Assembly: GCF_000687475.1 (NCBI RefSeq)
Contig: NC_057317.1
Location: 930,001 to 994,000, forward strand
Reading direction: 5' to 3'
DNA: 64,000 nucleotides
Source of the DNA: Ustilaginoidea virens
Taxonomy: Eukaryota > Ascomycota > Sordariomycetes > Hypocreales > Clavicipitaceae
In this document: positions 1 through 64,000 of the stretch, piece by piece
Position numbering within the stretch: position 1 is the stretch's first letter
Layout: the number at the start of each line of letters is the position of its first letter
Notes under the pieces: model-generated
What the model was told of the DNA's origin: nothing
Seen by the model: the letters and a program-made list of their open reading frames with translations, nothing else
The model's database searches: none
Position numbers and translations under genes: made by a program

Positions 1-397
1 GGCCGCCGTCATCGCGTCTATCCGGACCGCCACCTCCACCACCCCGGCGACGGTCATCAAAGCCGTCTCGCTCTCGTCTAGCTGGCCTCTCGTCGTCGTC
101 GCGGCGAGCGTCCCGGCGCGAGGGACCACGATCACGGTCCCACTCTCGCTCTGCCCTACGATCGCGCCCAGAGTACCTGTCCTCTCGCTCTCTGTCACGG
201 TGATTGCGACTGGAGGAATAGGGGTCTACATCGACCATGTCCCCCCGTCGATGCCCCCCGCGGTGGTCGGGTGATCTTGAACGTCTACGATCCCGTTCGC
301 GATCTCTATCACGATCGCGGTCGCGGTCGCGGTGGCCGTCTCTGTCTCTGTGACGGTCGCGGCGATCCTCACGATCGACTCTCGATGGCTTCGTCAT
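1..397 (-). CDS. Arg/Asp-rich (RD/RE repeat) protein, N-terminal part, runs off left edge
   Basis: An open frame on the minus strand starts at an ATG at 397 and stays open to the window edge (about 132 codons). It begins MTKPSRVDREDRRDR and continues with alternating Arg-Asp and Arg-Glu dipeptides, an RRRSRSP patch and a run of glycines. Such RD/RS-type tails are known in splicing factors and other RNA-associated nuclear proteins, but no folded domain lies inside the window, so the family cannot be named. The start is the first ATG after a stop-rich stretch and faces OGG1, with which it shares a 677-bp divergent promoter region. The low-complexity composition alone could be misleading, although the unbroken frame and codon pattern favour a real gene. 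Confidence 0.6.
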   Translation of the reverse strand, partial: MTKPSRVDREDRRDRHRDRDGHRDRDRDRDRDRERDRRRSRSPDHRGGHRRGDMVDVDPYSSSRNHRDREREDRYSGRDRRAEREWDRDRGPSRRDARRDDDERPARRERDGFDDRRRGGGGGGPDRRDDGG

Positions 398-1074
398 GGT
401 TAGCGTAAGTTTGAAACGCGGATCTATCGACATACAGGATAGTCTCGACCTCTGCGACCCTCTGCACAGGAGGAGGGGGAAACAACACTCGTTAGCATGG
501 CTTCCAACAGGGAAAAAAGGGCTGAAAGAGCAGGAGAGTGGGAAAACCTCGGGTTGAATAGCTATCGCCGTTCATGGTAATTGAGACTTGAATGAATTTC
601 GGGCGATCAAGCGACCCTGTGAATCAACGGTCGGGTATGTCGACGAAAAAAGACTGATGAATACGAGGTATGTCGTGGTCATCAAATGATTATCCGTCCA
701 CCAGACTTTCGCGAGGCTGGAGCGTTTTCGTCGAGCGCCACTAAACCTGTTCAGGATTAGTAGGTGTACCTAGGTACATACTTACCTAATAATCTAGTCC
801 CGACTCCCAACCTATCTATTAGGAAGCGCTGGCAGCCTGGGTTTACAGCACGTTTACCTGCTTGAGCGGTACACAATAGCTCCAGTCGTCTTACAGGCGC
901 GCAGCACCCTAAAGTTCCGCCACCTAGCCACCCTGGTTCCTGACGCTAGCGGACCAAGACAAGACAAGACAAGACATCATCACCGTCTCCGTCGCCCCTT
1001 CATTCGTGTGTGCTTTGTCCAAAGCTTTGGAGCTGACAGAGGGAAGACGGTGCTAGAAACCGTCCTAGCATAAC
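398..1074. other. Intergenic region, divergent promoters of the RD-rich gene and OGG1
   Basis: No gene is seen. The stretch holds a short ACAAG tandem at about 957-976 and a TACCTAGGTAC motif near 766-780, which recurs in many gene-free parts of the window. It should contain the promoters and 5' leaders of both flanking genes. Confidence 0.5.
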
Positions 1075-2406
1075 ATGTCGATAAAACGGCTATCTGGATG
1101 GCGGAAGCTTCCTGTTAGCCTCTCTGAGTTGTCCATTGACACAACATTGAGATGCGGTCAATCATTCAGGTGGCGCAAAATGAGCAATGAATGGTTCGTG
1201 AGTTGAGGTTTAATGCTCCAGCCTCTCGAAGCTGACGTTGAGCTCAGGATATGTACACTGCACGGCCGTATACTGTGTCTGAAGCAGGATGCGGAACATC
1301 TTCACTACAAGGCGATTTGGCCCAAGCAGGAAACCAATCATCCGTCCACCTCATCGTTATCAAGCGGCATGGATCGGGCCCTATACGATGATACCGAAGA
1401 TCTTATTCGTCAATATTTCAGCCTGGATCTAAATCTGGGCCATCTTTATGAGCAATGGTCAGAAGCCGACTCTAACTTCCACAAGAAGGCGCTCGAATTC
1501 ACAGGCATTCGGATCCTCAGCCAGGACGCCTGGGAGGCCTTGATATGCTTCATATGCAGCAGTAACAACAATATAAGCAGGATTTCACAGATGGTAATGC
1601 GCCTGCATCGCCTGAATCTAAGTACGAGGTCGGTCTGTTGACATGTGCAGGTTCATAAACTCTGTAATCACTATGGCCTCCTTATCGGGCATATCGATGG
1701 CGTGCCGTTGCACGACTTTCCAACCGCCAAGGCTCTTACCGACGATGGTGTCGAGTCACATCTACGAGAGTTGGGGTTTGGGTATCGTGCCAAATACATT
1801 GCCCATACAGCCCGCGTAGTAGCTTTAGAAAAACCAACCGGTTGGTTGGATTCATTACGCAACCCGCTACGCCCGGGACCAAGAGTTTCAAGGCAAGACT
1901 CGACTGCGACAGATCCGACGTATAAAGAAGCCCACGAGGCGTTGCTTTCCTTGGCTGGCGTAGGTCCCAAAGTTGCGGACTGTGTATGCCTCATGGGGTT
2001 GGGATGGGGTGAGTCCGTGCCCGTGGACACTCACGTCTGGCAGATTGCGCAGAGAGACTACAAGTTTGGCAAGTCGAAAACAAGGACGTTTAACAAGGCC
2101 ATGTACGATGCTGTGGGCGATCATTTCCGGAAGATCTGGGGTGACTATGCAGGATGGGCACATTCCGTTGTTTTCACTGCAGACCTCAGAGAATTCTCGG
2201 GCCGGAAAGCAAAGGCCGAAGCCGTCGTGCCTGGCGAGGTGAAGACGGAGGTGATGGAGGATCTGGGCTTCCATGGGCCGCCAAAGAGGAAGTCAGCCGC
2301 GCAGGCACTGTTGAGGATCAATACCAAGGTAGAAGACGTGGAGGGTTCCAACCTCGTTCACATGACCGCTTCTTACAAGCGCCGGCGAATCCGGACTCGG
2401 TCATGA
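1075..2406 (+). CDS. OGG1: 8-oxoguanine DNA glycosylase/AP lyase OGG1
   Basis: A bifunctional base-excision repair enzyme that removes 8-oxoguanine opposite cytosine and nicks the abasic site. Proposed exons are 1075-1193, 1248-1593 and 1651-2406, giving 406 residues. The N-terminal OGG domain shows LRCGQSFRW and LHGRILCLKQD, and the helix-hairpin-helix part shows FICSSNNNISRI, GVGPKVADC and VPVDTHVWQIAQRDY. Lys262 in GVGPKV is the expected Schiff-base nucleophile and Asp281 in PVDTHVW the catalytic acid; their spacing of 19 matches human OGG1. Intron 1 uses a non-canonical GTTCGT donor, chosen because it alone restores phase into LHGRIL, with a CTGAC branch site and CAG acceptor. Intron 2 is GTAATG to GCAG. 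Nuclear, possibly also mitochondrial; no targeting peptide is obvious. The family assignment is firm. Confidence 0.93.
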
Positions 2407-2774
2407 GCGATCTACTGGGGCTACCGAAATAGCTTGAGGAACGGTTAACTTAAAGAAGCGTAGCTGCCGACATGCTTGTTAAAAAAAAAAAAAAAAAAAA
2501 CGTCACTGTTGATGTATTTTTGATCGCCTTGATGTGCAAGACGCTGGGACGTTGGTCCCAGGACCTTGGCGGCGGGTAAATTTCGGCAGGAAACTTCTCC
2601 AGCCGTGGCGGCTTTTTGCCTCCGTTTGCCTCCAAAGCCTTTCTTCAGATGCCGCAGTGGGCTCCTTCACATCATACCAACACCGGTCGGGCGGCTTTTA
2701 CATGTGCCACGAAAGCTCTTCAATTCTGTCTAGCGATCTGGAACCAGGATGAGGTGCAGTCCTTGATGGGCAAA
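2407..2774. other. Intergenic region with a 20-base poly-A tract
   Basis: This lies between OGG1 and the SF3B1 start, with A20 at 2481-2500. The SF3B1 reading frame stays open upstream to an ATG at 2616, but that extension has no family character and is taken as leader sequence. A GTGCAG just before 2760 could be the acceptor of an intron in the leader. Confidence 0.45.
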
Positions 2775-5700
2775 ATGTCGGACGCGGATTACAACACGAT
2801 CGCAAAGCTGCAGCGGGAGAGGAACGATGCTGCAGCCACCAAGAAAAGTTCGCGCGTGCCGGATGCGTCAGCTCAACGCACTGATGTAGGGCGACAAAAA
2901 CTCACTGACAATGCGGATAGTGAGCTGTACGGGGGCAATGAGGTGGACAAACTTGCTGGCTACCACACATCCTTACCGATGGGAGATGAAGACGAGGATA
3001 TGGACGAGGACAAAACCCGCCGTCTCGTCGGCCAGTACACCGCGTCCCGAGAGATGATTGACGAATTTGCCAAGGGCAACGGTGTTGAGGAAGACGACAT
3101 TCTGGCAGGTAAAGGGGAGAAAAGTGGACGTATCACCGATCGCGAGACCGATTACCAGAAACGCCGCTTCAACCGGGCCTTGACGCCCACGAGAGCCGAT
3201 CCCTTCGCAGAAAACCGACAAGCTGGGGCGGTCGAGAGCGGCACCACCTATCGAGAGGCTATGGAGGCCCGTGAACTAGACAAGGAGGAGGAGCGTGTTC
3301 GAAAAGCTATCCAAGCCAAACTCAGCAGCGAAGGCGCTCATACCGACGCTCAGCCGACTCTGAAAGATGTGGACAAGGAAAACGGGGAGGCAGGGTCGAC
3401 TGAAGCTGTTACTGCAGGGCGAAAGCGTAAGCAGAGATGGGATGTGTCATCTACGCCTGCTACCGAGCCATCCCCGACGGATAACGCGGGAGATGCGAAA
3501 CCCAAACGATCAAGATGGGACCAAGCACCTTCTGTCGGTGCAGGCGAAACCGCCAGGAAGCGGTCGCGTTGGGACCAAGCTCCCTCGGCAACGCCCATGG
3601 GTAATCAAGGCCTTGCTACGCCCATGCATCCAACACAGACTTCGACCATTATGCCCCCAACCTTTGGAACCGACTTGAATGCTCGCAACGTTCCGCTAAG
3701 CGATGCAGAGCTGGACATGCTGCTACCGGGCGAAAACGAAGGTTACAGAATTCTCGAACCACCACCAGGCTATGAGCCTGTTCGCGCTCCGGCCCACAAG
3801 CTCATGGCAACGCCTGCGCCGGCCGCGGGCTTCATGATGCAGGATCCTGAACAAGTCCGACTCGGTGGCAGACCGATCCCCGCCGAGCTGTCGGGTGTTG
3901 GTGACTTGCAATTCCTCAAGCCCGAAGACATGGCCTACTTTGGCAAGCTGAACGACGGCGCGGATGAGAATGCTCTGTCGGTTGAGGAGCTCAAGGAACG
4001 CAAGATCATGAGGCTTTTGCTCAAAATAAAAAACGGCACCCCTCCTATGCGGAAGACTGCTCTCCGGCAAATCACGGATAATGCGCGAAACTTTGGTGCT
4101 GGGCCTCTGTTCGCTCAGATTCTGCCTCTGCTCATGGAAAAGTCTCTTGAGGACCAGGAGCGCCATCTTCTGGTCAAGGTCATTGATCGAATTCTGTACA
4201 AGTTGGATGATCTTGTCCGACCTTATGTGCACAGGATCCTTGTGGTGATTGAACCGCTCCTCATTGACCAGGACTACTACGCCCGAGTGGAAGGCCGCGA
4301 GATCATCTCCAACGTTGCCAAAGCTGCTGGTCTCGCAACAATGATCAGCGTGATGCGGCCAGATATCGATCACACAGACGAGTACGTTCGCAACACGACG
4401 GCGAGAGCCTTTGCAGTGGTTGCCTCGGCTCTTACGATTCCCGCTCTGCTGCCTTTTCTGCGAGCCGTCTGCAGAAGCAAGAAGTCGTGGCACGCGAGAC
4501 ACACCGGAGTCAAAATCGTCCAGCAAATAGCCATCTTGATGGGCTGCGCCGTTCTGCCTCACCTCAAAGGCCTTGTTGAGTGCATTGCGCCAAACTTGAA
4601 CGACGAGCAAACCAAGGTTAGGACGGTGACCAGTCTTGCCATTGCGGCCTTGGCGGAAGCCTCCAACCCTTATGGTATCGAGAGCTTCGACGACATCCTG
4701 AACCCTCTGTGGACCGGCGCCCGCAAGCAACGTGGTAAAGGGCTTGCCGGGTTTCTCAAGGCTGTCGGATACATCATTCCGCTGATGGATGAGGAATATG
4801 CCAACTACTACACCAGTCAAATCATGGAGATTCTGCTGCGAGAGTTTTCCTCTCCCGACGAGGAGATGAAAAAGGTGGTGCTCAAGGTTGTCTCGCAGTG
4901 TGCTGGCACCGAAGGCGTCACTGCGGGCTATCTCAAGGAACACGTTCTTGACGAATTCTTCAAGAGTTTCTGGGTGAGGCGGATGGCCCTGGACAAGCGC
5001 AACTACAAACAGGTCGTCGACACCACGTTTGACGTGGGCCAAAAGGTGGGCGTGAGCGAGATCCTGGAGCGCATCGTCAACAACCTGAAGGACGAAAGCG
5101 AGGCGTATCGCAAGATGACGGTGGAGACGACGGAGAAGATTGTGGCCAGCTTGGGCGCTGCCGACATTGGCGAGCGCCTCGAAGAGAGACTGGTGGACGG
5201 GATCCTGCACGCGTTCCAGGAGCAGAGCGTGGAGGACGTTGTTATGCTCAACGGATTCGGCTCTGTGGTCAACGCGCTGGGCACGAGATGCAAGCCGTAT
5301 CTGCCTCAGATTGTCGGCACGATCCGCTGGAGGTTGAACAACAAGTCTGCGACTGTGCGCCAGCAGGCCGCCGACTTGATCTCGCGGATCGCCATGGTGA
5401 TGCAGCAGTGCGGCGAGGACGCGTTGATGGGGGAGCTGGGCATCATCCTGTACGAGTACCTGGGCGAGGAGTACCCCGAGGTTCTCGGATCCATCCTCGG
5501 TGCTCTGCGCTCCATCGTGACGGTGGTGGGCATCAGCCAGATGCAGCCGCCCATCAAGGACCTGCTGCCGCGCCTGACGCCCATTCTCCGAAACCGACAC
5601 GAGAAGGTGCAGGAGAACACGATAGATCTGGTGGGACGCATCGCGGACCGCGGCCCCGAGAGCGTCAACGCCCGAGAATGGATGCGCATCTGCTTTGAGC

Positions 5701-6422
5701 TGCTGGACATGCTCAAGGCGCACAAGAAGGGCATCCGGCGAGCGGCAAACAACACGTTTGGCTTCATTGCCAAGGCGATTGGCCCCCAGGACGTGCTGGC
5801 CACGCTGCTCAACAACCTGCGCGTCCAGGAACGCCAGTCGCGCGTCAACACGGCCGTCGCCATTGGCATCGTGGCCGAAACCTGCGCGCCCTTCACCGTG
5901 CTGCCGGCGCTGATGAACGAGTACCGGGTGCCCGAGCTCAACGTGCAAAACGGCGTCCTCAAGTCGCTGTCGTTTTTGTTCGAGTACATTGGCGAGATGG
6001 CCAAGGACTACGTGTACGCCGTGACGCCGCTGCTGGAGGACGCGCTCATCGACCGCGACCAGGTGCACCGGCAGACGGCGGCCTCGGTCGTCAAGCACAT
6101 TGCCCTGGGCGTCATCGGGCTCGGGTGCGAGGATGCCATGGTGCACCTGCTGAACCTCTTGTTCCCCAACCTGTTCGAGACGAGCCCGCACGTCATCGAC
6201 CGCATCGTGGAGGCGGTTGAGGCCATCAGGATGGCGGTGGGCCCCGGCGTCGTGCTCAACTACGTCTGGGCGGGCTTATTCCACCCTGCGCGCAAGGTCC
6301 GCACGCCGTACTGGCGCCTGTACAACGACGCGTACGTGCAGTGCGCAGACGCCATGGTCCCTTACTATCCCAACCTGGACGAGGACAAGATTGACCGGCC
6401 CGAGCTGGCCATTATGCTGTGA
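2775..6422 (+). CDS. HSH155: Splicing factor 3B subunit 1 (SF3B1/Hsh155), U2 snRNP
   Basis: The HEAT-repeat scaffold of SF3b, which clamps the branch-site/U2 duplex during spliceosome assembly in the nucleus. From the ATG at 2775 ([17 protein letters not shown]) it has 1215 residues, the usual fungal length, in one exon; an ATG at 2766 is an equal alternative. The N-terminal third is acidic and disordered and carries three RWD-type ligand motifs: KRKQRWD (about 215-224), KRSRWD (about 242-249) and RKRSRWD (about 261-267), the kind bound by UHM domains of U2AF-like proteins. HEAT repeats start near residue 405 and run to the C-terminus with near-universal blocks such as [50 protein letters not shown] and [11 protein letters not shown]. 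Lys614 in TKVRT aligns with human Lys700. Identification is secure; only the exact start is open. Confidence 0.95.
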
Positions 6423-6441
6423 AGCGGGAGGAAGGGGACGA

Positions 6442-6480
6442 GGGACGGAGCGAGGGGACGGAGCGAGGGGACGGAGCGAG
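6442..6480. repeat. 13-bp tandem repeat after the SF3B1 stop codon
   Basis: Three copies of a 13-base unit of the form GGACGGAGCGAGG lie about 20 bases after the stop codon of SF3B1, inside its 3' UTR. Confidence 0.8.
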
Positions 6481-6880
6481 TGCCGAATTGTACGTTTTAC
6501 CGCGATGCTGGGTTTATTTTTATTTTATTTTATTTTATTCTTCATTTCCTGTTCAAACCTAGGTCATTGAAGTTTTTTTTTACTCTTTTTGGTTTTTTTT
6601 TCTTTCCCATGTAAAGCGGGTAGGGAGATGTCTTGGGCAAGTTATCACGCGGGCTAATACATTTTTGATGCTCTACTCACCCTCGCTCCCCTCTCTCCAC
6701 TACATACTTTGCTGTTTGCTGTTCCTCATTTTTTCCCCTCCTTTTCCTCTTTTTCCTCCTTCTTCCCCCGTACCCAGTCAGGCAGGGAGGGGATGCTAGC
6801 AAACGCTTACCGTGGATTCATGTAATCTTGTAGAGACGAGGGCGACGGGTTGCAGGGGCGTCGAGAAGAGCAGAATACAA

Positions 6881-6910
6881 TTTCCTTTCCTTTCCTTTCC
6901 TTTCCTTTCC
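6881..6910. repeat. (TTTCC)6 microsatellite
   Basis: Six perfect pentamer units, counted by eye. Confidence 0.9.
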
Positions 6911-7527
6911 TGTTGCTGTCTTGCTCGGCCCTTTGGGTAGAGTTACAAGGTTTGTTTGCCTGGTCTCTCGCCAGCCCCAAATATGTTTCACGCACTCGGC
7001 AGCCCAGCCAGACTGGCTGTTTTCCCCTCGCGAGCTGCCTAACACCAGTTAGTGGTTCACCATGTCAGTTTCGAACCCTTCCCTCAGTGTCGCGCCGTCC
7101 CTGTCCAAAAACTACGCAGTCCTCGCCTTCGCCACCGGTTACGCCAGCCAGGCGGCCACGCAGCCCCAAGCACCATCTGAGAAAGGCCCGCCAGCACGGC
7201 AGACAACGCTTGTCGCTGCGAAACGCAAAATGGCCGCCGCGTCTGAAAGGTCCGAGCCAGTTTACCGGGCATGGCATCTTGCGCGCCTGGCTTGCCCGGG
7301 AGGGAAAGGGGGGGGGGGACGTGGATGCCAGCAAGAAAGGACGGGGGGGAAGGGTCATGTCTACGTTTTGCTTGGGTTTGAATGTTGCTTTTACTTGGGG
7401 GTTACTGGGGGATGATGCCAAGCGCGTCGGTCCGTTCGTCACCTCCGGGGGGGCATTTTTCCCTCTTGGTCAGGTCACTTTGTGCCTTTTTTTTTTGCCT
7501 TCCCCTTCTCGCTTGTTTCTTTTTTAT

Positions 7528-7529
<2 letters not shown>

Positions 7530-7566
<37 letters not shown>
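7530..7566. repeat. (GT)n dinucleotide microsatellite
   Basis: About 18 GT units in a perfect run. Confidence 0.9.
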
Positions 7567-7568
<2 letters not shown>

Positions 7569-7750
7569 GTTTATTTGGCTGGGCTCCTTCATGTCTCACA
7601 CGCCCCTCCTTTTGGCGTCGTGGCCTTCTTGTTTGTTGGTCCTTGTGGGAGAAGAATACAACCCCGTATGGCCAGTGAGAGGGGGAGCAGAGGACGACGA
7701 GGCAAGTCGTGACCACTGCACGCAGTGTGGCAAGGACCGAACTCGACGAG

Positions 7751-7752
7751 GT

Positions 7753-7793
<41 letters not shown>

Positions 7794-7822
7794 TATGTGT
7801 ATGTGTGTATGTGTATGTGTGC
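7751..7822. repeat. (GT)n/(GTAT)n compound microsatellite
   Basis: GT repeats with interspersed GTGTAT units, about 72 bases long. This is the second GT array within 250 bases. Confidence 0.9.
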
Positions 7823-9331
7823 GGTTTTGCAGTTTCGCAGGTGGCCTTTTTTCGCCTGGGCATGCCATGCCATGCCGCATGCCATGAACCTGACGAAAAA
7901 TCCAGGGTTACGTCGAGCGCCATGCTCGTCATGCGGTAAAACGCCCATTTTTCTTCCTCTGCTTTTCTCCCCCCTCCCACCAGGCAGGGCAAGTCAGCGG
8001 CTCCGTTATCAATCGCTTCCTCTTCTCCCCCCGGGGACGGAGGTAAAGGCTGCTCCGAAGCTCCAAGGGCAAGCCCGCCCAGGATCAGCCCCCGTCTCGA
8101 GACAGCGCCCCACCCCCCGCATGGACCATTGGCCATGCGTGCTGGGTGCTGCTCCTTTCATGGGACGAGACAGCTCGCTTGGCCAGAGGGTCGGGGCGGC
8201 GCTGCCATGTCTCGGCGATTCTGCGGACGGGGTTGGCGTTGGATGGCACGCTGTTCTGCCCCCCACTTCCCTCCCCCTTTCCCTCCCCCTTCTGTTTTTG
8301 CCCACCGCAGGAGGGCCAGCCTCAGGTGGAGGGAGCGAGGGCCAAGGCTGATGATGATGGGCTGCTTCTCGTGACAGGGACGGGGATGGGACGATGGGAG
8401 CTGGAGATTGCGTGTCGTGCTTTTGCGTCGTTGGCGGCGGCTTCGGCCTGGATGGCGCACGGGACTTTGGGGGGGAGGTGCCGAGGATAATAAGGCTGCA
8501 GGATGGCGCGACTTGTTGTTTTCCGTTTTTTTGCTGCTCGGAGGCGGCTTTGACGCGGCGCGCTTGGGGAGCTTGGAAGAAGCCAAGTCGTCTTGTCGAG
8601 GGGGGAGGGGGGGGGGGATGTGGCCGAGCAGTAGTATATGTTTGTCCGGGGGCAAGAACCTCCCCCGGCTTACGCATCCGGGCTTCCCCTTGTTGCCAAG
8701 CCCGCAATCGATTGGTCCACGTCAATCAATCCGGGGGAGGAGGAAGAAGTAGAAGCGACTGTCAAGTGCCGAAGATGCGGACGGACCATGCATGACTGCC
8801 TGCAACGCCCGGGCCCGAGTCCAAGCCCTTCTTCCGAGCAAGTTTCTTCCGCCCGCCGCCGCCGCCGTACCCGGTCTTCTTTTTTCCGGTAGGCGCGCGC
8901 CCGTGGACGGCGGGCGATAGGGCAGACCAGACGGGTTGCTTCCCAAGCAAGGCTTGATGTCAGTCCGTCCGGGACCTATCTATCGCTTGCCTGGGTGGAC
9001 CGGGAAAAAAACGGGCCGTCGCGGGAAGCCGTCGAGTTCTACCGTCCAGGCTCGGTCACCCGGGGGATGAACAAACACGGAGCTGGTCGTCCATTAGGGG
9101 GGGGTTTTTTTGGCGGTTGCGCATCCCTTGTTTTGCCACCGACGAGGACGGCTGTCGAAAACGGGTGTGAAGCTGGAAATAGAGGGGAAAGAGGGAGGTA
9201 AAAAAAAAAAGAAAAAAAAAACCGACGACCCGGACAAACCTCGGTTGGGCCGTAGGTCAGAGCCCGGCAGGCGCAGAGTGCCGGCCGGCCGAGGGCAGAT
9301 GTTCCCAAGCCCTTGATGTGGGGCCCTTTGG

Positions 9332-9425
9332 CCCAGATACCTAGGTACCTTAGGTAGGTACCTGGTACCTGGCACCTGCAATCGGGTAACCTGCCAGGTA
9401 CCTAGGTACCTAGGCACATGTACCT
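9332..9425. repeat. Cluster of ACCTAGGTACC palindromic motifs
   Basis: Repeated, overlapping ACCTAGGTACC, TAGGTAGGTACC and GGTACCTGG motifs. Similar motifs recur near 766-790, 9510-9540, 11935-11975, 54970-54995, 55068-55112 and 55574-55615. Confidence 0.7.
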
Positions 9426-10114
9426 AGCTCTTGGGCAGGCACCCAAGCTGAAGACGCCAATGCTTCTTTGGCTAGGAACATGCTTCTTCCGGCCACCATA
9501 AGCACTAACAGGTATGTAGGTACGTATGTAGGTAGGTAAGCTGTCGGGGAGATGGCCCACGGAGATGCGGCCACGGGCGGGTCCTCGGTACGTGGTGAGC
9601 TTGACCGTTCACACACTGTGCTGGCTCCTAGATACAAGATACATCGACATAGGGGCCAAACAACAAGCTCGGCACCAGAGAGTCACGGGTGTCGGAAACG
9701 CACAACTGAACTACCTCGTACCCCACGATTTGGGGTTTTCGAACAACTGCCGTGATTTGGCCCTCGACCTGACTGACATGCCGCGTGTGCGACTCGAGCC
9801 TTTCTTTCCGCGGGTCATGCGAGGCGACCAGTCATCCGTGCCATGGGACCGCGACGGCTGACCACATAGAATCCCGTCCGCCGTGGCAAGTTAGCCGCGT
9901 ACGGGGGGGTACTGTCAGTCCGTTCCGGAGTAATCCGTCGCAAGCTAAGCTAGATGCACCCCTTCCCCCTTTTCATCTTTCCTAGGGGAGGGGGGGCGGT
10001 ACTACAAAGCAATCGACAGCCTAATGCAGCAAGGGTTAGAGGAAGCCCGTTTCATGTGCGAGCTTTGGGACTAGCGCGTGCCCTGGCGTCGAGTTCTGGC
10101 TGGCACAAGGCCAG

Positions 10115-10198
10115 GCTTTTGCTTTTGCTTTTGCTTTTGCTTTTGCTTTTGCTTTTGCTTTTGCTTTTGCTTTTGCTTTTGCTTTTGCTTTTGCTTTT
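10115..10198. repeat. (GCTTTT)14 hexanucleotide microsatellite
   Basis: About fourteen perfect hexamers in a row, the longest perfect hexamer array in the window. It reads Phe-Cys in one frame, which produces spurious open frames. Confidence 0.92.
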
Positions 10199-10945
10199 TT
10201 CCTATTCATTTCTTTTCTTTTTTTTTTCTTTTTTCTTCGCTTTTTCCCCCGCGACGTGTTATCGGATTTTCCTTCGAGTTTGCCGTACGAGAGCGGTAGT
10301 TATGCGGGGGGGGGGAAAAGAAAAAAAAAAGATAGGCGAGCAACAAGGGCTGGGTCTCGCCACGGCTTCTTTCTACTCATTTCAACGGTCCCCTTTGTCC
10401 CGCCCTTTTATTTTTTGTTTATTGTGTTTATTTTTATACATGTGTTTTTCATTTTCCTTCCCTCTGCGCACAGGCATGGGAATGTGCGCGGCAGCCACCC
10501 ACATGCCACCTGAACACGACACGCCCGTGACGGCTGCATCACCACCACCACCAGCTGCTTCCATGTCCCCTTCACGTGTCTTTGGAACCCCCGGGGGCGA
10601 AGGGAGGGGGGGGGGGGGGGGCTGGTTTGGTTGCAGCTTCTTGTCGGCCAAGTGATCGGCGAAGCGACTACCGACCAACCCTGGTGGGGCCCCGGCAGGT
10701 GCTTGAGATCTGGGGGAGGAGGAGGTCTGGTGTCAAGAACAAACCAACCATGCTTTTTTTCGTATGCAGCAATTTCGCTAGCCAGAAAGCATCAAGTCAG
10801 CTACCTACCTAGCGAGGGGTTTGTAAGACAAAAAAGCAAGCAGGGGGGCGCGGGGGAGGGGGAGGCACGGGGAGGGGGAGGGAAAAGGGGTTCTGGTGCG
10901 AAGAGGAGGGGAGGGCGCCGGCTATAAGCCAAGAGATTGGGAAAC

Positions 10946-10983
10946 GCAAATGCAAATGCAAATGCAAATGCAAATGCAAATGC
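10946..10983. repeat. (GCAAAT)6 hexanucleotide microsatellite
   Basis: Six perfect hexamers. The unit is not the reverse complement of the GCTTTT array 750 bases upstream, so the two arose separately. Confidence 0.9.
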
Positions 10984-11075
10984 AGAGAGGCTGATGCATT
11001 TTCGGGCAACTCTCCAACCAAGCCAGGCCATGCCATTCTTCTAGCCCAGAGCACCGTGGGTGTCGGGTGAAGGAC

Positions 11076-11104
11076 GAGAAGAAGAAGAAGAAGAAGAAGA
11101 AGAC
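11076..11104. repeat. (GAA)n trinucleotide repeat
   Basis: About nine GAA units. Confidence 0.85.
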
Positions 11105-11243
11105 GAGAGGAGACGTTGACGTCGGGGCCCCTGGGGTGTCGAGCGGTGGGGAGTCACTGGGAGTCAATTGCGGGGGGGGGTTGCTGAAGGAGCATTGTCC
11201 GTTTTGGTGGCCGCCAACAGCCACGTCCGGAAAGGGTCAACCA

Positions 11244-11262
11244 GGGTAGGGTAGGGTAGGGT
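11244..11262. repeat. (GGGTA)n short repeat
   Basis: Nearly four pentamers of GGGTA. It resembles but does not equal the fungal telomere unit TTAGGG. Confidence 0.75.
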
Positions 11263-11596
11263 GCCTGCCTCCTCCAGCCAGCAGCTTCTTGCCTGTTTGG
11301 TGCAGGATGGTCGGCTGAAGCTCCCATCTGTCGTGGCCACTTTGGCTGGTGTTTTGCCTCGCAACATGGCACTGACACTCGCACTGTTTACTGTTTATTC
11401 GTTGCAGCTTGGTGCTTGATGTGATGCCATGCCAACTAAAGCAGCCTGCAGGTGGACGGCCCAGCCGATCGCATCTCAACCGTTTCCGAGCATCGATAAT
11501 CTAGTACCAGGTGTTTTTGTCTCCCCGGACTACCTCCCTCTCACGTTACATGCAAGTCGGCCTTGTCTTCCCAATGCCCCTGGCAAGTCCTCGACA

Positions 11597-11597
11597 C

Positions 11598-11637
<40 letters not shown>
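11597..11637. repeat. (ACG)n trinucleotide repeat
   Basis: About thirteen perfect ACG units. Confidence 0.9.
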
Positions 11638-12902
11638 CGCCTTGTCAGCACAGATAGGCCGAAAGCATCGGTGATGCAGGCATGTCTCAGCGTCCGGCCG
11701 GGAGGTCACGTACCCGCCCATGTGCTTGTACATGTACTTGTACATGTACTTGCCCGATTGAAGGCTGGATGGAAACCAGGCGGAATCGGAGCCGCTGGAT
11801 TGCCAATTGCAACGCAACCCCCCGCCCCTTGCTGGTGCTTTGCGACGCCGTCATTCGGTTGGCGTCCGACTGTAGTCAATTATGTGGGCTAAAAAACAAT
11901 TTGATCGATGCCTGTACGTGGCTGTGGCTAGCCACGGTACCTACCGGTAGCTAGGAGGTGCCTACCTAGGTACCCTACGTAGCCTATTGGCACAGTGACA
12001 ACTACGTCAGAGCTGGGCGCCTGCTTCTATCAAATTTCTCCTTCACAACCCCAGAGACCACCAGACCGTGACCCACAATTAACAACAGCAAGCTAAAAGT
12101 GGCCAAGTTTTGTTTTGGCTACCAGTCAAGTCAAGCCAAGTCACGCACGCACGCACGGTTGGGCGACATCGACCAAGCCGGGGCCTTTTTCAATGCGTTT
12201 TTCGGGACCCTTACCCCTTACTCGGTCCTGCATCCTTGGGAAAACCGTACAGTGTTGACGTCGACCAAGCACCAAGGCTCTCTGGCAGGCAGGCGCTCTA
12301 TCCGGAAATTCGGACGGCTGCAAAAGGCAAGCGAGGCAACGATGATGGAGGTGAGTGAATTCACGGCAAAAACCATGGAAATGAAAAAAAAAAATGGAAA
12401 TAAAAAGCGACAAAGACGACAAGAGAGTTGTATAGAATCGAGGCTGGAATTGGACAACCGTACACATTTCCAACCCAGGAGGGCTGTTGACGAATATGGG
12501 GAACCTGATGTCATGGCAAAACGCAGGCATGAGGGAAATCAGGAATCACAATCACAATCAGAACCAGCGGGAAAGAAGCATTTCTTGGCCCGCCGTCGCC
12601 GCAAAAGTCTGGTCCGAACAGGGACAGCCGGCAAACGCCCACTGCCATGAGCAGCGTCGTGGCGTCGTAGGAGGTCGGCGCGGTTGGCTTGGCTCCCGAT
12701 CAAGTCGACGGCGGAATGGTCGCCGTGCGAGCCTGGCCAATGGGGCCGGGGTATCGGGGAATCTACCGAGTACGTACCGGGGAGCACGCACGGGGCCCAT
12801 ACGCCCATACGCCCGAGCCCGTCCGTACTCGGTAGTCTCGCCTTGAGTCAATTGTTCAACTGTGTTGCCGTGCCTGCCACTTCTGGCTGTTTAGCAGCAC
12901 TC

Positions 12903-12970
12903 CGCAACGCACCGCAACGCACCGCAACGCACCGCAACGCACCGCACCGCAACGCACCGCACCGCAACGC
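12903..12970. repeat. (CAACGCACCG)n decamer minisatellite
   Basis: Alternating CAACG and CACCG pentamers form a decamer array of about six copies with small irregularities at its right end. Confidence 0.85.
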
Positions 12971-13285
12971 AACCCGATGCAGCGCAACCCGACCCGACCC
13001 GAATAGAATGCAGGGTGACCGCTGACAAGAGCGAAAAGGCCAGCCAGACGTCGTTGTTGTTCCCTCACGGAAGTCAAGTTGGGGTTGCGCGCCGATTGCT
13101 CCCTTGAGGGCATGCCATGCCGTCGACAACGGCGCGTGGGTGGGTGGCTCCTGCCAAAGTCAAGTGGCCCCCCGCCCACGCTGATTTGTTGATTTTGCGC
13201 CAACGGCATGGCATGGTGGCAAAACTTCCAGCTAGGCCGACTTGGCCAACCTGACTTTATCTGGAATCGGGGGGGGGCGGCTTTC

Positions 13286-13310
13286 TTTTTTTTTTTTTTT
13301 TTTTTTTTTT
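13286..13310. repeat. Poly-T tract (T25)
   Basis: Twenty-five consecutive T. Confidence 0.9.
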
Positions 13311-13550
13311 GCCACCCAGAAAAAGTGCCGTGGACCTTATCGCGCGAGGCGACAAGCTCTGCGGCTTAGCGTGCTGGTCAAGTAGCACGCAGCCACGCAA
13401 CCCGTGGAGGACAAGGTTACGACGAAGCTCTCTCTCTCTCTCTCTCTCCAAGCTGTTTGGTCGCCGAGCGCTGTCCTGTCCTGTCCGTCTTGCCCTGGCA
13501 TCACCTGGAACCGGAGCGGTAGCTGCGGAGCATGCGGAGCAGGCCAGGAT

Positions 13551-13576
13551 AGAACAAGAACAAGAACAAGAACAAA
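13551..13576. repeat. (GAACAA)n repeat
   Basis: About four hexamers of AAGAAC. Confidence 0.8.
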
Positions 13577-14020
13577 AAAGCCGCCTGGCCAGGCCCACGG
13601 TTGCGCGGGACGCAGAACACGGTGCACGGTGCTAGTACCCGGTACACGCACTGTCCCGCCACCCACGCATCTTTTGCCGTTTCCAGCAAAATGGATCGCA
13701 GAGGGCTCCCAGGGGTCTCAGTGCCCCTGGCGTACGGGAGCAAAACAATGAGCGAATCTGGCCCCACCATAATCCATAATCCTGCTTGCGCTTGGAGCAA
13801 GACCCCCCTTGTCGGTGATGTAAAGGTCCCGGGTTGAAGAAAGGAAGCAAGTTGGAAAAAGCTGCGACTTTGAACACGGGTCGGGTCGACAACGGGACGT
13901 GATGATGCACACCATGCTGGCTGCGTCCGCAGGCCCTCACCGCTTGATGCGCTGAGCGTGCACCCGCGTGATTTCGACATTTGGACGGCAACAACCAAGT
14001 CTCGTCTCGAGGTCAGAGGT

Positions 14021-14057
14021 CAGGACAGGACAGGACAGGACAGGACAGGACAGGACA
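14021..14057. repeat. (GGACA)n pentamer repeat
   Basis: About seven perfect pentamers. Confidence 0.88.
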
Positions 14058-14600
14058 CCACTTGGTCTCCCTCCCCTCTCAAGCCTGTTGTTGCCCGCAA
14101 AGAGGTACGTACCGCGGCTGCTCGGCGCGGCTGCACGGCGTGGCTGCTCGGCGTACCTCCTGGGCAAAATAGGCGCCTACCCCAATCTGGGTAGTGGCTG
14201 GGGCACTCAGCACTTACCCAGTACGGGATACGGATACTATACAGTTGCCGTTGGCGCAGCGCACCCTAGCCACATGCACCCTAGCCGGCCCCTCTCAGGA
14301 CTATGTGGACCCACCCCATCGAGCCTCCACCCTCCCACCCCACCCTCATTCAACGTCGCCCCGCCCAACCTGCGGTTGCAACTTGCCACTACCATTACCA
14401 TTCGCGTTCAAACAAACCCATCCACCCCCCCCCTTCCCCCCTCCCCCCCCCCCGCCATCCCCACCTTCTCCACCTTCCCTCCCCTAAGAAGGCTCCTTCC
14501 CTAAGAATAAAAAAGCCAACCGGACCTGCGCTAAGCCTCACGCGTCCAAAACCACCCACCCCAAGGCACACACCCCCTTGTCAGTTCTCGCTGCTGCAAC

Positions 14601-14648
14601 CCTACCTCGAGCCTACCTCGAGCCTACCTCGAGCCTACCTCGAGCCTA
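14601..14648. repeat. 11-bp tandem repeat CCTACCTCGAG
   Basis: Four copies of an 11-base unit centred on CTCGAG lie about 700 bases before the FlbC start codon. Confidence 0.85.
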
Positions 14649-15363
14649 CTTCCAGCCGACCTCCAGCCTCCAGCCAAATCTCCAGCCTACCCTCGACTCC
14701 TCCAGGCTGCCTTCGTCCCCGTCGTCTTAGCCCTGCCACTCCGAACCGCCCGGAAAGGATAATGGCTTGCCGATCCTGTTTCTGTTTATACCAAAGCCCG
14801 TCCATCGGACTCGTCACACACCCTGCCCTCCCACGCCCAGGCCCTACCCTCCCCATGGACCTTGGACGCCCACGGGGAACTCCACTGTTCCTCCCGTCAA
14901 GCCTGTTGTTGCTTGGAACTCGGGAACTGACGCAACCTCAATTCAGAGACCCGTGGGCACTTAAGACCTTCGCTGATCCCACCTCGGGCTTCCCGAACAT
15001 CCCAAGGATCTTTTTGTCTCTGATCTGTGTTACCGATTTGGCTCCCCCCCCCCCCCCCCCCCCCGCGCGCAGACAGTTGATCAAAGCCAACCATTACTCT
15101 GCTTTCCATGACCAAGCCTGCAGGCCTACAGATTCATGCGCCTCGCTCCGACTCTTGCCCTGCGTTTGCTCCCATATACGTGACGAAAGAAGAACAAGAG
15201 GAAGAGGAAGAACAAGAACAAGAAGAAAAAAAAAAAGACTGGGCGTCGACGAGACGGAACAAACGACAGTACACCAAAGCCGTTATAGACGCCGCATCAT
15301 AAGCATTGCCCAATCCTCCAATCTGCCCGTCGACGTCTTGACGTTTTTCGCTCCGTCATCATC
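14649..15363. other. Presumed promoter and 5' leader of FlbC
   Basis: Pyrimidine-rich sequence directly before the FlbC ATG, with a 21-base poly-C tract at 15044-15064. A Pro/Ser-rich open frame beginning at 14303 runs through it and ends at a stop overlapping the FlbC start (ATGA at 15364-15367). I treat that frame as non-coding, or at most as an upstream open frame. Confidence 0.45.
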
Positions 15364-16719
15364 ATGACCATGACTCTAGACGCCTCCCAACAGCAGCGCT
15401 TCGCGTCCCCTCTGCAATTTGCCTACCCATCGTCACACGGTCAACCTCCGGCCTTTTCAAACCCTTGGTCATCATCAAGCTCGCCTCAGAGTGCCCCCGC
15501 CGCGGGAAACCCTTTGTTCGTCGGTGGTCCTCAACATTCGGCCATCGGCTCCAGTGTCATGGCAGCAAAAGGTCCCGCTACTCGAGCCGGCTCGAGCAGC
15601 GCATCGTCCATGGCATCTTATGGTTCCATGTCCGTGTCCACGACAGGAGCAGGTACGATCTGAAAAAGAAAAAAAAAAGAGGAAGAAAAAAAGAGAGAAA
15701 GAAAGCCATGTTTTCCCGCGGTGGAACCCCAACCCACCGGCAACCCCGTCCCTTGTTCCACTAATAATAACCTGTTGTAGATCTGTTGAGCATGAACAGG
15801 ATGACCACATCCTCTGGGTATGGCGATGCCACATATGCAGCCTCTGCTTCCCCTGTCAGCGGCCCTTTCGCACCAGCCTCCACGGCCGCCTACGACACCA
15901 TTGGGTACGCACCAGCACCCATAAGACAACCTGCGTTTGGCCTCGGCCCTGAAGCCGATTCCGTTAGACGAGGCTTTCCACAACCGTACGAAAACACCCT
16001 GACACGCCTATCCCCACCGATCCTTGCTTCGATATCCGTCTTGTACTGACCACGGAGAGCAGCATGTCCTGTCAAGCGGATGAGCGCCGCAGCTTTGCTG
16101 ACGCTCTCGATGCCAGCCATGGCATGCTAGCCATGAGCCAAGAAACCCCTCGAAACATATATGGCACTCGGCATGATCGATCGTCGGTGGAATCATACGG
16201 GTTCCCCTCGACGCATTCCACGAGCTCGTCCATCTCATCCAGCGGCAACTTTGGCGCATATTACGGCGACTCCGTGTCGGATTATTCCTCGGCTGCTGGC
16301 TCCGACATCGAATCGGTACACTCGCGAACACTGCCCAGGCCACCAGGGCTCATGGGATCGCAACCACCTCCGGCGCCTCAGTCAATGATGGGTCAGTTCA
16401 GCTCAAAGATATCTTCGAGCACCCAGAAGAAGCACAAATGCAAAGTCTGTGACAAGAGATTCACTCGGCCAAGCTCTCTGCAGACGCACATGTACAGCCA
16501 CACGGGCGAGAAGCGTAAGCATCCATGACGACTGCTGCTGCCAGGTGACCAGACTACTGACTGGGGCGTGCTGGGGAGGGGGGAACTATAGCATTTGCTT
16601 GCGAGGTGGAAGGCTGCGGCAGACATTTTTCAGTAGTATCCAACCTACGTCGACACCGAAAAGTCCACCGAGGGGATGCCCGCTCAGACGCAGGGTCAGA
16701 GTATCATCAATCGGACTAG
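15364..16719 (+). CDS. flbC: C2H2 zinc-finger conidiation transcription factor, FlbC type
   Basis: A DNA-binding regulator; in Aspergillus FlbC activates the conidiation pathway upstream of brlA. Proposed exons are 15364-15652, 15781-15985, 16063-16514 and 16592-16719, giving 357 residues, close to Aspergillus FlbC. All three introns have GT donors and AG acceptors that join in phase, and introns 2 and 3 have CTGAC branch sites. The N-terminal 280 residues are Ser/Ala/Pro-rich and probably disordered. Two C-terminal C2H2 fingers follow: CKVCDKRFTRPSSLQTHMYSH (C-X2-C, about residues 289-311) and CEVEGCGRHFSVVSNLRRH (C-X4-C, about 318-340). The intron falls in the TGEKPF linker. The paired fingers and length fit FlbC well, but assignment to FlbC rather than a paralogue rests on recall of the family. 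Confidence 0.8.
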
Positions 16720-18360
16720 ATCCATCGTCAACAGTTGTTTTGCTTGCGTTGATGGAACTGTGCAGCCGCTGGCCGAACCAAAGCATAGAGGCTTTGAAAG
16801 CTATTAGGAAGCAGACTCGACACTTGGTGCTGGAAACCGTTTTTAGCGAACCATCCTTTTCACCTCTACACTAACCACCCGCCCCCCCCTTCTCCTCTTA
16901 CATTTTTTTTGCTTTTCTTTTCATTTCTTTCTTTTCCCCCCTCTGCAGCGACAGGAGATTTGTATGCACGCATGACATCTATGGAACGAGGAGGCCGAAA
17001 AAATGACTGGTGTTTGGTTTACTCTCACCGAATGACGGTACGAATGGCATTTAAGGCACATGGCGGTATATATGGTTTATTTTGATGCCACGCAATATTT
17101 GAACATGCGAAACGATGGTGTTATGGGGAGCGAGGGCGGAGGTGTGTTCTATTTTGTCAGATGCAAGGGACCTCGTCTCTCGTCTATCCATGGAAGAGCT
17201 GGGTTTTCTTGCATGCATGGCGCTGTGTATATGACATGATGTATGTTTTTCTCGCTTGGCTATCGGGCCGTGTTTGGAGGTCAAAGAGGTTCATGTTTTG
17301 GCACTGCCAGTGGTGGTCTCGGCGTTTTTGGACAAGATTTCACAGATGACTTTTCCTCTTCTTCCCCCTCTTTTTCTTTTACCTTTGTCCCAGGAATAGA
17401 TAGAGGACCCGCCAGCAGCGCAAATAGTAGGGAGACGAACGAAGCGAGGGCACGCGAGCACGCCTAGGTGACGGCCGCATGGCGAGGGAATACAGACGCC
17501 AAAGGGCAGAGGCTGTCCGTCAGTCAACTTGGCCCCGGGGTCTCTCCCTCCCTGTCCAGGGTCATGAATGCCCACTTGTCCCTCGACTCGCAGTCGACAG
17601 TTGATTGTGAACATGGTTCCCCCTGGATTGAGCCGGCCCCGGCCGTCCACGATCCGACTCCACGTTGCAAAGCAAGCAGCTCCGCGGTCGACAGCCCATC
17701 ACGCACCACGCACCACGCACCACGCACGCATATACTTTGCGAACCCGAAACACGACGCCCAAGCGACAATGCTGCTTCAGGACGGCGCCGAGGCCGCCGC
17801 GCCGCCTGCCGGGAAGGTTCCCTGGAAATTAGACTCGCGGGGGAGGGGGGGGGGTTCCTTGCAAAGGCGGTCGGCGCAGGGCACAGGGAGGCGCCGTCTG
17901 GCTGGGCGTTTCAGAGTCAAACATTTTGCTCATCTAATCTCATCGTAGGCTGGCTCAGGGGGGCTTTCCCAAAAAGTGACCAGGGGTGGTGGTGAAGGAC
18001 CACAAAAACAAAAAAAAAAAAAAACAACCCCCCATGGGAAAAAAGGGAGGGGGGAAAAGGCTGGGGAAAATAGATGGGGAGAGGGAGGAGAGGAGGAGTA
18101 GGTTGAGCGAGAGCTACATATGCAGGCAACTAACTGTAAGACGGAGAGGAGAGCCAGTGGGCCTCGGCCGGGTTTCCCGCCCCTCCGCGAGGAAGGAGCC
18201 AGGGCTGGGCGGTGCTGAGTGGCTCCTTCCTGCCGAGCCGGCAGCCCGTGGCGGCGGCGAGAAACGGCGGGCAGCAAAGAAACGGCGGGCAGCGGGAAGG
18301 CGCAGGCAGCGGGTGTGGCAGCGCGGCGGACGGTATTCTTTGAACTGATGGTATGCTTGC
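16720..18360. other. FlbC 3' region and gene-free tract
   Basis: Probably the 3' UTR of FlbC followed by non-coding DNA. It shows T- and C-rich runs near 16880-16945, short CACGCAC repeats near 17700-17730 and a G-rich run near 17844. I see no coding region that holds up. Confidence 0.45.
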
Positions 18361-18440
18361 TTCTCTGTTGCTGCTGCTGATGTTGTTGCTGTTGCTGCTG
18401 CTGCTGCTGATGTTGTTGCTGTTGTTGTTGCTGATGTTGG
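18361..18440. repeat. (TGC/TGT)n trinucleotide repeat
   Basis: About 24 imperfect CTG, TTG and ATG triplets. Translation gives only Ala/Thr or Leu runs, with no supporting gene. Confidence 0.8.
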
Positions 18441-18925
18441 TTTGTCGTCGTTTAGCCTGCCAAGAGGGGGGGTGTGCAGGCGAGGTATGTAGTCCAGAGA
18501 TTTGCTGGCCTGCGATTCGCTAGCCACGGTGTGCTGGCTGTCTCCTTTCCCCCAAAGTACCAGGTACCTCCCAACCCCGCGCGTCCCCCCGAAAAAGAAC
18601 AAAAGAACAAAAGAACAAAGAACAAAAAAGACCAAAAATCCACCATCTGTGTGCCTCCTGCCGCTCCGTAATTTCAAGACTCATCAATTTGGCCAGCTCC
18701 AAAACACCGACACCTGAGGAAGAAGCCGCCGCCGCCGACGCGCGGGCCCCAAACTCTTCCTCTTTTTTTTTTTTCCTTTTTTTTTTTTTTTTTCCCCTTG
18801 GTGGAGCCCTCTCGAGGGGAGGGGAAAGGGGGGTATGTATGCATGTCTTTTTTGTTGCGCGCGCCGTCTTTCTTTTTTTTTTTTTTTTTTTTTTCTTTTC
18901 AGGGTCCAAATTCGCGGGCACACGC

Positions 18926-18944
18926 CCCCCCCCCCCCCCCCCCC
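18926..18944. repeat. Poly-C tract
   Basis: About nineteen consecutive C, about 30 bases after a poly-T block of similar length. Confidence 0.85.
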
Positions 18945-19737
18945 GGCCAGGGCGCCGGCCCCGCCACCGGGGGCGCAGGATAGGATGGCTATCGTGGCGA
19001 TTGATTTCTGGCGCTTCTCGATGCCCCGCGGGGGAAACGGTCGGCACCTCTGACGTCAGCGGCGGGGGCCGTCGCCGGCGCGACCCACAGCCGCAGCCGC
19101 ACCGTCCGCAACGTCATTTTGCGGCTTTGCCTGTGGCCAGGGCCGGCGGGGCTGCGCTTTTTCGGGCGAGAAGCCCCTCAAAAAACCCCCCAGAGTGGGG
19201 CTGGGGGGTGCAATGCCGGCTTTTTTGCAAAGGAGGGGGGCGGGGGCGTGTCCTAAGAAAAGACGAATATCCCTAGCGCGGACGCGTTAGCCCCCATGAC
19301 GTCGGGGCACAAAAAAAAGAAAAGAAGAAGAAGAAGAAGAAGAAAGGAGGAAAGGAAGAAAGCAAGAAGACGAGAGGGCGGAAGATGAAACGAACGAAAA
19401 CGGAAAGTAAAGGCAGCGCAGAAGCAACCGCGGGCGTTGGAACCAGTCGGCTGGCTGGCTGGCTGGCTGCTGGGCACAAATACCTGCATGCGTGGATGCC
19501 ACGACATGCCCATGCCCCCCCCTCCAACAAAAAACTCTACTTCAAACCCGGATTGAGTTTTGCCGCTTCGCACCCACGAGTCTGCCATGCTGTGCTGTTG
19601 CTTTTTCCCCACCGTCTCCGAGCGAAACTTGCCGCGTGGGAAGCCGGGCGGGGGGGGAAATTCCAGGATGGGGGCCTTTTCTTGCACCCGCAAAAGGGCC
19701 AAGACGGCAAACTTGACACGTACGTTCATGTACACAC

Positions 19738-19754
19738 ATATATATATATATATA
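19738..19754. repeat. Short (TA)n repeat
   Basis: About eight TA units. Confidence 0.8.
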
Positions 19755-21047
19755 AATACACATGGAGGGCGAGGCCGGCAGTAGAGCGCGCGCTCCACAG
19801 GCCAAGGGCCAAGGGCCCCCGGCTGGACTCTACTTTCCCCATGCCAACTTTACGTCGAGCGGGAAACCTCGTCATCCTGTCCGGGAGCACGAGCCCTTGT
19901 GCACATGTTGCGGGCCCCCTTTCCGCGTGGGGCCTTGTCGGGGTCGCGAGGTGGAATCCTTGACTCGCGTGCTTCTCTGTCAAGGGCCAGGTTCAGCGGC
20001 AGAAGCGGGTTGGCCGTCTCCAGCAAAACGTGCTACATTACATGCTGGGGACATACATGCCGGGGACATGCTGGGGAACGCCAGAGATCGGCGGCGTGGT
20101 GCGGCGGAAGCCGGGCTGTTTGTTGGACAGGCTCGATGCTGGTTCCGTTGCAAAGTGCACGGGCAATCTCTGGCAATGGCTTCGTCATCGTCATCGTCTT
20201 CAACTTCGCACAACGGAACACACCCGATCGCGGCTGAGCCATCACCCATTTCCACATGCTCGATACGCCCCTCTACGGACCTTTGGCGTCAGGCTGCACC
20301 AAAATCTCGCATCCAGAGACTAAATCTGCCATCAGCCAACACTGGGAGCCACCAGCGTCGTCCCCATCGCCTACAGAGTCAACAACCCGAACGCGGCATT
20401 ACCATCCTCGGCGCTGAGTGCCAGCCCCTGACTCCTAGCTTTCCCTCACCAGCACTGCCTCCTCCTCCAAAGCCCTCCATTAAAACGAAAAATTCAGAGT
20501 AGTTCGAGAGTCTTTGTGGCGTAGACTTCGTTGGCATAGTGTACAACGGTCAAGGCAGGTTGGGAATAGTATGAAAAAGGAAACGCGTCTTTGCGGGAGA
20601 ACAACAACAAGGAAAAGGAAAAAAAAAAGAATCCGACGAGGGAAAAAACCCGTCCTAGTGCCAAGTGACAACGAGGAAATAAAAAAATAAAATGAAATAA
20701 AAAGGCATAAAAGGCCCGAAGCGGTACTTGCCACGACAAATTCGAGTCAATGGTGGTATGTAAAATGGCACAAACATTAACCAGCAGTCGTAACCTCGTA
20801 AAGAAAATGATGAGAAAATGCCGAGAGCGAGCAGAAGAGGCAAGCTTATCCGCCCAAAAGCCGGCCCAAATTTGCACAATCACCAGGAGAGAAAAGAAGA
20901 AAAGAGGGAGAAAAAGAGAAGAAGAAAGAGGAGGGAAAAGAAAAAGTGGAAGAGGAAGAGAAAAAGAAAAAAAAAAGGAAAGGTAAGGAACCCAGCTCTG
21001 GTTGGGTTTGGTTTGGCAAGTAAAGTTCCCCCCAAGGAACTGGCACG

Positions 21048-24000
21048 CTATACGAGAGGTGCTGCCCCAGGACGGCTTCGGCCTAGCGATTCCAAAAGTT
21101 GCTGAGGCGGTATCCGCTGAATGCCGCTTCCTCTGTCGACCATGGACGTCGGAGCCGGCGTGTATCCTTCTCGCTTCTTTCTCAGCCTGTCCAGGATGAT
21201 GCCGGCCACAACCAGCAAGAGAATTAGGCCCAGTGCAATGGCCAGGCCGATGAGGACAATAAACACAAGGGGCATGTGGCCGTCGTCCGTCGAGAAAAAA
21301 TCATCCTTTTGCGTAAAGATCTTGGCCATCGTTCCCGGTGTCCTACCCCAATGGGTCGTGAGGGCATAAGGCAGATAGTGTGTTCCGTTGAAGATGGCGG
21401 CCGACGCAATGCCAACCCCGGGAATCATAATCGAGCCAGTCAGCATCAGAACCTGGTTTTCCTTGAGCAGGTCGCTCTTGTCGTGGCTCTTGGTTAGGGA
21501 GAAGACCTGGAGGCTGCGGAGGACCGTGTCGGCAGGCAGCGTTTGGTTCGCCGACATCCACCTGCTTCCGTCGTATTTTATCAGGTAGACAGACCCGTCC
21601 TTTGATGATTTGCCGGCAATCCAGACTTGGCTCCCGTCACGAGAGGCAGGCGTCATGACCTGCACTGGGCCGGGAATAATGTCGGCGCCTGCAAAGGTTG
21701 ACCACGTCTCCTTTCTCACATCGTAGCCGACCAGAAACTGCTTGCCCCCCTGGTCCGCCGCCAGGTCGCCTCCGACCACGAGGCTCGTCTTGCTGGCCCA
21801 CAGCAGCCCCGTAACCTCCCCGGAGAAGCCGTTCCCTGGCTGCGCCCATTGCTGCGAGTTGGCGTTGTAAATGCAGAGACCCTGGCAGCTCAACGCACCG
21901 GCCCTGTCGAACGAACCGCCCACGTAAATTTCGCTGCTGTCGGGACGGACAGATATGGCTGTTACGGTGCCGTTTTTGCCCGAGATGGGAGCAGGTTGAC
22001 TGCCGAATGACTTTGATGAGAGATCATAGCATACCAGGCCCGAAACCTGAGCGCCGTTGACCGCACCCGTGACCATCCCTCCAGCATACAGCACGCTTCC
22101 ACTCAGCGCCACGGCCACGAAGGTAGAGTTGGCCGAGATGCCGGAACCCAGACCACTTATCGACCCGCCATTTCCCCCATCGATCAGCATCAGGTTGTTG
22201 ACCGTAGATCCGTTGGCAGCCTGTGCCGCGAAATGGCCGGCAAGAACAGTAATGTTGCTGTTGTCAGCGCTGTAAAAAGTTCCAGTTACCACTCCTTGGA
22301 GCGTACCGTTGGACACGTTCTCTCTGCGGTCCAGCGTGGTTGTCGTCGACCTTGCCGCAGGCTCGATTTTGAAAGGGAAGGCGCCCAAGCCCTGCGAGTC
22401 GAGAGTTGCAGCATCTTGCGCGCCAAGCTGTGCCGACGATAACGCTCCAGCAAAAAGTTCGCCCTGGCCCGATACATTCTGGAGGCTTGCGGTGAGAACC
22501 CCGTCAAAGGTTGGCAAAGGCTGATCCAAGTTCTGCAACCAGTTGCTGCGAGAAGGAATCCAGACAGCGAAGCCATCTACCCGAGAAGCTTTGCTTCCGT
22601 TGAAAGCCTTGCATTCCGAAAACGACCCGCTTAGGCTGATGGCCGTTTCCGGGGTGGAAGTGCTCAGGTTAAGCTGCATAGGCACCACATGATGCACGAC
22701 CCCGTCGACCCCGCCTCCAAGCGGGCTCCATGAATTGGACTGAATATTGTATACGGCAACATGGTTCAGCTCTTGGTTCTTGTCCAGGGTTGCGTTGAAG
22801 CCCCCGCCCACGAAGAGACTCGTGCCTTGGAGATGCATGTCGATAACCGGCCCGTTTAGACCGCCGTCGAGCGAAGTCGCCTTTTCCGTGCCACCAGAAA
22901 CAGCCAAAGCGTTCACGAAGCTCTTGGACGAAAAGTTGCCACCCACAAAAAGTGTGTCGCCTGACGTGACCAGTGACTTTACTGCCGAATTGCGCCCAAA
23001 CTCGGAGCCCAACTTGTTGATTGCGGAATTCTCCAGCGTGGACAGCACATCGGCCGTCTTCTTGGCCGGGTCGAAATCATAAAGTCCGTTGAGCCCGCCA
23101 GTCGACTTGGTGAGAGTGAACCCAACTCTCTGAGCAACAACCATGAGTGAGCGGACATCTTGGCCAGCTAGGGGTGTGAGTGTGACCGTGGGCTTGAAAG
23201 TGTCCGAACTCTTGTCAACGTAGCCAAAGTAGATTTGATCGTACTTGTCGTAGTAGTTGGTTTGATACAATGTGGTGCTGAAGCCGGCGCTGACGGCGCC
23301 GGCTGACATGACACCGGTGACGTTGACTCTGCCTCGCGTGGAGCAACTACCGTCCGGCATGCACCCCGGCGTGTACATGTTGACGGTGTAATTGCCGGAT
23401 TCCACAATGTTCGGCGTGAAGACGACGGAAGCCGAATTGCTGTTGATGTCACCCGTCAGGCTTGCTGCGAGATAGTCGGCGTTGCTTTGCATGGATGGGG
23501 ATTGTTTCCAAGGTCCGGTGGCAGTTGCAGTGGACGGGAACTGAACCCCCCTGCACTTTGGCTCGTTGAAGTCGGCAATAGCGTACGCGAATATGTCATC
23601 CTGAAAGAGCTCCATCCCGGAAAGGCCCGCCCCGGCACCATACCAGTCTGATATCGCAATCTGGAAGCTGTTCATACCCACCTTGTTGACAAAGTGAAAG
23701 TCTTGAAATGTCACGCTGTCGTTATGGCTGAGGGGACATTCGCTGGTGCAGGTGGCGGTATTGCCGGTGGAAGGGTCGACGTAGGTGAAGTTCATGATGC
23801 CATTTATGGGAAATGCTAAGAACCGAAAAGTTTTGGTGCCGCGGCCGTCTTGACGGGTGTTGTAAAGCCTCAGTTTGGTAGGCTGAAACCCGAACCCGAA
23901 TTTTGCCTCCCAAGTGGCGGGCACTCTGTCACCAGCCAGCCAAGTACTGCCAGGTCCGTCCTTTCCCGCAGAGCATACGATGCTTTTTGGGTCTTTGAAC

Positions 24001-24761
24001 CCTTCCGTGGTCGCGCCGTTCGTGGAGGTGATGTTGGCGGTAGAGAGATTGACGATTTGAAGGTCTGGTACACTGGGGGTGCTGGCGTTTCCAAGCCCCG
24101 TGAAGCTACCTCCAAACACAATGTGTCCGTTTGAGGTCTTGGAGATGGCATTGACGGGGCCATTGAAGCCAGCGAAGGGCAAGTTGATCCATCCGTCGGC
24201 GTCGGACCAAGCAATGGCGTTGGTGGAATTGGAGCCCTTGAAATTACCACCGACGTACACAATATTCTGACTGTCATCGCAATACAATGCATTTACCTCA
24301 CCCTCGAGGCCTTTGAGGGACGTGATTTCGGTCGAGTTCGGGTTAAAGAGAGCGACGGCTGTTGACTGGATGCCGTCAAGGCTGGTGAAATTGCCCCCCA
24401 CGACGACGCCTTTCAAGCCACCATCGCCGTTTCTCAGTACGCACATTGCTCGAATTGATGCATCGGTAGACATGACGGGAACAAAAGCCCCATTTGGTAG
24501 TCGTCCGAGAAGAGAGTCGCTGCCATTTGTAGGCAGCGGCCGAGCTATTTGCCCCTCGTATTCATAGAGAGAGATGCCGTTGAAATCGCCTGCAATGGCT
24601 ATTCTGCCCAAACTAGAGAAGTCGAGGTTCGCTGACGGCGCTGGATTGAAGTGAACAGCTTCAGCAAGCGACGGGGCAAGTGCCGAAAGTGCTACAAAAG
24701 TTGGGTGCAGGATCGAGACGGATGAGCGCTTTGAGCGGCGTTGGCAGAGCGGCAGCCGCAT
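21048..24761 (-). CDS. RAX2: Cortical polarity landmark protein Rax2
   Basis: A large type I membrane protein that marks sites of polarised growth and septation in fungi; in yeast it directs bipolar budding. From the ATG at 24761 (MRLPLCQRRSKRSS) it has 1237 residues, the usual length for filamentous fungi; the frame also opens at 24788, but the later start fits the family. A hydrophobic signal segment (about residues 17-36) precedes the conserved NLDFSSLGRIAIAGDFNGI. The long extracellular part repeats VYVGGNF, LFVGGNFSS and IYVGGSFD, typical of Rax2 kelch-like blades, with many Asn-X-Ser/Thr sites. A single transmembrane helix (VLIGLAIALGLILLLVVAGI) lies near the C-terminus, followed by a short basic tail. 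No introns are needed. It is transcribed away from Lcl3, with a 2.8 kb gap upstream. Confidence 0.93.
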   Translation of the reverse strand: MRLPLCQRRSKRSSVSILHPTFVALSALAPSLAEAVHFNPAPSANLDFSSLGRIAIAGDFNGISLYEYEGQIARPLPTNGSDSLLGRLPNGAFVPVMSTDASIRAMCVLRNGDGGLKGVVVGGNFTSLDGIQSTAVALFNPNSTEITSLKGLEGEVNALYCDDSQNIVYVGGNFKGSNSTNAIAWSDADGWINLPFAGFNGPVNAISKTSNGHIVFGGSFTGLGNASTPSVPDLQIVNLSTANITSTNGATTEGFKDPKSIVCSAGKDGPGSTWLAGDRVPATWEAKFGFGFQPTKLRLYNTRQDGRGTKTFRFLAFPINGIMNFTYVDPSTGNTATCTSECPLSHNDSVTFQDFHFVNKVGMNSFQIAISDWYGAGAGLSGMELFQDDIFAYAIADFNEPKCRGVQFPSTATATGPWKQSPSMQSNADYLAASLTGDINSNSASVVFTPNIVESGNYTVNMYTPGCMPDGSCSTRGRVNVTGVMSAGAVSAGFSTTLYQTNYYDKYDQIYFGYVDKSSDTFKPTVTLTPLAGQDVRSLMVVAQRVGFTLTKSTGGLNGLYDFDPAKKTADVLSTLENSAINKLGSEFGRNSAVKSLVTSGDTLFVGGNFSSKSFVNALAVSGGTEKATSLDGGLNGPVIDMHLQGTSLFVGGGFNATLDKNQELNHVAVYNIQSNSWSPLGGGVDGVVHHVVPMQLNLSTSTPETAISLSGSFSECKAFNGSKASRVDGFAVWIPSRSNWLQNLDQPLPTFDGVLTASLQNVSGQGELFAGALSSAQLGAQDAATLDSQGLGAFPFKIEPAARSTTTTLDRRENVSNGTLQGVVTGTFYSADNSNITVLAGHFAAQAANGSTVNNLMLIDGGNGGSISGLGSGISANSTFVAVALSGSVLYAGGMVTGAVNGAQVSGLVCYDLSSKSFGSQPAPISGKNGTVTAISVRPDSSEIYVGGSFDRAGALSCQGLCIYNANSQQWAQPGNGFSGEVTGLLWASKTSLVVGGDLAADQGGKQFLVGYDVRKETWSTFAGADIIPGPVQVMTPASRDGSQVWIAGKSSKDGSVYLIKYDGSRWMSANQTLPADTVLRSLQVFSLTKSHDKSDLLKENQVLMLTGSIMIPGVGIASAAIFNGTHYLPYALTTHWGRTPGTMAKIFTQKDDFFSTDDGHMPLVFIVLIGLAIALGLILLLVVAGIILDRLRKKREGYTPAPTSMVDRGSGIQRIPPQQLLESLGRSRPGAAPLV

Positions 24762-27587
24762 TGCGGTGTTGTGCCACAGGGTTTTCACCCAAGCAGAGGC
24801 AACGTTTCCCGTCAGGAGACCACCAACAAGAGTCGGGAAGGAATCGAATCTTATATCCGAAAGGCGATGGATGAAATATTCGGCTGAATCGATCGTGGTG
24901 TCGCAGTGATGTGCATGTCAGATTGAACGGCAATGCCTAAAATTTTGCCAGTCAGTCGACGGAGAGAGAGCGCGACTTTGGATGCTCAGAAAGGAAGGGA
25001 GGCTCACGACCTGACCGCGACTTGGGTAACAATGGCGAAAAGGACGACAGATGGTGAAACAAGTAGATGGGAAAGGGAAAAGAAAAAAAGGAGTGTACTG
25101 GTACCGAAGGAATGATGGATACCGTGAAGCGAAAGCGGCAGAGGCTCTCGGTCGCCGTGGACTTCACTTCAGCGTGTATGAAGGACAAAGTCACGATGGA
25201 TGATGGCTGGGCTGGCTAAGAATGCGGGAAATTGCTGATGTTTGTTGGCCAGGGTTGCAATCACGCTAGTCCAAAACCGGAATGACTCCTTTCCATCCGC
25301 TCCATTGAACCTTGCGTTGACTATGCTGTAACACAGCCTAAGCAAAAAGGGGACGTAAAAGGTGGAGAGCGAGCATCAATTGACCAATTGGCGACCAACA
25401 AAACTTGAACTAAATTACTCCTACCCCCTTTCCCTCTTTACCTGGTTTTTTTTTTCTCATGTTTGTTTTCCAACAATCACACACACGCACGCACCAAAAA
25501 AAAAAAAAAAAAAAAAAAAAAAAGAAGGCGATAACTTGGAGATGAGTTGCGCCTTGGTGTCGAAGCCACGCTCTGTAAACCAACACATCACTGTGAAAGC
25601 CTCAGCTGGACGTTGTGTAATTTGGAGTTGGTTTAAGTGTGCGGAGTATCCGTACGGAGTTCCATCACTTCTGTGCGGGAATTACTAAAGACTCCAACTA
25701 CTCCAGATACGCCACACGTTTTGTAGACCAAGTGGGTGCCCGTCCCGTCTCGACTTAACTGAACTGCCTACTTCTTGGCAATGGGCATGGCTTATCTACT
25801 TATATACAACGGGCGGGGTGCCTCATCGAACACTCCAATGCTGACGGGACAAGTCCCTTTTCCATACATGCAAAAGGCCGTGTGGAAAACCTGGGCCGCC
25901 AGTCCGCGTCAATCGATATTTGCTGCCATGCTTTACGATGGTGACATGGTGGCTTCAAAGGTGCATCGCACTAGGAGCTAGGTCTCGGGACCCACCCATC
26001 CTGCCATACATTGTAACGCGAGTACATGCCAGACGTCGAGGACTAACAGACAGGTACCTCAGTTTAAGTCCCGGCGACTCGGCTCGATCAGGTACCTCTA
26101 CCTCTCTACCTTGGGTTCCTACGGCACTGCAGTACGTATGCTCTTGCATCTCCTCGTACGGGCCCGTCTCCAATCGATCGATCATGGCTGTTTGTAGTTG
26201 GCTTCCCAGGTACGGAGTACGGAGTAGAGCAGACAGTCCAGCAACCGTTTTACCGCAAAAGTCGGATCCGATTACCCGTTGGTAACCAAGTGCGATCCAC
26301 CTCCAGTCTACCTCGTATTTGGTGCTAGGCCAGTGAAACTTTTGGACCCTGTCGTGGACTCGTTGTATCTCTGCCTCTCCCGACGGAGATGCCGGAACGT
26401 GGAACCGTGACGCGGGTTCCACATCGTGCTGTGGACCAATCAGAGTACCCGATACATAAGGTGTGGGGCTGTCGCGCTATTTATAAGACAACTTTTACCC
26501 CTGGGCGAGATGGATATACTGTTGTTTATCCATTGTCAGAGATAAATGCAGTCCTGTCACCTATGGCCCGGCTAGTCACTTCCTAGGGCACGCAATTAGC
26601 ACTGTCAAGTGCTTGGTCTGTGATCAAAAGACAGCCGGGTTTCACCAGCCTGGCCAGCACGCGGATTCGTGCAGCATTCGGGTTACGAACCAAGCCTTTG
26701 AGAATACCTATGAAGTAACAGCACAGTTTCGCAGCCGAAGTGGTGCTCCATGCTTATCAATACTCTGTCCCCGAAGTAGACAACAGGACAGCAGACAGCA
26801 CAGGTGCTTTTTGGGTATCCAGGCCGCATGTGGCTTTTCTTCGGCCGCAATGATCCATTGACTGATGCATCGTGTCATGTCATCGCATGAGGTAGGTACC
26901 GTGGAAAACAATACATGTACGCCTGGGGCTGAGCTAGGACTCGCGCAAATTCCCGACGAGCCGGGTTCCAAGTCATGCGGCTGCCGTGAACGCTTCTTAA
27001 CCTTCCCCGTAGTAATCTCTCATTTTGTGTGGTGGTACCACATAATAGCTTTCTCTCAGCCAGTACGGAGTTAGACCAAGTGAGTCCAGCCAGCGGGATC
27101 ACGTGAGGCTATGATGGGTTTCAAACCGAACTGTGTAGCAACGAAAGCATCTTCGCGTTTGATATGACGGTGGATGAGCTTGCAAGAATTTATCCTGCTT
27201 GAGAAGGTCCTTCCAACGACTTGATGTCGACTGCGGCTTGTAGCCCAAACCGAGGGGAAGACAAAAGACAATTTCTCCACCCATCATAGGAGCTATACAG
27301 GCCATCGTGCTACTTCATAGCTGGCCCATCTGGCCATCTTTGACTCATCCAATTCCTTCGCCGTTCCCGAGAGCAGCAATGCCTTGGCATTTCCGTTTGA
27401 CATGAGACCTGCCATTGCTTCGATAACGCGAGCGGCGGCATGCCCGCAGCATTTGACAATAGATGCACCTTGCGGAGCAAGCGTCGACTATCGAGTACTC
27501 TTCACGATAGGATCAATCGTAGATGAAACTGGCGGTAGCTGAAATTGATGGACCGAGAATCGGCGACAGACACCCTTTGCCGAGGCC
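24762..27587. other. Gene-free tract between Rax2 and Lcl3
   Basis: No supported gene. It includes the Rax2 promoter and leader, a poly-A tract (25496-25523), and repeated TACGGAGTA-type motifs (25650-25662, 26210-26227 and 27062-27070). Open frames are below about 155 codons with no recognisable domain. Confidence 0.45.
25496..25523. repeat. Poly-A tract (A28)
   Basis: About 28 consecutive A. Confidence 0.9.
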
Positions 27588-28435
27588 TTAGCTCTCAGAC
27601 TTCTGTTGGTGCTGAGATTTGTACTCCCTTGGGCTCTGAAACTGGCTTGGACTTCCTGACCACATGCCCTTCCGCTTTCTCTTGGCTTCGGCTTCGGCCT
27701 TCTCATAAACTGATCTGATTCCGCCATACTCGCCACCCGTTTTTGCCTCATACGTCGTTGCGAGGCCTCTCTTGACCATTTCTAGACCGACGTTTCGTCG
27801 TAGCAGAAACCGGCGAACATAAACCGTCGCGACAATGCGGTTGTAATGATCGCGTTTATATATATAAGCTCGCACATTTCTGTGCAAGATATAGTCGGAT
27901 AGCCATCGCAGAGCTTCGTCGGAAAATGGTTGAGCCGGGCGTCCGAAATGTGCTCCTTCCGGAGCATCAACGCCAGCAATACGGATAGGAATCTGCAATC
28001 AAACCGTCAGTCAAGCCCCCAAAGCAGCGAAATGCGAAACGGAACATCTACCGTGCGGTCTTTCAGTTCTTTCCTGCTATGAGGTATCTTTCTCAGCCAG
28101 CCCCAGCCCACGACTCTCCCGCCTGGTGTGTGGAAGAGGTGGAAATTGTCACCATCGCCTACGCTCGTGACTCTGCCAAACAGACTTCGTGATCTGAAAA
28201 AAGATGGCCGGACAAACGCGGCGCCAGGTATTCGACGAAGATAATTCGCATAAAGTTGTAGTGCACCGAGTCCCAGAAGTGAAATAACTACTACGGGAGC
28301 CCATTCTCTGGCAGCTGCCAAAGGGCCTGCCTCTGCTCGCCCCAAAGCCTCTGACCACGGGTCGCGGCGATTTGTCGACGAATTTGCTTCTTGATCATCT
28401 CTCGTCGAAGTTCGTGATTCAAAAGGCCAAACCAT
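27588..28435 (-). CDS. LCL3: Lcl3, membrane-anchored TNase-fold endonuclease
   Basis: A fungal protein with a staphylococcal-nuclease (SNc/TNase) domain, reported in yeast at mitochondria and linked to long chronological life span. Exons are 28052-28435 and 27588-27992, giving 262 residues; the intron runs from GTAGAT to TGCAG in phase 0. The start at 28435 ([14 protein letters not shown]) is preferred over an in-frame ATG at 28513 because family members begin with a short hydrophilic stretch. One transmembrane helix spans about residues 46-66. The nuclease domain shows [24 protein letters not shown] and [14 protein letters not shown], containing the expected Asp, Arg and Glu active-site positions. 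The tail is basic and Gln/Ser-rich. Length and architecture are typical. Confidence 0.9.
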
Positions 28436-28873
28436 TCTGTGTGCGACCCATTGGCCAAGAGGCCATGAACCGCTGGCGGAGTAGGGGGCAGGACGTTGTG
28501 TAATAGAGAACAATGTCTATGGACAAGCCCATGTCGTGAGTCGTGACTTTTGGGAGACTGGGCGGTGCTTTGTCAGACTCGGCAGTGGCTGACCGTGGGC
28601 TGCCAACTGCCAACTGCCGACTGCCGACCGTCGGCTGTCGGAGGCAGACAGACACCAACTAATTTACATGAACCCAGCAAACACAAGCATCGTTACTCAC
28701 ACAGTATTGGCAAGTGAACGAACGCGGCAAGCACAATAAACAGAGTTTACTTGGAGATTGCATGCATGACATTTCAAACACTTCATGGTCGGCTTGTTAT
28801 ATTTGGTGGATGATGGCGAGCAGGCCTAACACGTAATATGTGGATGTGATTCTACGACATGTAATCTTCGCAA
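28436..28873. other. Intergenic region, Lcl3 promoter and ARPC2 3' end
   Basis: 438 bases between two minus-strand genes. It contains a short CTGCCAA/CTGCCGA tandem near 28600-28640. Nothing else stands out. Confidence 0.45.
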
Positions 28874-30054
28874 TTAGCTTCCCTGAACCTTGAATGATCG
28901 TCCACTTGCCGTCTTCCTTTCCTTTTCCTCGCTATCGGGACGTGCGCGACGCAACACTGAAATTACATTAGCCTTGAAAGTAGAGCAGGAGCGACACGAC
29001 AATACCAACCCTGGAGGAAGTCTGCAGTTCTCTTGCGCATTCTTGAATGAATGTAGGCCTTGGAGGCCTTGATATGGTAATGGAAGTAATCCCGGAAAGT
29101 CTGGATGTGCGAAATCACGATTGGCATGCGCTGAGCAGTCAAATGTCTCGAGAAGAGAACTACGCCTGTCAGTACGATGCGACACAACTGGAGATGGCAC
29201 TTTTGCGTACCAAACGTGACATAACCGATTTCGCCCGCACCAGCACTCGGAACCCCGGGGACACCTTCAAGTTCCAATGGAGGATCGTTCCTGAACAAAA
29301 CTTGAGGAGCATTCTGGATAGCCCTCCTTCGGGCATCCACGAATTCTTGGATAAAGACCTTGCCAAACACCCTATCCGTCTCTTCCCTGAAGACAGTGCT
29401 GAAGATGACAGTTACTCTGTCATGACTGGCCTTGACGTAGATGGCTTCTTCTTCGCGGTAACGAATCGCTTTGACTTGACCACCTTCTCGCACTCCTTGA
29501 GGAGCTTCCTCTGAAGTAAACTTGGAAGCTTGTTCTTTCAGTTCATAGTGCTCTTGATAGGCTTGCTCAAATGGAGCCGCCATGGCGTTTCGTTTCAGCA
29601 AAGAGAACTTCATCGCCAAAGCATCGCGATCCTCTTCAATCTTATAAATTAATCCTAAAGAATCCAATTCTGTACGGAAAAATCGGTCGGAAACCAACCT
29701 TTCTCTGCCGGCAGGTTCTCGAGGTCGATTAGGACAGAAAAGTCATATCCCGGTTCTGTATGGGTGACGTATGGGCCGTATTCGCGCTGAAGAACTTCCT
29801 CGGCGCCATATTGAACTAGATCTGGGAAACATCTTATTTGAAGAGAGAGTAGAATCTTGGTTTTGCTTTCGGGTGTTGAGATATGGAAGGTCACACCGTC
29901 GAAATCCGAGACAGTTTGATCGATCGAGGCCGCTGGGGCGCTGTTGAATGTCAGTCTTTCGGCATTGAAAGGCTTAGAAGAAGGTAACAGACCCTGAGAA
30001 TCTTTCCGTAAGGACTGACTGAATCAATACATTTTGATAGTCGAGGAGAAGCAT
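28874..30054 (-). CDS. ARC35: Arp2/3 complex subunit 2 (ARPC2/Arc35)
   Basis: The roughly 34-35 kDa core subunit of the Arp2/3 complex, which nucleates branched actin filaments at cortical patches and endocytic sites. Four exons are proposed: 29993-30054, 29699-29940, 29010-29654 and 28874-28956, giving 343 residues. Recognisable blocks are MLLLDYQNVLIQ, VLIDLENLPAEK, LLKRNAMAAPFEQA, ASHDRVTVIFSTVFREE, GKVFIQEFVDARR, APQVLFRNDPPLEL, FRDYFHYHIKASKAYIHSRM and LRRARPDSEEKE. Introns 2 and 3 both use a GTTGGT donor; intron 2 is only 44 bases. The acceptors and donors chosen give continuous family similarity across every junction. It is divergently paired with Utp12 across 299 bases. Confidence 0.92.
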
Positions 30055-30353
30055 CTTTCTGGGTATGTTGGCGGGGTTAGCTTTCTACACTTGTCTGCTT
30101 CTTGTCCTCGAGCTTGTTGAAGCAGTTGACGACAGCGTGGTGGGGCTGAGCGAATGCGGGATGCCAAGCTCCCAAAAGACTCGGGTCCACGTGACGCATT
30201 CATTGATTCTACTCTGACTGTTGCTTGCTATCGATAAGCAGGAAAGAAGAGAAAAAAAAAAGCAACCCGGTTTGCGCCTCTGGTCATGATGCTGCGAGCT
30301 TGATCTCTGCCCCCAAAACCCCAGCATCAGTCAAATTTGCTAGTTGAGCAAAA

Positions 30354-33313
30354 ATGGTAAAGTCGTACTTGTAAGTACTTTTTTTTTTTTTTTTTCGATC
30401 GGTATTCATCTTCTTCTTTCCGGGTACTGATCAATAAAACCTAGGAAGTACGAGCATTCCAAGTCATTTGGTGTAGTTGTAACCAACACTTCCAACATCG
30501 TTTGGGCCGCCAAGGAGCGGGCTGGCACTGGCGCAGGACAAGCGTTTGTAGCGGCCAATGAAGATGTTATCTGCTGGGATGTCAAGAAGGGGGAACTTGT
30601 CAGCCGATGGAGGGCCGAACGATGTAGGTCGGTTGTGACTGCCATTGCGCAAAGTAAAACAGACAAGGATATTTTCGCTGTCGGATATGACGACGGCAGC
30701 ATCAGACTCTGGGATAGGAAAATTTCAACAGTTATTGTCAACTTCAACGGTCACAGGTCCGCTATCACAACGCTCGCGTTTGACAAGTCGGGTGTCAGAC
30801 TTGCCAGCGGTTCCAAGGACACGGACATCATCATCTGGGATCTCGTCGCCGAGGTCGGTCAATTCAAACTTCGGGGTCACAAAGATCAGGTAACTGGGCT
30901 TTTCTTCATTGAGCCGGAGCCACAGATTGAAGATGAAGTTGGATCAGTTGGCGTCACCTTGGATCAGGACACTTCTTCGGACGGCTTCCTACTGACTACT
31001 GGCAAAGATTCGCTTCTGAAGCTCTGGGACTTGTCATCAAGACACTGTGTAGAGACGCACATCTCCCAAACAAACGGCGAATGCTGGGCTCTCGGTGTGT
31101 CCCCTGACCTGAGCGGATGCATCACGGCAGGCAATGACGGAGAGATGAAAGTCTGGTCTTTGAATGCAGAGGGCCTGTCGGCTAGCTCTCGGCTAGCAGA
31201 CACGCCAGCAGCAGGTCGTTATCTCCTCGATCGCGGAGTTCTTCACAGGCAAAGCAAGGAACGCGCAACAGAGATAGCTTTTCACCCCCGGCGAAACTAC
31301 TTTGCTGTACACGGTCTAGAGAAGGCTGTTGAGGTTTGGAGAGTTAGATCCGAGACAGAGGTTCGCAAGAGTCTTGCTCGAAAGAGGAGGAGGCGTAGAG
31401 AGAAGAACAGGGAGAAGAACAAAAGTCAGGAAGAGGAAGTGGAAAACGAGGACGACGGCGCGGAAGATATTTCTGAAGCTGATGTCAGCGACGTATTCGC
31501 TCAGTACGTTATTGTCCGAACCGGAGGCAAGGTGCGGTCGATTGATTGGGCAACGTCTGGCAACCAAAAGGATCTTCAGTTGCTAGTGGCCACGACGAAC
31601 AATCAGTTGGAGTATTACAATGTTCCCGATAGGAAAAAGGTCGAGCGCAAGAAGGACGATATACCCGACTACAGCCGTACTCTGTCGGTGGAACTGCCTG
31701 GCCACCGCTCCGACATCAGAGCTCTGTCGATAAGCTCGGACGATAAAATGCTCGCCTCGGCTGCCAATGGATCTTTGAAGGTCTGGAATATCAAGACACA
31801 AGCATGTCTTCGAACGTTTGATTGCGGCTACGCTCTCTGCTGTGCTTTTTTGCCTGGAGATAAGGTTGTCGTCGTGGGCACCAAGTCAGGCGAACTCCAG
31901 CTCTTTGATGTTGCTTCAGCGTCACTGCTGGATAATATCCAGGCACATGAAGGTGCAATCTGGAGCCTCGGCATTCACCCGGATGGGCGATCCGTCGTTT
32001 CTGGCAGCGCAGACAAGACGGCAAAGTTTTGGGATTTCAAGATTATCCAAGAAGAGATTCTCGGCACGAAGCGAACAAGTCCCAAGCTGAAGCTTGTTCA
32101 ATCCAGGCTTCTCAAAGTTTCTGATGACATTCTGAGCCTGAAGTTTTCACCGGATGCCAAATTACTTGCCGTTTCGTTGCTGGACAACACTGTCAAGGTC
32201 TTCTTTGTCGACTCGTTGAAGCTCTACCTCAACCTTTACGGCCACAAGCTCCCCGTGTTGAGCATGGACATCTCATACGATAGTAAGCTCATCGTTACAA
32301 GCTCGGCAGACAAAAATATTCGAGTCTGGGGCCTGGATTTTGGAGACTGTCACAAAGCCTTGTTTGGTCACCAAGACAGCATCGTACAAGTTGCGTTTGT
32401 ACCACACAATTCCGACGGTAATGGCCATCACTTTTTCAGCAGCAGCAAGGATCGGACGATTCGGTACTGGGATGGAGACAAATTCGAGCAGATCCAGAGG
32501 CTGGACGGCCATCACGGGGAGATTTGGACAATTGCCATAAGCCATAGAGGGGACTTTCTCGTCAGTGCTGGCCACGACAAGAGCGTGCGCGTCTGGGACG
32601 AGACCGACGAGCAGATCTTCTTGGAAGAAGAAAGAGAAAAGGAGATTGAAGAATTATACGAAAGCACTTTGACCACGTCTCTGGAAAAGGACCTCGACGC
32701 GGAGGACGAGAATGGCGAGGTCGCGGCGGCCACAAAACAAACCACCGAGACGGTCATGGCTGGAGAGCGAATACAAGAGGCCCTGGAGATGGGCATGGCC
32801 GACTTGAACCTGATGAAGGAGTACGAGGAAGCCAAGCTGTCGAGTCCCAGTGCGCCGCCGCCTCAGCGCAACCCGGTATTTCTCGCGCTGGGCGTCACCG
32901 CCGAGGCCCACGTCATGTCGGTGCTACAGCGCATCAAGGCATCTGCATTGCACGACGCACTGCTCGTCTTGCCATTTGCCACCGTCCCCGTCCTCTTCAC
33001 ATTCCTCAACATCTTCGCCATGCGATCCATGAATATCCCTCTGACATGCCGCATTCTCTTCTTCATGATCAAGACCCACCACAGGCAAATTGTGGCCAGC
33101 CGGACAATGAGAGCCATGATGGACGGGATACGGTCAAACTTGCGAGCAGCCTTGAGGAGACAAAAGGACGAGATGGGCATCAACATGGCAGCGCTCAAGG
33201 TTGTGAGCATGCAACTGCGCGACAGCAGCATCAAGGACTACGTCGACGAGAACTGGGAGGACGAAAGCCACGAGCGAAGCGCCAAGAAGAGGGCATTTGT
33301 ACATGTAGCATAG
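30354..33313 (+). CDS. UTP12: U3 snoRNP/SSU processome WD40 protein Utp12 (Dip2)
   Basis: A component of the UTP-B subcomplex of the small-subunit processome, needed in the nucleolus for 18S rRNA maturation. The first exon is only 17 bases (30354-30370); a 74-base intron containing a T15-T17 run follows, then exon 2 at 30445-33313, giving 961 residues. The start MVKSYLKYEHSKSFGVV matches the family and confirms the splice. Two WD40 propellers are visible as repeated GH-WD units, for example LWDRKISTVIVNFNGH, IIWDLVAEVGQFKLRGH, KFWDF and IRVWGLDFGDCHKALFGH. A basic/acidic insert lies between the blades (about residues 335-385). The C-terminal Utp12 domain (about 845-950) includes ALLVLPFATVPVLFTFLNIF. 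Family and structure are secure. Confidence 0.94.
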
Positions 33314-33730
33314 AGTTGGAAATAGTAGTTCTCGCAGGTTGCGTGGAGCAGGTAGCTGTTGTGTCTCTTTCCAGGCCAAAACAAGAACCACCACCTTGCA
33401 TTAGATGCCTTCCAGCAACCAGAGCAAGTGTGGAGCAGGGAGCAGCCGACTCATCACGTGACACAACCGTTATCCCACTTGACATGTATTTCTGATGAAG
33501 TGATGGGGCCTTGAATAACCACCCGATGAAGGAAAAACGACCTACAAACAACTCTGTTGAATAGCAAGCAGCAAGCCTACGTCCGGGAACCAATCGACTC
33601 TGGAAAGCGACCCTTCGGGTTCCATACCGCTACCTTAATCCTAGCCGGTGATGAAACGAGGGACCGCCTGAACAACCCAACATCCTCAGCATTGAGCGAC
33701 GCCTCCCCCCCCCCCCCCCCGGCACCCATC
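33314..33730. other. Intergenic region before LSM2, ending in poly-C
   Basis: 417 bases with no gene. A run of sixteen C at 33705-33720 ends ten bases before the LSM2 start codon. Confidence 0.55.
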
Positions 33731-34323
33731 ATGCTCTTCTTCAGGTACCGTCCAGCTCTCATTGCCCTTCCCACGAACGGGCAGCCGGTGCACACGGCCC
33801 GGGCCCCCGTTTCGCAGTCCGTCATCCCCGACCGCCCAGTCTCCTAACTGCGCGCCAGCTTCTTCAAGACCCTCATCGACCAAGAGGTCACCGTGGAGCT
33901 CAAAAACGACATCCAGCTCAAAGGAACGCTGAAAAGCGTGGACCAGTATCTCAACATCAAGCTGGACGATATCTCGGTGGTGGAGGAGCTCAAGTACCCC
34001 CATCTGGTGCGTCAGAATCGCCTGCGCCATCGTGACCAGGGGGGCAGCTCGCTTCGTTTTTCTGCCTGCGGGGAGGCGGGAATGCCGCGCTTTCTGATTG
34101 CTGACTACTTTGTTCTCAGAGCTCTGTCAAGAATGTCTTCATCCGGGGTTCTGTTGTGCGCTACGTTCATTTGCCTGCTGCTTCGGTAGATACCCAGTTG
34201 CTGGAGGATGCGACGAGGAGAGGTTAGTGCGCTCATGGGATACTTGTCCCGAGGGAGGCTTTGAAGAGCAAGCCGGGCTGACTCGTTCTTATAGAAGCTG
34301 CCACTCACCAAGCCAAAAAATAG
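33731..34323 (+). CDS. LSM2: U6 snRNA-associated Sm-like protein Lsm2
   Basis: A ring subunit of the Lsm2-8 (U6 snRNP) and Lsm1-7 (mRNA decay) heptamers. Four exons: 33731-33744 (14 bases), 33859-34006, 34120-34222 and 34295-34323, giving 97 residues, the usual size. The whole Sm fold is readable: MLFFSFFKTLIDQEVTVELK, then KNDIQLKGTLKSVDQYLNIK (Sm1 motif), ISVVEELKYPHL, and VKNVFIRGSVVRYVHLP (Sm2 motif), ending in EAATHQAKK. The introns have GT-AG ends and phases that join exactly; intron 1 has a CTAAC branch site. The tiny first exon encodes only MLFF plus two bases of Ser5. It converges with Pso2. Confidence 0.94.
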
Positions 34324-34633
34324 GTAACGTGACGGACTGAGCATCAATTTTTGTCAAGCGTCTTTTTTCTTTCCCCAGCCCTTCCTCACTGGGGAGCTGT
34401 TTACACACGCATCAGTGCGCACAAGGACATGTCGCAAAAGAGTTGTACGGGCCGTGGCCGACAGTGTCGTGACAGTGTCGCGACAGTGACAGTGGATAAT
34501 GGACTAATGATATTCTTCAGACCAGTTATATAAATCTCAACCTGTTCACCCAAAATCATCTCCATATCATGTTTTGTCTTGATCGGGTTTCATACAGTCC
34601 ACTAGTCCTACTCACCCTGGTGTTTCCAACAAA
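34324..34633. other. Intergenic region between convergent LSM2 and PSO2
   Basis: 310 bases that should hold both 3' UTRs and polyadenylation sites. A short CGTGACAGTGT/CGACAGTGA repeat lies near 34460-34495. Nothing else is seen. Confidence 0.45.
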
Positions 34634-37165
34634 TCACCACCAGACACCGCCTCCCTTTCCGGATCTGTCGTCCCATAATAATAATGTTCTCTTGTTATCC
34701 TCATCATCTTGACCTTCCACTAGTGGATGAGTCAGGCCCCCGCGCCTCCTCTCGGATGACCATCGATCTAGCCATCCCTTCATCCTCTTCCTAGACTGTT
34801 CACTCCCGACGTTGACAGTAGGAATGACCTTGTCTATCCTCAAGCTCATAATGAACATGGCTAGCTCCCGAAAGCTACTGTGTTCCGAATAGGGGACACC
34901 GAAACACATGGCTTCTTTGGTGCTCCCTCTCTGTGCTACGAAATCTTTGTATGCGAACCTTGTCCTCCAACTTCTGCCGTGGAGAAGCTGCTGAGTGGAT
35001 ATGGTGGACGGCGAGGTATTCGCCGTTATCTGCTTACCATTCGGCGGCCTGTAGGTCCAACCAGTGGGACGAAAACCCACAATGCGGCTAAAGTGTGGTT
35101 TATATCCGTTCAAGTACTCCTGCAACGTTTCGGCCCGGATTTCCATGAGTGACTGCATGTGTACCTGAGCTTCAATAGGGTCGGAAGTCAGCAAGTCAGA
35201 GAGCTCTGGGTCGTCAAGCTGCTTGCAGATCCTCATCTTTCCAGGGTTGGCATATATCTTGGTCTTGAGGGCCTTGGCAATGGCAACGCAAATCCGCTCT
35301 TTTCCAATCGAGTATGTGCCGCATATGATGAGAAGCCGGGACGTCAGCTTCGACTTTGGCAAGTCTTTTGATTCGCCACTTTGCTTCTCTCTTTGGAAGT
35401 ATTTGCTCACAGCGCGTGTTCCTTCCTCTTTGGCGCCCTTTTCCCACACGTCATCTTTGCAGTTCGGATCCGGCGAGAGAGAGGCACATAAGTCGGCACA
35501 AGCCTTGACGACATCGTCTTGTGGGGGAAAAGAGTATCTCGGATTGAGATAGGTAGTATCCAGATAGCAAATGTCGATGACTTGTTGGCTAAGCTTCCCC
35601 GTGAGCTCGTCTTTGACGTCAGGTCTCATCAGTGGGTGATTGACATGTGACGGACAAGCTCGAAAGTCACCGCAGTGTAGGATTCGCTTCCCTCTTCGCT
35701 TCGGACCGGTCTCGGCTGGCTTCTGAAACAGGAACAGTGAGCTCCCGGGGCAGTGGTTTGCGGCTATCATGACCACCGTGGCGCCGTCTGTTCCGGGAAT
35801 GTCGTATGACTTCTCGAATTCCATTTCCACAACCCACTTTGCGGCAGTCCTGAGCTGCTGCTTGACGAGGCTGCCCGTCACTTTGCTGCAGTAAATTGGA
35901 CCATGAGTCCAGTTGGCTGTAAGTCCAATGTAATGATCGCTATGGAAATGGCTGAGGAAATACGCCTTGCAGCCCTTGACAGCTCCGTACCGGAACGCGT
36001 CGACACAAATATTGAATCCGGGTATGATTTTGTAAAAAGGGCATGTTCTCTCGTAGGCTGGGCGCCCCCTCGAAGCGTTCTCGGCGGCGGCGGCGGCGGC
36101 CCATGCAGAATCTTCAGCTTTGTTTGACATGAGCTCCGAAAAGGCCGATTTGGCGCTGCATGCCTTGGTGCCATTTTCTAGTTGGAAAGGGCTTGCTTGA
36201 CCTGGTCTTGGAATCGCCGCACGTGCGAATCTTTTGCTGATCTCCGCGGCTTGGGTTTCTACCGGTGGCCGTTTCGGCTTTTCTGGCTTCGGACTAGGCA
36301 ACGGTATTGGGTTGCCGTCCAAACACGAGTTGACATGCCGAGTCGCATCGTCCATGGAGAGGCTGGTCAAGTTTCCATTACAGATTGGACAGCTCTGGGT
36401 TGCCGATTCATCGATAAAGAAGTCTTCACCGAAATCCTCATTTAAAGTGCCGGCTTCTTCGGCCTCCAGGCGTGCTTGTTCCTGCATAAATCTCATTTCT
36501 CGCAACTCTTCGCCTTCGAAACCATCTAGATCTAGAAGGTCCATTTCTGCATCACCCTCGAGTTCCGAGAACTTGTCGTACAGCGGGCTAACATGCTCCT
36601 CTCCGGCAGTGTTTCCAGAGACTGAGTGCTGTTCATCATGGGGCTTGCACGTTGATGGTTTGAGGTCTTGTTTGGAAGGGATGTCGAGAGACTGAGGTAT
36701 TGAATTGCAGGTATGCGAAGGACTCGTGTCCCGTCTGTTGTCGTAGTTGCCGTCGCCGTCGTCGCCATCGTCGCCATCGCTGTCAGAATCCATGAGAAAA
36801 GGTACCCTGAGCCGAGAATTGTTCTTGGGGTATTTTGGATCGCCGAGTTTGGAGCATTCGAATTGTCCAGAGGATGAATTTTCCTCGTCTCGCAACGCGA
36901 TTCCTTGCTCTCCGCTGACCTTTCGCTTCTTGTTGGGCGACGTCGACTCATCACGTTGATCATCATCTCTCCCGCAATTGTCCTCGACATGACCCGTAAA
37001 ACCAGTGGCAGCTCCGACAAAAAGAGACCCTTCGGGGCGCTGCGTCTTTTGGAAAAAGTTTAGAATGCTTCCATTTGGTTTTGCTGGTTTCCTAGACAGG
37101 GACGCTGCTGTCATGGGCTTCCGAGGCGTCATAGATCGGTTCGTCGTTCTGGCTACAGCGCCCAT
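34634..37165 (-). CDS. PSO2: DNA interstrand-crosslink repair nuclease Pso2/Snm1
   Basis: A metallo-beta-lactamase/beta-CASP 5' exonuclease that trims DNA at interstrand crosslinks in the nucleus. A single exon of 843 residues. An N-terminal PIP-box-like NGSILNFF (31-38) is followed by a classical-type nuclear localisation patch PNKKRKV (77-83), an acidic region and a UBZ4-type zinc finger with CPICNG near 259-264 and HVNSC near 277-281. The catalytic domain has the metal-binding motif SHFHSDHYIG (His406, His408, Asp410, His411), then IAANHCPGSSLFLF and ILHCGDFRACP. The beta-CASP part includes DTTYLNPRYSFP, IICGTYSIGKERIC and GVPYSEHSSFRELAMFI. The retrotransposon island begins 400 bases upstream of its start codon, so its promoter may be short or altered. 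Confidence 0.93.
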   Translation of the reverse strand: MGAVARTTNRSMTPRKPMTAASLSRKPAKPNGSILNFFQKTQRPEGSLFVGAATGFTGHVEDNCGRDDDQRDESTSPNKKRKVSGEQGIALRDEENSSSGQFECSKLGDPKYPKNNSRLRVPFLMDSDSDGDDGDDGDGNYDNRRDTSPSHTCNSIPQSLDIPSKQDLKPSTCKPHDEQHSVSGNTAGEEHVSPLYDKFSELEGDAEMDLLDLDGFEGEELREMRFMQEQARLEAEEAGTLNEDFGEDFFIDESATQSCPICNGNLTSLSMDDATRHVNSCLDGNPIPLPSPKPEKPKRPPVETQAAEISKRFARAAIPRPGQASPFQLENGTKACSAKSAFSELMSNKAEDSAWAAAAAAENASRGRPAYERTCPFYKIIPGFNICVDAFRYGAVKGCKAYFLSHFHSDHYIGLTANWTHGPIYCSKVTGSLVKQQLRTAAKWVVEMEFEKSYDIPGTDGATVVMIAANHCPGSSLFLFQKPAETGPKRRGKRILHCGDFRACPSHVNHPLMRPDVKDELTGKLSQQVIDICYLDTTYLNPRYSFPPQDDVVKACADLCASLSPDPNCKDDVWEKGAKEEGTRAVSKYFQREKQSGESKDLPKSKLTSRLLIICGTYSIGKERICVAIAKALKTKIYANPGKMRICKQLDDPELSDLLTSDPIEAQVHMQSLMEIRAETLQEYLNGYKPHFSRIVGFRPTGWTYRPPNGKQITANTSPSTISTQQLLHGRSWRTRFAYKDFVAQRGSTKEAMCFGVPYSEHSSFRELAMFIMSLRIDKVIPTVNVGSEQSRKRMKGWLDRWSSERRRGGLTHPLVEGQDDEDNKRTLLLWDDRSGKGGGVWW

Positions 37166-37560
37166 GGTGGCAACTGGTCAAGAAAGGCCCATTCTCCAGC
37201 AGGGACAGGGACGGGGGTTCCGTGGCGGATAAGGGAAGGACGACAAGTCCGGTAGCCGAGAGTCACTAGAGGCTTGCGGCACATGCAGTTACAGTTTGTG
37301 AGCAAAAGTGAACCGCTTGCCTCAAATTGTCGCTGAAGATGGTGTGGTGTTGGGGGTGGACCTGTAGAAGCGCGAGCGACAAGGGTATCAAGATGTTAAG
37401 GCTTGATGGGGCAATCGCGAGGTCCACATGGCGCTATTCGTGATGACTCAGTGATGAGGGAAGGACGCAGTCTCCACTCCACGTCCGGGGTCCGGCTGCT
37501 TAATTTCTTTCAGGCGATTTCAGGTGCTTTTAGGTGATTTTAGGCGTTTGCCTGGCAGGA
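37166..37560. other. PSO2 promoter region up to the transposon island
   Basis: 395 bases between the PSO2 start and the target duplication of the outer retrotransposon. Near 37512-37550 there is a short direct repeat of TTTTAGGTGATTTTAGG type. No gene. Confidence 0.5.
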
Positions 37561-37565
37561 GGTGC
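37561..37565. other. Target site duplication GGTGC (left copy) of the outer element
   Basis: GGTGC lies directly before the 5' LTR and is repeated at 54738-54742 directly after the 3' LTR, as expected for integrase-mediated insertion. Confidence 0.88.
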
Positions 37566-37915
37566 TGTCGGAATCGCTGTCGCAAGGTGCCCAATTGGGC
37601 ACCAATTGGGCACATTGCGACGGATGTGCCGCGCATACCCGATGCGCACGATGTGGCCACTTTGGCCCCTTTTGCCCCTTTACCCCTGAGCCCGGTAGGG
37701 CACGCGGGCAGCCCGGCCCGACTGCGCCGATGCACATAACAACGGCACGCACAAAAAGGCCACATCGTATAATTCCTCTTTTACTTCCTTTCTTCCCTCT
37801 TAGTTAGATAGTCATAATCAAAGAAGTAATCATACCTTTAACCGGTGACCTTACGGTACTTAATACCACGCGCGCAACCCTACGTACAACTGGGTACCCC
37901 TTAGTAAAACCAATA
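37566..37915 (+). repeat. 5' LTR of the outer element
   Basis: 350 bp, starting TGTCGGAATCGC and ending CCAATA. It aligns without gaps to the 3' LTR, with about 18 differences by eye, all transitions. The terminal CA is mutated to TA in this copy. Confidence 0.9.
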
Positions 37916-40900
37916 CTAATCAGTAAAGTTGAAGTTCACTTCACAGATTAGCTAAGACCAGCAAGAAGAGACGGTTTAATTAAATCGTACTAATAAAGAA
38001 CGTGATCTAGCCTATTCAGAGGAACGGCTACAGATGTCACGAACCAAGGGATAAACTAATTATATCTAACCTTCCCTACTCGTCTATCACAAGGAACAAT
38101 CGCTAAATATCACACTAATAGTATAACAGCCAGTGAATACTATTAGCAGGCATATAAACGCAGGTTCTTATGCAAGCGACTCAGAGCCTCATAATAGTAA
38201 AGAACCTATTTACCATTACATTCAATAGTCAAATAAGCAACCGGAACGCCTATAACATCCTACCCGACTATTGCTTCCTTCCTTACTTCCTTCCTAACCT
38301 TCTTCCTTACTTCCTTCTTTCTTTTATTAATTACTTCCTTCTAATACATACGCCTACCCCTATCAACATTACGATAGAAGGATTACTACCTAAAAAGCTC
38401 AGGCCTCACGCCGATACCATCACAGAGGACTAGGCTAATTCAAAAGGGCAGATTAACCCTACTAATGCTACGGACGAACAGTTATACAATCGTATCGCCT
38501 ACCTTATTAATAACTATACAATAGGCGATGAGATAGATGATAATCTATAGGAATAATTCCGTGATGATTATAAGGAATAGACCAAAGAGCTATTTAACCG
38601 TATCAATAAACAGCTTCTACGGGAATTCCAAACAACCCTACGGGAACGTAGGGTATATATTAGAAGCACAAGATCGTTAGCAGTCAAGACCCTTACCTAC
38701 TATCTCCAATAAGAGTATATGCCTAAGTGGCCTTAAAAGGAAATAGATCTCCAATTTGCACGCAAAACCTTTATATCCCGGTTAAATCTAGATAGGGAAT
38801 AATCAGTCCCTACTGCTTACACCGAACGGGAGATACAAATAAACCAGAATGCCCCCTCTATTACAAGCTCGAGGAATTCACTCCCTACTATAATTATTCG
38901 AATACCCTCATAGATACCGTCACGAATACCCTCACGAACACCCTCGCGATTACCCTCATAAAGACCTTTATAAGCCCCTTCGACCCCCAGGGACTTTGCA
39001 ATACTAATAGCACAATAACCCCTCATCCCTCTATTTATATTAAAAAAGGCCCCTATTCCCACTGAAGAAGAAAGGGGCCGGCCGCTATAATAAAAAGGGA
39101 AAGCGCCTATTTATAGGCCGCTATTTGAGATAGGGGAAGGCTCCCGATAATAGCATATAATAGACGATGACTATAGCCCAACCGACTAAATACTATACCC
39201 TAGAGGTTATACCCCTAGCCGAGCTAGCCGAGGCGGCTATCCTAATGCCTCTCGGAATTATAGTATGCCCATAAAAGCCAGAGGTCAGGTTATACGCCCC
39301 GATAATATGCTTCCCTCAATAGAGGGTCCCGATAGTAATACGCTCGAGGTCACCAATATCAATATCCCCTAATATACCGCTACTAACGGCACCGGGTAAG
39401 CCCCTAATATTAATAAAACAGCTGCCCTTAATACTAGATATTACGAATCATAGTATCGCAGCCACAACCCATAGGCACAAATGCCTTAACTATCGGCTCA
39501 AATGCCTATAATGCCAAGGATAGGCACGGCACCAGACCCCTCCCGGCACTATCGGCCTACCTAGGCCGATAAACGGACCATCTTAACGGGAGGACTAATA
39601 AACCTAAACCGACCCGGGTTATAGGATAACCCAGCCAAAGATCCCGCTAGCCTACCGTAAGGCTACCAATAAGCCGTTCTAGAATACCCTCCGGAACACC
39701 ACTAAAAAGATTATACCCGAAGAGCCTATATAAAGGCCGGATTTAACGATATTTCGAAGAAGATATTTAACCTTTTACATAGCTATCGTATAGAGGATAG
39801 ATATAGCAGCAAAATAGATAACTTCCTTATACCAAAAGTAGTATCCTTTAAGAGCAAGTGCCGCCTTCTAGGACTGCCCGATTATGCATTCGCTAGAGCT
39901 TTTCAAATTATACTAATCGGCGATACTAAGATGTATTACTTTAATAATATCGAACGCATTCGTAATACCCTCACTTTCAACAAAATAGTGCGCAAAGTCA
40001 AAAGCTATTTCGAAAATAAGAGTATAGAGCAATTCTATTTATACCGTTGGAATAGAATAATACTCTAATCAACTATTGCGAAACATCCTAATAAGTCAAA
40101 GCTAGAATGCCTCAATATCCTATTAGAGGAACTTCAGCGCCTATATTATAGTCTTTTTCCCCCCTTTACAGCTAATACAGAGCTTTATCGGCAAGTGCTT
40201 AACGCTATAAGGGATACCCCTAAGTATAGCCAGGCCTTATATTATTATGCCCCTATATTCGAAGGCCTCGCTGCTGACCTACGGCGATCCCTTTCTATCT
40301 ATAAGACTACCTATATAACTCAATAGTATTATTTCCTTTAATAGCAGCCCCAACAACATCAGGATATTGAAGATATTAATAGTAATATAGCGTTATTTAC
40401 AGATCGTAGATACAGTCAATCTTACAACCGGTATTAATGCCCCTAACGATACAGACCCCCTTAACGGCAATAATAGAATCGCGCCTTTCTAGCTAGGCCT
40501 TATCAAAAAAGATGCTTCGTTTGCAATAAATTAGGATATTAGTTATCCAACTATACTAATAAAGAGCAATAAGAATTAAAGGCATAATGGCTAAAGAACC
40601 GTTCCAATCGTACCGCCCCTAATAATAGGAAATTCCATATTTTCATATAAGAATATAAAGGGACTGCCGATTAAAGCCACCTCGATGATGCCGATTTTAA
40701 TAATATCGCTGAAGATATTAAAGTCATAATAGCAGGGGTTATATATTAGGAAACAGAAGACGCTATCGCACCGTAAATTACAGCCACTTAGTACTTCTTA
40801 ACCCCTGCGCAAACAGAACTATTACCTTTTTTATCTATCGAGATATTGCAAGCCTTACAAGATAAATCATACCGATATACCTTCCTATAAATTGACCCCT

Positions 40901-42324
40901 TCCGAATGCCTTTACCAGACTATAATTCTGCCTTTCTAGAAGAAGAACGCTATAGTAACCATACCTTCCGCGGAATCCTACCGGATACTAATGCCTCCGG
41001 CCTATCCACAGCAGGCATAGGTTAAGCAAGAGCCCTAATAAAATTAATGAAATCTTTAACGATTAAGTCAATAGATATATAGCATACTATTAATTTCGGA
41101 GCAGGTTCTGCCATATCTTTTAGTATATTAAATATCCCGACGATATTCGGTAATATCCCCTTCCACATTCTTAATAGCAGCACCCCTTTTCTCTATTCTA
41201 TTACGGATATAGATAGGATAGGCATAAAGCTGGATAATATTAATAACTTGCTTATTAAAGGGGATATTAAGGTTCTAATTATCAGGAAATAGGGATATCT
41301 ATAGTAGACTCTCAATGCCATAGATACTACTGCCTTCTACCTCTTATTATAGGAAATCCATTAGCTTTATCGTCGATTTAGGCACCCCTCTATCAACAGG
41401 CTCTCTAAATTGCTTCAATAGGCTGGTTATAACGATATTAACCGCAATATCATCGAGAGTATTACCCATATATGCCATTAATGCCAGATAAACGCAAAGG
41501 CACCTAACCGGTTTAAATTTACCCTCAAGGATAACAATACTAGCCAATTCAACTACGAAATTATTATCGACATCCTTTATATTAACAATCGGCCGGTATT
41601 ATATATCGTAGATACTGCAACAAGCTTCCAAGCAGCTAGATTCCTCGATCCACAAAAATAGAAGGCCCAAGACATCTAGAATACCCTCAAGGAATACTAG
41701 ATCGATATTTACTTTAGCCCGCCGGATTAGATAATTCATAATACTAGTCCAAACTTCGCCTCTACTGAATTCCGTCATAATGCCCGGCTTTTCTCTATTA
41801 ATGTAAATAAAATCCCCATCGAAGCCTACTACAGCATTAGTAAAGTCGAGAGATACTATGCCCCATTACGCAGAGCCTATACTATCGTCAATAAAGAAGT
41901 AGGCGACCTATTAACAAAGGAATAGAAACTACAGCTAGCTATTAAAGCCGTCAATAATTCTACTAGGCCTAACGGCCTCGTACCTACGTTACTAGTCTTT
42001 AGAGCATATCCCCAACTTACGGATAACTCACCCCTTAGCCTATTAGTATCACAATATGCCTTAATATTACGAAAGGCTACTAACGAAGCTAGGAAATGCC
42101 TCGCTAAACGACAGGTTCGCAATGCCTTCGCCCAATAGAACGGCCTAAACACATAGCCTATCCACCGACTACCCCTATAGTCCGACGTATAGGTATAGAG
42201 AGAAAAGGGTAGATAGCATAAGCCGTACCGGCTAATCAGCCTTGAAGGTAAGACCTATATCGTGCAGATGCCACATGGCCCCGTTAAGTTCTAATTAACA
42301 GTCGTCAAACCCTACAACCACAAC
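37916..42324 (+). pseudogene. Outer element gag and integrase region, degraded by stop codons
   Basis: Translation through stops gives a gag-like stretch (about 39770-40440), a CCHC-type knuckle region beginning CFVCNKLGY (about 40510), then a copia integrase. The integrase has an HHCC-like FRHPSINRL...CHQCQINAKAP region (about 41370-41500, with one Gln or Trp now TAG). Its core has IIIDILYINN, IIHNTSPNF and SISKVERYYAPLRRAYT. The second acidic residue of the DDE triad reads Asn (CATAAT at about 41737), consistent with a G-to-A change. The frame stops at the ACAAC where copy A inserted. The mutated state is evident from TAG/TAA codons every few dozen residues. Confidence 0.8.
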
Positions 42325-43090
42325 TGTTAAAATCCTATAGTAGCCTACTAGGCTGCTGGTCTAATGCCCTATTGGTCTACTAACCTTCTGGCCCTTATAC
42401 CGTCTCTTAGACTTACGGTATTCTTACCAACCCAGGCCTTTGCCTTTTACCTTAAGGATTTTCAGTGGATTATTTACTGTATATCAAGTAAGGTAGGCCT
42501 TGTTGAAAAGGTGTGGCATTGCTAAATTAGCGTGGTTGCCTACTAGCGTGGTGGCGGCCTACTAGCGTGGTGTGGCATTGCTAAATTAGCGTGGTGGCCT
42601 ACTAGCGTGGTGGCTAGTCCACTAGTGTGGTGGTTAGTCACTAGCGTGGTGGCTAGTTACTAGTGCGGTGACTAATTACTAGTGCGGTGGTTAGGGTGGT
42701 TGGAAAGGCCGGATATAGCGGGGTTGCTGACGTATTATAGCGAGCATTACGGGGAGCCTTCTTACTGGCTACCCTGAATGCCTGGGCCCACCCCTCCTTC
42801 GTATATATATAGGATAGCTTTTCCCCTTCTTTCTAGATAGTAGAAGGGTAGCACAATCGAGTCTGTTAATGCACTACATGCCTCTTAACTTCCACCTTCC
42901 CTGCGTTTCTGGTTATCTTATATTTGCCTTGCCTTTACACTTGCCCTGCTTTATAGCACTTGTATAGTCTTAGGACTTGGTGAAAAATCTAGTATTTATA
43001 CTAAGATTAGTTCACAGGTCGCAGACAGTCTTGTGCCATCTAGCTAGCTAGTAAGGCTCTGCTTTTATAGTGACCTTGAGAATTGCAATA
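42325..43090 (+). repeat. 5' LTR of element A (766 bp)
   Basis: Starts TGTTAAAATCCTATAG and ends GAATTGCAATA, followed at once by a primer-binding-site-like GGTTATGAGCCCGGG. It contains a block of imperfect ACTAGCGTGGTGG repeats (about 42530-42690) and a TATATATA promoter-like box near 42803-42810. Confidence 0.88.
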
Positions 43091-43105
43091 GGTTATGAGC
43101 CCGGG
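43091..43105 (+). promoter_or_regulatory. Primer binding site of element A
   Basis: GGTTATGAGCCCGGG directly abuts the LTR and resembles the initiator-Met tRNA primer sites of copia elements. The same sequence follows the LTR of element B at 45967-45981. Confidence 0.6.
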
Positions 43106-43809
43106 TTTTTACTTCTTTGTTTTTACCCTACCTCTTTTGTGTTCACCCTTTAGTCTCTCTTGCTTATTAGTACTACTAATATAGCTATCCTTTGGTATCC
43201 TTGGCTTACCCTTATTACCTTTGGCTTACCCTTTGTTACCTACGGCATTACCCTGCGGCAATCAACGGCGTACCTAACGGCAACTTACGGCGTAACCTTA
43301 CGGCACTTTTAGCGTAACCTTACGTTATTTTTGGAGTAACCTACGGCACCTACGGATTTTATAGTGTGATATCTACTACACTATACCACTGTATAACACC
43401 TTTACACCTAGTGCACGTTATCTACTGCACTGTACGGCACCTGTTATACTCTCCCACTTATAGCACTTTTGGTACGGTACTTACGGCACCTTTTATATTA
43501 CGGCACTTACGGCACCCACGGCACCTACGGCACCTACGGCACTTACGGCACCTTTATATTACGGCACCTATAAGCACCTTAAACACCAACGCTATAGTAC
43601 GGACTTGCACAACGCCTACGGCATCTGTGCTTTTATACTGAGACCTACCGCTATATTCTGCGGTTACCTTTTATAGTAGGCTACTAGCCACTATATTTAC
43701 TGGCTATTTTACCAGTTATTCGATTCGACTATTTTGCTAGCTATTTAGCTGGTTATTCATCTGTTCCTACAGCTATTGGCACCATTTTTAACGACTTTTA
43801 ACCACTATA
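43091..43809 (+). other. Untranslated leader of element A with CTACGGCAC repeats
   Basis: 719 bases between the LTR and the gag start. Tandem CTACGGCAC/TTACGGCAC nonamers are densest at 43500-43551 and scattered from about 43243. No gene. Confidence 0.7.
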
Positions 43810-45245
43810 ATGGCACAGTCTAGGCCTTCCACTTATAAGGCCACTTTGGATTCCGACTCTAAAGCTGATCTTACTGTACAACTACAGCTAGATATGGACT
43901 ATATAAAGTCCCAGATGAACACCCTAACTATCCTTATACAAGGCTTAGTTAGTAGGCGAAATAGTAACGTTCCTACTATTATAATTAGCAAGGAACTAGT
44001 AGAGGCTACTAGCCCTACTATCTCCGGTCCTACTAATATGAACAGCAAGGACCCTGTAGAGGCTACTAGCCCTACTAATGCTAATGCCGCTTCTACTAAT
44101 AATAGCAAGAATAATTCTACTAATAATAAGAAAAAGAAGCAGCAACAGAAGAAGAAACAAGACTCCAGCAATAATCAGCAAGATGTTGAGGCCTTTATTA
44201 TAGGCAACTATAATACCCAGGATACTAATATATCCTATTCCTCTTCTTCTACCACTATATCCACTGATAACCAGCCCTTAGCTATAAGCTATAGTGCTAA
44301 ATTAGGCGGTAGGACCCCGAAGGATGCCCTTCTTTACGATACAGGCTCCACTTGTCATATTGTTAATGATAAGAAGCATTTCACCACTTTTCACCACTTT
44401 GAGAAGGATGATAAGCCTGTTATTACTACTGGTGGTGGCCCTATTTCCCCTACTAGTTGGGGCACGGCACGATTTACTGTGCTACAGGGCGTTAATCCCA
44501 CCAAATGGGGTATTATAGAGCTCAAGAATGCCCTATATATTCCTACCTTGGATATTAATATTATTAGCGGTGTAAAGCACTATGCCGCTAAAGGGGTATT
44601 AATTAAAAATCAGCTTTGGTCTAATATACAGCGCCAACGGTTACTAACTTTACTTAAAGAAGCCGGCTTTCATCCCTCTGTTAAGCAAGCTATTTTACTA
44701 AAGAAGGCCCTATACGGGCTAAAACAAGCACCCCGCAAATGGCAACACCGGCTAAAAGACCTGATTTCTAGTGAAGGCTTCTTACCTTTAGCCTCTGATG
44801 CTGCCGTCTTTTATAATAAGCAAACCAGCACCTTTATCGTCACTTATGTTGACGATTGCCTATTAGTTGGTCCAAATATAACTTATATTAACCAGCTAAA
44901 AAGGAAATTCCATAAGGTCTATACTATAGAAGACCGCGGTCCGGCTTCCTTCTTCCTAGGTGTACAGATTATACGAAATAGGAAGGAAGGTCTATTGTGG
45001 CTACACCAAGCCCAATTTATAGCAGAAGTTCTAGCTAAATTCGGCTTACAGGATACTAAACCTCAGCTTATTCCACTTCAACCAGGGATTCTAAATGAAT
45101 TTAGTGGAAAAGATCTTAGCCCCACTGATCAAAGCCTTTATCAGAGCCTTACTGGCATTATAATGTGGCTTATGATGATGACTAGACCCGACCTAGCATT
45201 CCCTACCCAATACCTTTCTCGGTTTATATCCAAGGCAACTAATAT
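43810..45245 (+). pseudogene. Element A gag-protease-RT open frame, deleted and then split by element B
   Basis: Frame from MAQSRPSTYKATL. It has a gag N-terminus, a Thr/Ser-rich stretch, a Lys/Asn/Gln-rich linker, then an aspartic protease with an intact DTGS motif (Asp177). At 44612 it jumps straight into the RT palm (KALYGLKQAPRKW), with YVDD at 346-349. Compared with element B a 996-bp segment is absent exactly between two AGCTTTGGTC repeats, leaving the frame intact. It ends at the AATAT target where B inserted; the remaining RNase H part resumes at 50637. The last codons before the stop at 45259-45261 come from B's LTR. Not functional as it stands. Confidence 0.85.
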
Positions 45246-45966
45246 TGTTAAAATCCTATAGTAGCCTACTAGGCTGCTGGCCTAATGCCCTACTGGCCTA
45301 CTAACCTTCTGACCATTATACCGCCTCTTGGACTTACGGTAGTCTTACCAACCTTAGGCCTTTGCCTTTTACCTTAGGATTTTCAGTGGATTATTTACTG
45401 TATATCAAGTAAGGTAGGCCTTATTAAAAAAGGTGTGGCATTGCTAAATTAGCGTGGTGGGCCTACTAGTGTGGTGGCTAGTCCACTAGTGTGGTGGGTA
45501 GTCACTAGCGTGGTGGTTAGTCACTAGCGTGGTGGCTAATTACTAGTGCGGTGGTTAGGGTGGTTGGAAAGGCTGGATATAGTGGGGCTGCTGACGTATT
45601 ATATATGTGGCATAGCAAGCATTATGGGGAGCTTTCTTACTGGCTACCTTGGATGCCTGGGCCCACCCCTCCTTCGTGTATATATAGGATAGCTTTTCCC
45701 CTTCTTTCTAGATAGTAGAAGGGCAGCACAATCGAGTCTGTTAATGCACTATATGCCTCTTAACTTCTTACCTTCCCTGCGTTTTCTGGTTATCTTATAT
45801 TTGCCTTGCCTTTACACTTGCCTTGCTTTATAGCACTTGTATAGTCTTAGGACTTGGTGAAAAATCTAGTATTATACTAAGATTAGTTCACAGGTCGCAG
45901 ACAGTCTCGTGCCATCTAGCTAGCTAGTAAGGCTCTGCTTTTATAGTGACCTTGAGAATTGCAATA
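45246..45966 (+). repeat. 5' LTR of element B (721 bp)
   Basis: Starts TGTTAAAATCC and ends GCAATA. It is shorter than the LTRs of A because it has fewer ACTAGCGTGGTGG units. Confidence 0.92.
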
Positions 45967-46700
45967 GGTTATGAGCCCGGGTTTTTACTTCTTTGTTTTT
46001 ACCCTACCTCTTTTGTGTTCACCCCTTAGTCTCTCTTGCTTATTAGTACTACTAATATAGCTATCCTTTGGTATCCTTGGCTTACCCTTATCACCTTTGG
46101 CTTACCCTTTGTTACCTACGGCATTACCCTGCGGCAATCAACGGCGTACCCCTACGGCAACTTACGGCGTAACCTTACGGCACTTTTAGCGTAACCTTAC
46201 GTTATTTTCGGAGTAACCTACGGCACCTACGGATTTTATAGTGTGATATCTACCACACTATACCACTGTATAACACCTTTGCACCTAGTGCACGACACCT
46301 ACTGCACTATACGGCACCTGTTATACTCTTCCACTTATAGCACTTTTGGTACGGCACTTACGGCACCTTTTATATTACGGCACCTATAGCACCTACGTCA
46401 CCTACGGCACCTACGGCACCTACGGCACCTACGGCACTTACGGCACCTTTATATTACGGCACCACATAAGCACCTTAAATACTAACGCTATATTCTGGAC
46501 TTGCACAACGCCTACGGCATTTGTGCTTTTATACTGAGACCTACCGCTATATTCTGCGGTTACCTTTTATAGTAGGCTACTAGCCACTATATTTACTAGC
46601 TGTCCAGCTAATTGCTCGACTATTTTGCCAGCTATTTAGCTGGTTATTCATCTGTTCCTACAGCTATTGGCACCATTTTTAACGACTTTTAACCACTATA
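45967..46700 (+). other. Leader of element B: primer site and CTACGGCAC minisatellite
   Basis: Primer-binding-site-like GGTTATGAGCCCGGG at 45967-45981, then a leader with CTACGGCAC nonamers densest at 46390-46447. No gene. Confidence 0.7.
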
Positions 46701-49700
46701 ATGGCACAGTCTAGGCCTTCCACTTATAAGGCCACTTTGGATTCCAACTCTAAAGCTCATCTTACTGCACGACTACAGCTAGATATGGACTATATAAAGT
46801 CCCAGATGAATACCCTAACTACCCTTATACAAGGCTTAGTTAGTAGGCAAAATAGTAACGTTCCTACTATTACAATTAGCAAGGAACTAGTAGAGGCTAC
46901 TAGCCCTACTATCTCCGGTCCTACTAATATGAACAGTAAAGACCCTGTAGAGGCTATTAGCCCTACTATCCAACCTTCTGCTATTACGACTAGCAAGGAC
47001 CCTGTAGAGGCTACTAGCCCTACTATCCAACCTTCTGCTATTACGACTAGCAAGGACCCTGTAGAGGCTACTAGCCCTACTACTATTAATGCCGCTTCTA
47101 CTAATAATAGCAAGAATAATTCTACTAATAATAGGAAAAAGAAGCAGCAAAAGAAGAAGGAACAGGACTATAATAATAGCAGCAAACAGCAAAATATTGA
47201 GTCCTTTATTATAGGCAATTATAATACCCAGGATACTAATATATCCTATTCCTCTTCTTCTACCACTATATCCACTGATATAAGCTATAGTGCTAAATCA
47301 GGCGGTAGGACCCCTAAGGATGCCCTCCTTTACGATATAGGCTCTACTTATCATATTGTAAATGATAAGAAGTATTTCACCACTTTTCACTATTTTGAGA
47401 AGGATGATAAGCCGGTAATTACTACTGGTGGTAGCCCTATTTCCCCTACTGGTTGGGGCACAGCACGATTTACTGTGCTACAGGGCGTTAATCCCACCAA
47501 ATGGGGTATTATAGAGCTCAAGAATGCACTATATATTCCTACCTTGGATATTAACATTATTAGCGGTGTAAAGCACTATGCCGCTAAAGGGGTACTAATT
47601 AGAAATCAGCTTTGGTCAGCAAGCCGTAAATGCATCGGCATTTTTAATTTTGAAAAATACGGCTTTTTCCTTCTACAGAAAGGAATAGACACATCACTAC
47701 TGCATCAACCTTGCAGCCATTATACTATTACTAATAGTATATCAGTAGAGGTCCCTAGCCCTACTAACCCTGCTGATTATAGTAATCCTGAGGATACTAC
47801 TATTACCCCCGTTCCTACTACTGCGACTAGTAAGGAACCTGTAGAGGCTACTAGCCCTACTACTAACCAGCCCGCTACCACAACTAGCGAAGACCCTGTA
47901 GAGGCTACCAGCCCTACTACTAACTCTCCCGCTATTACGACTAGCGAAAATCCCGCTATTACGACTAGCGAAAATCCCGCTATTACGACTAGCGAAAATC
48001 CTGTAGTGGCTACTAGCCCTACTCCTGCCCTTATAGCTGCTGATACAGAATATCAGAAGCTATTACAATTAGCCGGCATTTGGCATGTACGGCTAGGGCA
48101 TATAGGTATTCAGCTACTTAAAAAGACCTATGCTAATACCTACCTTGTCTACCTTCTAAAGAAGAAGGTTGTTACTAAAACAACCTTTATTACCTTTATC
48201 CATCAAAATGAAGGTATAGGCCCTATTTCTAGTGGCCTAGAAGGAGACTTTCACAAAGGGCAAAATACAGGTTCAGAGGGGGTATTTAGCAGTAAAGAAC
48301 CTGCTATTTTACTGGATGACCTAGAAAGCATTCCTGACCCTACTAACTCTGCTAACCTTACTAGCATTACTAGCACTAATGCTATACCGGATGACCTAGA
48401 AAGCATGCCGGACCCTACTAATTTTACTAGCATTACTAATGCTACCCCGGATGATATTACTAATACTAATGCCACCGTGGATTACCTTCCTAAGTCAGAA
48501 GACTTTATAGGCGCCTTTCTAAATAGCGAACTTTCTGAGACTATTTATATGGATATTCCTGATGGATTCCTTGAATTTACGGAAAGTTTACTAACTGATA
48601 ACAAGCTTTGGTCTAATATACAGCGCCAACGGCTACTAACTTTGCTTAAAGAAGCTGGATTTAACCCTTCTATTAAGCAAGCTATCTTGCTAAAGAAGGC
48701 CCTATACGGGCTAAAACAAGCACCCCGCAAATGGCAACACCGGCTAAAAGACCTGATTTCTAGTGAAGGTTTTTTACCTTTAGCTTCTGATGCTGCCGTC
48801 TTTTATAATAAGCAAACCAGCACTTTTATCGTCACCTATATTGACGATTGCCTATTAGTTGGTCCAAATATAACTTATATTAACCAGCTAAAAAGGAAAT
48901 TCCATAAGGTCTATGCTATAGAAGACCGCGGTCCGGCTTCCTTCTTCCTAAGCGTACAGATTATACGAAATAGGAAGGAAGGTCTATTATGGCTACACCA
49001 AGCCCAATTTATAGCAGAGGTCCTAGCTAAATTCGGTCTACAGGATACTAAACCTCAGCTAATTCCACTTCAACTAGGGATTCTAAATGAATCTAGTGGA
49101 AAAGACCTTAGCCCTACTGATCAGAGCCTTTATCAGAGCCTTACTGGCACTATAATGTGGCTTATGATGATGACTAGGCCCGACCTAGCATTTCCTACCC
49201 AATACCTTTCTCGGTTTATGTCTAAGGCAACTAATGTGCATTTAAATGCTGCGAAAGGCAGCTTTAGCTACCTTAAAGGCACTGAGAACCTAGCTATTTG
49301 CTTTACTAAAAGCAATCAACAGCCTATTATAACCGCTTATTCTGATAGCGATTTTGCTGGCTATAAAGAAACCTCTAAATCTACTGGAGGCTTCTTAACT
49401 ACTATTAATAGTGGTCCTATTAGCTGGCGTTCCAAGCGAGCCTCTTTAGTAGTATTATCTACTTTAGAAGCTGAATCTGATGCATTACTTGAGACTATCC
49501 GTGAGGTACAGTGGCTTTCTAACCTTTGTAAGGAGCTGGAAATCGATATTTTACGCCCTATACCGTTATACTGCGATAATCAGGGCTCTATTTCGAATTC
49601 TAATGACCCTAACCAGCATGCTCGCACTAAGCATACACTATTAAAATTCCGGTATATTAGGGAGCAAGCACAGCTGGGCTTGGTTAAAATTACCTACTTA

Positions 49701-49796
49701 CCTACTAATAGTATGCCTGCTGACGGTCTTACAAAGCCACTGCCGGGCCCTAAATTTACTAGGTTCCGCGAGTTACTAGGTCTTAGGGCCTGCTAA
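46701..49796 (+). CDS. Copia-like Gag-Pol derivative of element B, integrase core missing
   Basis: 1031 residues without stops. In order: gag region with two copies of a 19-residue Thr/Ser unit (ATSPTIQPSAITTSKDPVE) and a basic Lys/Gln patch; a protease motif that reads DIGS instead of DTGS (Asp212), so the protease is probably inactive; a second Thr/Ser-rich repeat zone (about 370-440); a GAG-preintegrase remnant WHVRLGHIGIQLLKK (about 460-475); no integrase DDE core; RT palm with KALYGLKQAPRKWQ and YIDD (713-716); and RNase H with AYSDSDFAGYKE and YCDNQGS, ending in PADGLTKPLPGPKF. RT fingers are absent. The intact length despite missing enzymes suggests either selection for Gag or a very recent insertion. 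It is a transposon protein, not a host gene. Confidence 0.85.
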   Translation: MAQSRPSTYKATLDSNSKAHLTARLQLDMDYIKSQMNTLTTLIQGLVSRQNSNVPTITISKELVEATSPTISGPTNMNSKDPVEAISPTIQPSAITTSKDPVEATSPTIQPSAITTSKDPVEATSPTTINAASTNNSKNNSTNNRKKKQQKKKEQDYNNSSKQQNIESFIIGNYNTQDTNISYSSSSTTISTDISYSAKSGGRTPKDALLYDIGSTYHIVNDKKYFTTFHYFEKDDKPVITTGGSPISPTGWGTARFTVLQGVNPTKWGIIELKNALYIPTLDINIISGVKHYAAKGVLIRNQLWSASRKCIGIFNFEKYGFFLLQKGIDTSLLHQPCSHYTITNSISVEVPSPTNPADYSNPEDTTITPVPTTATSKEPVEATSPTTNQPATTTSEDPVEATSPTTNSPAITTSENPAITTSENPAITTSENPVVATSPTPALIAADTEYQKLLQLAGIWHVRLGHIGIQLLKKTYANTYLVYLLKKKVVTKTTFITFIHQNEGIGPISSGLEGDFHKGQNTGSEGVFSSKEPAILLDDLESIPDPTNSANLTSITSTNAIPDDLESMPDPTNFTSITNATPDDITNTNATVDYLPKSEDFIGAFLNSELSETIYMDIPDGFLEFTESLLTDNKLWSNIQRQRLLTLLKEAGFNPSIKQAILLKKALYGLKQAPRKWQHRLKDLISSEGFLPLASDAAVFYNKQTSTFIVTYIDDCLLVGPNITYINQLKRKFHKVYAIEDRGPASFFLSVQIIRNRKEGLLWLHQAQFIAEVLAKFGLQDTKPQLIPLQLGILNESSGKDLSPTDQSLYQSLTGTIMWLMMMTRPDLAFPTQYLSRFMSKATNVHLNAAKGSFSYLKGTENLAICFTKSNQQPIITAYSDSDFAGYKETSKSTGGFLTTINSGPISWRSKRASLVVLSTLEAESDALLETIREVQWLSNLCKELEIDILRPIPLYCDNQGSISNSNDPNQHARTKHTLLKFRYIREQAQLGLVKITYLPTNSMPADGLTKPLPGPKFTRFRELLGLRAC

Positions 49797-49901
49797 CTTA
49801 TACTAACTTACTAAGGTTTTTCCTATGTTTTTCCTTAGGACCTTTATTGCATTTTCTTTCCCTATCCTTTATACGATTAGCTTGATACTACAGTAGCTAA
49901 T

Positions 49902-49910
49902 CAGAGGGGG
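49902..49910 (+). promoter_or_regulatory. Polypurine tract of element B
   Basis: A purine run AGAGGGGG lies directly before the 3' LTR, the expected priming site for plus-strand synthesis. The equivalent in element A is at 51314-51322. Confidence 0.7.
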
Positions 49911-50631
49911 TGTTAAAATCCTATAGTAGCCTACTAGGCTGCTGGCCTAATGCCCTACTGGCCTACTAACCTTCTGACCATTATACCGCCTCTTGGACTT
50001 ACGGTAGTCTTACCAACCTTAGGCCTTTGCCTTTTACCTTAGGATTTTCAGTGGATTATTTACTGTATATCAAGTAAGGTAGGCCTTATTAAAAAAGGTG
50101 TGGCATTGCTAAATTAGCGTGGTGGGCCTACTAGTGTGGTGGCTAGTCCACTAGTGTGGTGGGTAGTCACTAGCGTGGTGGTTAGTCACTAGCGTGGTGG
50201 CTAATTACTAGTGCGGTGGTTAGGGTGGTTGGAAAGGCTGGATATAGTGGGGCTGCTGACGTATTATATATGTGGCATAGCAAGCATTATGGGGAGCTTT
50301 CTTACTGGCTACCTTGGATGCCTGGGCCCACCCCTCCTTCGTGTATATATAGGATAGCTTTTCCCCTTCTTTCTAGATAGTAGAAGGGCAGCACAATCGA
50401 GTCTGTTAATGCACTATATGCCTCTTAACTTCTTACCTTCCCTGCGTTTTCTGGTTATCTTATATTTGCCTTGCCTTTACACTTGCCTTGCTTTATAGCA
50501 CTTGTATAGTCTTAGGACTTGGTGAAAAATCTAGTATTATACTAAGATTAGTTCACAGGTCGCAGACAGTCTCGTGCCATCTAGCTAGCTAGTAAGGCTC
50601 TGCTTTTATAGTGACCTTGAGAATTGCAATA
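49911..50631 (+). repeat. 3' LTR of element B (721 bp)
   Basis: No difference to the 5' LTR was found on reading the two side by side. Confidence 0.92.
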
Positions 50632-50636
50632 AATAT

Positions 50637-51201
50637 GCATCTAAATGCTGCGAAAGGAAGCTTTAGCTACCTTAAAGGCACTGAGAACCTAGCTATTTGC
50701 TTTAGTACTACTAAAAGCAACCAACAGCCTATTATAACCGCTTATTCTGATAGCGATTTTGCTGGCTGTAAAGAAACCTCTAAATCTACTGGAGGCTTTT
50801 TAACTACTATTAATAGTGGTCCTATTAGCTGGCGTTCTAAGCAAGCCTCTTTAGTAGTGCTATCTACTTTAGAAGCTGAATCTGATGCATTACTTGAGAC
50901 TATCCGTGAAGTACAGTGGCTTTCTAACCTTTGTAAGGAGCTGGAAATTGATATTATACGCCCTATACCGCTATACTGCGATAACCAGGGCTCCATTTCG
51001 AATTCTAACGACCCTAATCAGCACGCTCGCACTAAGCATACGCTATTAAAATTCCGGTATATTAGAGAGCAAGCCCAGCTGGGCTTGGTTAAAATTACCT
51101 ATTTACCTACTAATAGTATGCCTGCTGACGGTCTTACCAAGCCACTGCCGGGCCCTAAATTTACTAGGTTCCGCGAGTTACTAGGCCTTAGGGCCTGCTA
51201 A
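50637..51201 (+). pseudogene. Element A RNase H end, separated from its frame by element B
   Basis: Continues the frame of 43810-45245 across the AATAT duplication. It shows AYSDSDFAGCKETSKSTGG, LSTLEAESDALLETI, YCDNQGSISNSN and the C-terminal ELLGLRAC. The apparent upstream ATG at 50611 lies in B's LTR and is not a real start. Confidence 0.85.
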
Positions 51202-51322
51202 CTTATACTAACATACTTTTACTAAGGTTTTTCTTATGTTTTTCCTTAGCACTTTTTACTGCATTTTCTTTCCCTATCCTTTACACGATTAGCTTGCTAC
51301 TACAGTAGCTAATCAGAGGGGG

Positions 51323-52186
51323 TGTTAAAATCCTATAGTAGCCTACTAGGCTGCTGGTCTAATGCCCTATTGGTCTACTAACCTTCTGGCCCTTATACCG
51401 TCTCTTAGACTTACGGTATTCTTACCAACCCAGGCCTTTGCCTTTTACCTTAAGGATTTTCAGTGGATTATTTACTGTATATCAAGTAAGGTAGGCCTTA
51501 TTGAAAAGGTGTGGCATTGCTAAATTAGCGTGGTTGCCTACTAGCGTGGTGGCGGCCTACTAGCGTGGTGTGGCATTGCTAAATTAGCGTGGTGGCCTAC
51601 TAGCGTGGTGGCTAGTCCACTAGTGTGGTGGTTAGTCACTAGCGTGGTGGCGGCCTACTAGCGTGGTGTGGCATTGCTAAATTAGCGTGGTGGCCTACTA
51701 GCGTGGTGGCTAGTCCACTAGTGTGGTGGTTAGTCACTAGCGTGGTGGCTAGTTACTAGTGCGGTGACTAATTACTAGTGCGGTGGTTAGGGTGGTTGGA
51801 AAGGCCGGATATAGCGGGGTTGCTGACGTATTATAGCGAGCATTACGGGGAGCCTTCTTACTGGCTACCCTGAATGCCTGGGCCCACCCCTCCTTCGTAT
51901 ATATATAGGATAGCTTTTCCCCTTCTTTCTAGATAGTAGAAGGGTAGCACAATCGAGTCTGTTAATGCACTACATGCCTCTTAACTTCCACCTTCCCTGC
52001 GTTTCTGGTTATCTTATATTTGCCTTGCCTTTACACTTGCCCTGCTTTATAGCACTTGTATAGTCTTAGGACTTGGTGAAAAATCTAGTATTTATACTAA
52101 GATTAGTTCACAGGTCGCAGACAGTCTTGTGCCATCTAGCTAGCTAGTAAGGCTCTGCTTTTATAGTGACCTTGAGAATTGCAATA
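51323..52186 (+). repeat. 3' LTR of element A (864 bp, with a 98-bp internal duplication)
   Basis: Matches the 5' LTR of A apart from one substitution noticed (GTTGAA against ATTGAA) and a second tandem copy of a 98-bp segment (51553-51650 and 51651-51748) in the GTGGTGG repeat block. 766 plus 98 gives 864 exactly. Confidence 0.88.
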
Positions 52187-54108
52187 ACAACCCCGATATA
52201 GACGATCCCGAAGATATCGTCTATACCAAAGGCCCGGCCCGTCCCGGCAAGATAAAAGTCAGGATACCAGCTGCAGCCGCACCTGCAGCCGCGACATATC
52301 TATCGCTAGCCACTAGCCCTAATTAAGTCAGGCCAGTATCACTAGCAAGGGTGGTATCCAATATTATAATTAATGAGGACCAAAAAGAGGCCCTCGTTAA
52401 TGCTATCGCTTCTAATACCGTTATTAACACCTCTTTCCTAACCGCTAAAAAGCAAGCCGACCTACAGCTTACTAGCTAATTACGCCGGGAAGGCAAGATC
52501 ACGACCCCTAGAGACCCTTTTGAGCAGTCGGACCGTACAGAAATTAAAGCATTATAAGCCCGTAATATATTCTAATTTATTACCTTTAATATCGATTAAT
52601 ATGGAGCCTAACGCCTATTTAACTCACATATAGTACGAGAAATCAAGGGCAAAGGCACGGATATACCGTACGAGAAGTCTAGGCTTATAATATAAGGTCA
52701 TAGTGATAACGAAAAGCAATTGATATTGACTCAATCCCCTATAATTTAACGGGCGAGTCAAAGGCTACTAATATTAATAGCTCCATCACTACAACATTCT
52801 CACGGCCTATTCCTTTAGATACGTGATATTACGCAGGCTTACGTGCAATCTTCTATAACCCTCAATCATTCAATTATCGCTAAGCTACCTAAGCAAATAG
52901 CACATCAATACCCCGATAATACAATCATAGAAGTGGTAAAGCCACTATACGGAATAGCTAAAGCAGGCACCCACTAGTGGGCGACATACTTCCGGCACCA
53001 TCGTGAGAAGTTGGGCATAACCACTTCAACCTATGACCCCTATTTGCTAATATCCGCCGGTAATAACCGCACTAATGATACTAACCATGCTAGCGATACT
53101 AGCACATACTTCGGTATTGTGGGTATACAGACTGACGATACCCTTAGCCTAAGTAATAATGCCTTCTTCTAACGGGAAGAATTAGAGCTTACTAAGGCAG
53201 GCTTTAATGCCAAGCCTAAGACGAGGCTATCACCAACTATACCCCTAATATTCAACGGATGCGTGCTAATAGTTACTACCGACGGCACAATGACGTTATA
53301 CCAAAAAGGTCAAAGCATAAAGATCACGACCATCGACAAGAATGCGCCCACGGCCCAGCGTAATTATATCAAGCAACGCGCTCGCGGTGCTTACATAGCT
53401 ACGGTCTGCCAGCCCGAGGCATCTTTTGACCTATCTATCGCAGCACAATACTAGCAACCTGACCCTAAAGATATCGCGAGGTTAAATAAACGCCTTCAAT
53501 AGCAGCGTAACAACCAGGATCGTGGCTTACGGTATATCAATCTGGCCCTTACTATAGCCAAACTCTTTGTATTTGTTGACGGATCCTTTGCCAATAATAA
53601 AGATTTAAGCTCCCAGATTAGTTACGTAATTATGCTAGGGAATGAGGCAGATACTACGGATAATGCCTTCCAGCTGACCAGTAACATTATTACTTATAGC
53701 TCTATAAAGAGCAAGCGGGTAATACGCAGCATACTCGCTTCGGAGCTGTATAGTATAGTGCAAGGGGTCGATATCGCATACGCGATAGGCACGACCCTCA
53801 ATATAATTACCAGCAGGCTAGGATTGCCGAAGATCCCTACGGTTGTATATACAGATTCGTTTTCGCTATACGAATGCCTTATTAAGCTAGGTACTACTAA
53901 GGAAAAAAGGCTCATAATAGATATTATAGCCCTACGATAGTCATATAAGCGCCGGGAGATTTATAAGATCCGTTGGATCAATAGGAATAATAATCTCGCC
54001 GACGCAATAACTAAGGGAATGCCTAACAAAGCCCTTAAGACCTTTATCGACCGAAATCAGGCTGTTATACGTGTGGAAGGGTGGGTAAAGAGGCCGGTCA
54101 ATGTCTGA
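52187..54108 (+). pseudogene. Outer element reverse transcriptase and RNase H, degraded
   Basis: Continues the outer pol frame after the ACAAC duplication. Stops are frequent in the first 800 bases; then FLRDITQAYV-, VKPLYGIAEAGTHWW- and YDPYLLISAG-like blocks of a copia RT become readable (about 52800-53060, with shifts or stops). RNase H is clearer: FVDGSFANNKDLS (about 53570), ILASELYSIVQGVDIAYA, VVYTDSFSLYECL and NLADAITKGMP. It ends at a TGA at 54106-54108, 279 bases before the 3' LTR. TAG codons replace expected Gln and Trp. Confidence 0.8.
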
Positions 54109-54387
54109 CTACATTTGGAAGGTATTAGTGATGTTATGGGTGGCAAGTGTGTGGATTTTCCTATGTTCAATGTTGTGTGCAATACTGCCCCTTTTCTGCC
54201 CCTTTATTTTGGCTGCGATATTCAACATACCGGCTATACGGTATGAGCCTGTACAAGCCGGCCGCGCGGCGCGACGGCGTTATCGGCGGCACAACCTGCC
54301 GAGACCGCGCCGCACTTTTCTTTCTATATGTGCGCCTTACATCCTAGCGATTCCGATATTTGCTTCTATAAAGAGAGAAGCTGCCAG

Positions 54388-54737
54388 TGTCGGAATCGCT
54401 ATCGTAAGGTGCCTAATTGGGCACTAATTGGGCATATTGCGATGGATGTGCCGCGCACACCTGATGCGCACGATGTGGCCACTTTGGCCCCTTTTGCCCC
54501 TTTACCCCTAAGCCCGGTAGGGCACGCGGGCAGCCCGGCCCGACTGCGCCGATGCACGTAATAACGGCACGCACAAAAAGGCCATATCGTGTAATTCCTC
54601 TTTTACTTCCTTTCTTCCCTCTTAGTTAGATAGTCATAATCAAAGAAGTAATCATACCTTTGACCGGTGACCTTACGGTACTTGATACCACGCGCGCAAC
54701 CCTACGTACAACTGGGTACCCCTTGGTGAAACCAACA
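54388..54737 (+). repeat. 3' LTR of the outer element
   Basis: 350 bp, TGTCGG to CCAACA. The same length as the 5' LTR, no gaps, transition-only divergence. Confidence 0.9.
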
Positions 54738-54742
54738 GGTGC
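54738..54742. other. Target site duplication GGTGC (right copy)
   Basis: Matches 37561-37565. Confidence 0.88.
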
Positions 54743-54770
54743 AACTTGCCTGTAGAAGGCAGGTTCCTAC

Positions 54771-54850
54771 GAGACTACATATCAACCGACCTATGCCCCC
54801 CCCTAGTCATTCGACCCCCCCATAATAACTTAACAGACCTGACCAATGCT
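54771..54850 (+). repeat. Left terminal inverted repeat of the MITE
   Basis: 80 bases pairing with 55396-55475; the outer 12 bases are the least conserved (GAGACTACATAT against GAGGGTACAGGT). Confidence 0.82.
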
Positions 54851-55395
54851 CTTTCCTAATATAGAGATACGCTAATAAATAGTAGTAGATCCTTTAATCT
54901 ATAGTAGCCACTAGACTGTAAGTATTTTTATATATATTTTTCTATAGTGAGTGACTTCCTTTCTTTTATTAGGTAGGTACCTAGGTCCTTAGGTACTATA
55001 CGTAGAAAAAGTACCTTTATATATATTTTTCTATATAAAGTGACTTCTTATATTTCTACTAAGTACCTAGTACCTACCTACCTAGGTACCTACCTACCTA
55101 GGTAGGTACTAGGGATAGAAAGAGAGGTACCTTTATATATATATATTTCTATAGAAAGTGACTTCTTCAATATTCTTATTAGGTACTCTTACGTAAGAAC
55201 CTAATAAAACAGCAGAGAAAGTACTTCTTCTTATATTTTCTAAAGAAAGTGACTTCTTTAATTTCTTTTACTAGGTACCCCTACCTAAGAACCTAGTAAA
55301 ATATCAGAGAAAGTACTTCTCTATATAGTTTTCTATATAAAGTGACCTGGCCCACTATTCCCTAATAAACCAATTATATTAAGAGTGTAGCCCAC

Positions 55396-55475
55396 AGCAA
55401 TGGTCAGGTCAGTTAAGTTATTATGGGGGGGTCGAATGACTAGGGGGGGACATAGGTCGGTTGACCTGTACCCTC
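55396..55475 (-). repeat. Right terminal inverted repeat of the MITE
   Basis: Inverted partner of 54771-54850, with about eight mismatches by eye. Confidence 0.82.
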
Positions 55476-55484
55476 GGTTCCTAC

Positions 55485-55820
55485 CTGCTAAGGTCTGGTC
55501 TGGTCTGGTCTGGTCTGGTCTGGTCCATACAAGGCACGGGTCAACTGCCCGTTATTATTATTATTATTAGGAGATACCTACCTAGGTAGGTAGGTACCTA
55601 CCAGGTAGGTAAGTAGGTCTGGTGCCTGGTGCCTGGCACGAAAGTCTTCGTAGCGACTCAACCCATTGCCGGCCGACTTTCCTTCGATTTTCTGATCCGA
55701 CGACTGAACCTGAGGAAAAAGTCGATCGGCTGTCATATATTGCCAGAATCGCGCGGCGACATGTCTTGTGAGCCTCCTTTTCTTCCTCAGCGTTCGGCGT
55801 CGACATGCCTCATGTTAATG
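55485..55820. other. Intergenic region with TGGTC repeats, 5' of the DUF7053 gene
   Basis: Holds a TGGTC pentamer array (55492-55525), a TTA triplet run (55552-55568) and an ACCTACCTAGGTAGGT cluster (55574-55615). An in-frame extension of the next gene opens at 55629, but it lacks family similarity. Confidence 0.6.
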
Positions 55821-56348
55821 ATGCCGTCTCCAGCTTTGTTCAACACCACCGCAACTCTCAGACATGTGACTGCTTTACCCGAGAACCTCAACCCTGCCAA
55901 GGGCATCCAGCTGCTGCACGACCACTCGCTAGTTATACAGTCCAACCCCCTGATGACAAAGTACGAAGCCATCAGCAGGCCTACAGAACACCAGCCCAAA
56001 CTGCCCGAGGGGCGTGGCCTCGACGGTGCCGGTTCGCCAAAGCACTATCGAGTCACAGACAAGGTCCATACACTCCCAGCCGGCTTGTGGGACTCGGATG
56101 TGGTTAGCACGTATGAGTTCTTCAATCTGGAGAATGGCGTGTTTGTGAGAATACGGAGCCCTCTGGATACAACCATGGAGACTGTGTGGAGCGTCCAGGA
56201 GAGAGCAGAAGCTGACGGACATGAGCTGGTGGAAGAGGTTGTGGTCAAATGCTCGCGACTAATACTTGGTGCCGTCAAAAGTCTTTGTGAGTCGGGCTGG
56301 AGGAGTATGCACGAAAAAATGGTGCAAATGATGCAGCACGAGGCGTGA
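55821..56348 (+). CDS. DUF7053-type fungal protein of unknown function
   Basis: 175 residues from MPSPALFNTTATLRHVTALP. The pattern of an N-terminal H-V-T-x-LP strand, LLHDHSLVIQSNPLMTKYE, a middle YRVTDKVHTLPAGLWDSDVVSTYEF and a C-terminal EEVVVKCSRLILGAVKSL helix is that of fungal DUF7053 proteins, which look like a START/SRPBCC-type lipid-binding fold. No enzyme motif, signal peptide or membrane segment is visible. In-frame ATGs at 55812 and 55818 are also possible starts; the upstream frame to 55629 is rejected as leader. The function is unknown, and the family call is from pattern memory. Confidence 0.7.
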   Translation: MPSPALFNTTATLRHVTALPENLNPAKGIQLLHDHSLVIQSNPLMTKYEAISRPTEHQPKLPEGRGLDGAGSPKHYRVTDKVHTLPAGLWDSDVVSTYEFFNLENGVFVRIRSPLDTTMETVWSVQERAEADGHELVEEVVVKCSRLILGAVKSLCESGWRSMHEKMVQMMQHEA

Positions 56349-57208
56349 ATCTACAGCAAGCAGAGTCGCAGTCGTAGTCGAGACGGGACGCCAACGATGG
56401 ACATTTAGAAGTGGGTGGGTGCCAGGAGCGACGTCCTTGCATGTTGCATTGCTTATCCAGACAGCGAACGGGGAGTATCCATAGATGATTGCATTTTTGA
56501 AGTTTACAATTTTCCCGCAGACAGGTCGGATTGATGGATGCTGTTTGTCGGAATCAATCTTGATGCCGTCATGACCACCGGTACCTGGTACCTGCCTCCT
56601 GCCTCCTACCTCTCTCTTACTTGTCTGGTTTGGTTCTCAGTGCCGTCTGCGCCTGCCGTCTGCCGTCTGCTGCCTGCCTCCTGCCGCCTGCCGCCTTGCC
56701 GCGATCGAATCGATTAGGTTGGGGCCCAGGATGCCCCAGGGGCCACCACCAGCTGCTGAGTTCTGAACGTCCCCAATGAATGCCCCACCACTTAACCTTT
56801 CAAACCTGATCAGGGCCCTTCAAACCAGACGGAATCTCTCGCACCGGTCCTCCTCATACAGAGTCCAGAGTCCAGAGTCCCAAAGTCCAGAGCCCAAAAG
56901 TCCAGAGCCCAAAAGTCCAGAGCCCAAAAGTCCAGACTGCAAACCAACTCCCAACACTGGACTCGACCGACCGACTTCCTTCACTCCTTACCAACAATTG
57001 TCTCCTCGGTACTCAGTAACTGGAACGTCCAGGACCCTGACACCCCCTCGAGTAACTCGCATGGCCGTGGCCCGCTTGCATAGTCGCATTCGCTTTCGAC
57101 GCTATTCCATGTGTACGCCCGACGCGCCATGCCATCAATCGGTTAATCTTTACCCGCGTATTTAGTCCATTGCGGCTTTTTGCCGCAACCTGCTCACCAG
57201 TCACAGCC
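56349..57208. other. Intergenic region and 5' leader of the kinase gene
   Basis: 860 bases. It contains CTGCCGTCTGCC-type repeats (56640-56700) and a 17-bp tandem AGAGCCCAAAAGTCCAG (about 56862-56937, three clear copies plus degenerate ones). An open frame through the tandem reads SPEPKSPEPK but has no other support. Confidence 0.55.
56862..56937. repeat. 17-bp tandem repeat upstream of the kinase gene
   Basis: Three clear copies of AGAGCCCAAAAGTCCAG, preceded by shorter AGAGTCC units. Confidence 0.8.
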
Positions 57209-59680
57209 ATGGCAGCCCTCGTGCCTCGATGGAACTCTGTCTCCATCACCCGTCAAAAGGCCTTTGAAGATGCAAAGAAGATGCAAAAGGCTGTTGTGGA
57301 GGTATGCTCCAAGTCGGGCCAGGAAATACCGCGATACCATCTCTCCGAGCTCATCGGCAAGGGCAGTTTCGGTCGTGTCTACAAGGCATCCTCCCAAATC
57401 ACCGGCCAGCTGGTCGCCGTCAAGATCATCGACATAGAGGAAAGCGACACGGCCAACCCAAAGCTCGCCGATACATACAGCGACCTCATTAAGGAGATCA
57501 ATGCCCTGCAGTTGCTCAGCGAAAGCGGCGCCAAAAACATCAACCATGTTATCGAGGCACTCCCCGTGGGGCAATCCATGTGGATGATCACCGAGTACTG
57601 TGCCGGTGGCAGTGTTGCGACGCTGATGAGACCGACTGCTCCTGGCGGCCTGCAGGAGAAATGGATCATACCCATTTTGCGCGAAGTTGCCGAGGGTCTG
57701 AGATGGGTCCACGGCCAGGGCATTATCCATCGCGACATCAAATGTGCCAACGTCCTCATCACCGAGGTGGGCCATGTCCAACTCTGCGATTTCGGCGTTG
57801 CTGGTGTCATCGAGACCAAGTTTGATAAACGGACTACTTTTATCGGCACGCCGAACTGGATGGCACCGGAGCTGTTCGATCAGTCGACTTCATATGGCAC
57901 CGAGGTCGACATCTGGGCCTTTGGTTCCCTCATCTACGAGGTCGCCTCCGGGCTGCCGCCTAATGTCAGTGAAAACATTCACTTTTCGAGGCTCGGCACG
58001 CACTTGAAGCAGCACACGCCACGGCTCGATGGCGACCAGTATTCCGCCGGGTTAAAGGACCTTGCTGCATACTGCATGCAGCACGACGCTGCCAAGCGTC
58101 CTGCCGTTGAACAGGTGCAGCGACACAAGTACATCTTCAAGACGGAGGACGCATACCCTACTTCATCCTTGGCCCACCTCGTCCGCGCTTTCAAGTTGTG
58201 GGAAGCTCAGGGTGGGGATCGACGCTCGCTTTTCTCAGCCGGCGGTGCTCAAGGTTTATCTGACCGGGCGTCCACCGCCGCAGACAACAACGACGAGTGG
58301 AACTTTAGCACCACCGCTGCTTTCGACCAGCAGCTTTTGCACAACGGAGATGCGCAGGACGTCTACGACGTTTATGGGACAGACGTCGATTTCAGCCAAC
58401 AAGCCTTTGAGGAAACCTCGAGACCCCAAAAGGGAAAAGCCAGAAGACGGCCGCCGGCTCAACTGCCCTCCGTCAAGGCGCCGCTGGAGAAAGTTTTTGA
58501 TCCCAACACCTTGTCAAACTACGAGGACAATTCAAGAGCATACTATGGGCTGCCGTTTCAAGCACCCGTTTCCGACCTGCCACTCCGAGACCAGTCAGCG
58601 GCCTCGGCTGACGTGCGAGAGTCTTTAATCGACCTGGATGCGTCACTGCACGGGAGTGAGCTTTCTCAGTTTGTTGACTTGGGCACTCTCCGGGCCGGTG
58701 ACTCGCGTGCCTCTATGGATTACCACATTGGCGAGCAGCTATTCACCAGGCCGCCTTTGAGCGATCCGGTTGATTTGAGCAACAATCGACGGACGCAGGA
58801 CTGGAAGTTTCCCACCACAGCGCCCCCTGCCTCGGCAAACCCGGAAACGTTTAGATTCCCGCTCAACAATGACGCCACAGCTTCGGCTTCTGGGCCGGCA
58901 AGACCACCGTTGCTTCACCACCCCACGGAGCCATATCAGACAGTGGTGGCTTTCGACCAGTCAGCGGCCCCTTCGAATACAAGCACCATGGATCACCGCG
59001 CATCGACGGGCAGCCTCATCGATCTCGACATGAGTTTTGCCGACTCCGGAACAGACTACACCAGGCCATCAACCTCACACTCGGATGTGGCGTCCATGAG
59101 CGGCTCTGAGATGGGGGCGGCGAATCCGTTTGAGCTGGAAAAGCATGCCTCCCTCTACATCATGCCAACGAGCATTCGAGAACCGTCCATCTACGTATCA
59201 GACGACTCGGAGTACTCGGGTGCCCTCGGCGACTTTTCTGACCAGCCCTCTGATAACGAGGAACCTCTGCACCAGGAAGACGGCGGGTCTCGCGCCACCC
59301 CGCAGGATTATGCGGATCCTCGGCCCTACTCTCTGAGCGAGTTTGTCGACATGGATCCAGAGGATGCGACACCTCAGCCGACGGCAGGGCCAGATGTTTC
59401 CAACTTTGCCACCTCGACCTCCCGAGCCCCTTCCCCGCAACCGTCCATTCTCGCGCACACACCAGATCCGTACCAGGACCATATGCTCCCGCCCATGCCC
59501 GTCGCCCCCTCCCCGTTCGTGATGCAGGGACAGGCCTCGGTAGGTGATGTGAAAAGGGAGCTGCGACGCTTGGCAATGAGCCTCGGAGATCATCTCAATC
59601 ACGCAAATGCATGTCTGTCAAACCTGCCCATCCGAGGAGCTGGCGTGACGAAACCGGAGACCGTCATTGACAGCAGCTGA
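57209..59680 (+). CDS. STE20/germinal-centre-type serine/threonine protein kinase
   Basis: 823 residues from MAALVPRWNSVSITRQ, whose ATG has a good context (CACAGCCATGG); an in-frame ATG at 57170 is less likely. The kinase domain (about residues 44-310) has the glycine loop GKGSFGRVY, Lys72 in VAVKIID, HRDIKCANV (Asp176), DFGVAG (Asp194), and the STE20-family activation-segment signature GTPNWMAPELFD. The roughly 500-residue tail is Ser/Pro/Asp-rich, with SLIDLD repeated (about 470 and 610), and is probably regulatory. STE20-type kinases of this class act in polarity, septation or MAP kinase control in fungi; which orthologue this is (for example MST-1-like) cannot be settled without a tree. 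One exon. Confidence 0.88.
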   Translation: MAALVPRWNSVSITRQKAFEDAKKMQKAVVEVCSKSGQEIPRYHLSELIGKGSFGRVYKASSQITGQLVAVKIIDIEESDTANPKLADTYSDLIKEINALQLLSESGAKNINHVIEALPVGQSMWMITEYCAGGSVATLMRPTAPGGLQEKWIIPILREVAEGLRWVHGQGIIHRDIKCANVLITEVGHVQLCDFGVAGVIETKFDKRTTFIGTPNWMAPELFDQSTSYGTEVDIWAFGSLIYEVASGLPPNVSENIHFSRLGTHLKQHTPRLDGDQYSAGLKDLAAYCMQHDAAKRPAVEQVQRHKYIFKTEDAYPTSSLAHLVRAFKLWEAQGGDRRSLFSAGGAQGLSDRASTAADNNDEWNFSTTAAFDQQLLHNGDAQDVYDVYGTDVDFSQQAFEETSRPQKGKARRRPPAQLPSVKAPLEKVFDPNTLSNYEDNSRAYYGLPFQAPVSDLPLRDQSAASADVRESLIDLDASLHGSELSQFVDLGTLRAGDSRASMDYHIGEQLFTRPPLSDPVDLSNNRRTQDWKFPTTAPPASANPETFRFPLNNDATASASGPARPPLLHHPTEPYQTVVAFDQSAAPSNTSTMDHRASTGSLIDLDMSFADSGTDYTRPSTSHSDVASMSGSEMGAANPFELEKHASLYIMPTSIREPSIYVSDDSEYSGALGDFSDQPSDNEEPLHQEDGGSRATPQDYADPRPYSLSEFVDMDPEDATPQPTAGPDVSNFATSTSRAPSPQPSILAHTPDPYQDHMLPPMPVAPSPFVMQGQASVGDVKRELRRLAMSLGDHLNHANACLSNLPIRGAGVTKPETVIDSS

Positions 59681-60057
59681 AAGACGACGACACCTTGTCT
59701 CCTCTTGGTATCTGTCCCGCGCTTGCCAGAGTTACCAAGGGGCCTAAAATGATGTCACGTAGAAGAGCCTCCAAGGTCGGCCGGCAAATCAGCTTTATTT
59801 GGTATACCGTCTCGAATTGTTAACAACACTAGGAGGAGTGAGTGTGAATTGGTCCGAGTGTTATTTGGTATGGGGCAGGTCTTTTGGCGTCGATGTTGCA
59901 TCCGGTGTCGCGTTTTCAGGAACTGGCGATAGAGGCTTGGGCTGTTTCCGCTGGCACCCACGCGTTGAACACGTTGCTCAGTAGCAAAAAAAAGCCAGGG
60001 GCTCTCGAGTGATCATCCCCCTCCTCCCCCCCCCCTCCCCCCCGTGGAGCAAGACTT
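59681..60057. other. Intergenic region between the convergent kinase gene and TEL2
   Basis: 377 bases with a C-rich run (60018-60043). It should hold both 3' UTRs. No gene. Confidence 0.5.
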
Positions 60058-63000
60058 CTAGTTGAATCCAATCAAGTCCCCGAGCAACAGAGCCTGGGAC
60101 CTCTCAATCATGTCACCCAGCTTGATGAGAACGCCGGCGGCTAGCATCTTGACGTCGTTTTCTTCGCCACCATCTTCGCCTCGTATTCGTTCAAAGACGC
60201 CAGAAACCCAGTCTCTCGATTCCACCACCTCACGCCCCTGCTCTTGGCACAGCCTGCGCGCGTTTTCCTCATTTACTTCCAGCAAGACCGACATGGCAAC
60301 AAGCCACCCTTTTAGGGCGCCAATGTCCCCCAGCACGTGGACCCTTACGCGAAGGAGCAGGTCCAGCAGCTCGGCTGTGATCTGGGGTAACGACAGCGTC
60401 GATGGGCCGGCAGCATTGACTACGACGCCCAGGGTCTGGAGATACAACGCAAGCATGGCTGGGTTCAGAACAACAGGCTTGGACGACCGGAGCGCGAACT
60501 GGAAGTGCGCTGTGAGAGGGAAGAAGAAGCAGGTCGCCAGGAGGGCAGCCGTCGAGTTTGCAATGGCGCGTATTCGAGGTCTCGCGCCCTTGAGTTTCGA
60601 CTTGTACCGCGCCGCGAAGGTTTGCAGTTTCAAGGCGTCCGGGCCGCTGTTGGCGTCAGCTGCCTCCGCGGCTAGTGGCCCCAGGAACGAAGCAGTGAGA
60701 GACTGGGTGATGCTGTCCAGAGCATTGGGCGGGAGCGCCTTGAGCTGCGAGTCCTTCCTAGTTTCGGGCGATCCGTCCAGATAGAGCTGCTCAATCTTCT
60801 CGGGGAGTCTCTTGGAAGGAAAGTTTGATATCGATTGGTACTCCGAGGTCTCGATCCCGGCAAGCTGCCTGGCTGAGATGCCGAGTGTGACCAGTACAGC
60901 AGTTCTTTGCGAGAGGGAGTAGTCGCCTTCGAAAAAGGTCCGGGCGAACCACGGCGCCATAGGCTTGGGCTGCGCCACGACGAGGGCAACCATGCTTTCA
61001 AGGTGCAAGTCGTCAAAGTTTTCAATGTCGAATTTATTCTGGACGCCCATGAGGGCCCGAGCAAGCTCTTCGGCATGGGAGCTGACTTCGCTACCGTAGT
61101 TGGCTTTTCGGCGTATGAGGACCGGCGCTGTCCGAAGTCCAAGAGCCTGTTTATCGTAGGACTCCGAGTCCCGTAGGAATGTGATGAGGTCGCGGACATA
61201 AACCGGGGGCTTTGGCCTGTCCCTTCGAACCAGGGTCGCGTCATCGTCAGAATCCTCCCTATCTGACGCCTTGTCAATGACGGGGAAGTCGTCATCCTCC
61301 TCGTCATTGTCGGACGAATCGATTTCTTCAATGATTGCTCTTTGGGCGTGCTTGACAGCCGCAGGTTTGTGCTGCCTGGCCGTGGATTTTGTCGTTGTTT
61401 TGGCAATCTGACGTAGTTTGGGTGTCTCTTCTGCTGGGGTTTCTGGAGGACTAGAGAGGAGGAGCGCTTCAGCCGGTCCCACCTCGTCGGACGTCTTGGT
61501 CAACGCCTTGAACCATTGAGCTTCCTCGACATTCGATTCGTCCATGTTGAAGTCGAGTTTTGTGGCTGGCTTGTCGACCAAAGCTGACAAAGCCTCCCCT
61601 ACGCACATGCCGAGAAAACGAGCTCTGGCATGAGTGGAGGCGATTCGGTTCGATATTGTCGTTAGATAGCTTGCTGAACGGAGAGTCATGTTCAGCTTGA
61701 GGGGAGCCAACTTGGCGACATAGCCAGCACTGAGAAGGAGCACCTGGGCATGGGCTGATGATGATGACTGCGGTTAGCTCTCGTCAAAACAAGGGCAAAC
61801 GCAGAATTGCTCTCAACTCACCTTCCTGCTGCAGGATGGCAGCATGCTTGATGTAGAGCTGGTCCCCGAACTGGCTCAAACTCTGGTCTAGGACTGAAGC
61901 TACCGTTTCTTTGTCCCTTGCCAATACTGCAACGACGGCACGCCTTATTCCTATCGCATCGCCCAACCCGGCGCCGGATGGGCTGGTGCACCAACTCACA
62001 AGATGAGATATCCGGCCCGCGTCATTTCGCAGCACGTCGCTTATGAGGCCTGCCGCAGCGGATACTCTCGCGTCGGGCTCCAAATTTTCAGGTTGCAGCC
62101 CGCTCAGGAATCTGCGGGCCAGGTACTCGAGAAGGATGGCCATTACTTTTTTAGACGCCTGAGGTTGACGGAGACAGACCTCTGCGAATAAGGCTCGTTG
62201 TAGTACCTGTTTGGATAGCAGAAGCTCATCTATGGCGATGGTCACGACGGTTTCTTGCAGGCAAAAGCGGTGTTATTAGCTCGTTTTGAGGCAGAATCTG
62301 AAAAAAAAAAACACGATCGAGTCTTACCAGCATATCCCAGTGACAGTGAACGGTGAAAGATGTCTGAGCAGAAATCAAGCTCGGAAACGTCGTCAGGCTG
62401 AAGTTTTGCCCATGTAGCAACATTCCTCCCTATCCATCTGCTGAACTCGACGCCGGCAGTCAGCCAGCGCGCGCGGGCAGGAACAGCATCTTGTCCTCCA
62501 GCAACCACCAGTGCCTCTGCGGTAGTCGATATGACTCGGCCACCCGTGATCAGGGCGATGAGACTTTGCGATTGAAACTTATTGTTGTTGTTTGATGTAG
62601 CGCGCGCGTCACGAGCTGTTGATGACTGCCACAAACGCCGAAGCGAGCCATCTCCGTCCAACACGGCAGCCAGAAAATCCAGGAAAACGCCGAGGTGCAG
62701 ATTCGGGCCTGGCCGTTTGACATGCTGTTCGCCCAGCCTTGACTCCTGTACATCAGCTCTGATGCGTGAGAGTAGCGCGTTGATACCGGCGACACTCTGC
62801 AGGCAGGCGACGAGACGGCGCGCATCGGGGCTTCTGGGCAAAGCAGACGCGGGTTCTTGCTCCTCCTCCACCAAAGATGGCCCCTTTAGCACGGGCCAGT
62901 AGTTGGGGACGGTTTCGTTGACCAGCACGCTGACGATGGCCGCGCTCCTGGGGCTGGGGATGTGAATGTCAAACCCGCGCTGGCCGCGACGGTCGGTCAA

Positions 63001-63177
63001 AAAGCGAAGAACTGCGACCAGCGAGTCATGGTCGGGCTGGCCTTTGAGAACCGACAAGACATCATCGGCGGAGCTGATTTGGGGAGGCGGAGAAGCAGTG
63101 GCAGCTGCAGCGGGCGATGCTTGGTTGGTCTTTGCTCGCAAGTACGTCGTGCGAACTGGAGAGAGGAGTTGATCCAT
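60058..63177 (-). CDS. TEL2: Telomere length regulation protein Tel2 (TTT complex)
   Basis: Tel2 works with Tti1 and Tti2 as a co-chaperone that stabilises PIKK kinases (ATM, ATR, TOR and others). Exons are 62328-63177, 61822-62253 and 60058-61754, giving 992 residues from MDQLLSPVRTTYLRAK. Both introns are phase 1; intron 1 uses an AAG acceptor because the nearer CAG leads to a stop. The N-terminal half is an alpha-solenoid without sharp motifs. An acidic Ser/Asp linker follows (SSDNDEEDDDF and REDSDDDA), the region that CK2 phosphorylates in other species to bind the R2TP complex. The conserved Tel2 domain starts PPVYVRDLITFLRDSESYDK and includes RAPVLIR-like and GDYSLSQRTAVLVTL blocks. The frame extends upstream to 63402, but without family character. 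Confidence 0.88.
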
Positions 63178-63561
63178 GATTTCCAAAGCGGCCGCCGCAC
63201 AACCCAGCCCATCGAGGCGGATCCCGAAAACCGAAAACCCCTGCAAGAATGTCGGGCCTGCCCGGGGATGCAGGCAGGATGGAGAAATAAGAGACGGGAA
63301 GCTCTGTGGCTTGGGGTTTGGCTTGGGGGTTGGGGAGGTTTTGAAGCTTGAGCCAGCCATCCAATCCGTACGCCATCGCCATCGCCACCCCCACACCTTC
63401 ACCTCAGCTCACCTCTCAGCTTCACCGAACCCCGTCAGCGAAACCTGCCCCAAGCTTATGAGCATCGACGTCGTGGGCTTCTCGGGTCTGCCACACGCTC
63501 CGCACTGCCACCAAGCCTGCGGGAAGACCGGCAGCAATCCCTCCCAGCTTACAGAACCAGG
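63178..63561. other. Divergent promoter region between TEL2 and UBA3
   Basis: 384 bases shared by the two 5' ends. TTGGGGTTTGGCTTGGGGGTTGG-like G/T-rich repeats occur near 63311-63335. No gene. Confidence 0.5.
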
Positions 63562-64000
63562 ATGAGCGCCGACGTCCGAGCCGCAAGCAGAGCCGATGCA
63601 GCCCGCGAGGAGGCAAGATGGTGCGTCTTGATCCCGGGAAATGAATGGGGGCACGGCATCCTGCTCGACCATGACCATCGGAGCGGCTCATGGGACCAAC
63701 AGGAAATACCTCGATCACATACGCCGCACGCCGGGGCCCTTTACCGACCCAGATGCAACCTCTGAGGAGTTTCTGGCCCAGTTTGAAAAGGTCAAGGTGC
63801 TGTGAGTTTTCGTCCAGGCGCTCCGCTACCTGCTTCCCAACGGCTCTTCACCGACGAGCTCATGGAATGAGCTAACGCGCAGTTTGCAAAGGGTAATGTA
63901 CGACCAACTCTTGCAAAGCCCGCCCCCCCTCCCCCCCGGCTCGGCTCGCCGTTCTCTGATTGAACAACGTTGAACAACAGCGGTGCGGGTGGCTTAGGCT
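63562..64000 (+). CDS. UBA3: NEDD8-activating enzyme E1 catalytic subunit Uba3, 5' part
   Basis: Runs off the right edge. Exons are 63562-63620 and 63703-63801, then a third whose acceptor is proposed at 63980 just before GGTGCGGGTGGC. Exon 1 reads MSADVRAASRADAAREEAR, exon 2 WKYLDHIRRTPGPFTDP and then EEFLAQFEKVKVL, and exon 3 GAGGLG, the nucleotide-binding loop of E1 enzymes. Uba3 adenylates NEDD8 and loads it on its catalytic Cys for transfer to Ubc12, leading to cullin modification. As spliced here the family's two usual hydrophobic residues before GAGGLG are missing, so the last junction is uncertain; a missed small exon is possible. Confidence 0.78.

What the first reader, a model, noticed from the sequence alone, without database searches (positions are those of the whole stretch)
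37561..54742. Three copia-type elements nested one inside the other, each with an intact 5-bp duplication
The outer element (37566-54737) has GGTGC on both sides, element A (42325-52186) has ACAAC, and element B (45246-50631) has AATAT. Removing B restores A's pol frame across AATAT (ACT AAT ATG CAT), and removing A restores the outer frame across ACAAC. The order of events is therefore fixed: outer first, then A, then B. Such a complete, datable nest is uncommon in a gene-dense window.
Basis: seen in the sequence. Interest (0 to 1): 0.75.

Follow-up and report, generated by a model that had tools for sequence, protein, structure and literature searches.

The report
Three nested fungal Copia retrotransposons
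Three "copy-and-paste" mobile elements sit one inside the other in the chromosome of the rice false smut fungus; the insertion order is clear and of an ordinary kind, but the two inner ones lack enzymes needed to move themselves, so they probably moved with proteins supplied by intact relatives.

Summary
Three LTR retrotransposons lie at the stated coordinates, each with exact 5-bp duplications at its LTR ends; all are on the + strand and the order outer, A, B is forced. Other copies in the same genome carry the uninterrupted sites: 8 of 8 tested for B, 5 of 5 tested for A, three of these in exact register. All are Copia by domain order or homology. Contig lengths identify the host as Ustilaginoidea virens UV-8b.

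Three corrections. (1) "Datable" fails for the outer element: 18 of 18 LTR differences are transitions, 15 in CpA/TpG context (RIP-like); A (1 of 766) and B (0 of 721) cannot be separated by age. (2) Nests are ordinary in fungi. (3) A and B are defective: Gag core, integrase and part of RT are missing. B belongs to a multi-copy non-autonomous subfamily (35 of 40 scored places; 10 of 10 tested copies with perfect duplications); A is a further-deleted form met once. LTRs, a half-tRNA-iMet primer site and PPT remain, so movement in trans is the best explanation. The four deletions keep the frame, which is suggestive only.

The parts
37561..37565 (.). Outer element target-site duplication GGTGC, left copy
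   Evidence: exact match to right copy; left host flank 37200-37565 single copy in the genome, 1 candidate of 1
54738..54742 (.). Outer element target-site duplication GGTGC, right copy
37566..37915 (+). Outer element 5' LTR (350 bp)
   Evidence: 350/350 aligned to 3' LTR, 18 transitions, 0 transversions
54388..54737 (+). Outer element 3' LTR (350 bp)
   Evidence: LTR query gave 76 matches in the own genome with 40 of 673 candidates scored
41209..42324 (+). Outer element integrase part, stop-ridden
   Evidence: tblastn of P0061 onto 41209-42342 and P0096 onto 40978-42324; both proteins match rve, below Pfam's cut-off
52381..54105 (+). Outer element RT-RNase H part, stop-ridden
   Evidence: 51-84% identity to fungal proteins, best Ustilaginoidea virens P0053
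42320..42324 (.). Element A target-site duplication ACAAC, left copy
52187..52191 (.). Element A target-site duplication ACAAC, right copy
42325..43090 (+). Element A 5' LTR (766 bp)
51323..52186 (+). Element A 3' LTR (864 bp, with 98 extra bases of tandem repeat)
43091..43105 (+). Element A primer-binding site GGTTATGAGCCCGGG (first 14 nt complementary to the iMet tRNA anticodon arm)
43810..45245 (+). Element A truncated gag-pol frame, left part (no gag core, no integrase, no RT motif A)
   Evidence: Pfam Pol_BBD and RVT_2 profile 112-243; motif table
44612..44621 (+). Element A private deletion junction; AGCTTTGGTC occurs at both ends of the segment that B still has
50632..51201 (+). Element A pol frame, right part (RNase H), continuing beyond B; its first 5 bases are also the right copy of B's duplication
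   Evidence: frame open, no internal stop
51315..51322 (+). Element A polypurine tract AGAGGGGG
45241..45245 (.). Element B target-site duplication AATAT, left copy
50632..50636 (.). Element B target-site duplication AATAT, right copy
45246..45966 (+). Element B 5' LTR (721 bp)
   Evidence: identical to 3' LTR
49911..50631 (+). Element B 3' LTR (721 bp)
45967..45981 (+). Element B primer-binding site GGTTATGAGCCCGGG
   Evidence: first 14 nt complementary to the anticodon arm of both iMet-tRNA-like matches found
46701..49796 (+). Element B single open frame, 1031 aa: protease region (DIG where A and L057 have DTG), repeats, integrase remnant, RT from motif A on, RNase H
48135..48140 (+). Junction of B-type integrase deletion; TAATACC is shared by both ends in the full-length relative L057
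48445..48500 (+). Junction region of B-type RT N-terminal deletion, ending just before RT motif A
49903..49910 (+). Element B polypurine tract AGAGGGGG

Best explanation
Shown: three successive retrotransposon integrations, all on the + strand, in chromosome 2 of Ustilaginoidea virens: the outer Copia element first, then A into its pol between integrase and RT, then B into A between its RT and RNase H motifs, each with a 5-bp duplication. Shown: A and B belong to one Copia family and lack the Gag core, integrase and part of RT, while keeping LTRs, primer site and polypurine tract. Inferred: their RNAs were packaged, reverse-transcribed from a half-tRNA-iMet primer and integrated by proteins of full-length relatives still present in the genome; the deletions arose at short repeats, most simply by template switching during reverse transcription. 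Inferred: the outer element was mutated by RIP or a RIP-like process before A and B arrived, since A and B show no such burden although other copies of B's subfamily do.
For: Exact duplications and LTR ends. Uninterrupted sites: B site in register in 8 of 8 family places tested; A site without insert in 5 of 5 outer-family places tested, in exact register in 3, off by 3 nt and by 45 nt in 2. Proteins aligning to both outer halves, 7 of 8 tried. A 1091-base piece of B spanning its integrase and RT deletion junctions matched in full at 35 of 40 scored places, B included. 10 of 10 further copies tested have perfect 5-bp duplications, so the defective form itself inserts. A relative with a 1660-aa frame and Pol_BBD, gag_pre-integrs, rve, SH3 and RVT_2 matches exists (L057; rve, SH3 and gag_pre-integrs below Pfam's curated cut-offs), and at least three listed places have a 1660-aa frame. 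Cis signals. Shared repeats at deletion ends: AGCTTTGGTC in A, TAATACC in B. RIP contrast: outer LTRs 15 of 18 changes CpA-type; between A and B, 8 CpA-type changes on A's side and 14 on B's among 77 differences in three segments; 11 of 17 B-type copies compared have 3 or more stops in RT-RH.
Against: No long reads and no second strain: the outermost empty site was not seen. No expression or transposition data. A's last deletion was met only in the window, so it may postdate A's insertion. The right flank of the nest is another repeat, so unique host sequence there is short. Direct Pfam search of the outer pieces gave no RT or integrase, and among its four homologues scanned only P0061's RVT_2 passes the curated cut-off; P0053 matched no family.
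Confidence: 0.9

Rival explanations
1. The nest is an assembly artefact: similar copies of a high-copy family were joined wrongly.
For: A and B are members of a family with hundreds of first-look candidates (541, 661), the setting in which misjoins happen.
Against: The three pairs of junctions carry matching 5-bp duplications and codon phases agree; a misjoin would not produce them. The assembly has 8 contigs for 37.16 Mb.
Confidence: 0.03
2. A's own last deletion happened in place, after A had inserted as a longer element, by recombination between two AGCTTTGGTC repeats; of that deletion A's insertion says nothing.
For: The A junction was found only in the window (40 of 689 candidates scored).
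Against: A already shares with B the loss of the gag core, so its parent was probably non-autonomous too, and movement in trans is needed either way.
Confidence: 0.4
3. The open 1031-aa frame of B is kept by selection (translation protects the RNA, or the RT-RNase H piece works), not merely by youth.
For: The four internal deletions seen, three in B and one more in A, keep the frame (1 in 81 by chance, my arithmetic). B against the full-length relative in RT-RH: 31 synonymous, 10 non-synonymous changes, ratio 0.09. RT motifs A, B, C and the RNase H motifs are kept.
Against: Only 5 of 11 copies checked are open, and these five are nearly identical. 11 of 17 B-type copies compared have three or more stops in RT-RH. 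The protease motif is DIG. One B-type copy (L082) has a 3' part that groups with RT-complete L055 at support 1.00, so recombination with functional relatives can mimic purifying selection.
Confidence: 0.25

Closest known systems
Nested transposable-element clusters of fungi, e.g. the 78 clusters of Mycosphaerella graminicola (PMC4522978; passages seen)
   Same: LTR elements inside LTR elements, an LTR base element with a 5-bp duplication, RIP-type CpA to TpA changes
   Different: Here all three members are Copia, two are one family, and the inner two lack the mutation load of the outer
Fungal Copia clades FunCo and GalEa (PMC5445492; passages seen, abstract among them)
   Same: Copia elements of Pezizomycotina, high copy number in some species
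   Different: Clade assignment was not made here; the best protein hit of B outside the window's genome is from Phyllachora maydis, 47% identity over 40% of the query
Non-autonomous LTR retrotransposons with deleted coding regions (LARD, BARE-2; recalled) and wheat autonomous/non-autonomous pairs (PMC9744471; search listing only)
   Same: Defective elements amplified beside full-length relatives with shared LTRs
   Different: B keeps a single 1031-aa frame through three in-frame deletions
Drosophila copia half-tRNA priming (recalled)
   Same: Primer site complementary to the anticodon arm of initiator tRNA-Met
   Different: Fungal host; 14-nt match shown by sequence only

Membership tests
LTR retrotransposon | Two direct LTRs flanked by a short duplication | tested here: met
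   all three elements
LTR retrotransposon | TG...CA LTR ends | tested here: inconclusive
   outer 3' LTR TG...CA; A and B TG...TA, with 5-bp duplications supporting that end in 10 of 10 further B-type copies tested
LTR retrotransposon | Primer-binding site and polypurine tract | tested here: met
   A and B; outer primer site not recognised
Copia (Ty1/copia, Pseudoviridae) | Integrase encoded before RT | tested here: met
   full-length relative L057: rve 732-826 (31.0 bits, cut-off 32.6), RVT_2 1288-1420; outer element through homologues P0061, P0096, P0098, rve before RVT_2 in 3 of 4 scanned, rve below cut-off in each. A and B themselves have lost integrase
Copia (Ty1/copia, Pseudoviridae) | RVT_2-type RT | tested here: met
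   A and B over the cut-off; outer pieces no direct hit; of four homologues one over the cut-off, two below, one without
Autonomous Copia element | Gag, protease, integrase, RT, RNase H all present | tested here: not met
   A and B lack gag core, integrase and part of RT; outer element full of stops
Non-autonomous derivative mobilised in trans | Defective form present at many sites with its own duplications | tested here: met
   B: 35 of 40 scored places, 10 of 10 tested duplications. Not met for A's own junction, which was found once
Non-autonomous derivative mobilised in trans | Moves only when helper proteins are present | not testable with these tools
   needs an experiment
RIP-mutated repeat | Excess of CpA to TpA transitions | tested here: met
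   outer LTRs 18 of 18 transitions, 15 in CpA/TpG context; no such excess in A against B

The most novel reading that the evidence does not exclude
A fungal Copia lineage is being whittled down stepwise (integrase lost first, as in L053, probably with the Gag core; then the RT part before motif A, as in B; then RT motif A, as in A) with every step in frame, because the RNA must be translated through to escape decay or to supply a still useful RT-RNase H piece, while it spreads on helper proteins and swaps 3' halves with full-length relatives.
Probability: 0.2. Interest if true: 0.5.

Novelty: new member of a known kind. Interest (0 to 1): 0.27.

Why it matters
The nest fixes a relative order for one heavily mutated and two clean insertions, so at this site RIP-like mutation very probably acted before A and B arrived. 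The B-type subfamily, with dozens of copies, full-length relatives and an intermediate form in the same genome, is a good natural case for asking why defective retroelements keep reading frames. The published repeat table for UV-8b gives Ty1/Copia 170 copies and 0.05% of the genome within 16.89% total LTRs (PMC13233505, passages). That is about 18.5 kb, which this one 17.2-kb nest nearly fills, so most Copia there is uncounted or left unclassified.

Tried and rejected
Direct Pfam search of the outer element in three frames, both pieces, stops as X, gave no RT and no integrase; the only retroelement hit was gag_pre-integrs at E 0.25. Its class was settled by homologues. Simple LTR dating was set aside because of RIP. 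The low dN/dS of B against full-length relatives was rejected as proof of selection, because L082 looks like a recombinant and many B-type copies differ from B largely by RIP-type changes. The outermost empty site could not be sought in other strains: this genome has no relatives here; only uniqueness of the left flank was tested. In the listings of the paper searches I saw no title or abstract start describing this nest or subfamily; these are capped lists of an open-access library. In two RIP surveys the main text does not hold the word Ustilaginoidea (supplements not searched). A CCHC pattern was absent even in the full-length relative and was not used.

Rows dropped: of 11 B-type copies for which a left piece was fetched, C6:2380913 was left out because its 5' LTR start lay outside the piece; its frame was not tested either. 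Of 7 more B-type pieces, only L080 and L082 covered the RT-RH segment fully enough for the tree. For the B site 8 of the held family loci were tried, not all.
Full report
What was checked. The window lies on contig 2 of a genome of 37,158,136 bases in 8 contigs. The lengths of contigs 1-6 sum to 34,647,527. The published total for the chromosomes of Ustilaginoidea virens UV-8b is 37,060,086 and its last one (NC_057322) has 2,412,559 bases (PMC13233505, passages), exactly the remainder. The best hit of the outer element's RT is also U. virens (83%), and a neighbouring kinase is 76-80% identical to proteins of Conoideocrella, Metarhizium and Pochonia. The host is therefore U. virens UV-8b (inferred from these figures; the genome itself is unnamed).

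The nest. Outer: 350-bp LTRs, GGTGC. A: 766- and 864-bp LTRs, ACAAC. B: 721-bp LTRs, AATAT. All are on the + strand. The B site is in register in 8 of 8 other family places tested, and the A site has no insertion in 5 of 5 other outer-family places tested; in three of these the two sides are in exact register, in one they are off by 3 nt and in one by 45 nt. Codon phases agree on both sides of A and B. Fungal proteins align on both sides of A in the outer element, 7 of 8 tried: P0061 residues 1-374 to 41209-42342 (running a few codons into A) and 417-976 to 52381-54093. The order outer, A, B follows. The left host flank (37200-37565) is single copy.

Class. Three of four outer homologues scanned carry rve before RVT_2, the Copia order, with rve under Pfam's cut-off in each and RVT_2 over it in one. 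The relative L057 of A and B has one 1660-aa frame with Pol_BBD, gag_pre-integrs, rve, SH3 and RVT_2 in that order; Pol_BBD and RVT_2 pass their cut-offs, the others fall short. A and B LTRs begin TG and end TA; that end is supported by duplications in 10 of 10 further copies tested. The primer site GGTTATGAGCCCGG is the reverse complement of 14 nt of the anticodon arm of the initiator tRNA-Met, seen at two places; half-tRNA priming of this sort is recalled from Drosophila copia.

A and B are defective. B's 1031-aa frame has lost the Gag core, the integrase catalytic motifs and the RT part upstream of motif A; RT motifs A, B and C and the RNase H motifs remain, and the protease motif is DIG. 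A has lost Gag core, integrase and RT motif A. A's extra deletion lies between two AGCTTTGGTC repeats; the integrase deletion of B lies between two TAATACC repeats of L057. An intermediate, L053, has the same integrase deletion with RT complete; its Gag region was not read, but repeats like those that replace the Gag core in B lie at the same distance upstream. A 1091-base piece of B spanning its integrase and RT junctions matched in full at 35 of 40 scored places, B included, out of 739 first-look candidates, a lower bound. In 10 of 10 tested copies (of 11 fetched) the 5-bp duplication is perfect; LTR pairs differ by 0-7 substitutions, 37 of 38 of them transitions. B and 4 of these 10 keep the 1031-aa frame (5 of 11). 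A's junction was met only in the window (40 of 689 candidates scored).

Mutation and time. Outer LTRs: 18 of 18 differences are transitions, 15 in CpA/TpG context, 8 and 7 in the two LTRs. Outer internal pieces have 16-144 stops per frame. Between A and B, CpA-type changes number 8 on A's side and 14 on B's, of 77 differences over three segments, so neither carries such a burden, although 11 of 17 B-type copies compared have three or more stops in RT-RH. With the rate 1.05e-9 used for fungi (PMC4905642, passages) nominal ages are outer 24 My (4 My without RIP-type changes), A 0.6 My, B 0 with an upper bound near 2 My. A and B are not separated by age; nesting alone orders them.

How ordinary. 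Nested clusters with 5-bp duplications and RIP are described in Mycosphaerella graminicola (PMC4522978, passages). Here the 3' flanks of 10 of 10 tested B-type copies have 27-46% GC, against 54.7 and 56.7% for host DNA beside the nest. Three of the 10 show a flank match to the outer family or to a family LTR, one more only a weak 84-base match, six none, the library being only the families of this window. Insertion into AT-rich, probably repeated DNA is thus common.

Selection or recombination. In RT-RNase H, B differs from L057 by 31 synonymous and 10 non-synonymous changes. This could mean that the frame is useful, but one B-type copy (L082), which has the B deletion junction, groups with RT-complete L055 at support 1.00, and in L083 the 3' part differs from B far more than the 5' part (78 against 32 changes). 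Exchange with full-length relatives during reverse transcription would explain both. I leave frame-keeping as an open, less likely reading.

Noticed in passing
54771-55475, duplications 54762-54770 and 55476-55484: A short terminal-inverted-repeat element with a 9-bp duplication GGTTCCTAC; 19 bp separate its left duplication from the outer element's right one. It is repeated (199 matches, 40 of 123 candidates scored), and another copy (L077) has AGACCAGAC on both sides. The 9-bp size suggests a Mutator-like MITE (recalled).
   Followed up: partly
L053 (C5:3408753-3412041): Intermediate form: same integrase deletion as B but complete RT.
   Followed up: partly
L082 (C5:1200111-1203231): B-type copy whose 3' part groups with the RT-complete copy L055, a likely recombinant.
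   Followed up: partly
46851-47084 and 47802-48026: 57-bp in-frame repeats (VEATSPT...) occupy the place of the lost Gag core and also occur between protease and the integrase remnant.
   Followed up: partly
about 51540-51640: A's 3' LTR carries 98 extra bases of a tandem repeat absent from its 5' LTR, the main difference between the two.
   Followed up: no
whole genome: A published table lists Ty1/Copia as 0.05% of UV-8b, about 18.5 kb; the 40 scored hits of about 1.2 kb alone exceed that.
   Followed up: partly
55617-59680: A DUF7053 frame and a nak1-type kinase frame lie side by side just right of the nest; in Ophiocordyceps polyrhachis-furcata one predicted protein carries both domains (P0231).
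   Followed up: no
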